From NCBI RefSeq assembly GCF_002584535.1, contig NZ_NUOT01000030.1:1-39025 (forward strand): a stretch of DNA of 39,025 bases, in the 5' to 3' direction. Both the position numbers and the translations under genes were made by a program. Below, in pieces: positions 1-39,025 of the stretch. Position 1 is the stretch's first letter, and the number at the start of each line of letters is the position of its first letter. The notes below the pieces were generated by a model that was not told the DNA's origin, did no database searches, and saw only the letters and a program-made list of their open reading frames with translations. The stretch comes from Bacillus cereus. GTDB lineage: Bacteria; Bacillota; Bacilli; Bacillales; Bacillaceae_G.

Positions 1-90
1 CTTAATTCGTATTTAGTATGCGAATTAAGGAGGTGTTTTTTTCATGTACCATTAATGGGGTTCACTTTAATTCCTACAGGTTCTTTTTGT
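1..90. repeat. Short palindrome and decayed third copy of the small-RNA block
   Basis: Positions 1-29 can fold (CTTAATTCG pairs with CGAATTAAG). Positions 59-90 (TTCACTTTAATTCCTACAGG and the following TTCTTTTTG) resemble the 3' end of the block that is intact at 3229-3405 and 11298-11470, but the left arm of its terminator is missing. I read it as a decayed third copy. Positions 91-165 show nothing else I can support. Confidence 0.4.
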
Positions 91-180
91 TTTTTGATTG
101 AACATGAACAGAAACAACCATAATCCTACATTCTATAGAGTCATCAAGCGATATGAAAATAAAGTGAGAGGTGGATGAAA

Positions 181-999
181 ATGTATGAGTCACCAAACTG
201 GGATTCCTTACTAATAAGGGCATTCCAAGATACTTATGAAGATATAGTAGAAATCAAAAGAAATGATCCCTGTCCTTGTGGTTCTGGATTAAAATTTAAA
301 AATTGCCATATAGAATCGGATGACAAATGGGGGAAAGGTTTCGAATTTTATGATGGTAACTTCTCGTATGAAAACGCAAGTCTTACTCTAGAACTACTGA
401 ACACTATACGAGAAATTTTACTCCAACTGAAATCTCGTAATTCTATAAATGAAGAGTTGGGTATAGCACTCCTCGAAAAATTATATTCAGCATATGATCC
501 GGCAATAGAACAATTACAAAAAAAAGCTCCTTGCAAAAAAGGATGTACCGCCTGTTGCTTCCAACAAGTTAGTCTTCAAAAAATAGAAGCTCAAAGAATC
601 AATATACATATAAACAAAAAGATCAAAAAAGTTATTAAATATAATTTAAAGGAAACTAAAGCAAGAAAAAAAGTTCCTTCTTCACTTTGGACAAACAGAC
701 AGAGTTCTCTTGAACCTTGTCCTTTTCTCGATATTACAAAAGGAGAATGTTCAATTTATAATATTCGGCCAATGCACTGTAGATCGTATTTTGTTTCAAG
801 TAACCCACATATGTGTAATGACATAACCGGAAATGTCACTTGGTATGCTGATGACAGATACATTAAACTTCCACATAGTATAATAGCTTTAATTAATCAA
901 CTCGTTTACGACGATATTCAACCCACATTTCTACGAAGTTTTTATAAAGAAATTTCATTTAAAATACAACTTATTCATTTTTTAAAAAGACTTATGTAA
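181..999 (+). CDS. SEC-C motif plus YkgJ-family cysteine-cluster protein
   Basis: A 272-aa protein of unknown function with two metal-binding parts. Around residues 29-43 it has DPCPCGSGLKFKNCH, the SEC-C zinc motif also found at the end of SecA. From about residue 115 it has a CxxxCxxCC cluster (CKKGCTACC), then PCPFLD, CSIYNIRP and HCRSY, the pattern of the YkgJ/CxxCxxCC family, thought to bind zinc or iron-sulphur. The start at 181 is preferred over 175 because GAGAGGTGG (166-174) directly abuts the upstream ATG and is six bases from the second. There are no membrane segments. It is followed by about 480 bases without a gene, so it seems monocistronic. Motif assignment is firm; substrate and role are unknown. 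Confidence 0.8.
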   Translation: MYESPNWDSLLIRAFQDTYEDIVEIKRNDPCPCGSGLKFKNCHIESDDKWGKGFEFYDGNFSYENASLTLELLNTIREILLQLKSRNSINEELGIALLEKLYSAYDPAIEQLQKKAPCKKGCTACCFQQVSLQKIEAQRINIHINKKIKKVIKYNLKETKARKKVPSSLWTNRQSSLEPCPFLDITKGECSIYNIRPMHCRSYFVSSNPHMCNDITGNVTWYADDRYIKLPHSIIALINQLVYDDIQPTFLRSFYKEISFKIQLIHFLKRLM

Positions 1000-1481
1000 C
1001 TTTCGATGATACATACGCAAAAAATAAAAAATCAGATTTTGTCGAAAGAAAATTCGGATAATTACCCAACTTTCCATTGCTTATTTTAACCTATTTAGGT
1101 TAAAATAATGGTATGAAATACAATTTGGGTTTTATAGAAAAGGAGACGTTTTAAAATGAATTCATTAACCAAAAAACATGTTTAAGAAATGAATTTTGAG
1201 CAGGTTGAAAATTCACTTCTAACAGTGGAGAAAATCTAAAACTTAAAATCTCAAAAAGGAGTTGTATGTCCTACAAAAACAACAGATTTATGGATATCTA
1301 GGAAATTATCAATCATGGAAGTATTGAATATGACAATGGTGATGGAAAGTACAACAGAATATATGATTTTAGATTCATTTGGTGTTCTGTTATAGACCGA
1401 TGATGCCAATGGAACTTTAGAGTATGTAAACGGATTTGTTGAATAAAAAGCATCATTGTAATTTGATTAAGGAGAGCACCG
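1000..1481. other. Gene-free stretch with a palindrome and decayed reading frames
   Basis: Positions 82-107 after base 1000 (1082-1107) form a perfect 12-bp inverted repeat, TATTTTAACCTA with TAGGTTAAAATA, 2-nt centre, which looks like an operator or a weak bidirectional terminator. From 1156 to 1443 there are short ATG frames interrupted by stops (ATG at 1156 ends within 9 codons; a later frame from 1316 is broken by TAG at about 1394). I read this as an old broken small gene, but I do not recognise it. Confidence 0.35.
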
Positions 1482-1742
1482 ATGAAAGAAATTGAAAAAT
1501 ACATGTTTCTAATGGAAGCCGCTTTAAGACATGATATCTCGTACGAAACACTAAAAAACAAGGTAAAACCATCCCTTGCTAATCAAAAACAACTTGAGGA
1601 TATGATCGAACGTGGTATCGTTCGATATTTCGAACCTCCTCGAGATCCAAATAAATCCTACCAAAGAATTCAGCGATCTTGGTTAGTTACGGATGAAGCC
1701 GTGAGAGAGTGGTTTCCAAATCAAAAAAAGAAGGATTGGTAA
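1482..1742 (+). CDS. Small helix-turn-helix DNA-binding protein (module copy 1)
   Basis: An 86-aa protein, probably a small DNA-binding regulator. The N-terminal part (YMFLMEAALRHDISYETLKN) looks like a helix-turn-helix, and the C-terminal part ends in a wing-like SWLVTDEAVREWF, the layout of excisionase/MerR-type small HTH proteins. RBS AAGGAGAG sits 5-6 bases before the ATG. It heads the small-protein module 1482-3000. In the second module the same place (11673) holds a different HTH protein that shares only the WLVT wing, so the regulator slot has been exchanged or has diverged strongly. The target is unknown. Confidence 0.6.
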   Translation: MKEIEKYMFLMEAALRHDISYETLKNKVKPSLANQKQLEDMIERGIVRYFEPPRDPNKSYQRIQRSWLVTDEAVREWFPNQKKKDW

Positions 1743-1790
1743 AAACGTATCTTATGAAACTTTAGTTTCCTGCAAAAAATTAATTCAAAT

Positions 1791-1830
1791 GAAAAAGCCC
1801 ACACCACCGCCAAGTAGAGAAGGGCTTTTC
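1791..1830 (+). terminator. Conserved hairpin with fixed loop before DUF3961 gene (copy 1)
   Basis: GAAAAAGCCC pairs with GGGCTTTTC around a 20-nt loop containing CACCACCGCCAAGTAGAGA. The second module has the same structure at 11881-11920 with only one loop difference, although the sequence just upstream differs. It may be an attenuator or terminator between the HTH gene and the DUF3961 gene. The constant loop suggests more than simple termination. Confidence 0.5.
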
Positions 1831-1861
1831 CACACATACTATAAAGAAAGGTTGATTCTAG

Positions 1862-2110
1862 ATGGCAAATACCTATCTAAAAACTCCTAACAGCAAGTAT
1901 ATTTTACCACATTTAACGACAAAAGAAAAAAAGAAAGTTAGTATCAAAAGTACGTTAAATAAGCGATATAAAGCCATTTGTGAATGGTTTGGTATAGATA
2001 ATTGTATTATCTCACAACTCTGGTTCTTTGGTACATTTGGACTATCTATTTTCATGATTGTTGCTACATATTTAATTGCTGGATTTCTCTACGGATTTAA
2101 AAAAATTTGA
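1862..2110 (+). CDS. DUF3961-type small membrane protein (copy 1)
   Basis: 82 aa, beginning MANTYLKTPNSKYIL, the signature I recall for DUF3961 proteins of the B. cereus group. The last third (about residues 50-76, WFFGTFGLSIFMIVATYLIA and following) is a single membrane helix; the N-terminal half is basic and would face the cytoplasm. A weak RBS (GAAAGGTTGA) precedes the ATG. It is followed after 12 bases by the next gene, so they are probably co-transcribed. Copy 2 at 11956 is about 80% identical. Function unknown. Confidence 0.65.
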   Translation: MANTYLKTPNSKYILPHLTTKEKKKVSIKSTLNKRYKAICEWFGIDNCIISQLWFFGTFGLSIFMIVATYLIAGFLYGFKKI

Positions 2111-2122
2111 GGAGGAACAAAT

Positions 2123-2362
2123 ATGATAGCACCAAAACCCAAACGTGGTGAATTCTATATTCATAGAAAAGATGGTCGAGTGTATCAGGTATTAGGATAT
2201 GCAAAGATGTTTGGACAGAATGAACAAGACATCATCATTTTAAAACGTATGAAAAATCGAGTGACCATTACATTAAGTGCTGATCTTTTCATTCTCTATA
2301 TAAATGCAAATAAGTTCGCAAAAGATAAAGAAATACTCAATAATTTAAAAGTTAATTTATAA
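2123..2362 (+). CDS. Small conserved plasmid protein (copy 1, intact)
   Basis: 79 aa, MIAPKPKRGEFYIHRKDGRV and onwards. It is mostly predicted beta strand (GEFYIHRKDGRVYQVLGYA, then a VTITLSADLFILYI segment), with no membrane helix. RBS GAGGAGG (2109-2115) is eight bases from the ATG. It lies between the DUF3961 and DUF2187 genes with gaps under 30 bases. The equivalent gene at 12219 has lost a base near its end and has a different C-terminus, so this copy shows the ancestral tail (KFAKDKEILNNLKVNL). I do not recognise the family. Confidence 0.6.
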   Translation: MIAPKPKRGEFYIHRKDGRVYQVLGYAKMFGQNEQDIIILKRMKNRVTITLSADLFILYINANKFAKDKEILNNLKVNL

Positions 2363-2387
2363 CATTTCAAATTTGGGAGGTATTTTT

Positions 2388-2624
2388 ATGGAAAAGACTA
2401 TTTCAGTTTCAACTATTAAAATCGGTGACTATGTACAATTTCCACATCGCAAGAATCCTTCTTTAAAATTAACTGGTTATGTAGTAAATGTTTTAACTAA
2501 TACAATTATCGTAGATATTTCAGAAACAATTCAAAATAATGGTTACAAGGAAATAGATGTTCGTCATGTTGTAAAACATGGCCAATATAAAAAAGTACGT
2601 GTTCGTAAAAATCATGCTTCGTAA
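2388..2624 (+). CDS. DUF2187-like small KOW-type protein (copy 1)
   Basis: 78 aa. A small beta-rich protein with IGDYVQFPHR, GYVVNVLTNTIIVDIS and a basic C-terminus (KKVRVRKNHAS). This matches the DUF2187 group of B. cereus proteins, whose fold resembles KOW/SH3-like nucleic-acid-binding domains. Start at 2388 rather than the in-frame TTG at 2373, because GGGAGG (2375-2380) is seven bases upstream. Copy 2 (12482) is nearly identical. RNA or DNA binding is an inference from fold and charge. Confidence 0.65.
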   Translation: MEKTISVSTIKIGDYVQFPHRKNPSLKLTGYVVNVLTNTIIVDISETIQNNGYKEIDVRHVVKHGQYKKVRVRKNHAS

Positions 2625-2641
2625 TTAACATTAAAACATTG

Positions 2642-2679
2642 TTCCGACCACATGCTATTTTAAAACTTTGTGGTCGGAA
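2642..2679. promoter_or_regulatory. Conserved inverted repeat TTCCGACCACA / TGTGGTCGGAA (copy 1)
   Basis: An 11-bp perfect stem between the DUF2187 gene and the last gene of the module. The same stem, extended to 13 bp, is at 12736-12775 with a different loop, so the stem is under selection and the loop is not. There is no U-run, so it is not a standard terminator. It could be an operator, a processing site or an mRNA-stabilising hairpin. Confidence 0.5.
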
Positions 2680-2700
2680 TATTTAAAAGAGGGTGAAATT

Positions 2701-3000
2701 TTGAAGAAAAACATCGGTTTTCTAACGTTTAATCGCTCAAAAGAGAAACTATATGTATATTTAATAAAAGCATTTAGAGAAAATGGAAAAAAGAAAAATA
2801 TTACATTGTAAAAATTCGGAAAGTTAGATATAGCATTGGAGAATATGTATGTTTGGCGAGATAATTTTGAAGCTAAGTTTCCTAAGGAACTATTGAATAT
2901 GGGATATGACTGGAATGATCTTCACGACTGGATACTTTCTCTTAAAACAGGATATAGCAAAAAGGGACGAAAATTAATTGTAGCTGAGGTTAATGTATAA
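2701..3000 (+). pseudogene. Nonsense-broken copy of the module's last gene
   Basis: From TTG at 2701 the frame reads KKNIGFLTFNRSKEKLYVYL and is then cut by TAA at 2809-2811 (codon 37), where the intact copy at 12795 has TAC. After the stop the same frame continues to TAA at 2998-3000 with clear similarity to copy 2 (YDWNDLHDWILSL, GYSKKGRKLIVAE). So there is one point mutation and no indel: a recent inactivation. RBS GAGGGTG precedes the TTG. The function of the intact gene is unknown. Confidence 0.75.
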
Positions 3001-3075
3001 CTAAGGAAGTAAGGATGTAAAAACTAGACGGCTATTAACTTTATATCCTTAATCACTAAAAGGAGTGTTTATCTA

Positions 3076-3173
3076 ATGAAAGGTAAGAATGCTACATTCT
3101 TCTCTTTTTACTTATACTTATATTTCTTGTAATTTATTATGATATAGATGTCGCTTTAAAGTGTTTTATATGA
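3076..3173 (+). pseudogene. Possible frameshifted small membrane protein
   Basis: After RBS AAAAGGAG, an ATG at 3076 opens an 18-codon frame (MKGKNATFFSFYLYLYFL). The adjacent frame carries a more protein-like hydrophobic stretch (LLILIFLVIYYDIDVALKC) up to TGA at 3171. One indel in the T-rich run near 3100 would join them into a roughly 30-residue membrane peptide. No second copy confirms it. Positions 3001-3228 otherwise hold nothing I can support. Confidence 0.3.
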
Positions 3174-3228
3174 AATGAACAGAAGGATTTTTGAGGGAAT
3201 AAAAACGGAATAACTTGTTCTGTTTTCG

Positions 3229-3405
3229 TAATTCACAAAATTTTCAAAAATATAGTCTGTAAATGTTAATATTTGTTATATAATAAACTTATCAAAGCAT
3301 CACCCCTGTAGTTTCTATGATGAATCTGTTAAGATAGTTTGTTTGTCCCATATGTTCACCTTAGCCTAAAAAAGAACTTGTAGTGATTCCTACAAGTTCT
3401 TTTTG
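3229..3405 (+). repeat. Direct repeat block, copy 1 (left flank of CRISPR locus)
   Basis: About 175 bp matching 11298-11470 in the same orientation, starting TAATTCACAAAATTTTCAAAA and ending in the same terminator. The two copies are very similar over the last 115 bp. They lie directly outside the distal ends of the two CRISPR arrays, so the whole CRISPR-Cas locus sits between direct repeats. Confidence 0.7.
3291..3405 (+). ncRNA. Candidate small RNA, copy 1
   Basis: A TATAAT box at 3279-3284 lies upstream of about 115 conserved bases ending in a strong intrinsic terminator (AAAGAACTTGTAG pairs with CTACAAGTTCTTT, then T's) at 3371-3405. There is no reading frame of note. The second copy at 11360-11470 keeps the -10 box, a central ATGATGAATCTGTTAAGATA segment and the terminator. 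The -35 is weak in both. The unit looks like an independently transcribed small RNA of unknown target. Confidence 0.5.
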
Positions 3406-3420
3406 CTCTTGCTCTTGTTT

Positions 3421-4167
3421 CTTTATACCCAACATAGTTTAGATAAAACAGAAATTGAAATCATCGGCACTTGGATTTGAGTAACCTTTATATCCCACTT
3501 AGTTCTGATAAAACAATTAATGAACGTACACTATAATGCTCTGGTTGGAAATTCACATCCCATTCGGTTCAGATAAAACCACGTTTTGTGAATTCATTGC
3601 CTAAGTCGATTGCATATTTTATATCCCACATTGTTCAGATAAAACACTGATGAGCTATAGTACTCCAACAGATCTACGAGTATTTATATCCCACTTAGTT
3701 TAGATAAAACTTTGATTTACAGGTTTTGTGTATTGAGGAATCATCATCTTTAAATCACATATAGTTCAGATAAAACAACTACAAGTACTATAGAAAGTCC
3801 GCAACAGGATACCTTTATATCCCACTTAGTTCAGATAAAACTTCAAGTTTTGAGTCCGCTGCCATGTCAGCATACTTATTTATATCCCATATAGTTCAAA
3901 TAAAACCAAGAAGCCCACACACTCCATTGCTTATTACGTTTAAATTTATATCCCATATAGTTCAAATAAAACGCGGTACAATCGCAATCCCTTCTAATAC
4001 TCATATTAAATTTATATCCCATATCGTTCAAATAAAACAATGCTTAGTAGTACATCTCAATCTGTAGTTGTTACATTTATATCCCATATCGTTCAAATAA
4101 AACAATTATCCAGATGCAGCGAATGTCACAAGACAGGTATTTATATCCCATATCGTTCAAATAAAAC
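3421..4167 (-). CRISPR. CRISPR array A: 12 repeats, 11 spacers, transcribed leftward
   Basis: 29-bp repeats start at 3421, 3486, 3551, 3617, 3682, 3748, 3813, 3878, 3944, 4010, 4075 and 4139. Spacers are 35-37 bp. In crRNA sense the repeat begins GTTTTATYTGAAC and ends GGGATATAAAT, similar to the 29-nt GTTTTA...AAAT repeats of Listeria type I-B arrays, which sets the direction: leader at the right end (4168 onward), oldest spacers at the left. The outermost repeats (3421, 3551) are the most degenerate. The three repeats next to the leader share TATCGTTCAAAT, the next two TATAGTTCAAAT, and older ones mostly AGTTCAGAT (plus-strand sense). No spacer obviously matches elsewhere in this window. 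Confidence 0.96.
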
Positions 4168-4245
4168 CCTATCTAGATACGGATGATACACCTTATGATA
4201 GCAACATTTTACTACGTGTAGCAACCAGCATTTTGCAGCGAACCA
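4168..4245 (-). promoter_or_regulatory. Leader and promoter of CRISPR array A
   Basis: On the minus strand, TTGCTA (4224-4219) and TATCAT (4200-4195) are 18 bp apart and read into the first repeat at 4167. The segment is almost identical to the leader of array B at 10806-10888 in inverted orientation, including the last bases before the repeat (CCGTATCTAGATAGG). This conservation across two arrays is the main evidence that it is a leader. Confidence 0.8.
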
Positions 4246-4270
4246 TCAATCGTGCTTTTGTATTTTCTTC

Positions 4271-4316
4271 AAACATGCTGAAATACCTTGTTATAGCAAG
4301 GTATTCTGTATGTTTT
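4271..4316. terminator. Hairpin terminator between array A leader and cas6
   Basis: AAACATGCTG with an inner AATACCTTG/CAAGGTATT stem, closing with GTATGTTT. It is the inverted copy of the terminator after cas3 (10741-10786), with compensating differences in the inner stem. It probably insulates the leader from transcription coming from either side. Confidence 0.6.
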
Positions 4317-4436
4317 ATAAAAACGAGGTTCGCTGCAAAATTACGGAATTACTGCATGATTTTTATCTTTGTTATATGGAATCAAGAAAAACCCTTTCCT
4401 TGAACAGAAAGTTTTCCATTTATTTCTACAGATTTA

Positions 4437-4466
4437 TTGAATCTTAATTTTTGAATACATTATAAT
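4437..4466 (+). promoter_or_regulatory. Promoter of the cas operon
   Basis: TTGAAT (4437-4442) and TATAAT (4461-4466) with an 18-bp spacer, predicting a start near 4473, about 30 bases before cas6. Positions 4349-4436 show no further feature. Confidence 0.65.
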
Positions 4467-4503
4467 AATCTTATATTAATACCAAAGATTAAGGAGGGAA
4501 ATG

Positions 4504-5223
4504 ATGAGATTGAAAGTAAGCTTTACTTGCAAAGTAATTCCTCTCTCGTATCGTTTTATGTTTGTGAGTTTTATCAAAGAAGCTCTAAAAACATCAAACG
4601 CAATATATGCAGAGAATCTATATATCTTTGAGAATAAACCGAATAAAAAAAGCAAGAATTTTACGTTTTCCGTTTATCTTAAAGACTATGTTTTAGAAAA
4701 TGATGAATTCCTCCTTCAGAACGGATTGGACTGGATTATTAGTTCACCTGATCCCGAATTCATTTCTTACTTAGTAGATGGTTTAAACGAAATTAAAGAG
4801 TTTCAGTACAAAGGATACAAACTACAGAAGAAGAACATATCTATACTACCGGAAGTCAAAGTGAAAAGTGATACGGTAGTATTCCGCACCCTTTCCCCTA
4901 TTTTTATTAAAGACCGAGATGGGAAACCTCTTGCTCCAACAGAAGAAGGTTATGAAGAGAGTTTCAATTATATTTGTGATATGACTTTGCGTAATTATCA
5001 TGGAGATGGCTTGAAAAAACCTTTGCAATTTATACCTATGAATTTAACAAAACAAGTTGTAAAAGAAAAATTTGATAATACCCCCAATCACCAGCACTTT
5101 GAAGCTTATAAAGGAACATTCTTGTTAAAAGGAGACCAAGAAGACTTAGAAATCCTTCGTCAAATTGGTACATCCTTCAAAAAGTCACAAGGGTACGGTT
5201 GTGTGTCCGTGGAGTACCAATGA
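4504..5223 (+). CDS. cas6: Cas6 CRISPR RNA endoribonuclease
   Basis: 239 aa. Cas6 cuts the precursor CRISPR RNA inside each repeat to give mature crRNAs for Cascade. The protein has the two-ferredoxin-like layout of the family: a beta start (LKVSFTCKVIPLSYRF), a hydrophobic middle, and a C-terminal glycine-bearing segment FKKSQGYGCVSVEY in place of the usual G-rich loop. Length fits the family (210-250). The second ATG (4504) is six bases from AGGAGG; the first (4501) is only three away. It is the first gene of the cas operon, and its stop overlaps the cas8 start (ATGA). I cannot assign the catalytic residues with confidence by eye. Confidence 0.85.
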   Translation: MRLKVSFTCKVIPLSYRFMFVSFIKEALKTSNAIYAENLYIFENKPNKKSKNFTFSVYLKDYVLENDEFLLQNGLDWIISSPDPEFISYLVDGLNEIKEFQYKGYKLQKKNISILPEVKVKSDTVVFRTLSPIFIKDRDGKPLAPTEEGYEESFNYICDMTLRNYHGDGLKKPLQFIPMNLTKQVVKEKFDNTPNHQHFEAYKGTFLLKGDQEDLEILRQIGTSFKKSQGYGCVSVEYQ

Positions 5224-6911
5224 TTCGGTTATATTTAGAAGATTGGGCTACGAACACTGGTATTTTGGGGTTTTATCATATTTTAGAACATGCTGAAACA
5301 GATTTATTTGAAACCGAAGAGACCTATCTAGATTTTGATCCAAAATTGCTTCACGACTTTCCAAAATGGTTTTTCAATTATGCTTTTGATATATTTTCTG
5401 TTGCAAATGAAAAAGCAAATAAGATGAATACTTATCTAACATACGCTACATCCAATTTTAAACGTTCTAAAGACTCTATCTTTACTGATATTAAAGGTAC
5501 AGAAAATAAGTTGAATAAGCGTTTGCCAATTGAAGGTGGAGCTTTAAAAGAACTGTTTAGCAGAAAAAAAGATGTATCAACTATTGAAGAATTAAAAACA
5601 ATCACAAAAGATTACCTGAAGTTGTTAAAGCAAGAACAGGTAAATGAGGTACTAACATTAAATATGATTCGGTTTCGTTTAGGAGAACTGCATGGGCAAA
5701 CAAGTTTTTTACAAAGATCACGCAGTACCCTGAATCTTTCAGAGCATGAAGAATTTCTTGCAAGAGACTTTGTTCAACCTATTTTACTAGAACAAGAGAT
5801 TCTTGCCGTTCTTCGTTCTTCTAACAGCACTAACGAAGCAATAGAAGGCTTAAACAAAGTGATACAGCAATCTGATGATGAAAATTTTAAAAAGTTAGCG
5901 AAACAAACAATAACGAAACTAAAGAAGGATGAATTACTGTATTGTCCTGTTATCGAAGGGCAGTTTGCTCTTACTGATTACACGGAAGCGGTATTTCTCC
6001 CGAATGCAGTCAGCTTAGCAAATGCAACGAATTACACGTGGAATAATCAAAAAACGTTTCCTATATCCAATCTGTATCGGTTGATTATGTTTTGTTCTTT
6101 TTTTGGACTTTACAAAGACGGAGAAACCTATTCATTTATTCAAACTGATGAGGATTTCGATGCACTAGCGGAAGTGAATGATTTATTTGTCACCAATAAA
6201 AAGCAAAACAACCCTTTTGAAGTGTTTTTATACGACACACTAAAGGAAGCCAAAGATAAAGCAAATTGGATCTCTAAAAATATGCTTATTGTCGAATTCG
6301 AAAATAGTGGAAAAAAGACGACTCTTACACAGAATTTTTTATCAGAACATGCCATTCAATACCTTCAAGAGCGTGGAGGAAAAGAGCTCGATCATATTAA
6401 ATATCCACCGTTTCGGAACGTAATCCTACGTAAATTATTAAATGGGGAGCATTTTTTTCGTGATATCACTAACCAATTGAGGAAAAACGTAGATAACAAT
6501 TATTCCAGTTATGATACATATGCAGCCACTTTGGCTATGTTTCATTTAAATAGAATAAAGGAGTGTTATGGCATGTCTAACGAAACTCGAGAAGCGCAAT
6601 ATGAATCTATGCAAAAGAGAATCCATTATGCGCTAATGGATGGACGCGAAGTACGTAGAAGACTGACTGAACGTGGAATGGAGAATAAGATTCCAGGCAT
6701 TACTTACCGTCTGTTAAATGCCTTAACTACTAATAACCGTCAACAATTCTTTGAAACATTATTCCGCACCTTTTTATTAGTGGAAAAGAACACTTCCATG
6801 TATGTGGATGCTACAAGGGAACATAGTAATGAATTTGAAGGTATTGCAAGTGCTTTACTATCCGGATTAAATGACAAACCCTATAAAAAAGAAGTGGAGG
6901 AAACGAACTAA
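5220..6911 (+). CDS. cas8b: Cas8 large subunit of type I-B Cascade
   Basis: 563 aa. By position and size this is the large subunit that recognises the PAM and recruits Cas3. It begins MIRLYLEDWATNTGILGFYH, like I-B Cas8b1/Cst1-group proteins; no CxxC...CxxC zinc pair is evident, so an exact Cas8 subfamily is not claimed. ATG at 5220 overlaps the cas6 stop (ATGA), implying translational coupling; an upstream in-frame start at 5199 lies inside cas6 and has no RBS. The stop overlaps the cas7 ATG by one base. Type I-B Cas8 genes often contain an internal start giving a small Cas11 subunit; an ATG with GGAG upstream near 6574 (MSNETREAQY) is a candidate. Confidence 0.8.
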   Translation: MIRLYLEDWATNTGILGFYHILEHAETDLFETEETYLDFDPKLLHDFPKWFFNYAFDIFSVANEKANKMNTYLTYATSNFKRSKDSIFTDIKGTENKLNKRLPIEGGALKELFSRKKDVSTIEELKTITKDYLKLLKQEQVNEVLTLNMIRFRLGELHGQTSFLQRSRSTLNLSEHEEFLARDFVQPILLEQEILAVLRSSNSTNEAIEGLNKVIQQSDDENFKKLAKQTITKLKKDELLYCPVIEGQFALTDYTEAVFLPNAVSLANATNYTWNNQKTFPISNLYRLIMFCSFFGLYKDGETYSFIQTDEDFDALAEVNDLFVTNKKQNNPFEVFLYDTLKEAKDKANWISKNMLIVEFENSGKKTTLTQNFLSEHAIQYLQERGGKELDHIKYPPFRNVILRKLLNGEHFFRDITNQLRKNVDNNYSSYDTYAATLAMFHLNRIKECYGMSNETREAQYESMQKRIHYALMDGREVRRRLTERGMENKIPGITYRLLNALTTNNRQQFFETLFRTFLLVEKNTSMYVDATREHSNEFEGIASALLSGLNDKPYKKEVEETN

Positions 6912-7828
6912 TGGCTGGATTAACATTAACGATCGTGTTTCAAGGAGATTCATTAAATTATGGAGAAGGAATCGGTAACGTCTCCGAATTAAAGAAATTT
7001 AATCGAGGAAATGGAGATATTCATACATTTGCTTCACGGCAAGCTATTCGATATGATATGGTTCGTTTAGGGGCCGAGCGCTATGGTTGGAACTTAGATA
7101 CAGTCGGCCGTGACAAAGGTGAAGGGGACGGAAAAAGCAAAAGCGTAGTTCAATATTCTCCCAGTGCTACCATTCAAGAGTCAGAAGAAATGGATTTATT
7201 TGGTTACATGAAAACTGTAAAAGGTGACATGGGGAACAAACGCCCAGCTAGCGTTCGTTTGTCTCATGCTGTTTCTCTTGAACCGTACCGGGGAGACTTA
7301 GAATTCTTAACAAATTTAGGTCATGCTTCACGTATCAAAGAAAACCCAAATATCGCAACACTTGAGAGACATACAAGTTTATATTCATATACCATTACTA
7401 TTGATTTAGATAGAATTGGTGTAGATGGAGAAATTGAATTACCACGTGAAGAAAAGGCAAGACGAATCAAAGAATTCTTAGAAATTGTATTTTCCTTAAA
7501 TCGTAATATCCGAGGGCGACAAGAAGATTTATCCCCATTGTTTGTAATTGGTGGTCTGTATGCTATTAATCAACCATATTTCTTAGGACGCACACAATTA
7601 GTTCCGACAAAACGTGAATACCGTTTAAATTCTATTATGCTGCAAGAAATTTTAGAACGCCGCAGTATGGGGCGGACTGTACAAGAACAAACGCATGTTG
7701 GTCTGTTATCTGGTGTTTTCGTGAATGAAGGGGAGCTACGAAATCTTGTTTCAAGCGACTCGACCCATACAATTCAAGGTATGCTAGATTATCTATTACA
7801 ACAAGTGGAGAATTATTATGTCGGCTAA
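6911..7828 (+). CDS. cas7: Cas7 backbone subunit (Cst2/DevR family)
   Basis: 305 aa. Forms the Cascade backbone along the crRNA. The N-terminus (LNYGEGIGNVSELKKFNRGN, then FASRQAIRYDM) is characteristic of the Cst2/DevR Cas7 family of subtype I-B. SVRLSHAVSLEPYRGDLEFL and GRTQLVPTKREYRLNSIML are further family-like stretches. RBS GTGGAGG (6894-6900) is ten bases upstream. Start and stop overlap the neighbouring cas genes, the tight packing expected for fixed subunit ratios. Confidence 0.93.
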   Translation: MAGLTLTIVFQGDSLNYGEGIGNVSELKKFNRGNGDIHTFASRQAIRYDMVRLGAERYGWNLDTVGRDKGEGDGKSKSVVQYSPSATIQESEEMDLFGYMKTVKGDMGNKRPASVRLSHAVSLEPYRGDLEFLTNLGHASRIKENPNIATLERHTSLYSYTITIDLDRIGVDGEIELPREEKARRIKEFLEIVFSLNRNIRGRQEDLSPLFVIGGLYAINQPYFLGRTQLVPTKREYRLNSIMLQEILERRSMGRTVQEQTHVGLLSGVFVNEGELRNLVSSDSTHTIQGMLDYLLQQVENYYVG

Positions 7829-8489
7829 TGCAGCGTTACGAGTAAAGTTGTACCAACAAACTGCTTGTTACAAGAAACCAATGGCACAAAAAGCAAAGGA
7901 AACCTATCCTCTTCCACCGTATAGTACGGTGAAGGGGTTCCTTCACTATATATTAGGTGCAAATGAATTAATTCCAATGGAAATCAGCATCCAAGGTACT
8001 CACGAGGGAAAGCTATTTGATTTGCAAACACACCATTTTTACAAGTCAAAAGAAGTTACCACAATGCCCATGCATGTTCATATGTTGAAAGAAATCTCCC
8101 TTATTTTTCATGTACGTGCCGAACAAGATGTATTGGAACAATTACAGACAGCATTAGAAAATATCAATGAAGCACCAAGCCTTGGTCGACGTGAAGATTT
8201 AGCGGTCATTGAAGACGCGAAATTGGTAACGTTGAACGAAAGACATACAAAAGAAATCATTACACTCAAAAATGATCTTTATATACCACGTCATTGCATT
8301 GTTGATCGACTTGATTATATGAATTATAGAGGGATTTCATATCGTTTAAATACGGTATATCAAGTGAAACAAGGAATTCGTACTTGGGAGACGGTTCAAA
8401 CGCAGTTCTTCCGTAAAGGAGAAGGATTAAATTCACCTCAGTATATGGAAGATGAAGATGGCCATATTGTATTTTTCCATGCCTTATGA
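7818..8489 (+). CDS. cas5: Cas5 subunit (Cas5t type)
   Basis: 223 aa. Caps the 5' handle of the crRNA in Cascade. The motif PLPPYSTVKGFLHYILGA near residue 32 is the conserved Cas5 segment following the first beta strand, and SLGRREDLAVIEDAKLV near residue 130 resembles the Cas5 SLGRrE motif. The start overlaps the end of cas7 by 11 bases. Its stop codon (TGA 8487-8489) lies in the loop of a terminator-like hairpin (8477-8506), so expression of the next gene, cas3, may be partly separated from the Cascade genes. Confidence 0.9.
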   Translation: MSANAALRVKLYQQTACYKKPMAQKAKETYPLPPYSTVKGFLHYILGANELIPMEISIQGTHEGKLFDLQTHHFYKSKEVTTMPMHVHMLKEISLIFHVRAEQDVLEQLQTALENINEAPSLGRREDLAVIEDAKLVTLNERHTKEIITLKNDLYIPRHCIVDRLDYMNYRGISYRLNTVYQVKQGIRTWETVQTQFFRKGEGLNSPQYMEDEDGHIVFFHAL

Positions 8490-8506
8490 GTAGGCATGGA
8501 TTTTTT
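8477..8506 (+). terminator. Intra-operon terminator-like hairpin between cas5 and cas3
   Basis: CCATGCC (8477-8483) pairs perfectly with GGCATGG (8493-8499), 9-nt loop, followed by ATTTTTT. The cas5 stop codon is inside the loop. It has the form of a modest intrinsic terminator and would lower cas3 relative to cas6-8-7-5; ribosomes finishing cas5 would melt it, linking cas3 expression to cas5 translation. Confidence 0.6.
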
Positions 8507-8519
8507 CAGGAGGAGAAAC

Positions 8520-10715
8520 ATGAAAGATTTCATTTACGCAAAGTGGGATCAGCAAACAGGAGAATTTGAAACATTACAAGAACACACAGGACGGGTATTA
8601 GAAAATTTATCTTTACTAAAACACTCGTATGGATCTCTGTTGTCAGAAGAGATTTGGCAACTTACACAAGTAGCTGCCCAATACCACGATGCGGGAAAGA
8701 TTTATGAGGGATTTCAACAAATTATTAAACTTAATATGGGGTTATCTCCTTTAACAAAGCAAGAAATTGAAAGAAAATATCCTAATGTTCCTCATGCTTT
8801 TATTTCCTTACTTTGTGTTCCATTTTTAGAATTACATTATTCCAAAAGTACAGAACGGGTTGTGAAGGAGGCAATTGCACATCATCATGTACGAAACGTA
8901 ATGTTTGATGCCCAAATACTAAATGTAATTTTACCAGATCTAAAAGGGAAAATAGACCGTTTGGAGCAAGAATTGTGCTGTTCTGTTAATAAAGATCTTG
9001 ATACTACTACTATAGGTTGGAAGCCAATTAAGAAAAAAGATAAAGAATATCCTCTTCTTGTGCTTGTAAAGGGACTTTTAAATCGTGTAGATCATGCGGC
9101 TTCTGCAAGAGAACTTGTGGAATATCATGCGGACAAAGGAGTTGGGACTTATGTCGATGAATTCCTAAAAAAGAATGGCCATAAACCACGCAATCTACAA
9201 CTCTTTTCTTATGAGTATAGAAACAAGAATATTGTGGCTGTTGCACAAACTGGTATGGGAAAGACAGAAGCTTCTTTATTTTGGATTGATGAAGCTAAAG
9301 GTTTTATTACACTCCCAATCCGTGTAAGCTTAAATGCCTTGTATGAGCGTATAACAAATGGAATGGGATATGTAGATGAAGAGGGGCAAACGATTGCTGG
9401 GTTGCTACACAGTGGTAGCGTGGATTTTCTACAGACATTAAACAATGATTACGAAATCAATGAGCTTATCTATGAACAGTCTCGTTTATTGAGTAAAAAG
9501 TTAACATTTAGCACAATTGATCAAATTTTGAAGTTTCCATTTTTATTTCGAGGATATGAGAAATACTTGGCCACAATGGCGTACTCTAAGATAGTTTTAG
9601 ATGAAATACAAGGTTATTCTCCGAAAATCTTAGCTGTATTACTCAAAGCATTGGAAATGATTCACCAGATAGGCGGCAAATTTATGATTATGACCGCTAC
9701 ACTTCCTACTGTTTTTATGGAAACAATGGAGAAACGAGGCAAAATCAAGGTAAGTGATTTTGTAAAAGAGGAATTCTATAATGACTTAATTCGTCACCGT
9801 ATATCTATACGCAAAACAAAGATCGATGAGGATTTAGAACATATTCGTGAAGCTGGACGAAATAAACGTGTATTGATTATAGCTAATACCGTAAAAGAGG
9901 CAAAACGTATATATGGGTTGTTTAATAATGAAAATGTAAGGTTGTTACACACGCAATTCATTCAGAAGGATCGTGCTGTTTTAGAAGAAGAAATTAAGAA
10001 ATTCGCACCAAATGATAAAAACCGTGAAAAACAAAGTGGTATTTGGATTGCCACACAGCTTGTAGAAGCTTCATTAGATATTGATTTTGATTTGTTATTT
10101 ACTGAAATCTCCACATTAGATAGCTTATTCCAGCGTATAGGTCGTTGTTATCGCGGAAGAGAGTATACGGATACAGAACCTAATGTTTTTGTTTATACAA
10201 AAGCAGAAGGAATAGGTACCATTTATGATGAGGATATTCTAAATAACGGTTTAAAACTTTTGGAACCATTTAATAAACAAAAACTACATGAAAAAACAAA
10301 AATGGAGCTTGTCGAAACATTATATAAAACAGAAAACCTAAGTAAAAAATACTTAGACGAATTCTATCAAGCTTTAAAGATATTGGATAAACTTCCACTA
10401 AACGATATGGGAAATACAGAAGCACAAAGGTTGCTGCGTGATATTGATAATTATCAAGTTATTCCTTGGTCTATATATGTAGAGAATCGTGAGCTATTTA
10501 CCACATTTAAACAGGAAAAAGATTCGAAACAGCGAAAATTATTACGAATGCAAATCGAAAAGCTTACAACCTCTATTTCTAGAAAACAGGTTCAACGATA
10601 CGAAATCGAAACAAAGGAAATTGGTATTCCCGGACTACAATACATTCACACTTTAAATTGTAAGTACGATTTTGATACAGAAAAGATAACAGGAACAGGA
10701 ATTGTACTTCAGTAA
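8520..10715 (+). CDS. cas3: Cas3 nuclease-helicase
   Basis: 731 aa. Degrades target DNA after recruitment by Cascade. The HD nuclease domain is N-terminal: EHTGR (H22), QYHDAGK (HD at 56-57), then AIAHHHVRN. The SF2 helicase follows: Walker A AQTGMGKTEA near 245, DEIQ box (VLDEIQGYSP) near 360, motif III TATLP near 390, motif VI FQRIGRCYRG near 540. All expected catalytic residues are present, so it looks functional. Start at 8520 with AGGAGGAG just upstream; the upstream ATG at 8496 lies within the hairpin and has no RBS. No cas4, cas1 or cas2 follows; the terminator at 10741 and array B come next. Confidence 0.95.
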   Translation: MKDFIYAKWDQQTGEFETLQEHTGRVLENLSLLKHSYGSLLSEEIWQLTQVAAQYHDAGKIYEGFQQIIKLNMGLSPLTKQEIERKYPNVPHAFISLLCVPFLELHYSKSTERVVKEAIAHHHVRNVMFDAQILNVILPDLKGKIDRLEQELCCSVNKDLDTTTIGWKPIKKKDKEYPLLVLVKGLLNRVDHAASARELVEYHADKGVGTYVDEFLKKNGHKPRNLQLFSYEYRNKNIVAVAQTGMGKTEASLFWIDEAKGFITLPIRVSLNALYERITNGMGYVDEEGQTIAGLLHSGSVDFLQTLNNDYEINELIYEQSRLLSKKLTFSTIDQILKFPFLFRGYEKYLATMAYSKIVLDEIQGYSPKILAVLLKALEMIHQIGGKFMIMTATLPTVFMETMEKRGKIKVSDFVKEEFYNDLIRHRISIRKTKIDEDLEHIREAGRNKRVLIIANTVKEAKRIYGLFNNENVRLLHTQFIQKDRAVLEEEIKKFAPNDKNREKQSGIWIATQLVEASLDIDFDLLFTEISTLDSLFQRIGRCYRGREYTDTEPNVFVYTKAEGIGTIYDEDILNNGLKLLEPFNKQKLHEKTKMELVETLYKTENLSKKYLDEFYQALKILDKLPLNDMGNTEAQRLLRDIDNYQVIPWSIYVENRELFTTFKQEKDSKQRKLLRMQIEKLTTSISRKQVQRYEIETKEIGIPGLQYIHTLNCKYDFDTEKITGTGIVLQ

Positions 10716-10740
10716 TTTTGCAATGAACCTCGTTTTTTCC

Positions 10741-10786
10741 AAACATGCTGCAAACCTTACTATGACAAGGTCTTTCGGCATGTTTT
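10741..10786 (+). terminator. Terminator of the cas operon
   Basis: AAACATGC pairs with GCATGTTT, with an inner ACCTT/AAGGT stem, 25 bases after the cas3 stop. T-runs lie on both sides, so it probably acts in both directions and separates cas transcription from array B. Confidence 0.65.
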
Positions 10787-10805
10787 AAGAGAATACAAGA
10801 ATACG

Positions 10806-10888
10806 ATCGATGATTCGCTGCAAAATGCTGGTTGCTACACGTAGTAAAATGTTGCTATCATAAGGTGTATCATCCGTATCTAGATAGG
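10806..10888 (+). promoter_or_regulatory. Leader and promoter of CRISPR array B
   Basis: TTGCTA (10832-10837) and TATCAT (10856-10861), 18-bp spacer, point into the first repeat at 10889. Nearly identical to the array A leader in inverted orientation. Confidence 0.8.
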
Positions 10889-11175
10889 GTTTTATCTGAA
10901 CTATATGGGATTTAAAGTGTACAACGAAAATCGCAACCCACTTCATAAAACGTTTTATTTGCACTATATGGGATATAAAGTTCCGTATTAGCGCAACAAA
11001 AGAAGAGGCAAAAAGTGTTTTATCTGAACCATGTGGGATATAAATAGTCCAGAAACATATAGAATTCGATTTAATAAAACTGTTTTATCTGAACTATGTG
11101 GGATATAAAGATGGATGTTATGTATATTACACAAGGTTCTGGTGGTATTTTATCTGAACTGTATGGGATATAAAT
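10889..11175 (+). CRISPR. CRISPR array B: 5 repeats, 4 spacers, transcribed rightward
   Basis: 29-bp repeats at 10889, 10952, 11017, 11082 and 11147; spacers 34, 36, 36 and 36 bp. Repeats 3 and 4 are closest to consensus (GTTTTATCTGAAC, GTGGGATATAAA). The first has GGGATTTAAAG, the second TTTGCAC, and the last begins ATTTTA, so each carries private changes. Same repeat family as array A, so Cas6 and Cascade can serve both. Positions 11176-11297 hold no further repeat. Confidence 0.95.
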
Positions 11176-11297
11176 TTTTGTTACGCAGATTACCCACATC
11201 GCCAAATGTCATAAGATGTTACCCAAGATAATTATTAAAATTACAAGATTTATGGAATTTTTCATGAACAAAAATACGATGAATTGGTCCACTTTCT

Positions 11298-11470
11298 TAA
11301 TTCACAAAATTTTCAAAATTACAATATTTAATTGTTAATATTTGTTATATAATGAAATTGTCAAAGCATTACCCCTGTACTATGATGAATCTGTTAAGAT
11401 AGTTTGATTGTCCCGTATGTTCACCTTAACCTAAAAAAGAACTTGTAGTGATTGCTACAAGTTCTTTTTG
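11298..11470 (+). repeat. Direct repeat block, copy 2 (right flank of CRISPR locus)
   Basis: Matches 3229-3405 in the same orientation, with small indels near the middle (TGTAGTTTCTATGATG there, TGTACTATGATG here). It lies just beyond the distal end of array B. Confidence 0.7.
11360..11470 (+). ncRNA. Candidate small RNA, copy 2
   Basis: TATAAT at 11348-11353 precedes about 110 bases that end in AAAGAACTTGTAG / CTACAAGTTCTTTTTG. The terminator arms match copy 1 while its loop differs by one base. No coding frame. Positions 11471-11672 hold no gene; around 11601-11632 GTCTTG and CAAGAC form a short inverted repeat ahead of the next gene. Confidence 0.5.
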
Positions 11471-11672
11471 TATTTTTGATTTAAAATATATAAAACAGTA
11501 TGCAATTGCGTGACATGTTTTCTAGTGTAATTATTTCATTTTTTTGTTCAACTGTACAACCTATTCCACTTTATCGATAGAAAATTGATTTTTTTACCAT
11601 TCCGTCTTGCAAACAAGACAAAATGGAATTACAATTAACTTAACAAAGCAAAGGAGGAATCTATTACAAGTA

Positions 11673-11876
11673 ATGGATGAAATCAAAAACGGAAAATTGA
11701 GTGAACCTCTATTTTCTGTTTATACAACAAGAGAAGCTGAACAATTATGGGGACTTGCGGAAAACACCGTGAATAAATGGTGTAATCGTGGAAAGTTCTC
11801 TGAGAATGAAGCTAGGAAGAGCGGGAAAGTCTGGTTAGTCACACGTGACGGCATGAATAGACTGACTGATAAATAA
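11673..11876 (+). CDS. Small helix-turn-helix protein (module copy 2)
   Basis: 68 aa from ATG 11673. YTTREAEQLWGLAENTVNKW is an excisionase/MerR-like helix-turn-helix and KSGKVWLVTRDGMNRL the wing. It occupies the regulator position of the second module. AAAGGAGG ends 15 bases before this ATG, longer than usual, so an alternative start cannot be excluded; the frame is open upstream to 11607. It ends just before the conserved hairpin 11881-11920. Likely a DNA-binding regulator of the module; target unknown. Confidence 0.6.
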   Translation: MDEIKNGKLSEPLFSVYTTREAEQLWGLAENTVNKWCNRGKFSENEARKSGKVWLVTRDGMNRLTDK

Positions 11877-11880
11877 ACAT

Positions 11881-11920
11881 GAAAAAGCCCCCACCACCGC
11901 CAAGTAGAGAAGGGCTTTTC
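11881..11920 (+). terminator. Conserved hairpin with fixed loop before DUF3961 gene (copy 2)
   Basis: Same stem (GAAAAAGCCC / GGGCTTTTC) and loop as 1791-1830, with one substitution in the loop. It lies five bases after the HTH stop codon. Confidence 0.5.
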
Positions 11921-11955
11921 CAGGTAAACTACGATAAAAGAAAGGTTGATTCTAG

Positions 11956-12195
11956 ATGGCAAATACCTATCTAAAAACTCCTAATAGCAAGTATATTTTA
12001 ACACATTTAACGATAAAAGAAAAAATAAAACTTACTATAAAAGGTGCTTTAAAAAAGCGATATGACGCCATTTGTGAATGGTTAGGTATAGATAATTGTA
12101 TTGCCTCACAAATCTGGTTCTTCGGTACATTTGGACTATCTATTTTTATGATTGTTGCTACATATTTAATTGCTGGATTTCTCTACGGATTCTAA
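11956..12195 (+). CDS. DUF3961-type small membrane protein (copy 2)
   Basis: 79 aa with the same MANTYLKTPNSKYIL start and the same membrane helix (IWFFGTFGLSIFMIVATYLI) as the gene at 1862. Differences cluster in the basic linker (residues 18-45). The C-terminus is three residues shorter. Followed 23 bases on by the next small gene. Confidence 0.65.
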   Translation: MANTYLKTPNSKYILTHLTIKEKIKLTIKGALKKRYDAICEWLGIDNCIASQIWFFGTFGLSIFMIVATYLIAGFLYGF

Positions 12196-12218
12196 ACAAA
12201 TTTTGAGGGGGAATAGAT

Positions 12219-12443
12219 GTGATAGCACCAAAACCCAAACGTGGTGAATTCTATATTCATAGAAAAGACGGTCGAGTGTATCAGGTATTAGGATATGCAA
12301 GGATGTTTGAACAAGAGAATCAAGATCTCATTATTTTAAAGTGTATGAAAGATGGAATGACTGTCACATTAAGTGCAGATTTGTTTGTTCTATATATAAA
12401 AGCATATAAGTTTCAAAGGATAAAGAAATACTCAGTAATTTAA
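12219..12443 (+). CDS. Small conserved plasmid protein (copy 2, frameshifted tail)
   Basis: 74 aa from GTG 12219, RBS GAGGGGG. Nearly identical to the gene at 2123 for 65 residues. Then one base is missing relative to copy 1 in the stretch after AAGTTTC (about 12410), so the tail becomes QRIKKYSVI instead of AKDKEILNNLKVNL. The ancestral codons continue in the next frame up to TAA near 12457. Probably a slightly truncated product that may still fold. Confidence 0.55.
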   Translation: MIAPKPKRGEFYIHRKDGRVYQVLGYARMFEQENQDLIILKCMKDGMTVTLSADLFVLYIKAYKFQRIKKYSVI

Positions 12444-12481
12444 AAGTTAATCTATAACATTTCAGTTTAGGAGGCTTTTTT

Positions 12482-12718
12482 ATGGAAAAGACTGTTTCAG
12501 TTCCAACGATTAAAATTGGTGACTTTGTCCAATTTCCGCATCGCAAGAATCCTTCAATCAAATTAACTGGTTATGTAGTAAATATTTTAACGAATACAAT
12601 TATCGTAGATATTTCGGAAATGCTTAAAACTAAGAAATATAAAGAAATAGATACTCGCCATGTTGTAAAACATGGTCGCTATAAAAAAGTTCGTGTTCGT
12701 AAAAGACAAGTTTCATAA
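12482..12718 (+). CDS. DUF2187-like small KOW-type protein (copy 2)
   Basis: 78 aa, about 85% identical to the gene at 2388 (IGDFVQFPHRKNPS, LTNTIIVDISE, KKVRVRKRQVS). RBS TAGGAGG sits eight bases before the ATG. The basic C-terminus suits nucleic-acid contact. Followed by the conserved inverted repeat 12736-12775. Confidence 0.65.
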   Translation: MEKTVSVPTIKIGDFVQFPHRKNPSIKLTGYVVNILTNTIIVDISEMLKTKKYKEIDTRHVVKHGRYKKVRVRKRQVS

Positions 12719-12735
12719 TAGATACTTAAAATGTA

Positions 12736-12775
12736 GTTCCGACCACAATTCACTTTTAGGCGTTGTGGTCGGAAC
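12736..12775. promoter_or_regulatory. Conserved inverted repeat GTTCCGACCACAA / TTGTGGTCGGAAC (copy 2)
   Basis: A 13-bp perfect stem with a 14-nt loop unlike that of copy 1 (2642-2679). No T-run follows. The RBS of the next gene begins about eight bases later, so it could affect access to that start. Confidence 0.5.
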
Positions 12776-12794
12776 CTGAATAGGAGGGGACGGT

Positions 12795-13094
12795 TTGAAA
12801 GGAAATATTGGATTTCTTACATTTAACCGAACGAAAGGAAAGCTTTATGTATATTTAACACAAGCACTTAGAGATAACGGAAAAAAGAAAAACATTACAT
12901 TATACAAATTTGGAAGGTTAGATAATGCATTAGAAAGAATGTATGCTTGGCGAGATGACTTTGAAAACAAATTCCCTGTCGAATTATTAAATCTGGGATA
13001 TGATTGGAATGACCTTCACGATTGGATACTCTCTCTCGAAACAGGCTATAGCAAAAAGGGAAGAAAACTAATTGTTGCTGAAATTAATGTGTAA
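12795..13094 (+). CDS. Conserved hypothetical protein, last gene of the module (intact copy)
   Basis: 99 aa from TTG 12795, RBS AGGAGGGG. NIGFLTFNRTKGKLYVYLTQ, YKFGRLDNALERMYAWRDDF, YDWNDLHDWILSLETGYSKK. Soluble, mixed alpha/beta, rich in aromatic residues. I do not recognise a family. It is the intact counterpart of the pseudogene at 2701, which shows that only one of the two modules keeps this function. Confidence 0.6.
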   Translation: MKGNIGFLTFNRTKGKLYVYLTQALRDNGKKKNITLYKFGRLDNALERMYAWRDDFENKFPVELLNLGYDWNDLHDWILSLETGYSKKGRKLIVAEINV

Positions 13095-13167
13095 CAATTA
13101 GAATCAGGTTATTTTATTAAAGAGGGGGCGAAATACAGATTTTCACTAAAAAATGAGGTGAATGAAG

Positions 13168-13464
13168 ATGAGCCAAATGGAAAAACATCTACAAAAGAAA
13201 AAGAGACAAGAAAAACTGGATATGATTTATAATCATACTGTACAAGGAGAAGGCTACTTCCAGGGTCCGTCTTATAACTGGAAAAGCATTGTGATACAAC
13301 AATTCAATAAGATACAACGCAAAGAGATGACCGTTGAACAACTTGTCAATTTGCTTGAAAAAGAGGGCGTCAAGTTTTCCCAACCTAAAGCATTGATTCA
13401 TTATCCGGTAATAGATTGTTTGAAATATATTGCAAAAGTAAGTAAAGAAAATTTAGAGCTTTAA
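13168..13464 (+). CDS. Hypothetical protein
   Basis: 98 aa, MSQMEKHLQKKKRQEKLDMI onwards. The N-terminus is very basic and helical; a later part (MTVEQLVNLLEKEGVKFSQP) is amphipathic. No family recognised. The start is set at 13168 because GAGGTG (13155-13160) is seven bases away but only one base from the upstream ATG at 13162. It follows the module by about 70 bases and has a strong terminator after it. No counterpart after the first module. Confidence 0.55.
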   Translation: MSQMEKHLQKKKRQEKLDMIYNHTVQGEGYFQGPSYNWKSIVIQQFNKIQRKEMTVEQLVNLLEKEGVKFSQPKALIHYPVIDCLKYIAKVSKENLEL

Positions 13465-13515
13465 AAATGTCCGTTAAGACTCTACTCATATAGGTATAGA
13501 AATATAATTCGATTG

Positions 13516-13556
13516 GACAAAAAAAGTCTACATAACATTGTAGACTTTTTTGTCCA
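13516..13556. terminator. Strong bidirectional terminator
   Basis: GGACAAAAAAAGTCTACA pairs with TGTAGACTTTTTTGTCC. It ends transcription from 13168-13464 and could stop leftward transcription as well. Confidence 0.8.
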
Positions 13557-13670
13557 ACTAAATATCAATATGGTATGTGAAATTATATATAGTTCTTCAA
13601 AATTCGACCACTGAACAATCTAGTATCTCTTAACTTATTAAACTCATTTTCATTTCTTTATAAATTAAGA

Positions 13671-13710
13671 AAAGCTCAAACCCTTGTGTACCAATGGGTT
13701 TGAGCTTTTT
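13671..13710. terminator. Second bidirectional terminator
   Basis: AAAGCTCAAACCC pairs with GGGTTTGAGCTTT, with A- and T-runs on either side. Together with 13516-13556 it isolates the module region from the XRE gene. Nothing else is supported in 13711-13848. Confidence 0.75.
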
Positions 13711-13848
13711 ATTTTGTAGGAATACTCGTTGCAACAAGTTGCCATTAGGATAGTGTATCAGCAACTTGTAGCTATTAATATGAATGCTAGATTCCACAAA
13801 ATTATTACAAGTTTTTTCCCTTTATTATTTTGTTTATTATATGCGTTT

Positions 13849-13890
13849 AAGGTTTAAAACATGTTAATTAATTGACATGTTTTAAACCTT
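13849..13890. promoter_or_regulatory. Large operator-like palindrome upstream of XRE gene
   Basis: AAGGTTTAAAACATGT and ACATGTTTTAAACCTT, perfect 16-bp arms separated by 10 bases. The spacer and right arm contain TTGACA (13873-13878), a possible -35 for the XRE gene, so a protein bound here would compete with RNA polymerase. Autoregulation by the product of 13944-14174 is an inference. Confidence 0.5.
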
Positions 13891-13943
13891 GAACTTTAGG
13901 ACAAGCTAGTAGTAAAAAACTTAAATTAATTGAGGTGAATATA

Positions 13944-14174
13944 ATGGATTGGTTTGATATTGGCAAACCCAGAAGTAAATTTGGTAAATTCCTAGATAAG
14001 CACCATTTAACTCAACAAGATATCGCTAAAGAGAGTGGTGTTAGTAGAGGAACCATTAGTAGATTGTGTAAAGGAAGTGCTTTTCATCCATCTTTAAAAA
14101 ACAGTAACAAAATTATTAGGGCTTTAAAAAAGCTAACTAATAAAAATGTAAACCATCAAGATTTTTGGTTTTAA
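13944..14174 (+). CDS. Small XRE-family transcriptional regulator
   Basis: 76 aa. Classic Cro/C1 helix-turn-helix: LTQQDIAKESGVSRGTISRL followed by CKGSAFHPSL. ATG 13944 is six bases after GAGGTG (13932-13937); the upstream GTG at 13935 is part of that RBS. It stands alone, convergent with the mobilisation operon 14175-16493, whose last gene ends one base after it. It may control that operon or itself through the palindrome at 13849. Confidence 0.75.
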   Translation: MDWFDIGKPRSKFGKFLDKHHLTQQDIAKESGVSRGTISRLCKGSAFHPSLKNSNKIIRALKKLTNKNVNHQDFWF

Positions 14175-14789
14175 TTAGAAAACATCATTCATCACAAAAG
14201 TTCTCATAAACACATTTTGTTTTACAGCATATTGCTCTAACTTTGATTGTCGATAATCTGATAATGTGAAAAAGATAATTACTGGAACAATAGCATTCTG
14301 TCTTTTATAGATATCTGTTATATGGCCATATAACTGTATTTTGTGTTCGTTTGCTTTCATATGTTGCATGCGATCTATCTCAACAAAGTGAGGGACTTTA
14401 TCTTCAAAATAGGTTGCATCAGGAATGATTTGATATCGCTGACCACTGGTTGAAAATTCTATCGTTTGTTCTGTTTTCCATTCGGGAAATCCTAGCCACA
14501 TCCAGGCTTCGTTTCTCATTAAAATGTGCTGTAATTGACTATTTTTCTTTACTGTCCTTGTGATTCCTAATAAATCACGTCCTTTTTTGTTTAAATAATA
14601 TACATGTTCACGAGCTATTTTTGTAATGTGACAATATGGAGTCAGATCCTTTAATACACGATTTGCATTCCGAATACTTCCTAAACAGTGAATGGCTTGT
14701 AATTGTCTCCTCGTTGCAAAATCTAACTTACTCAAAGTGGATAAAATCTCGATTTGTCTCGCTTTCTGTTTGAGTGTTTGATGCCTCAT
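14175..14789 (-). CDS. Replication-relaxation family protein
   Basis: 204 aa. N-terminal winged-helix-like part (LDFATRRQLQAIHCLGSIRN, then VYYLNKKGRDLLG), then a nuclease-like middle (IIPDATYFED, PHFVEIDRMQHM) where D, E and D residues follow beta strands. This is the layout I associate with the Replic_Relax family, which accompanies FtsK/TcpA-like ATPases on Gram-positive mobile elements and is thought to act in DNA processing for replication or transfer. RBS AGGTGGTG. Its start overlaps the end of the ATPase gene by 62 bases, so the two are translationally linked. Assignment from motif memory. Confidence 0.65.
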   Translation of the reverse strand: MRHQTLKQKARQIEILSTLSKLDFATRRQLQAIHCLGSIRNANRVLKDLTPYCHITKIAREHVYYLNKKGRDLLGITRTVKKNSQLQHILMRNEAWMWLGFPEWKTEQTIEFSTSGQRYQIIPDATYFEDKVPHFVEIDRMQHMKANEHKIQLYGHITDIYKRQNAIVPVIIFFTLSDYRQSKLEQYAVKQNVFMRTFVMNDVF

Positions 14790-15909
14790 TTTGTTTCACC
14801 ACCTTGTATTGCTTCAGTAATTCCCACATGTCCATATCCTTTAAATAAGGTACCTGAATTTCCTCTGTGCGATCAGTCTTAAATAATGCTCTTCCTGGAA
14901 GGGAAGGCAGATCTTCAAGACCTGGTTCGTCTAAAGCAACTTGTGAAGCAACCGCTGTTGGTAATCGAAACCCTAGCTTTGCATCAGCATTTTGTTTGAT
15001 TTGCCTTGGCAATGTATCAGAGGTTGGATATTGGGTACAAAATATAAGCCGGAATCCTAAACCACCTCCAATTCTTGCGATTTCAGATAACATCTCCTGG
15101 CACATAAATAATAAATCCCGTTGTTTTTTAGGTAAACCTTGTGTCGGACAAAGGTTCGCTCCTTCATCTACTATGATGAAACAACGTTCTCTAATTGATG
15201 TGTCTATAACATTGGTAAAATAGGAATTTTTCATCATCTCAATCTGTTTTACCATCTTTTCACGTACTCTCACCAACATCTCTAACGCCTGTTCCGGGTT
15301 TTCAGCTACTTCTACTACTTGAGACAGATCCTTGTAAGGACTAAATTCTAATCCTTCCTTCAGATCAATAATAAAAAACTTCACATGTCGAGGTTGTTGT
15401 AAAATTAAACTCGTCATCACATTTTTTAGAAATACTGTCTTTCCAAAACGTGTCATACCCGCTACGCACATGTGCGGTGTTTTCTCGAAATCATGATATA
15501 CGTGTTTATCTAACGATTTCCCCATCATAACTCTCCATGTGTGCTCCTTTAGTAGATCCTTAGACCAATTCCACACTTCAGGTATTTGTTGCTTAAATAC
15601 TCGAATATGAAGTTCCCTTTGATGAAACGATATTTTAACAGGTTTATATAGTCCTTCTTCTAATACTTCAGCTAACTTTTTAATAAGTTGACTAGGTACA
15701 CCTAAAGGTAGCTTGTAGACATAATTCATACTTATGTTATCTTCTATTTCTTTTAAAAAAATGGGGTATTGTAATTCTCCTTTATGCTGAACACATATCT
15801 TTGTAATTTCAAAAAACGTGGCGATTTTTTTCTTATCACTCATTTCTTTTCCCTTATAAAAATAAGCAACAGTAAAATAGGTTGCTGGTATTAATAAAAG
15901 TGATATCAT
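14728..15909 (-). CDS. FtsK/SpoIIIE-type DNA translocase (TcpA-like coupling ATPase)
   Basis: 393 aa. Walker A-type segment MCVAGMTRFGKTVFLKNVMT, Walker B CFIIVDEGANLCP, and LIFCTQYPTSDTLPRQIKQN as the sensor region typical of FtsK/HerA ATPases of conjugative elements. A short N-terminal hydrophobic stretch (LLLIPATYFTVAYF) suggests membrane attachment. It probably delivers plasmid DNA to the transfer channel. The ATG at 15909 is chosen because AGGAGG (15925-15920) is ten bases away; the ATG at 15918 is one base from it. Downstream neighbour is the replication-relaxation protein. About 100 bases separate it from the small membrane protein upstream. Confidence 0.85.
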   Translation of the reverse strand: MISLLLIPATYFTVAYFYKGKEMSDKKKIATFFEITKICVQHKGELQYPIFLKEIEDNISMNYVYKLPLGVPSQLIKKLAEVLEEGLYKPVKISFHQRELHIRVFKQQIPEVWNWSKDLLKEHTWRVMMGKSLDKHVYHDFEKTPHMCVAGMTRFGKTVFLKNVMTSLILQQPRHVKFFIIDLKEGLEFSPYKDLSQVVEVAENPEQALEMLVRVREKMVKQIEMMKNSYFTNVIDTSIRERCFIIVDEGANLCPTQGLPKKQRDLLFMCQEMLSEIARIGGGLGFRLIFCTQYPTSDTLPRQIKQNADAKLGFRLPTAVASQVALDEPGLEDLPSLPGRALFKTDRTEEIQVPYLKDMDMWELLKQYKVVKQNEASNTQTESETNRDFIHFE

Positions 15910-16009
15910 ATCCTCCATACCTCCTTTAGGTAGTTGAGCCTGTATGGAAGATTACAAAAAATAGATTAAGACGCACTATTACAATTATTTTCAACTACCA
16001 GATGTAATA

Positions 16010-16195
16010 CTAACGTAGAAACACATCTAGTATATCCATTAGCACGTACCAAACACTCCCAATTAATAAACACTTTAGCCCCGCACGTAGCAACCAATCT
16101 GGAAGGTAAAGACCTTTCTTTTTTAGTACCTTAATTCCTAAAACTGAAGCACCAGTAATGGCATAAACTACCCCTAGCTCTCCAATGATCGTCAC
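16010..16195 (-). CDS. Small membrane protein of the mobilisation operon
   Basis: 61 aa with two hydrophobic helices (GELGVVYAITGASVLGI and LKCLLIGSVWYVLMDILDV). GTG at 16195 follows the stop of the upstream gene by one base and has GAAGGGATGGG as RBS; the longer frame from ATG 16261 would overlap the upstream gene by 65 bases and lacks a good RBS. Position next to the FtsK-like gene suggests a membrane accessory for transfer. No family recognised. Confidence 0.5.
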   Translation of the reverse strand: MTIIGELGVVYAITGASVLGIKVLKKKGLYLPDWLLRAGLKCLLIGSVWYVLMDILDVFLR

Positions 16196-16196
16196 T

Positions 16197-16493
16197 TTAA
16201 TCCCATCCCTTCGGTTTAATAGATAAGTTCCCTTTACGATCCCTGTATAGTTGGTAATCATCTAATAACTCATTCCAACTTACAGCATGTTCATCACCAT
16301 ATAGATCCTCTTCAATTTTTTGACTTAAATAATAATATCCTCGGTACTGTCGGTTTAAATAAACTTCATGTCGTTGCATATGCTCTTGTATAGCGCAGAT
16401 GTTTTCTTCACATTTAGTACTTTTATACATTTGTTTCAATGTTCGAGAGGAATAAAGATACGGTGTACTATACAGCATTTGATATTGGTTCAT
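16197..16493 (-). CDS. Hypothetical protein heading the mobilisation operon
   Basis: 98 aa, soluble, tyrosine-rich (YQMLYSTPYLYSSRTLKQMY, then RQYRGYYYLSQKIEEDLYGD). ATG 16493 is five bases after GGTGAG; the ATG at 16505 lies upstream of that RBS. First gene of a leftward operon of four. No family recognised. Role in transfer inferred only from context. Confidence 0.5.
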   Translation of the reverse strand: MNQYQMLYSTPYLYSSRTLKQMYKSTKCEENICAIQEHMQRHEVYLNRQYRGYYYLSQKIEEDLYGDEHAVSWNELLDDYQLYRDRKGNLSIKPKGWD

Positions 16494-16656
16494 ATGTCTC
16501 ACCATCCATATAAAATTCTAGGTACACTAATAGATATGAGTGCTATCCATATTTTTGAATTTGTACAAAAAATAAAATATCTACTCACAAAGGACAGTTA
16601 TGTATATATGAAGAATTTATGTTGCAGCAGGAAAAAGAGGGAAGGGGTGATGTGGC

Positions 16657-16773
16657 TTGTTAAAATCAAAAAAATTTATCATTCTGTTACTAGTATTTAC
16701 CTTATTAGCTATGTTCGTTATTCAAAAAAGAGCAGTAATTTTTCAAGATTTGCAATTACAGAGTTATGTCTAA
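16657..16773 (+). CDS. Possible 38-aa single-pass membrane peptide
   Basis: TTG at 16657 follows GAAGGGGTGA by seven bases and opens 38 codons: basic start (LKSKK), a hydrophobic helix (FIILLLVFTLLAMFVI), then QKRAVIFQDLQLQSYV. The composition fits a real small membrane or secreted peptide better than chance. No neighbour on the same strand. Convincing only if conserved elsewhere. Confidence 0.35.
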   Translation: MLKSKKFIILLLVFTLLAMFVIQKRAVIFQDLQLQSYV

Positions 16774-17457
16774 AAGTTGGAAATATTAAATCAAACTAAG
16801 TATTTAAAAGTTTTGTTCCAAAGGATGATGTAAATTAAAACAAGTTATTAAAATCTTATATAAATATATATCTTATATATCTTAAAAAAATAAAGATAAA
16901 ACTTATATAGAGCTAATAAATATGGTTTAATCTCTACTCTAACAAGGTCTTTGAGCATCATATAGCGTAAAAAATCATAAATAGTAAAATCTAACAACAC
17001 AAAATTAGCCATTAATAAGGTATAAAACCTACAAAAAATCATAAACAAGATTACGTATTTCTACATAAAAAATGAAACAAATTGATGCATTCTTAAATAT
17101 ATTTATTCAAGCGCTAAATTTTCAATTCATCCACCGTATTTCCACAATTTAATATTATTTACTCACAAAACATTAACAATATAGGCTAACTAATCAACAT
17201 AATTAGAATTTGTCACATTACTCACATAAATATTGATGATTTTTGATAGATGAAGTACCAAAATCCCTTTATTTCAATAATAATTACATAATACTATTCA
17301 CATCGGGCTCTAATTATCCACTTATCCACGAAATTTATTATTTTTCTTATGATTTTTTGTAGGTATTTGCATGCATTTTAGATAAAAATAACATGTTTAT
17401 TTAAACATAGATGTGGAAAATCAGTTAATTGCAGTACAGTTTTGTATAGGAATGTAT
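16774..17457. other. AT-rich region with DnaA boxes: candidate replication origin
   Basis: No gene. TTATCCACT (17314-17322) and TTATCCACG (17322-17330) are two abutting DnaA-box-like sequences; TGTGGAAAA (17412-17420) is a third in reverse and a looser TTTCCACAA is near 17150. The surroundings are very AT-rich, suitable for unwinding. CATCATATAGCG at 16956-16967 followed by AAAAAATCAT resembles the iteron of 19481-20448. This is a plausible origin next to the 566-aa protein gene, but also a plausible place for oriT, given the leftward mobilisation operon. Neither is proven. Confidence 0.4.
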
Positions 17458-17490
17458 AAAAAAAGACTCTATTATGAATAGAATCGAGTA
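17458..17490 (-). terminator. Terminator of the 566-aa protein gene
   Basis: Read leftward, GATTCTATT pairs with AATAGAGTC around CAT, then a run of seven T's. It lies about 100 bases after the stop codon at 17594. A second weaker stem (CTCTATTT/AAAATAGAG) is at 17550-17583. Confidence 0.65.
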
Positions 17491-17593
17491 AAGGTATCTA
17501 TAAGGGGAAATCATTGGAGAGCTTTTAAATAATGGAACCAACACGAATAGCCCTCTATTTATATTTTTTTCAAAAATAGAGAGCGGAGTATCG

Positions 17594-19294
17594 TTAATTT
17601 GTTTTTATTACCTCAAGTACTTGTTCGGCTGTTGTTACATGAATACCAGCGCGTACCAATTGTTCAAATGCACGCATAAATGTAATCAAATTGAACTCAT
17701 TCGGTACTTCAATAACGCGAAGCTTTTCTTTAGGTAGTCGATCTATCTTTTCAATGAACAATTCGCGAACATCACTTGGAATAAATCGATCTTTATGTCC
17801 TCTTGTTTTTAGAAGTTCACGCATTTCTATTTCTAAAGCCATATAAGCATTTAGATTTGCACCTTGTTCATAGGCGTACTTTCTAAATAATGTTTCTTCT
17901 TGATACTTTAGATAGTTACGGTGATACGATTCCTCTGTAACAGGTACAGCAAATTTGGATTTTAGTAACTCATATGTTTTACGGAACAACTTTTTGGTGT
18001 TTCGAAGAGAATACATAGAGAAATGCAATCCAAAATCAAATACAGCTTGCTCCTTTTGTTCTTTTGGAACATGTTGTGTAATAAGAGGGTAAATACCTTC
18101 TTTTGCCGCTGTATCAAGAATTTGATATTGTGATGTTTGATTTAATAGTTTTTTCAGTGTATAAACTAACTTACTTGGATATTCTTCATTACGATCTATC
18201 ATGTCACGCAAGCTACGAATGACACTTCGAATTTGTCGATGACAAGTATACTTAAGTACATGAATAAATTTATTCATGTCTTGTGTAAATTCACCGATAT
18301 TCAGTTCTTGTAGCACAGATTCAATAAAACGAGCTTTCCGTGCATACGTAACCTTTGGGGTGAATGGATCGCGATACTGTACTTCTCCAGCTTCTTTTGT
18401 ACATAAGAAATCTGTATGTAAGGATAGATATAACGTTGTATATCTTTTTGTATTTTTAACCCCTTTTTGTAACTTGCAAATTCTGAATAGGGGAGTGCCA
18501 GTACATGGTAATGCAGTTGTTAATTCTGTCATAACCGCACGGATTTGATGTGGGTATTTCTTATGTAAAAAGCGGTACATTCCGCCAAAATGAGTTGTAT
18601 TCCCTCTTTCATCCTGTTTGTCTAAGGAACGTTTAAGAGTCGTTTCGCTGTGCTGTTGCATAGCAATGTCCAAGAATAGTTTCTTAGCCGCAACTGAAAG
18701 CTCAAAGAAAGCTTTGGTAAATACGACTGGGCTAATATACACATAGGAATTTGCCTTTTCAGTTTCTTCGTTCATAAAATGAGTTAGCCTAATGGTATAG
18801 CGGCCATCTAATTCATTTTCTAGTGTAATAATGTTATGTAAACTTAATTTTTTTAATGAAATATAGAATTGAGAATGCTGTATATAAGCAAATTCTTCTT
18901 TATACAGCTTGTAATCTTCCCACATCATATGTACTGTTACATTTGGAATAACTCCATTCGTGTAACATTTCTTGTGTAGATATAAGAAGACTTCTAAATC
19001 TGCATTTGTAATGCCATATAATTTATGTTTTCGTCCCATTTTTTCTGAAATAGCAGATAGTGTACGACGTGAAAAAGATGGTTTCGCTTGAGCTACAAAG
19101 CCATCTACATCAGCAATACGTTCTTCATATGTCATATGATCCAGAATATCCTCAAGGTATGTATCTTTATAGCTGTAGTATTTTGCTTCAAAAGCTTCAA
19201 CAAGTTTTTGCCAAGATTTCAATGTTACTAGAACTGCATTTGTATCTTGTCCATTTAGACTACGTTGATTACGAATAATAAATGATTGTCCCAT
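17594..19294 (-). CDS. Large plasmid protein of unknown function, possible replication protein
   Basis: 566 aa, soluble, basic, largely helical with no membrane segments. The N-terminal third looks winged-helix-like: YGITNADLEVFLYLHKKCYT, then FYISLKKLSLHNIITLENEL followed by GRYTIRL, a pattern seen in replication initiators. No Walker, HUH or polymerase motif is visible. ATG 19294 follows AGGAGGTG by six bases (GTG 19303 is part of the RBS). It is divergent from the Rep-like gene at 20842 with the iteron region between them, and next to the DnaA boxes on its 3' side. A replication or copy-control role is inferred only from this position. Confidence 0.5.
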   Translation of the reverse strand: MGQSFIIRNQRSLNGQDTNAVLVTLKSWQKLVEAFEAKYYSYKDTYLEDILDHMTYEERIADVDGFVAQAKPSFSRRTLSAISEKMGRKHKLYGITNADLEVFLYLHKKCYTNGVIPNVTVHMMWEDYKLYKEEFAYIQHSQFYISLKKLSLHNIITLENELDGRYTIRLTHFMNEETEKANSYVYISPVVFTKAFFELSVAAKKLFLDIAMQQHSETTLKRSLDKQDERGNTTHFGGMYRFLHKKYPHQIRAVMTELTTALPCTGTPLFRICKLQKGVKNTKRYTTLYLSLHTDFLCTKEAGEVQYRDPFTPKVTYARKARFIESVLQELNIGEFTQDMNKFIHVLKYTCHRQIRSVIRSLRDMIDRNEEYPSKLVYTLKKLLNQTSQYQILDTAAKEGIYPLITQHVPKEQKEQAVFDFGLHFSMYSLRNTKKLFRKTYELLKSKFAVPVTEESYHRNYLKYQEETLFRKYAYEQGANLNAYMALEIEMRELLKTRGHKDRFIPSDVRELFIEKIDRLPKEKLRVIEVPNEFNLITFMRAFEQLVRAGIHVTTAEQVLEVIKTN

Positions 19295-19480
19295 CTTTTT
19301 CACCTCCTACACATAAATCCAGAAATATATGCCAAAACACTATAAAATATACCAATTATGATTATATCAAATCGAAATTTGATGAAATGTGCCCCTTTAA
19401 GAGAGAAAATGAAAAGATGAAATGCGCGTCAATCCCTTGTGTATCAAGGGATTTGAAGATTTACCGGTTTTTTTTTATGA
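19295..19480. other. Intergenic region upstream of the 566-aa gene
   Basis: Holds the promoter side of the leftward gene and a small hairpin AATCCCTTG/CAAGGGATT (19431-19453). No gene. Confidence 0.3.
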
Positions 19481-20448
19481 ACATCATACCGCTACAGATT
19501 TTCATCTTTCTAGAAAATTAATAATTCATTAGAAAGAGCCTCATAAACATTGATGCAACAATGTTTATGAGGCTCTTTTATAAATAAGAAAGGAACATCA
19601 TATAGCTATAGGTTTTCATGTTTTTAGATATGAAATTATTCATAGAATACCCTTTAATCGTTGGTATTAAAGAGTTTGAACTCAAAATCTAAAATTTTAA
19701 AAGGGACATCATATAGCTAAAGACTTTTCATCTTTGTATAAAATAAGGGACATCATACCGCTATGGATTTTCATATTATATAAACAGTCGAAAATACGAA
19801 CAAAAGGTAGTGAATGTATGATATCAAAGGGTTTATAGAATATTTACATCATTCAAAAGGGACATCATATAGCTATAAATTTTCATGTTCTTAGATATGA
19901 AATTATTCGTAGAATAGTCTTTAAACGTTGATATTAAAGGATTTAGTCTCGAAATTTTAAATTTTAAAAGGGAGATCATAGCGCTACAGATTTTCATATT
20001 ATATAAATAGTTAAAAATACGAACAAAAGGTAGTGAGTGTATGATATCAAAAGATTAATAGAACATTTACATCATTCCAAGGAGACATCATATAGCTATA
20101 AGTTTTCATGTTACATATTGTAATTACAAAAGGAAATCTTTTATATCAAGCTTTAGCCCTCTTTTTTAAAAATTTTGTGCAGTTGAATGGGCAATAATAT
20201 AGCTATAGATTTTCATGTTATAGCAGAGTGATCTATGAAAAAAAGTTAGGATACTATGTAAGCCTTTGAATTAACTCGTATTTGGATTTTACAAATTGAT
20301 TTGGTCTTGTATAATCATTAAAAGGGATGATCATAGGTATGAAGGCTAGTATCCTGTAAAGGTGTAACGTAGAAAAATTCAAATAGAATATTCTAATTAT
20401 CTTTCTTGTTATTTAGAAAGGGACATCATATAGCTAAGTATTTTCACG
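19481..20448 (+). repeat. Iteron region: nine 26-bp repeats at about 111-bp spacing
   Basis: Copies begin at 19481, 19595, 19706, 19750, 19862, 19973, 20085, 20192 and 20423. Consensus: ACATCATATAGCTATAG followed by ATTTTCATG. Variants have CATACCGCTA or CATAGCGCTA in the middle. Most intervals are 107-114 bp. A larger unit of about 223 bp is duplicated (19750-19970 against 19973-20190), including ACGAACAAAAGGTAGTGA and ATTTACATCATTC between iterons. A degenerate copy lies near 20325. No gene is inside. Likely binding sites for a replication or partition protein. Confidence 0.8.
19533..19579. terminator. Perfect 20-bp hairpin between iterons 1 and 2
   Basis: AAAGAGCCTCATAAACATTG pairs fully with its complement ending at 19579, 7-nt loop, T-run on the right and A's on the left. 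It is a strong bidirectional terminator placed between the divergent genes, where no gene ends, so it may block transcription into the origin or end an untranslated RNA. Confidence 0.7.
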
Positions 20449-20800
20449 TGTGAACTACCCGCCACTTAAATTCTAACGAATTTTGAAGTGGGAGCTTCTC
20501 AGTTCCGCGACGAGAGCAACCTTTCGTCTCCCTGAGCGTTACTTCGGGTTATTCCATCCCTAGATGTCCAACGCTTGGACGTTCTTTTTTACGGTTGATA
20601 TTTTACGCAGGAACCGAATGGCTTGGTTTTCGCACTCTGTTTTCTTCCTGCAACCTTCTATATCAAGTTATCAAAGAACTTCATATGTCTAGTTTATCAA
20701 AAGTTTTTAGCTAACGCCAAACCGAAATTCATCTCCCACCTAGCGTTGGACTATCGCGTTGCACACGCTTGAGGAAGGAGAATTCTTTCGGATAACACGT
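20449..20800 (-). mobile_element. IS200/IS605-type right end resembling an omega-RNA, tnpB missing
   Basis: Read leftward, the segment ends with GAGAAGCTCCCACTT, a short loop, AAGTGGCGGGTAGTTCAC, the stem-loop I know from the right ends of tnpB-bearing IS605 elements, where it is the 3' scaffold of the omega-RNA (guide RNA of TnpB). Upstream, GGTTGCAGG and CCTGC can pair and CCAAGCCATTCGG is in the loop region. It is richer in GC than its surroundings. Stop codons break all frames, so no tnpB or tnpA is present. It adjoins the last iteron, whose sequence would be the guide position. Confidence 0.55.
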
Positions 20801-20841
20801 TAAATAACATTTATTAAATTTATATAAGGAGCAAAATATAT

Positions 20842-22527
20842 ATGGAAGACGTTCTACAGTTGTTTAGAGATGCATTATCAATAACAGAACCACTTTATAA
20901 ACAGAACGAGCAATTGTGGCATAAATGGAATTCTTACTATGTAGACGTTGAAGCAGATAATAGTAAAATTGTAACTTCAGAATACCTTTCTCCATCATTT
21001 TCAATGCTTGTACAGTGGGTGAAGCAGCAACAAGGAAAAGGTATTTCAGCTTTAGATATATTTAAAAATATAGACGCTTATAAAGTAACAATTCATGAGA
21101 CAATAGATGTCTTTATAGCTCAAGAGTTTCGTAATGAAGAAACGGTTAATACTGTAACACGTACACCAGTAATTGAACCTGATGCGAATATAGCACATGA
21201 AAATTATTTAGAAGTAAATAATTCCGCTGTTTATTATAAGTTAAGAGATGGGATAGCAAAGAATCAATTTGAGGAAGATGAAAATACAAAATTAAAATCA
21301 TATCCCATTGAAACGAAAGATAGTAATGGAGTAGCACAGCTTTCATCTCATAAAGATGAGGACCTAAGGTTAACGAATATTGACGAAGCCGCAAGATGGA
21401 ATACATTAGTAGATGGTGTAATGAGTAATATGGATGATTTAACAGCGGACGTATTAGATACCATCACAATTCAATGGCTAAATGAAGCCAACTCACCTGA
21501 TGAATTTATTGATTTTTCTTATGAACAAGTTTTAGAAATGTGCAGTATTTCAAAAGCAAAAGCAAATGGTGTTGAATATTATAGAGTGGAAGATAAGATT
21601 AAAGTAGCTAAACGGATAGCGGCTCTAGCAAGTATTTTTATATACTTAAATGATGAGAATGAAGTAGTCGTACTAAATGATCGCGCTGAAACAGGTAAAC
21701 ATTATGAAGTAAAGCGTGAGGTAATTAAAAGGTTATTTGTATTAGATTCTGTAGTTCTTTGGAGGGATAACAATACAAATGAATACATGGGTATAGAATC
21801 GTGCCGAATTAAACCGGGAAGCTTCTTATCCAGCTATCTATATGGATCTAACAGCACTACGGCACTATTATCAAAAAAGGCCCTTGAATATAATAGCTAT
21901 AGACACAAGTATCATAAAAGATTAATTCGTTATTTGACATGGCAATGGAGAATTCGTCAAATGTTTTCTAACTTAAAAAGGCCCTATTCTATAGGAGGAG
22001 ATAAAGGATTATTAGCGGTAATGGGTATAAACCAAAAGCAAAAGCCTAACCGTATTCGTGATCAATTAGAAAATGTTTTGATTGATTTAGAAAAAGAAGG
22101 TGTAATTTCCCATTGGGAATATGATAAAGGTTTAAATGAAGAACAATTGACGAAGAAGAATTGGTTTAAAAATTATTATTCAGAGTTAGGAATAGTAATA
22201 CTACCACCTAAAGAATTAATTCATTCAATGGAAAACTTAGCAAAGAAAAAGTCTATTGATGTAATACATGAGGAAAATCAGCCAGTAAAAATTGAAGAAA
22301 AACCCTTAGATATGAATGGAAATGAACATGAACATTTAATTAGGGAGAGAATAGAAGTTATGCATAGGAGTAAGAACATAACTATGCGAGAACTCTCAGC
22401 AGAGATAGGTATATCACAGCCTACTCTTTCTAGATTCTATAACAAAAAAACAAAGCGCCTCTCTGGAGCTGCGCGAGATAAATTAAACCAATGGTATAAA
22501 CGACAGTTAATTATTGATAAGATGTAA
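20842..22527 (+). CDS. Putative plasmid replication initiator (Rep-like, C-terminal HTH)
   Basis: 561 aa. Residues 1-110 are helical and acidic; 110-200 look like a flexible linker. The middle (about 300-440: YHKRLIRYLTWQWRIRQMFS, then LENVLIDLEKEGVISHWEYD) has the winged-helix features of several Bacillus plasmid Rep proteins. The C-terminus has a clear helix-turn-helix (ITMRELSAEIGISQPTLSRF, then NKKTKRLSG) near 520-545. RBS AAGGAG. Iterons lie directly upstream and parMR follows convergently, the usual order of a replication-partition cassette. A regulator is the alternative; position and size favour Rep. Confidence 0.6.
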   Translation: MEDVLQLFRDALSITEPLYKQNEQLWHKWNSYYVDVEADNSKIVTSEYLSPSFSMLVQWVKQQQGKGISALDIFKNIDAYKVTIHETIDVFIAQEFRNEETVNTVTRTPVIEPDANIAHENYLEVNNSAVYYKLRDGIAKNQFEEDENTKLKSYPIETKDSNGVAQLSSHKDEDLRLTNIDEAARWNTLVDGVMSNMDDLTADVLDTITIQWLNEANSPDEFIDFSYEQVLEMCSISKAKANGVEYYRVEDKIKVAKRIAALASIFIYLNDENEVVVLNDRAETGKHYEVKREVIKRLFVLDSVVLWRDNNTNEYMGIESCRIKPGSFLSSYLYGSNSTTALLSKKALEYNSYRHKYHKRLIRYLTWQWRIRQMFSNLKRPYSIGGDKGLLAVMGINQKQKPNRIRDQLENVLIDLEKEGVISHWEYDKGLNEEQLTKKNWFKNYYSELGIVILPPKELIHSMENLAKKKSIDVIHEENQPVKIEEKPLDMNGNEHEHLIRERIEVMHRSKNITMRELSAEIGISQPTLSRFYNKKTKRLSGAARDKLNQWYKRQLIIDKM

Positions 22528-22544
22528 GTTGAAAATTAAAGTGT

Positions 22545-22578
22545 AAAAAAAGAGTCCGTATCACTCAGGACTCTTTTT
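22545..22578. terminator. Bidirectional terminator between rep-like gene and parR
   Basis: AAAAAAGAGTCC pairs with GGACTCTTTTT. It serves both converging transcripts. Confidence 0.8.
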
Positions 22579-22593
22579 GTTATGTTGATAGCA

Positions 22594-23031
22594 TTAATTA
22601 CCAAATAAACTTGCTGTATCAAGATCTTCATATTCATCATTCAAAACATTTGTTTCAGATTTAGAAACGTCTTCTTTTTTTACATCTTCATTATCCGACT
22701 TCTCTTCAGAAGCCTCAATTTCTTCATTAGGAGATTTTATCTCATTTTGGGTATTTTGGTCATCATTTTTGATAATGAGATTTGTATCATTCAATAGGAC
22801 CCGTTTAACCTCATTTAAAAAATCTTTATCTTGAAGTAAGATCTCTCTTTGCATTTGTTGTTGAATCTTATAATCACCAACATCTTGTAAGCCATGTTTA
22901 TCAATAAAGTAACAGACAAGTTTATATAATGAATCTGCTATATTCCCTTGAGATTCAAACCATTTAAAGAATTCCTCGTTCTCAATTTTTTTGAGATTCC
23001 AAAAGAAAGATTCTCTTTTCTTGTCAGCCAT
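22594..23031 (-). CDS. parR: ParR-type partition adaptor
   Basis: 145 aa. N-terminal 75 residues are basic/helical and would form the DNA-binding part (KKRESFFWNLKKIENEEFFK). Residues 85-135 are a very acidic, low-complexity tail. The last residues LDTASLFGN after the acidic stretch look like the short C-terminal helix by which ParR contacts ParM filaments. ATG lies one base after the parM stop, with AAAAGGTGAG inside parM as RBS. The gene order parM-parR with a repeat site upstream matches type II partition loci. Identity rests on context and architecture. Confidence 0.7.
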   Translation of the reverse strand: MADKKRESFFWNLKKIENEEFFKWFESQGNIADSLYKLVCYFIDKHGLQDVGDYKIQQQMQREILLQDKDFLNEVKRVLLNDTNLIIKNDDQNTQNEIKSPNEEIEASEEKSDNEDVKKEDVSKSETNVLNDEYEDLDTASLFGN

Positions 23032-23032
23032 A

Positions 23033-24220
23033 TTATCTCACCTTTTTTCGAGTAAGAATTTTCTTGATTACTTGCATCCCTCTAGCATTCATATCTACAG
23101 CATATTTTTCTGGAATCCACAATAAGTACATACCAACTTGCTCACAGTACTCTAATAATTGGTTATATAATTCATCTTTAAAAGTAACACTTCCCCCACC
23201 GTATACACATAAAATTTCAGCTTCACTAGCTGTATTACTTACATATTTTTCACTTGTATCTTCTAAGATAAGCTCAGCTTGTTCTACTTTTGTGATATTA
23301 AAATACCCAGTTGCTTCCTCATGATATTTATGATCTGAGTCTTGAAGGATTTGTGAAAATTGTTGACGTTTAATATTTGTTCCACGTTCTTGGTTTAATA
23401 GCTTAACAGCTTCTTCTGTAGCATGCCCAACTCCACGTCTTTCTCCACTACAAGCATCAATTACTGGATTTACGCCAACTGTGTATATATACTCAGTTGT
23501 TCCATCTCCAATGTCACTATGTAAGATCTTTTTGTTCTTAAAGAATCCCTTTTTTACTGTTTCTACTTCAAGTTTGTCTTTATATAGTTTAATAAAATCA
23601 CTAAACATATCTTCTTCGCCTTCAAGGATTGCATATAAAGGAGGAACACCTTCTTGGGTAATGTTTGCGCTGTTAAATGTTAAGCTGACTGTTACTTGTT
23701 CTTCCCCTACATAAACAACTACAACATGATTTGAATTAGTAAAACGTTGCTCTAGATGCTTAGCATTTACAGGTGTCCATTGGCTTGCTGGAATAGCTGA
23801 AATAAGATCAACAGTCACGTTAATTGATTGTGGCAGTTGTTCCGTTCTTTCCCACTCAATCTGAACTGATTTATTTGCAATAAGTCCTAGCAAATTAATT
23901 AACGGCAAATCATCGTTATATTTTTGGCCTACTTTAATGTTCATGTTTTTGGGGTTCTTCCCTGTTAGCATCGCTCGATTACCAATAAAGTACATCCCAG
24001 ATCTTCTAATCGATTTACTAGCAATATTTACAAACATATTATCTACTAGATTAAGCACATTTTTTTGAGTGTTTGTTTCTGTTACATTTGGCATTGAGTA
24101 AACGCTTTGATATACGTTTTTCATTTTTATGTATTCACCATTAATGTAACCTTTAAAAGAATCGTTCCCAATATCGCCTTCAATATCTATATGAAGAGTT
24201 TTCCCTTTTAAATCTTTCAT
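23033..24220 (-). CDS. parM: ParM-type actin-like plasmid segregation ATPase
   Basis: 395 aa. Polymerises to push or pull plasmid copies apart. Actin-fold landmarks: HIDIEGDIGNDSF (phosphate 1) near residue 10, DIGDGTTEYIYTV (phosphate 2) near 240, and ILCVYGGGSVTF (adenosine loop) near 335. The phosphate 1 loop is unusual (DIEGDIGN rather than D-x-G), which may mark a divergent ParM subgroup. RBS AGAGGTGATG. First gene of the leftward parMR operon; candidate parC is upstream at 24432. Actin-like plasmid proteins have been described from B. thuringiensis plasmids such as pBMB67; I could not compare sequences. Confidence 0.85.
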   Translation of the reverse strand: MKDLKGKTLHIDIEGDIGNDSFKGYINGEYIKMKNVYQSVYSMPNVTETNTQKNVLNLVDNMFVNIASKSIRRSGMYFIGNRAMLTGKNPKNMNIKVGQKYNDDLPLINLLGLIANKSVQIEWERTEQLPQSINVTVDLISAIPASQWTPVNAKHLEQRFTNSNHVVVVYVGEEQVTVSLTFNSANITQEGVPPLYAILEGEEDMFSDFIKLYKDKLEVETVKKGFFKNKKILHSDIGDGTTEYIYTVGVNPVIDACSGERRGVGHATEEAVKLLNQERGTNIKRQQFSQILQDSDHKYHEEATGYFNITKVEQAELILEDTSEKYVSNTASEAEILCVYGGGSVTFKDELYNQLLEYCEQVGMYLLWIPEKYAVDMNARGMQVIKKILTRKKVR

Positions 24221-24431
24221 TATACATCACCTCTATAATATTTATTTTTTATTTATATTTAATAACTATATTATAGCTTAAAATTAGAGCGAAAACAAGG
24301 TATTGAAAGGAATGAACCTAAGTTGAATATAAATCAGAAATATTATAGATATATAATAGATATATATATAATTGATTCATTCTATGTTATAGGTTGATTG
24401 ATTAGGGTTGAATTATAAGGTTATAAAATAT

Positions 24432-24475
24432 AAATATCTAATAAATATCCAATAAATATCTAATAAATATTTATT
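24432..24475. repeat. parC: Four phased 11-bp repeats, candidate parC centromere
   Basis: AAATATCTAAT, AAATATCCAAT, AAATATCTAAT, AAATATTTATT follow each other without gaps. An 11-bp period puts each unit on the same face of the helix, as in parC of plasmid R1. It lies about 210 bases upstream of parM, the expected place for the ParR site and parMR promoter. Confidence 0.6.
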
Positions 24476-26530
24476 GAAATTGATTTCAGTATGTTTTTTG
24501 GATTAATTGTTTGTTTAGTTAATTGTATGGTTTGTAAGGCACTTATATAAGCCTTGGAGAAGTTTTCTATATGTGTTGAATGGATTCCTTTAAGATATTT
24601 TTAGGAATTAAAGTTAGAATAAAAACTTTAATTCGTAATCTTCTTTAAGAGAAGTTGAAGTTTTCGAGGATATATTTAAATCCGCTAAGAGACAAATGTT
24701 ATCGAAGTGTTAATTTGGTGTTGAATATTACATGAACGCTATACGTTATCATGGCGTTTATTCCTTTAATAACAACATTTATAAGGTTTTTGAGAGGTTA
24801 TTCATTAAAAAGAATACGAATGATTCACGTGGTGTATATTTCGATTGAAATACTCACCACCTAACATCCTCCTGGACTGTTTGAAGTGTGAGAGTTCTAA
24901 TTTAGTGGGTTATTTTTATAGTTACTTTACTACAGTTAAAAGATAAATAGCTTTGTTTCTAAGATTTGGTCTTGCGTTAAAATCTCTATTGTAAAATGTG
25001 TTACAAGAAGCTTAGATTTTTAACGTCTGTATTTTGGTAACCACAACTTATTTTACATATTAATTTGTGTGATGAGCTTTGTAGATTAAGAATTATAAGT
25101 TGGTTCTTTGTGGTGTAATTCTATAGAGCAAGTAAAATATTAAATAGATTAATTTAGAATGTGTTGCTTTCTTTAATTCATGTATATAATGGGAGTTCGC
25201 AGTTTACATAATAATATTCAGAAGGACTCTTTAGGTCTAAAGTACTAACTGATAGACCGCTTAAGCAATAGTGTTCAAAAAGTAAAAATGAAAGCATTAA
25301 TTAGAGGAGAACTTTGTATATGATCCAACTCAATTATCTAAGCTGAAATTCACTTTTTAGCAAATAAAGTAGTTAGTCGGATTTGAAAGTTTAATATTTT
25401 CAAGAGAATTTGATGTTTTAGAGAATGTATCTAAATCTCTTATAATATAAACGTTATCAAAGTGTTATTTTAGTGTTTAAAATCACGTAAACGCTATCCG
25501 TTTTTGTAGCGATTACCCTTTTATATCAACGTTTATGAGTTTTTGAGAGGTCATATACTAAGATCGTTTATAGGGAATGATAAAAGATATGGTGATAACG
25601 CTGGAAGTTGACGATCAAGAACGCTTTGTTTGTGAAATTTAGGGGCAGGTTATTTTAACTTTGTAGTTTCATTTAAAATAAGCAATTATTCTGTATTTGT
25701 AATAAAGAAGTATAATTTAAGTACTCAATATATAATTTCATTACAACAAGATTAAAAAGAATATAGGATGAGCGCTTATAAAGCGTTAAATTAACACTTT
25801 ATAAAAATGCGAACGCCATGCGTTCATAAACCGTTAAACTCATTGCTGTAAGGTGTTAAGGCATCCTTACTTTAGTTCTATAATATGAAGTTATTGAAAA
25901 GTTAGGGAATTACAGAACTTAACCAAGCTTCCCCAAAAATCGATAAAAAATATTTTGCTAACTTTTGAAAAATATGATCAAGACATTGATATTAATACTG
26001 AGGATCTTTGAGATTCATAGGCAAGGCTAAAGAAATATATAACTGTTGTCACAATGGAATGGCCTTAAAGCGCAATAATATTGAAAGCAATACTCTAAAT
26101 TTTATACAAGATCAAATTTAAACTTGAATTGAGGAATAACTATATAGAATTTAAGTATATGCACACTGAAATTCATCATGAACGCTAGGCGTTTATGGTG
26201 CGTTCTCCCTTTTAATATCAAGGATTAAGATGACTTGGATTTGTTTAAATTAAGAAAAGTGATTGGGATCAGGTTGAGGAAATGACAGAAATTCTTGGGG
26301 TTTTGTTAATTAATAATATAATAATTTAAATCAAGTTAGCTTCTCTTCATTATACTTAGACGGTATGTATGAAACTTAGTAAAAAGTATATGAACTTTTG
26401 ATGAGTGTTAGTTTGATGTATATTATTAAATATATGTTTTAATTTCGAAGTTAAATAGGTATTAAAAACAGACAGAAGAGGAACTCCGTTTAAAAATGTA
26501 TATTTAGCATTGTGAAGATGAGTTAAAAAA
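24476..26530. other. 2-kb gene-free region with direct repeats and GAACGC palindromes
   Basis: No frame longer than shadows. A segment of about 100 bp at 24698-24801 recurs at 25453-25553 in the same orientation (GTTATC.AAGTGTTA at the start, TTTTTGAGAGGT.AT at the end). GAACGC/GCGTT palindromes are at 24734-24759, 25489-25513, 25811-25825 and 26180-26205, most followed by CCCTTTTAATATCAA-like sequence. Strongly AT-rich. It could be a large regulatory or centromere-like region, or old decayed DNA. Confidence 0.5.
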
Positions 26531-26533
26531 ATA

Positions 26534-26559
26534 AAAAAAGCGGTAATTACCGCTTTTTT
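26534..26559. terminator. Terminator after the MerR/DUF3967 gene
   Basis: AAAAAAGCGGTAATTACCGC followed by TTTTTT: a perfect palindromic stem about 40 bases after the leftward gene's stop. Confidence 0.85.
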
Positions 26560-26599
26560 ATAAATTAGAAATGTATTTGATAGAAACTGCATCGTCCAA

Positions 26600-27154
26600 T
26601 TAGTTTCGATTAAATAAACGTTGAATGAACGTTTTTTTACTGTTATCTTGTTGTTCTTGACGATCCTCATTTAACAATTGAATAGCTTTATCCAGTTTTT
26701 CCTGTAGTAACTGAATTTGTGAATCCTTTTCTTCCTTTTCTGAGCGTTCTTGTAATAATAAATTAATAATATCTTGGTTTTGTTGTACGATTTTTTCTTG
26801 TTGGTTAAACATATAGGAAAACTTATCTTGGATTAATGAAATATCTGTTTGTGAACGTTTCTGAAGTGTTACTTCAGTTTCCTTTTCTTCCTGAACGCTA
26901 TCCGTTTTCGGGACGTTTTCTTCGTTTGTCTCCATGCTTCGTGTAGCGGCCTCTTCTAATTTCCAGTTTTGATTTAGGTATTCCTTCATTTGTTTTAAAA
27001 TATCTATATCATTTTCATAATAAATTCGTTGGTTACGTTCATTTCTTTCAAATATATACTCCATTTTTTCTAGTTCAATTGACCATCTGCGAAGTGTATT
27101 AGTGTTTATATCCAGTTGCTTTGCTACTTCTTGTGCAAAATATCCATATTCCAA
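26600..27154 (-). CDS. MerR-like HTH protein with coiled coil (DUF3967-type)
   Basis: 184 aa from TTG 27154, RBS GGAGGTG six bases away. Residues 1-65 form a MerR-type winged helix (FAQEVAKQLDINTNTLRRWS, then RIYYENDIDIL). Residues 105-165 are a long charged coiled coil (EEKDSQIQLLQEKLDKAIQL). The end, KKTFIQRLFNRN, is a short basic amphipathic helix as in DUF3967 proteins of B. cereus plasmids and could bind membrane or a partner. The plan resembles TubY, the third protein of tubulin-type partition loci, and RacA. It lies among the GAACGC palindromes, one of which falls inside the gene (26893-26916), so these may be its sites. Confidence 0.7.
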   Translation of the reverse strand: MEYGYFAQEVAKQLDINTNTLRRWSIELEKMEYIFERNERNQRIYYENDIDILKQMKEYLNQNWKLEEAATRSMETNEENVPKTDSVQEEKETEVTLQKRSQTDISLIQDKFSYMFNQQEKIVQQNQDIINLLLQERSEKEEKDSQIQLLQEKLDKAIQLLNEDRQEQQDNSKKTFIQRLFNRN

Positions 27155-28263
27155 ACTTCACACCTCCAATATTTGTGTGCTAGATATTCTTTCTTTATTA
27201 GAAGGATCATTCCTCTAATAATAAAAATTTTTATTGGGCCACTAGGTAAAGAGGCTTCGCTACCTTTAAAATGTTTCCTGTGCAAATACTTGTGTACTAG
27301 ATTAGTCTATGTATCTAGTATTAATGTTAATTAAATTATAAAGACTCCCCGTTTTGATAACGTTCACCTTTGGAAGTGGAAAATATTTATTAGACAATAC
27401 AATAATTAAAGAATGACTTGAAATTTTATTATTAAAAGTTTGTTTCCAATATAAGAATTTTACTAGATATATGTGCAAGAATCAAAGCTTTCATTAATAG
27501 AATTAGTATCTAGTTAATATTCTTTTAATCTAAAATATATAGAAAGTTAATGAGGGGTATTGAACGCTATGCGTTTAAATAGCGTTTTACTAGTAAATAA
27601 TAATACTCAATTTAAAATAGGGATACTTCTAATAAAATTTTTGGCTCTTAAAATAAATTATAGGGTATTGTAAAATTTTACAAAGTATTAGAGGTATTTA
27701 ATCTTAAAGAGAAATAATGTTACAAAGCTCTATTTAATAGTTTACGTTTTTTAGTATGGCCCATCTTTTTAGAATGCATTCAATAGCTCGTGATATTCTT
27801 ATAATACTATATAGAAGTGGGGAGAAGGGGAAGTATCCCCATGGATTCAATTTGAAATAAATAGAATTTTATCAGATTTTAGGGAAGCCAATAACAGGCA
27901 TCTACAAAACTATTTATATATTTTGTAAGTTGAATCGGATTTCCTAAAATTAGACAAAATAGAAAGCATTTCAGAATGCTATATTAAATAAATCTTGTTT
28001 TAAAAAGTAAAACCAATAAAAACATTAAAATAAATTATGATGCATTTAAACTTACTCTGGCAAGCTATTTAGGATTTTCTCTTAGTAAATTTCAAATTTA
28101 ATTTGATAGTCAATGATGAATTAGCAGTAAGTAGATTAAGGCTAATTGTATACGTAAATCGCCCAGAACTTCATAGAAAGGTTCCATAATATGATTTGTA
28201 TTTTGAAGTTTCATGTGTCGGAAAATAAAAAGTTTATGAGCGATTATAAGAGGATATGACAAA
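27155..28263. other. Gene-free AT-rich region between DUF3967 and wHTH genes
   Basis: Holds the 5' region of the MerR-like gene, one more palindrome (GAACGCTATGCGTTT and AGCGTT, 27562-27588), and a small GGGGAAGTATCCCC hairpin near 27827. Near 27370 TTCACCTTTGG and AAGTGGAAAATATT occur, words also present in the XRE control region at 31968-31991. No coding frame supported. Confidence 0.35.
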
Positions 28264-28301
28264 TAGCCTTGCTATGTTTGATTTTTTTAAGCAAGGCTAC
28301 A
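28264..28301 (-). terminator. Hairpin after the wHTH gene
   Basis: TAGCCTTGCT pairs with AGCAAGGCTA, about 20-60 bases after the leftward stop at 28323. In the leftward sense it is followed only by a short T-run (TTTG), so termination may be partial. Confidence 0.5.
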
Positions 28302-28322
28302 TGCTAATATGGTTTTTTAAAT

Positions 28323-29291
28323 TTAATTACTTTCTTCTAAAAAATTATAGAAAACAAATTCTCTTTTTTTATTTGTACCATGTAGGGATTTCTTTTTTAA
28401 TGCGTTCTGATTTCTTCTTTCCCAGTTTTGTTTAGACTTTTGCCCAAACATTTTTATAAAATGTGCAGGATTGCTATTTTGAGCTTTATTGTATTGAAAC
28501 CATTTTACACATTCTTCAAAATCCCATCTAGCATAGCGATCGATATAAGGTGGCATCCTTAAAGCAATTGTGTATGCATCTTTTTCACTAAGGTGATTTA
28601 ACTCTTGACTTAAAATGTAGTAATAAGCCTTTTTCTGATCCTCACTAAGATAGTCGTCTAAATCTTGTAATCTGTTAGTCTTTTCTTTTAATTTACAATC
28701 TGTATTTGATTTTTCTTGTTTGTTTACACTGAAAATATCTACAGAATTAGACGAGACTTGTATATCATTTTTTATATCTTCGTGATTGGCTACAAAATTT
28801 TTCTTAAAGAGTTTCTCACTCAGAAATTTAGTGAAAGTAGAGCATACATCAATTGCTACAGCCCATTTCACCTTGAAATATTCAATGATTTTTAAGTAAT
28901 TGTTATGTAGAGTTAAAATGTAAATTGAAGGGGCAATTTTACCATGTCTTCGTACTTTGACTTGTTGGCACACTCCCAGGTCTTGTAACCAATTAAAAAC
29001 GTAGTTAATAATTGGCTTTGAAATACCTGTTTTTTTGCTGATATGCTCTTGTTTTACTTGAGAATATCCTTCTTGTACCAAGTATGATAAAACTGTTTCT
29101 AAAGCTTCAAATTTTCGTGGTGTAAGGTAATCTTTTGTAGTAACACCTTCACATTCTAGGACAATATTATCAATATAAGTAGTAACTTTCTTGATTGCTT
29201 GATTAATAGCCCCAGGTGTTTTGGATAAGTGTTTGATTCGGGGACTTAATTCGGCCTTTGCTCGACTGAGCAAAAAGTTTTGAAGTAACAC
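28323..29291 (-). CDS. Winged-helix protein, possible replication-type regulator
   Basis: 322 aa. Residues 50-110 form a wHTH (PRKFEALETVLSYLVQEGYS, then ISKKTGISKPIINYVFNWLQ), followed by a wing-like QVKVRRHGKIAPSIYIL. The C-terminal part (DAYTIALRMPPYIDRYARWD) recalls the ends of DnaD/RepA-like plasmid proteins. GTG 29291 is chosen because AGGAGG lies seven bases upstream (29304-29299); an ATG further out at 29360 would add a hydrophobic leader without RBS. A divergent small RNA starts about 40 bases upstream of its promoter. Function not assigned; replication or copy control is possible. Confidence 0.55.
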   Translation of the reverse strand: MLLQNFLLSRAKAELSPRIKHLSKTPGAINQAIKKVTTYIDNIVLECEGVTTKDYLTPRKFEALETVLSYLVQEGYSQVKQEHISKKTGISKPIINYVFNWLQDLGVCQQVKVRRHGKIAPSIYILTLHNNYLKIIEYFKVKWAVAIDVCSTFTKFLSEKLFKKNFVANHEDIKNDIQVSSNSVDIFSVNKQEKSNTDCKLKEKTNRLQDLDDYLSEDQKKAYYYILSQELNHLSEKDAYTIALRMPPYIDRYARWDFEECVKWFQYNKAQNSNPAHFIKMFGQKSKQNWERRNQNALKKKSLHGTNKKREFVFYNFLEESN

Positions 29292-29360
29292 AAAAAAACC
29301 TCCTATTTTCCCACTAAACACACACAGAAAAAACATGAAAAAATAGAGGTTCTTATTCAC

Positions 29361-29384
29361 ATTATATGCACCTTATGGTATAAT
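29361..29384. promoter_or_regulatory. Divergent promoter pair
   Basis: TATAAT on the plus strand at 29379-29384 (TTATGGTATAAT) drives the candidate small RNA; TATAAT on the minus strand at 29366-29361 drives the wHTH gene. The -10 boxes are 12 bp apart, so the two polymerases cannot sit at the same time and expression should be mutually exclusive. Confidence 0.55.
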
Positions 29385-29390
29385 TCTAAC

Positions 29391-29506
29391 TATAAGTGAA
29401 CATTTAAAAATGTGAAATAAGACCCATACTATTCTTGGAGTTTTAAATTGGTATCTAGTTTGGCGACAGGAACCAATCTAAAACTGAGTGTAGTGGGTTT
29501 TTTTTG
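29391..29506 (+). ncRNA. Candidate structured small RNA
   Basis: About 115 nt from the TATAAT at 29379 to a T-run at 29498-29505. Two nested stems: outer ACCCATACT (29422) with AGTGTAGTGGGT (to 29498), which with the T-run forms a terminator; inner AGTTTTAAATTGGT (29439-29452) with ACCAATCTAAAACT (29472-29485), 13 of 14 paired. The apical loop is ATCTAGTTTGGCGACAGGA. No coding frame. It could be a copy-control or antisense-type RNA, or an aptamer-like leader. Confidence 0.55.
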
Positions 29507-29990
29507 TTTATATATCTTTTAAAATCATTTCTCTCTAAAAAATACAATCTTTCTTTTTATATTATATTGTTATCAATATAATATCAATCCCCTTAGGTAG
29601 GTTTTGTTATCCCCTGTGTGAAAATCCATGCTAATTCTTTATTAAAATATGGTTCGTAGGAAGTGATTTTTTTGGTTAAAAATAACTGAATTTTCAGTAA
29701 TATAATTAGAAACATTTTTAAGATAGGTGGTGTATACATAACTATAAGGGCTTCATGTTAAAATAATTCTAATTATATAATTTATGAGGAAGCGATATTA
29801 AGTTTAAACATAATGACAAGACAAATCTTCGTTACTTTGACTGTATATTGATATCAAAGTGTCGATTGCCCAATTACAATAGCAATTTATTAGCTTACAA
29901 GAATATGTCAGAGTGTTATACCATAATTAAGAACTTTTTTCTGTAATTAATATTGGATAATGTATCTTGTGCTTGGAAGGGGGAATTACA
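29507..29990. other. Intergenic region upstream of aimR-like gene
   Basis: No gene. Contains a GATAAT box (29956-29961) about 30 bases before the TTG start and several short repeats (TGATATCAA near 29850, AATATCAA near 29580). Likely the place for promoter and operator of the arbitrium-type operon; no clear AimR site could be recognised. Confidence 0.3.
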
Positions 29991-31133
29991 TTGGAGAATT
30001 TAATGAAAAAATTGTTGAAGCTTAAAGTGGACAAGAAAATAAGTAGTAGGAAACTTGCAAAGGAAATTGGCAGCAGTAAAACTACGATTGATAACGGGCT
30101 TCAATGTAAAACAGATGAGTTTAAATTTGAAGTATTCTTAAAGCTAATTCAGTCCATTTGCGATAGTCCTGAAGAGAAAAGACAAATGATTCATGAATAT
30201 ATTCTTCTATGTAAAACTCCATTAAATGTACGGAAGGCATTATGCTATTGCCAAGCAATGGGTGAATACGATTTAATAAAAAAAATTATAGAAGAACATG
30301 CTGAGACAAAGGGATTAAAGAAGTATTTAGCTGTTTATAAGATTCAAAATAAGAGAAATCAAAATATTGCAAGAGGACAACAACTTCTTGATGAAATTTA
30401 TGCAAAAGATTTTTCATCAGATACCGATTGTCAAGCGGCCTTGAATATTTTGTATATGGAAGCCATGTATGATAAGCAAAATTACAATGCTATTATTCCA
30501 CATGCTGATCGTATGGAAGCTAACTTAAAAGAGATAAAACAGGACTATATTAAGCAGTGTTTACAAATGAAATATAAAGAACGGTTAGCTTATATATACT
30601 TAATGAGAAATGATCTAGAAAGGTGTCGGAATACATGTTATGAAATTTTAGATTCTGAGATGGATATTTCTATAATTAAGGCCACAGCCTGGTGTTGCTT
30701 AGGGGAAAGTTTTATATTTGAATGCCCGTATACAGCTGAAAAGTACATTAAAAGGGCGATTTCTTTATGTGAAAATATAGAAGTCCCACAAAAAACACAA
30801 AAATATCTTGCCTTTCATACTACGCTAGCACACTTGTATATAGAAAACGGTATAAATCTAGATAAAATTAGGTTTGATCTTATTCATACATCTGAAGAAG
30901 CATTTTATGAGTGTATGCATGGTGATTGGGAAAAAGGAATAAAATTATACGAGGGATTGAGGAAATATGGAAAGGAATTTACCGCTTTTCAGCAGTATTC
31001 GTTTTCTAAAGTAAATAATGATATAATAGGATTAAAGAAATCCTTGGAATATTTCGAATTAACAGGTAATATATTTTACTCGCAATATGTCAAGAATGAG
31101 CTATTAAAAGAAGAGGTGAAGTCAAGTGAATAA
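29991..31133 (+). CDS. aimR: AimR-type arbitrium peptide receptor and DNA-binding regulator
   Basis: 380 aa from TTG 29991 (RBS GAAGGGGG seven bases upstream), close to the 378-386 aa of phage AimR. N-terminal helix-turn-helix (ISSRKLAKEIGSSKTTIDNG) near residues 15-34, then helical TPR-like repeats (NIARGQQLLDEIYAKDF; KERLAYIYLMRNDLERCRN; AEKYIKRAISLCENIE). This is the plan of RRNPP receptors. The decisive point is the neighbour: a small secreted pre-peptide overlapping its stop codon, and no phosphatase or protease context. In SPbeta-group phages AimR activates aimX until bound by the mature peptide. Here the flanking genes are of plasmid type. Other RRNPP families (Rap, PlcR, NprR) differ in length or domains. 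Confidence 0.8.
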   Translation: MENLMKKLLKLKVDKKISSRKLAKEIGSSKTTIDNGLQCKTDEFKFEVFLKLIQSICDSPEEKRQMIHEYILLCKTPLNVRKALCYCQAMGEYDLIKKIIEEHAETKGLKKYLAVYKIQNKRNQNIARGQQLLDEIYAKDFSSDTDCQAALNILYMEAMYDKQNYNAIIPHADRMEANLKEIKQDYIKQCLQMKYKERLAYIYLMRNDLERCRNTCYEILDSEMDISIIKATAWCCLGESFIFECPYTAEKYIKRAISLCENIEVPQKTQKYLAFHTTLAHLYIENGINLDKIRFDLIHTSEEAFYECMHGDWEKGIKLYEGLRKYGKEFTAFQQYSFSKVNNDIIGLKKSLEYFELTGNIFYSQYVKNELLKEEVKSSE

Positions 31134-31272
31134 ATACTTTGTCGTTACGTTATATACTGTAATGATATTGACATCGTTTTTTCAATCAGAAACAGAAGAA
31201 TCACAACATGCAAAATCACTAGAGACAAATAAATATGTTATGAATATGAAGGTTGATCCCGGAGGCGGATGA
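31126..31272 (+). CDS. aimP: AimP-type signalling peptide precursor
   Basis: 48 aa from GTG 31126, which overlaps the end of aimR by 8 bases; RBS AAGAGGTGA. It has a signal peptide (NKYFVVTLYTVMILTSFF), a charged linker (QSETEESQHAKS), and the C-terminus MNMKVDPGGG. By analogy with phage AimP, the last six residues would be the exported and re-imported signal: VDPGGG. It differs from the XXXRGA form of SPbeta/phi3T peptides but has the glycine-rich end. A stop directly after the peptide and a terminator at 31286 fit the family. Confidence 0.75.
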   Translation: MNKYFVVTLYTVMILTSFFQSETEESQHAKSLETNKYVMNMKVDPGGG

Positions 31273-31285
31273 GCCGTTTAAATGA

Positions 31286-31316
31286 AAAAGACGCTACTAA
31301 CAAGTAGCGTCTTTCG
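31286..31316 (+). terminator. Terminator after aimP
   Basis: AAAGACGCTACT pairs with AGTAGCGTCTTT, 3-nt loop, T's following (CGTACTTTTT). It separates aimRP from the 35-aa ORF; read-through here would express that ORF. Confidence 0.75.
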
Positions 31317-31409
31317 TACTTTTTAAGAGTGGTTCACTATTTAATAACAGAAAAATTTCGTGCCAATTAAAAACATAAATAATTAAGTAAAATACGGGAG
31401 GAACACAAA

Positions 31410-31517
31410 ATGAATTTTAATCAAGAATGGTTTAATGAGATGATTGATAAGGACAAACAAATTTTAGAAACTTATCGTGAATTATTACTTTTAATTGAAA
31501 GTTTCCAAGAGCAATAG
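31410..31517 (+). CDS. 35-aa ORF in the aimX position
   Basis: MNFNQEWFNEMIDKDKQILE and onwards to SFQEQ. GGGAGG is nine bases before the ATG. Acidic, fully helical with leucine spacing (ILETYRELLLLIESF) that would suit a small protein-protein interaction peptide. It lies after the aimP terminator and ends six bases before the convergent repressor gene. Phages carry aimX, the AimR-controlled switch output, in this place; no sequence similarity is claimed. It could also be antisense-active RNA against the repressor transcript. Confidence 0.5.
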   Translation: MNFNQEWFNEMIDKDKQILETYRELLLLIESFQEQ

Positions 31518-31523
31518 CGTGTT

Positions 31524-31916
31524 TTAATTGTTTTTCAATTTGTTTTTAGTTTCAATTCTATGAGTTAAATATTTAGCGTATTCAATTAATTCATTTTCTA
31601 ATAGTGGTTTATCTTTATCTGGAATGCTCTTATAACTCTCATATAAATCTTTAGCTAAACGCTCTACAATAATTTTTCGATCTTCAGTTGTAAGCACTTC
31701 ACTATCACCAATTTTATTATTTAGGAGTCGGTCCGTACTTGTATTAAAATAGATAGAGATTTTTTGAAGCATTTCAAAATTTGGTTCTTTTCTGTTGTTT
31801 TCCCAATTGGAAATAGTGCTACTAGCGACTCCTAGAACATCACCAAGTTCTTTCATACTTAATCCTTTAAGTGTTCTTAGGATTCTAACATTTTCTCCAA
31901 AATAATTTTGTATCAT
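31524..31916 (-). CDS. XRE-family repressor (C1-like)
   Basis: 130 aa. N-terminal helix-turn-helix MKELGDVLGVASSTISNWEN near residues 20-39, then YFNTSTDRLL, a common XRE continuation; C-terminal 60 residues are helical and probably dimerise. RBS GGAGTG. Divergent from the small XRE gene at 32063 with operator-like sequence between, as in phage immunity regions. Convergent with the 35-aa ORF. Likely represses both promoters of the 31.9-32.06 kb region. Confidence 0.8.
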   Translation of the reverse strand: MIQNYFGENVRILRTLKGLSMKELGDVLGVASSTISNWENNRKEPNFEMLQKISIYFNTSTDRLLNNKIGDSEVLTTEDRKIIVERLAKDLYESYKSIPDKDKPLLENELIEYAKYLTHRIETKNKLKNN

Positions 31917-31959
31917 CTATTTCACTCCAATCATCGTATTTTCTTTTGGGATAATATTT

Positions 31960-32042
31960 TTCTCTTTAAGTGGAAAATATTCACCTTTAGGATAAAAAAC
32001 TTTCCCGAAAGGATTGACATTCTACTTTTAGGAGAATAGAAT
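31960..32042. promoter_or_regulatory. Control region between repressor and Cro-like gene
   Basis: Rightward promoter TTGACA (32014-32019) and TAGAAT (32037-32042), 17-bp spacer, near consensus. AAGTGGAAAATATTCACCTT (31968-31987) is a partial dyad and CTTTCCCGAAAGG (32000-32012) a smaller one directly before the -35: both are operator candidates for the divergent XRE proteins. Confidence 0.65.
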
Positions 32043-32062
32043 GTAATTAAGGGGGTGAGAAA

Positions 32063-32272
32063 TTGACCGTGTTACGCTATATTAGGGAATCAAAAGGTCT
32101 TACAATTCAAGAGGTATCTGAGGCCTCTGACATACCTGTAAAAACTCTATATCATATTGAAACTGGTAAAAAGGGACTTATCGAGAAACGTGCAAAAGTT
32201 CTTGCTGATCTCTTTAATGAACCCATTGAAAAAGTATTTTTTGCTACGTACTATAGAGCAAAATTAGAATGA
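32063..32272 (+). CDS. Small XRE-family regulator (Cro-like)
   Basis: 69 aa from TTG 32063, RBS GGGGGTGAG. Helix-turn-helix LTIQEVSEASDIPVKTLYHI, then ETGKKGLIEKRAKVLADLF. Single-domain like Cro. Opposed to the 130-aa repressor, so the two could form a bistable switch. No terminator is seen between it and the adhesin gene 150 bases on, so the switch may reach the surface protein and transfer genes. Confidence 0.75.
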   Translation: MTVLRYIRESKGLTIQEVSEASDIPVKTLYHIETGKKGLIEKRAKVLADLFNEPIEKVFFATYYRAKLE

Positions 32273-32425
32273 AACATTTCTTAGCGTTACACAATTATAC
32301 ATTTATATTGTAAATCAGTAATGAAGAAAAGGTACAATTTTATTTTTATTTTTTTAGCTTTTAAATCTGAAAATTCTGATTTTAGTTCTTTGAAAACTGC
32401 ATATCATATGAGGGAGCTGTTAGTC

Positions 32426-34666
32426 ATGTTGAAACGATCGTATCAAATGATACTCATTGCTATGAGTATGCTTCTAGTTGTTCTGAATTTTGTATTTCCA
32501 CTGACAAAGGCGAGTGCTGAAGTCATTAATCGTGAGAAATATGAAATGAATTGGAGTTATAGCCCCATGTACGGGAAAGAACTGCGGACAGAATTACTGA
32601 AGAATACAAATGGTCAAATTGCGTATTGCTTAACGTATGGAAAACTCAGTCCCGATGGCAATGATCTTCCAGAGATGGGGCGCACACATGATATTGTGTA
32701 CCGTGTTCTTCTAAATGGATATCCACAAAAGAGTCCAGAAGAACTAGGTGTTGCTAGCTGGAAAGAGGCGCATTATGCAACACAAATTTCTGTTTGGGCG
32801 GCATTAGGGCAAATTGATATCGACAAAATTGAGCATCGAGATGCAGGTGTTGCAAAAGCAGTAAAGACCATCATTGATGGAGCGAATACAAGTCAAGAAA
32901 CACAAGAACTGTACATGAATGTAACACCAACAGACAATCAAGAAGCAAAATTAAACGGTGAGTACTTTGAGACGACAACCTATCAAGTAGAAAGTAATGC
33001 AAAGAACGGTGTATTTACGGTACAACTATCCAATGCACCAAATGGAACAAAAGTTGTTTCAACAAAAGGAGAAGAGAAACAACAGTTCAACTTAGGAGAA
33101 CAATTCCGTATTCTTGTACCAAAATCCTCTCCAAGTGGTACGTTTTCCTTGAAAGTATCCTCTAACCTTTCTAAATTGCATGCAGTAGCTTACAAAGGTA
33201 CTGATAAGGTGCAAGATGCAACGGTCTTATTAGAAAGAAACGAGGAAAAAGTAAGTACTGATCTACAAGTATACTGGAAATCCCTTGGTGGATTGAAGGT
33301 TGTAAAAGTAGGTGAGAAAAAAGAAGTGTTACAAGGTGCTGTATTTGAAGTTTTCAACAGTGCAAACGAAAAGGTAGGTACGATTACTACCAATGAGGAG
33401 GGGACAGCGAGCCTTTCTGGTTTAGAAGCTGGGAAGTATACTTTAAAAGAAGTAAAAGCTCCTACTGGCTATGTAGTGAATAATAAACCTCAAATACTTG
33501 AAGTGAAGACTGGTGAAGTTGCAACCATCACAGTAGAAAATGCAAAAGTAAAAGGGAATATCGAGATTAAGAAATTGAGTGATAGTGGGAAAGTTCTTCC
33601 AGGCGTAGAGTTCACTGTGTATCAAGGCGAAAAAGAAATCACCAAGACCACTACAAATGAGAAAGGAATTGCCCAAGTAAAAGATCTTCCTTACGGAGAT
33701 TACTACTTTGTCGAGACAAAAGGTGTGGAAGGACATATTTTAAACAAAACAAAGTATCCATTCCAAATAAAAGAACAAGGGAAGACACTTACTTTCACAG
33801 TGGAAAACAAAGAAGTAAAAGGAAATGTGAAACTTCTTAAGGTGGATGCAGAAAATCCAGATAAGAAATTAGAAGGAGCAACATTCATCCTTCAAGATAG
33901 CAAAGGAAAGAAAATTAGCGAACACAAAACAGATAAAAACGGCATGATTGAAGTTACGAATGTACCGTTTGGGTCATATCAGTTTGTCGAAAAGCAAGCG
34001 CCAAAGGGATATGTTCTTTCGAAAGATCCAATTCCTTTTAACATCTCTGAGAATGACAAAACACTTACATTAACGGCTAAAAATAAGCAAATCACAGGTT
34101 CTCTTATCATTACAAAGGTGGACGTAGCTAAAGGGAATAATAAACTCCCAGGAGCAGAGTTCACAATCTATGATGAGCAAGGAAAGGAAGTCGTGAAAGG
34201 TAAGACAAATAAAGAGGGGATTGCAACATTTGAAAAACTTCCGGCTGGAGAGTACACATACCGTGAAACGATTGCGCCAGACGGATATTTAATTAACGAA
34301 GAAACATTCCGTTTCGAAATAAAAGAGGACGGCCAAATTATCAAACATACAGTAAAGGATGAAAAGAAACCGACACCACCTACACCAGAGACTCCACAAA
34401 AACCGGAACATCCAGAAACACCACAACCACAGACACCAGAACAACCAAAAGTAACGGAACAATCAGTTACACCACAACCAGAGACACCACATAAAATCAT
34501 TACACAACCACAACAAGAACAAACACCAAAGAAAGTAGAAAATAATCTTCCTACAACTGGCGGTAAAGCTGAAAATCCATACATAAAATGGATTGGAATT
34601 GTATGTGTCGTACTTGGCGCAATTGGAGCTGTATTTGCAGTAAGGAACCGCAAAAAAGCTCAATAA
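32426..34666 (+). CDS. LPXTG-anchored adhesin with thioester and Cna-B domains
   Basis: 746 aa. Signal peptide 1-32 (ILIAMSMLLVVLNFVFPLTK, cleaved near ASA). Thioester-type domain: Cys in IAYCLTYGK (about 66) and Gln in YATQISVWAAL (about 119), the pair that makes an internal thioester binding covalently to host or cell-surface proteins. Four Cna-B/SpaA-like domains start near 290, 377, 467 and 558 (for example GNIEIKKL, GSLIITKV), each with an E-containing TV(E)N or ET/APxGY segment suited to isopeptide bonds. Pro/Thr-rich wall spanner 650-700, then LPTTGG, membrane helix and KK tail for sortase. ATG 32426 chosen for the signal peptide and GGGAG upstream. Likely cell-cell contact in mating or host adhesion. 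Confidence 0.85.
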   Translation: MLKRSYQMILIAMSMLLVVLNFVFPLTKASAEVINREKYEMNWSYSPMYGKELRTELLKNTNGQIAYCLTYGKLSPDGNDLPEMGRTHDIVYRVLLNGYPQKSPEELGVASWKEAHYATQISVWAALGQIDIDKIEHRDAGVAKAVKTIIDGANTSQETQELYMNVTPTDNQEAKLNGEYFETTTYQVESNAKNGVFTVQLSNAPNGTKVVSTKGEEKQQFNLGEQFRILVPKSSPSGTFSLKVSSNLSKLHAVAYKGTDKVQDATVLLERNEEKVSTDLQVYWKSLGGLKVVKVGEKKEVLQGAVFEVFNSANEKVGTITTNEEGTASLSGLEAGKYTLKEVKAPTGYVVNNKPQILEVKTGEVATITVENAKVKGNIEIKKLSDSGKVLPGVEFTVYQGEKEITKTTTNEKGIAQVKDLPYGDYYFVETKGVEGHILNKTKYPFQIKEQGKTLTFTVENKEVKGNVKLLKVDAENPDKKLEGATFILQDSKGKKISEHKTDKNGMIEVTNVPFGSYQFVEKQAPKGYVLSKDPIPFNISENDKTLTLTAKNKQITGSLIITKVDVAKGNNKLPGAEFTIYDEQGKEVVKGKTNKEGIATFEKLPAGEYTYRETIAPDGYLINEETFRFEIKEDGQIIKHTVKDEKKPTPPTPETPQKPEHPETPQPQTPEQPKVTEQSVTPQPETPHKIITQPQQEQTPKKVENNLPTTGGKAENPYIKWIGIVCVVLGAIGAVFAVRNRKKAQ

Positions 34667-34692
34667 TTTAAAGTATGAAAGGAGAGAAAGAC

Positions 34693-35268
34693 ATGCTAGG
34701 AGTCATTCAAAGGTGCTCAGGGCTTCTACAGGCAATGAAGAGTTCGAATCGTGAGAAAAAGGGTGTAGATGTAATTAGAGCGTCCCAAGAGGCGTATCAA
34801 ACAGTAATAGAGGGGGTAAGAAAAGCAGAACAGAGATTTATCTTCATTTTTGATCCCACGGGTCAATTTTACAAAGATACACATCAACAGAAATTAAAAC
34901 AAGGCTATCGCATTGTAAAGTATGATTTGTTAAGCGAAACAGTTTCTTTAGATTATGAAGATCATCAAAAGGTTGTCACGTATATCAGCATAGATACAAG
35001 TAATAGTACCTATGAAGATCGAGGAGAAGCGTTATCTCATTATCTTCATTTTCTAACAGAGAAGAAGAAAATTAGACCGATACATCTAGTATTTTATCAA
35101 TTCAATCTTTACCCCATCCCTCATATGGAGCAGTTTTTAAAGAAAAGTGCTACCTATAATATTCGAACTTCCATCGTAGTAGAATCTCATTCCGTTTTAC
35201 AACGTATATACGGAAAACATGGAGCAAACCGAATTACTACCTCATGTCAGACAACGGTTCTAGCATAG
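34693..35268 (+). CDS. Shrunken VirD4-like protein lacking ATPase motifs
   Basis: 191 aa; ATG 34693 with AAAGGAGAG six bases upstream. Two stretches look like VirD4/TraG coupling proteins: FIFIFDPTGQFYKDT with GYRIVKYDLL (family: TDPKGELYE...GYxVxVLDL) and, near residue 135, PIHLVFYQFNLYPIPHMEQF with VLQRIYGKHGANRITTSCQT (family: DEFxxxGxIPxxxxxL...LxxxYGxxGAxxIxxNC). The Walker A is absent and the Walker B DE pair is replaced by YQ. So it is probably a non-catalytic relative that may regulate or assemble a coupling complex. The similarity is judged from memory of the family. It follows the adhesin gene by about 26 bases. Confidence 0.5.
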   Translation: MLGVIQRCSGLLQAMKSSNREKKGVDVIRASQEAYQTVIEGVRKAEQRFIFIFDPTGQFYKDTHQQKLKQGYRIVKYDLLSETVSLDYEDHQKVVTYISIDTSNSTYEDRGEALSHYLHFLTEKKKIRPIHLVFYQFNLYPIPHMEQFLKKSATYNIRTSIVVESHSVLQRIYGKHGANRITTSCQTTVLA

Positions 35269-35406
35269 TCTTACCTTTCAAAAAAGAAGAATCTTATCAG
35301 GGTTTTAGGGATTTCACAATCATTTTCGATATATAGATGGATAGAAAACTATACAAGATGAAAGGGGGGATTTTAAGTCCTTCCCTTTACGAAGGAGGCG
35401 ATAGAC

Positions 35407-35655
35407 ATGGGAAAAGAGCAGAGACTTGCATTCTATGATATATCGTCGTCACGTGCACAAAGTGTCAAAACATTCGATGGCAAAGTGTATCAGTTAAAAG
35501 GAGCGGTAGCGATAGAACATACAACAGGAAACATTGAAAGGGTTGCAGAGATCTATTACCGTGTCCGTTCAGTCATGGATGAAAAGCAAAAAGTAATTGC
35601 CAAGAGAAGAAACCAGGATGATGAATTGACGACTGTGTGCCAACGACGGAAATAA
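35407..35655 (+). CDS. Hypothetical small protein
   Basis: 82 aa, MGKEQRLAFYDISSSRAQSV onwards; basic C-terminus (VIAKRRNQDDELTTVCQRRK). Strong RBS GAAGGAGG. Mixed alpha/beta, no membrane segment, no family recognised. It ends just before the inverted repeat at 35670. About 140 bases without features separate it from the VirD4-like gene. Confidence 0.5.
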   Translation: MGKEQRLAFYDISSSRAQSVKTFDGKVYQLKGAVAIEHTTGNIERVAEIYYRVRSVMDEKQKVIAKRRNQDDELTTVCQRRK

Positions 35656-35669
35656 GATGATTTTCGAGA

Positions 35670-36215
35670 AAACAAGCGGTTTTGGAGTGTGCTGAGATAG
35701 ATAGATTTATCCGATGATAATGGAAAAACCAACAATTTCGTAACTGTTTTTATAGACGTTCAAAACGAAAGTTTTTCCTTATCGAAGCACAACTGTCCTT
35801 TGAAAATTCCACATGCGTGCCCTCTTTCGAAACGGTCACTAGAAGGGGTGGGTATACGATTTCTAAGTTCGGTGTGTGGATACTTAAAACACACCTGTGA
35901 CCACGGGAAAAATACGGTGTATCCATCATCTGTAGGAGTTAGTAATCGTGAGGAATATCCCAGTGAGACATTCTGAAGAAGCGATGAACACAAAAATAGT
36001 AGATACACAAGGTTCTACGTACATGCCAAAACGTTGTGCAGTATTGGGCTTATGAAGTTCGGTCGGGATGAATGTTCATATGCATGCCAATATAGGGTTT
36101 ACCATATCAGCCAGAAATGGTAATTAATCAATATTTTCCCAATATTCTTGCTATAATAATAACCAGATGTGGAGATACAAATTGAACTCTCAGTAGACTC
36201 CAAAATCGCTTGTTT
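35670..36215. mobile_element. 546-bp MITE-like element with 28-bp inverted ends
   Basis: 35670-35697 (AAACAAGCGGTTTTGGAG and on to CTGAGA) matches the reverse complement of 36188-36215 at 25 of 28 positions. No coding frame inside; the interior is richer in GC than the neighbourhood and has internal hairpins (GTGTGTGG...CACAC near 35873-35899; GATTAATTACCA near 36117). No clear target-site duplication. A TATAAT (36152-36157) inside could serve the next gene. Could be a B. cereus-type repeat element, a MITE, or a structured RNA. Confidence 0.45.
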
Positions 36216-36238
36216 AATAATAATAGGGAGGTCAAAGT

Positions 36239-36688
36239 ATGACTCGAAAATCAAAAATCATCGCCGTTATTGTTGCATTGGTTGCAATCTTAGGGATTGG
36301 TTCCACACTGGTATTCTCAAATAGCAAGAAAGGAGAACTTGAAGAACTAAGCCCTCAAGAGATGAAAAAATTTATGTCACAGGATGGAACTGGATTTGTA
36401 ATGTATTCTTTCCGTAAAGAGGATCGAGTGGGCTATATGAATCAAGTTCAAAAAGCATTAAAGAATAATAATGTAAACGGTAAGGAATTAGATAGTAATC
36501 ATTCGGGATTTGACGTAGACAAAAGTCAAGAATTTTATGGTTTAGAACAGAATGGTGAAACTTTAGCTTATTATCAAAAAGGGAAGCTTAAAAAGCAACT
36601 TGCATTAGATAAATACAAACCATCGGAGTTAGAAAAAGAATTAGATGTGTTTGTACGTAATATGAAGGAAATGTACATCAATAAATAA
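36239..36688 (+). CDS. Membrane-anchored protein of the transfer region, perhaps thioredoxin-like
   Basis: 149 aa. N-terminal anchor (IIAVIVALVAILGIGSTLVF), then an extracytoplasmic domain of about 120 residues: SPQEMKKFMSQDGTGFVMYS, DKSQEFYGLEQNGETLAYYQ, and a C-terminal helix. The order helix, beta strand FVMYS, helix, and late beta pair resembles a thioredoxin fold, but there is no CxxC. RBS GGGAGG. First of a run of transfer-type genes. Identity uncertain. Confidence 0.5.
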   Translation: MTRKSKIIAVIVALVAILGIGSTLVFSNSKKGELEELSPQEMKKFMSQDGTGFVMYSFRKEDRVGYMNQVQKALKNNNVNGKELDSNHSGFDVDKSQEFYGLEQNGETLAYYQKGKLKKQLALDKYKPSELEKELDVFVRNMKEMYINK

Positions 36689-36713
36689 ATGGATAGAGAG
36701 GCGGTGTAATAAA

Positions 36714-36953
36714 TTGTCTATTCCAACTGTTACACAACGTGATTTAAAGAAATCACGGGACTTGGTCGAAAAGTTATTAAAGGTCAAAGGAGAAAGTTAT
36801 CAAAATTGGCTCCATGCACAACATCAACAGTTCATTGAAGGAAATCAAGAATTAATATTAGAAGCACTCACTCTATTTGTAGAAGAAGAAAAAGGTTCTA
36901 GTAGGGCACCTGAACGTCCGGTGGATCTTTCTCAGTCAAGTGAAGTTGTATAA
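36714..36953 (+). CDS. Small soluble protein of the transfer region
   Basis: 79 aa from TTG 36714, RBS GAGGCGGTG. Helical N-terminal half (LKKSRDLVEKLLKVKGESYQ), acidic segment EALTLFVEEEKG, hydrophilic tail. No family recognised. Lies 25 bases after and 25 before its neighbours, so it is co-transcribed with them. Confidence 0.5.
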   Translation: MSIPTVTQRDLKKSRDLVEKLLKVKGESYQNWLHAQHQQFIEGNQELILEALTLFVEEEKGSSRAPERPVDLSQSSEVV

Positions 36954-36978
36954 CACAAATATAAGGAGAGTGTAGGAT

Positions 36979-37272
36979 ATGTTTAAATTAAATAACTTGA
37001 TTTTAGGTGCGGGAGACGGCATGTCTAGCCTAGTTAGTACAGGGGAATCAGTATTAGCCTGGGCGCAACGCTTGGGACTCGTTAGTGCGGCTATCGCATT
37101 TTGTATTGGTGGTTACTATCTGATCTGGGGTGGAGAACGAGGTAGACACCAGAGTAAGGGCTGGTTTATTGGAGCGGCTGTAGGGTTAGTTATTGTAATG
37201 GGTGCAAAGGGATTAGCAGAAGGCATTAATAGTAATATCAAATTTGGATCTATTTTGTTCTTTTGGATGTGA
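36979..37272 (+). CDS. VirB2/TrbC-like small membrane protein
   Basis: 97 aa with two membrane helices (SAAIAFCIGGYYLIWG and GWFIGAAVGLVIVMGAKGLA) joined by a short basic loop (ERGRHQSK). This two-helix, glycine-rich form matches VirB2/TrbC-like subunits of Gram-positive type IV secretion systems. No cleavable signal peptide is obvious. RBS AAGGAGAG. Followed by a terminator, so it is the most abundant-product-like end of this sub-operon. Confidence 0.6.
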   Translation: MFKLNNLILGAGDGMSSLVSTGESVLAWAQRLGLVSAAIAFCIGGYYLIWGGERGRHQSKGWFIGAAVGLVIVMGAKGLAEGINSNIKFGSILFFWM

Positions 37273-37296
37273 AGATACAATGAAATTCGTTTTGAC

Positions 37297-37330
37297 AAAG
37301 AAGCTATGCGACTGTATAGCTTCTTTTTAT
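37297..37330 (+). terminator. Terminator after the VirB2-like gene
   Basis: AAGAAGCTAT pairs with ATAGCTTCTT, followed by TTTTA. It divides 36239-37272 from the downstream genes; read-through may feed them. Confidence 0.7.
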
Positions 37331-37372
37331 ATGCCAATGTAGAGCGCTAGAAAGGGGAGGAGGACACAATTT

Positions 37373-38458
37373 ATGTTAGAAGTCATGTTTACCAAAAGCA
37401 CAATACCAGAGATTAAAAGTTTTCAAAAGATGTCGTTGCAGGATGCTTGTAAGATTTCGTACCAACTCGAAAAAGCCTTACAGGAACAAGAAAATATTGT
37501 CCATGTAGATTTTCATATTTTAGATCAAGACAATGAGTTGTATGCAGGGACATTGTCTCTAGGAGCTGGTTATGCTTCACATTTGTATGAACATGTAGAA
37601 AATAAACTGTCTACCATGGAAATGGATGAGGAACAAGAGGAACAAAAAGAAGAGCTGTTAGAACTGATGAAACAAGATATTGAAGGATTTTTGCAAGAGA
37701 TTGCTCCACCTAAAGAGGTAAAGGAACCAAAAGAAAACAACAGAGCTAGAGAGAAACAACATGTTAACGAAGAGCTTACCTTAGAAAAAAGAAACAAGAA
37801 TAAAAAACATCTATTCCAAATTATCGGAGGAGCGGTTAGCGGGATTGTAGTAGGAGCTATAAGTGTTTTTTCCTTATATACTGTCCCAACGAATTCAGTT
37901 GAAGCAAGAACCGATCAGCCGGATACGCATTTAGTGAAAGGACTTCAACAAGCTTCTATTCAGCAATATCCAAAGGCAATTCAAGAGTTTGAGAAATTGG
38001 ACTATAAAGGGTTAGATAAAGAGAGTCAAAAAGCAGTCTTATTCTCTTATTTATTAAGCGGAAAGGCAACTAAGGCCATACAGTATGAAGCGAAATTTGC
38101 AGAGAGTGTTGTAGCTTACTATATCGGAATCGACAATATAAAAAAAATAAATGAAATTGACGTTAAAAACGATGTGATTGATTTTGAAAAGGCGGCACTT
38201 AATAAAAAATATAAAGATGTGATTCGATTAAAAACAAAGGTCAATATGGATGGTAGACGTGAAAAGCTTGTAGCTGAAGCCTATGTGAATCAGAAAAAAT
38301 TTGATGATTGCTTTGCCTTTGCAAAAACACAAGGAAATAAAACTCTTATGAAAGAGGTAAAAGAGTTGCAAAAAAAGGACGTGGGGCAATCCACTCTTAG
38401 TGAAGAAGAAAAGAAAGCAAAAATCGAAAAAATTGATAAGGAATTAAGCGAAATCTAA
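37373..38458 (+). CDS. Single-pass membrane protein with TPR-like outer domain
   Basis: 361 aa. Residues 1-80 form an alpha/beta domain (EVMFTKSTIPEIKSFQKMSL, VHVDFHILDQDNELYAGTLS) reminiscent of LPD25-like domains in transfer proteins. 80-140 is charged coil, then a membrane helix (IIGGAVSGIVVGAISVFSLY) near 160. Residues 180-361 are helical repeats (AIQEFEKLDYKGLDKESQKA; YVNQKKFDDCFAFAKTQ) of TPR type. Cytoplasmic domain, one helix, outer helical repeats: the plan of EssB/YukC in type VII secretion, although no relation is shown. RBS GGGAGGAGG. Probably part of the conjugation apparatus. Confidence 0.55.
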   Translation: MLEVMFTKSTIPEIKSFQKMSLQDACKISYQLEKALQEQENIVHVDFHILDQDNELYAGTLSLGAGYASHLYEHVENKLSTMEMDEEQEEQKEELLELMKQDIEGFLQEIAPPKEVKEPKENNRAREKQHVNEELTLEKRNKNKKHLFQIIGGAVSGIVVGAISVFSLYTVPTNSVEARTDQPDTHLVKGLQQASIQQYPKAIQEFEKLDYKGLDKESQKAVLFSYLLSGKATKAIQYEAKFAESVVAYYIGIDNIKKINEIDVKNDVIDFEKAALNKKYKDVIRLKTKVNMDGRREKLVAEAYVNQKKFDDCFAFAKTQGNKTLMKEVKELQKKDVGQSTLSEEEKKAKIEKIDKELSEI

Positions 38459-38474
38459 AGGGGGAAGAAACGTT

Positions 38475-39025
38475 ATGCCTTTAAACTATCATAAATTTTT
38501 TAAACAGATGGGAATTGTAGCTGTAGGTGGTTCGTTGTTACTAGGTAGCGCTGGTTGTAGTTGGTTTGGAAGTCAGGAAACAACAAAAAGTAAGCCAGCT
38601 ATAACCAAAAAAGCTGATAAAAATAAACCAGAAGAAAAGAAAGAAGATATAAATAGAAAAGATTTTGAAACAATGACAGAAAATGCGATAAAAAGTCAGG
38701 ACAAAGATGTTGCATATGTCCTAGATATTGATAAAAACAAAGTAAATTATAAAGATAAGGCAATTGTAAGTAATCTTCAAAATGGGGATGAAACAACTTC
38801 CCGTGCTCTAGCTTTATTTGACAGAGAAACTTCAGATGAAACCATTCATGATACAACGAAGGATAATGTGATTGCAGTTATTACAGATGGAAGTCCGCAA
38901 GTAGCAGTTAAAGGTGACCAATTTGCATTTGGTGATCAAAATACAGACTTATCACTAGCAAGCATTGTAGATGTGGCTCCAACGGAGAAACAACCAGATG
39001 CGATTGTAGAACCACCAACAGAGCC
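38475..39025 (+). CDS. Lipoprotein of the transfer region (cut by window end)
   Basis: At least 183 residues, open at the end of the window. Signal with lipobox (IVAVGGSLLLGSAGC, Cys 28), then a lysine-rich linker (TKKADKNKPEEKKEDINRKD) and an acidic domain (DKDVAYVLDIDKNKVNYKDK; VIAVITDGSPQVAVKGDQFA). The last residues are Pro/Glu-rich (EPPTE), so it probably continues into a proline-rich stretch. ATG 38475 after GGGGGAAG. It follows the TPR-like gene by 16 bases. Function unknown; a surface part of the mating apparatus is likely from context. Confidence 0.65.
   Translation, partial: MPLNYHKFFKQMGIVAVGGSLLLGSAGCSWFGSQETTKSKPAITKKADKNKPEEKKEDINRKDFETMTENAIKSQDKDVAYVLDIDKNKVNYKDKAIVSNLQNGDETTSRALALFDRETSDETIHDTTKDNVIAVITDGSPQVAVKGDQFAFGDQNTDLSLASIVDVAPTEKQPDAIVEPPTE

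Follow-up and report, generated by a model that had tools for sequence, protein, structure and literature searches.

Organization of the locus

The locus lies in a 39,025-nucleotide stretch of Bacillus cereus DNA (contig NZ_NUOT01000030.1), referred to here as the window. A receptor gene (aimR) is followed on the + strand by an overlapping propeptide gene (aimP), a terminator-like hairpin and a small open reading frame (ORF), which meets a convergent gene for an XRE repressor-like protein. The neighbors are those of a plasmid, as a sequence-only reading of the same DNA had noted, with Rep and ParM-like genes on one side of the pair and the XRE, adhesin and type IV secretion system (T4SS)-like genes on the other. 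The features are as follows.

28323 to 29360, - strand: Rep, a relative of "Replicase RepFR55" by tblastn, divergent from aimR
29991 to 31133, + strand: aimR, 380 amino acids (aa) from a TTG, with matches to NF038310, PF22871 and phrog_1728
31126 to 31272, + strand: aimP propeptide, GTG start, 48 aa, C-terminal end KVDPGGG
31287 to 31314, + strand: terminator-like hairpin with a 12-bp stem and a T-rich tail, the proposed target of AimR antitermination
31315 to 31400, + strand: expected place of an AimR site if phi3T is taken as the guide; no convincing operator, the few inverted pairs being AT-rich and not conserved with L001
31410 to 31517, + strand: small ORF, proposed aimX, 35 aa, with GGGAGG ahead of the ATG
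31524 to 31916, - strand: XRE repressor-like protein, 130 aa (PF01381, E = 1.5e-15), the proposed transfer repressor
32014 to 32042, + strand: promoter-like TTGACA-17-TAGAAT, the proposed transfer promoter; 11 of 12 consensus positions matched, identical in L001
32063 to 32272, + strand: small HTH protein, 69 aa, Cro-like by position (PF01381, E = 1e-8)
32321 to 34666, + strand: SpaA/thioester-domain (TED) LPXTG-like adhesin (PF17802, E = 1.5e-84; PF08341 TED, E = 2.9e-13)
34675 to 35268, + strand: 197-aa protein with a TraG/TraD C-terminal (CD1115 VirD4-like) segment (PF12696, E = 1.7e-6)
35407 to 35655, + strand: pXO2-34-like protein (PF17362, 20.9 bits, below the cut-off of 30.8), 98.8% identical to L001
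36239 to 36953, + strand: two proteins of unknown function, 149 and 79 aa, 92.6% and 83.5% identical to L001
36979 to 37272, + strand: VirB2-like T4SS pilin (PF18895, 25.3 against a cut-off of 26.6, and PF04956, 22.4 against 27.9, both below)
37373 to 38458, + strand: LPD25-like protein, the last large + strand gene of the window (PF18840, 26.2, below the cut-off of 27), 96.4% identical to L001

Identity of the receptor and propeptide genes

The aimR open frame spans positions 29967 to 31133 and could give products of 376 to 388 aa. A Shine-Dalgarno-like GGAAGGGGG is present immediately 5' of the TTG at 29991, which is the most likely start and gives 380 aa; the annotated start of aimR in B. 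arachidis is equivalent to window position 30003. The protein scored 373.7 bits against the NCBIfam equivalog NF038310 (cut-off, 70), with residues 22 to 379 covered, 114.8 bits against PF22871 (cut-off, 26.7) and 361 bits against phrog_1728; for scale, phi3T AimR scored 265.6 against NF038310 and 389.9 against PF22871. No Rap, NprR or PlcR model was reported for it in profile scans at an E value of ≤1. An identity as Rap, NprR or PlcR was ruled out, since the AimR models lay far above their cut-offs and no such model or structure was matched. The comparison with RRNPP profiles, which the sequence-only reading had proposed as a check of the 380-aa protein, thus upheld its identification of the pair as AimR/AimP.

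Residues 13 to 60 gave sub-cut-off matches to HTH_50 (E = 0.0016) and HTH_26 (E = 0.019). A single-sequence search of PDB chains with window AimR yielded nothing relevant, and a single-sequence structure model had a pLDDT of 45.5, too poor for a fold search. When a profile of five plasmid AimRs was used against the PDB, the top matches were four distinct solved AimR structure sequences (E = 1.7e-20 to 1.7e-18); the remaining 7 of the 11 matches were HTH proteins (HipB, SlmA), matched via the N-terminus. Comparison of the window gene with that of the closest relative, L001, gave a dN of 0.034 and a dS of 0.57, and on these substitution rates aimR is judged to be under strong constraint between the two.

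In SPbeta AimR the peptide is anchored by N202, R228, T236 and D360 (PMC6458997). By eye, in a low-identity and unsure alignment (plasmid AimRs outside L001 were only 18 to 27% identical to the window protein), N202, R228 and T236 appeared to be replaced, and at the D360 position the window protein has N, whereas the remaining plasmid AimRs have either D or N. A seeming lack of conservation of these anchors, which serve an RGA end, would be expected if the peptide is of the DPG type, and it is read from a weak alignment.

The propeptide gene overlaps the 3' end of aimR by 8 nt. Its product is predicted to be secreted; the N-terminal hydrophobic stretch had a 15-residue hydropathy of 2.05, the lowest among eight propeptides (phi3T AimP, 2.59). 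A match to phrog_2682, a family of unknown function, was also detected (E = 3.2e-5). Judging from the sequence, the mature peptide is probably the last 5 to 6 residues. The chance of such an ending was estimated from the 1,079 ORFs of 35 to 60 aa that ten loci contain; two of these loci share 1.4 kb. DPG followed by 0 to 6 residues at the C-terminal end was found in 7 of these ORFs, and all 7 lay directly 3' of an aimR, at most 217 bp away, indicating that the association of aimR and aimP exceeds chance. C-terminal DPG was present in all seven AimR loci examined, phi3T (RGA) being apart, and the motif is described as widespread in peptides of the AimR subfamily (PMC12700828). Between the window and L001, aimP had a dN of 0.098 and a dS of 0.167, and the last six residues were unchanged; 15 changes placed at random would alter equally few amino acids and create no stop with a P value of 0.127, so constraint on the whole of aimP was not demonstrated. 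Overall, we regard the identity of the pair as AimR/AimP as practically certain.

Conservation of gene order in related plasmids

A tblastn search of 72,556 plasmid records with window AimR detected five records, and a search with the AimR of one of the related loci, L002, added one more, so that seven loci (the window and six plasmid records) were examined. No match to the window, L002 or L004 AimRs was obtained by tblastn among 50,697 phage records; this search also missed phi3T's own AimR, which is present there, and hence reflects divergence and not absence. Neither viral-contig scans, for which a Rep alignment and three AimR queries were used, nor two genome-contig scans produced further relatives.

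The order aimR, aimP, hairpin, small ORF and convergent XRE gene was found in six of the seven loci (the window, L001, L002, L004, L007 and L014), with small ORFs of 33 to 67 aa, gaps of 108 to 139 bp between aimP and the small ORF, and gaps of 1 to 41 bp between the small ORF and the XRE gene. The exception was L003, in which an integrase-like gene came next according to its ORF lists. Three of the six are conjugative-type plasmids (the window, L001 and L002), and the other three are phage-plasmids or probably so.

L001 is plasmid unnamed1 of B. arachidis YX15 and is 89.6% identical to the window over 10.7 kb, in an alignment that extends from inside Rep to about the right end of the window. 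In the window, L001 and L002, the repressor gene is followed by an HTH gene, a TED/SpaA adhesin gene and transfer genes. The divergent HTH gene was also seen in L007, and in L004 and L014 it falls beyond the stretch viewed. Onward in the L001 record, genes for VirD4, a pLS20_p028-family protein, DUF5592, VirB4, a lytic transglycosylase and a MobP2 relaxase lie on the same strand, and from this synteny we infer that the window's transfer genes would continue beyond position 39025 as in L001. A machine different from that of L001 was present in L002, with TcpC, TcpE and an AAA_10 (VirB4-like) ATPase; its AimR was only 21% identical to that of the window, and the adjoining HTH, XRE, Rep and SpaA proteins were 35 to 54% identical. 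MOB-suite classed neither record as conjugative (mobilizable for L001, non-mobilizable for L002), and the label "conjugative-type" therefore rests on our reading of the genes.

Among the other loci, terminase, portal, capsid and tail genes mark L004 as a phage-plasmid, and L014 carries tail, holin and amidase genes. The stretch of L007 that was viewed contained RecU, methylase and ArpU genes, from which L007 is probably a phage-plasmid too; MOB-suite assigned it a MOBM relaxase. A tree of eight AimRs, two of them fragments, gave firm support for the window-L001 pair only. The grouping of conjugative-type versus phage-plasmid AimRs had support values of 73/59 and was compatible with one or several recruitments.

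Hairpin, small ORF and operator search

The hairpin starts 14 nt 3' of aimP, and a hairpin of 12 to 23 bp was detected at the same position in all six loci tested. The window, L001, L004 and L007 have a T-rich tail after it; the tail of L002 is poorer in T, and that of L014 is not T-rich. The small ORF begins 95 nt past the hairpin, and its stop codon is 6 bp from that of the convergent XRE gene; no terminator was found between the two genes. Neither the hairpin nor this second small ORF, which separate the pair from the XRE gene, figured in the sequence-only reading. A scan of the + strand from the hairpin to the small ORF gave no sigma-70-like promoter, a result that fits read-through.

The small ORF was 80% identical in L001, and constraint on it was weak (P = 0.087). 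An ORF preceded by a ribosome site and 33 aa or longer appeared in 0.9% of shuffled versions of the window stretch (0.9 to 5.8% across loci), a lenient test because the list of ribosome-site motifs was picked after the sequences had been viewed. The phage-plasmid small ORFs (62 to 67 aa) were mutually related (P ≤ 0.0063), and no relation was detectable between the small ORFs of the conjugative-type plasmids and either these or phi3T AimX. Mimicry by the small protein of its own XRE repressor, in the manner in which phi3T AimX resembles MazE, was considered and was not supported across loci, with P values of 0.02 in the window, 0.05 in L002 and 0.07 in L014 and of 0.37, 0.71 and 0.87 in L001, L004 and L007.

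In SPbeta, the operator lies between aimP and aimX and is built of two inverted 6-bp boxes with a spacing of about 25 bp (PMC6458997). An inverted-pair search with shuffle controls yielded no convincing AimR operator in the window. Three perfect inverted 6-mer pairs with spacings of 20 to 34 (shuffled mean, 0.69) and two pairs with 7-of-8 arms (shuffled mean, 0.88) were detected, and all were AT-rich and not conserved with L001. A canonical 6-25-6 operator was not found in the window, and the phi3T control likewise gave 0 perfect pairs, its left arm reading AAGTTC against GAACAT by eye. Inverted pairs at suitable spacing occurred in L007 (TAGTTT-25-AAACTA and TTTAAG-25-CTTAAA), L004 (an 8-bp pair, spacing 22), L001 (TTTTTA-24-TAAAAA) and L014.

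Repressor-like, adhesin and transfer-like genes

Window Rep was 76.7% identical by tblastn to RepFR55 of B. arachidis plasmid unnamed1 and 53.2% identical to that of unnamed2. On the opposite side of the pair, the XRE protein was 88.6% identical to that of L001 and 40% identical to that of L002, and the promoter-like site runs divergently from its gene. The adhesin, whose start is at 32321 or about 100 nt downstream, was 91% identical in L001 and 55% identical in L002. Against NF045973, the 197-aa protein with the TraG/TraD segment scored 37.1 bits, far under the cut-off of 250.

The sequence-only reading had stated that phage structural genes are lacking, and among 30 window protein queries no capsid, terminase, portal or tail Pfam family was matched at cut-off. 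An FtsK-like window protein matched a PHROG terminase large-subunit family (E = 6.6e-6) more weakly than it matched FtsK, and the XRE protein matched a terminase small-subunit HTH below threshold (E = 0.018), again more weakly than its own HTH family.

Comparison with phi3T and phage-plasmid arbitrium

AimR of phi3T and SPbeta is described as an antiterminator acting at a terminator upstream of aimX, which in phi3T encodes a 51-aa MazF-inhibiting peptide; AimP disables AimR, and the stretch from the terminator to aimX reportedly yielded no promoter (PMC10769878). The window resembles phi3T in the AimR model match, in a propeptide just 3' of aimR, and in a hairpin followed by a small ORF with its own ribosome site and no evident promoter between them. 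It differs from phi3T in that the peptide ends in DPGGG and not RGA, in that the small ORF is unrelated in sequence and meets a convergent XRE gene, whereas phi3T aimX precedes + strand ORFs, and in the adhesin and transfer-like genes that lie behind the cassette.

The phage-plasmids (NZ_CP064061, NZ_CP047395 and probably NZ_CP015437) share with the window the aimR-aimP-hairpin-small ORF-convergent XRE order and DPG peptides, and some of their backbone genes are related to those of the conjugative-type plasmids. Phage genes are carried in these records where the window kind has a T4SS, and their longer small ORFs are, as noted above, not detectably related to that of the window. For B83, a phage capable of existing as a plasmid, a cassette of AimR, AimP and a small ORF flanked by XRE genes is described (PMC6669507).

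Comparison with pLS20 and other plasmid pheromone systems

In pLS20, a Rap gene (+) and a phr ORF ending in QKGMY come first, then an HTH gene (-) and the transfer genes (+); a thioester protein is encoded close to the start of the latter. Apo-Rap relieves repression of the conjugation promoter by Rco, and Phr* restores it (PMC7430634). The window repeats this succession of receptor (+), peptide (+), HTH repressor (-) and transfer genes (+), and here too a thioester protein is encoded close to where the transfer genes start. All eight tested transfer proteins of the closest relative (L011) matched pLS20 in the same order, and the T4SS of this relative is collinear with that of pLS20; the window's run of these genes ends at 39025. 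The window is unlike pLS20 in that its receptor is AimR and not Rap and in that a hairpin and a small ORF are additional.

Only 1 of 10 tested window proteins matched pLS20 (the 79-aa protein, E = 4e-7). Neither the XRE protein nor the adhesin had a pLS20 match, and for the XRE protein no similarity was detectable within the first 40 kb of that plasmid; the likeness at the control end is thus one of order and logic, with homology undemonstrated. RapH_N, present in pLS20, was not matched in the records behind L001 and L002.

PrgX/PrgQ and TraA of Enterococcus, named in PMC9765709 and PMC10075063, are likewise plasmid-borne RRNPP receptors with peptides, and PrgX regulates conjugation of pCF10 (PMC9765709). 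The PrgX/TraA kind is set apart by its published description as another clan with five TPRs (PMC12700828).

Proposed role in transfer control

On balance, gene content and analogy incline us to the view that the arbitrium cassette serves a conjugative-type plasmid as a transfer off-switch, with transfer allowed at low peptide levels and repression re-established at high ones. AimP would be exported, trimmed to about (V)DPGGG and re-imported. When AimP is scarce, AimR would let aimR-aimP transcription pass the hairpin into the small ORF, as in phi3T; this read-through is proposed because the phi3T parts occur in phi3T order and no promoter-like site lies between the hairpin and the small ORF. 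The small protein, or read-through RNA antisense into xre, would then weaken the XRE repressor, and the TTGACA/TAGAAT promoter would fire the HTH-adhesin-T4SS genes. Where neighbors already carry the plasmid, AimP would accumulate and AimR would be inactivated, whereupon transcription would end at the hairpin and XRE would shut transfer off.

The sign of the peptide would be the same as in phi3T and ICEBs1, in which the peptide represses the infective form (PMC8055654). The loss of XRE repression is the weakest step, because phi3T AimX acts via MazF and phi3T_93 and reportedly does not bind the master repressor; cis-antisense action of aimX had long been assumed in phages (PMC10769878). By analogy, we infer that the logic is that of Rap-Phr-Rco of pLS20 with a receptor from another RRNPP subfamily. 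Control of contact and transfer genes by the pair had been put forward in the sequence-only reading, and it gained from two B. arachidis plasmids with this order, whose same-strand genes run on into transfer genes, and from the pLS20 order, both of which bear on it indirectly, by synteny and analogy.

Other readings of the locus were weighed. Rep is the divergent neighbor in the window, L001 and L002, and a 404- to 459-aa gene is present on the Rep side in L004, L007 and L014, separated from aimR by a small HTH gene. The pair could accordingly control mainly replication or copy number via the divergent Rep promoter region (29361 to 29990), the transfer genes being accidental neighbors. This is unlikely, as the phage-plasmid genes at the Rep place lack homology to window Rep (hhalign probability, 0.1) and the conserved hairpin, small ORF and XRE gene sit on the other side of aimR. 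The 35-aa ORF occupies the place of the MazF inhibitor of phi3T (PMC10769878), and its product might bind MazF or a similar host toxin-antitoxin partner, with transfer responding indirectly; however, it had no detectable similarity to phi3T AimX (P = 0.25) and the adjoining convergent XRE gene offers a shorter route, and we consider such binding rather improbable.

A further reading is that the receptor mainly senses peptides of co-resident arbitrium elements, whether plasmids or prophages, and not those of its own kind. B. arachidis YX15 houses two plasmids whose AimP ends are RVDPGGG and RMDPGGGL, and window AimR is 92% identical to the receptor of one and 21% identical to that of the other. 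The overlap of the propeptide gene with aimR nevertheless makes self-signaling the simpler reading, and we give sensing of others as the main function a low probability. Descent from a phage-plasmid whose virion genes were replaced by transfer genes, leaving the cassette idle for transfer, would account for the FtsK, Replic_Relax, ParM, DUF3967-like and (in L002) integrase genes shared by some conjugative-type and phage-plasmid records but is very improbable in view of the strong constraint on aimR between the window and L001 and of the order kept in L002 despite so divergent an AimR.

The preferred reading, that of a transfer off-switch, poses a specific test at this locus, namely AimR antitermination into the small ORF and release of the transfer-promoter repressor. 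More tentatively, and with rather less than even confidence, the cassette may be a portable decision module of a single architecture (AimR, AimP, terminator, small effector ORF and convergent repressor), used for lysis on phage-plasmids and for pLS20-type and Tcp-type conjugation on plasmids sharing backbone families, where it would replace Rap-Phr as the gauge of carriage by neighbors. If AimR does antiterminate into the small ORF and the repressor is thereby released, viruses and conjugative plasmids of related hosts would share one "spread or stay" pheromone language, and virus-plasmid cross-talk would become testable, two such plasmids being present in one B. arachidis strain.

Relation to known arbitrium carriers and frequency at this site

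The sequence-only reading had described arbitrium systems as known from SPbeta-like phages, which omits the plasmids and conjugative elements already in print. Such carriers are named in PMC10769878, PMC8612738, PMC9765709 and PMC6669507; a propeptide candidate is reported for 97% of plasmid AimR genes (PMC9765709), and AimR clade 7 is cited as including conjugative elements (PMC6669507). Plasmid-borne arbitrium genes are therefore a known class. As read from the sequence, what is less ordinary is the anatomy, in which aimR, aimP, hairpin and small ORF lead into a convergent XRE gene. In a literature search that covered few subscription papers, no paper was found on AimR together with type IV secretion or on AimR together with a relaxase, and no functional account of plasmid arbitrium was found among titles and abstract beginnings.

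The frequency of AimR at this transfer-control place was examined in 12 records: ten chosen for variety among the 60 listed of 685 records with a CD1115-type VirD4, pLS20, and the B. arachidis plasmid, which is among the 685. RapH_N was detected in 3 of 13 records (these 12 and the record behind L002) and AimR in 1 of the 12, indicating that AimR at this place is rare in the few records surveyed.

Arbitrium cassettes on co-resident plasmids

Bacillus arachidis YX15 carries two arbitrium plasmids, unnamed1 (L001) and unnamed2 (L002), which are conjugative-type by gene content, as is the window. The AimR receptors of these co-resident plasmids were very different, with 92% and 21% identity, respectively, to the window AimR, and the peptide ends on the two plasmids were RVDPGGG and RMDPGGGL. 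This combination of divergent receptors and similar peptide ends provides a natural test of cross-talk.

Comparison with phage-plasmids

Backbone genes of the window were compared with those of L001, L002, a phage-plasmid (L004) and a probable phage-plasmid (L007).

Window 14175-15918, 22594-24220 and 26600-27154: backbone genes compared

FtsK, Replic_Relax, ParM and DUF3967-like genes were common in part to the conjugative-type arbitrium plasmids and the arbitrium phage-plasmids, and an integrase was common to L002, L004 and L007. The ParM of L001 was closer to that of L004 (35%) than to that of L002 (24%) and had no match to the window ParM at E ≤ 0.01. No relationship was detectable between the Rep genes of the conjugative-type plasmids and those of the phage-plasmids.

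Small ORFs between the hairpin and the convergent XRE gene were examined in three phage-plasmid, or probable phage-plasmid, cassettes.

L004 9604-9807: small ORF
L007 11449-11643: small ORF
L014 21400-21588: small ORF

These ORFs were related to one another, with a common pattern resembling DGxLYLDDLL in L007 and L014. None matched a Pfam family at E ≤ 0.01, and their PHROG matches did not rise above chance level.

A further AimR, with an in-frame stop in the record, is present on a marine Bacillaceae C02 plasmid (L003), where the ORF next to it was judged OppA-like from a reading of its sequence.

L003 6427-7680: OppA-like oligopeptide-binding ORF, directly upstream of AimR

CRISPR locus and a Klebsiella-like segment

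Window 3422-4170, 4501-10715 and 10883-11174: type I-B CRISPR locus, Cas genes and two arrays

The gene set comprised Cas6, Cas8b1/Cst1, Cas7/DevR, Cas5b and Cas3, flanked by arrays of ∼12 repeats on one side and 5 on the other, in opposed orientations; cas1 and cas2 were not found among the window proteins scanned (a subset of ORFs). A search of the first of the two arrays against plasmids yielded no match. The single 33-nt match from this array (93.9%, E = 5e-4), located within a spacer, was to a Pectobacterium phage, an unexpected host.

A 309-bp segment (window 20483-20791) had 89.1% identity to Klebsiella grimontii plasmid CP079755, an odd likeness for a Bacillus-like plasmid; the two segments are perhaps a shared mobile element.
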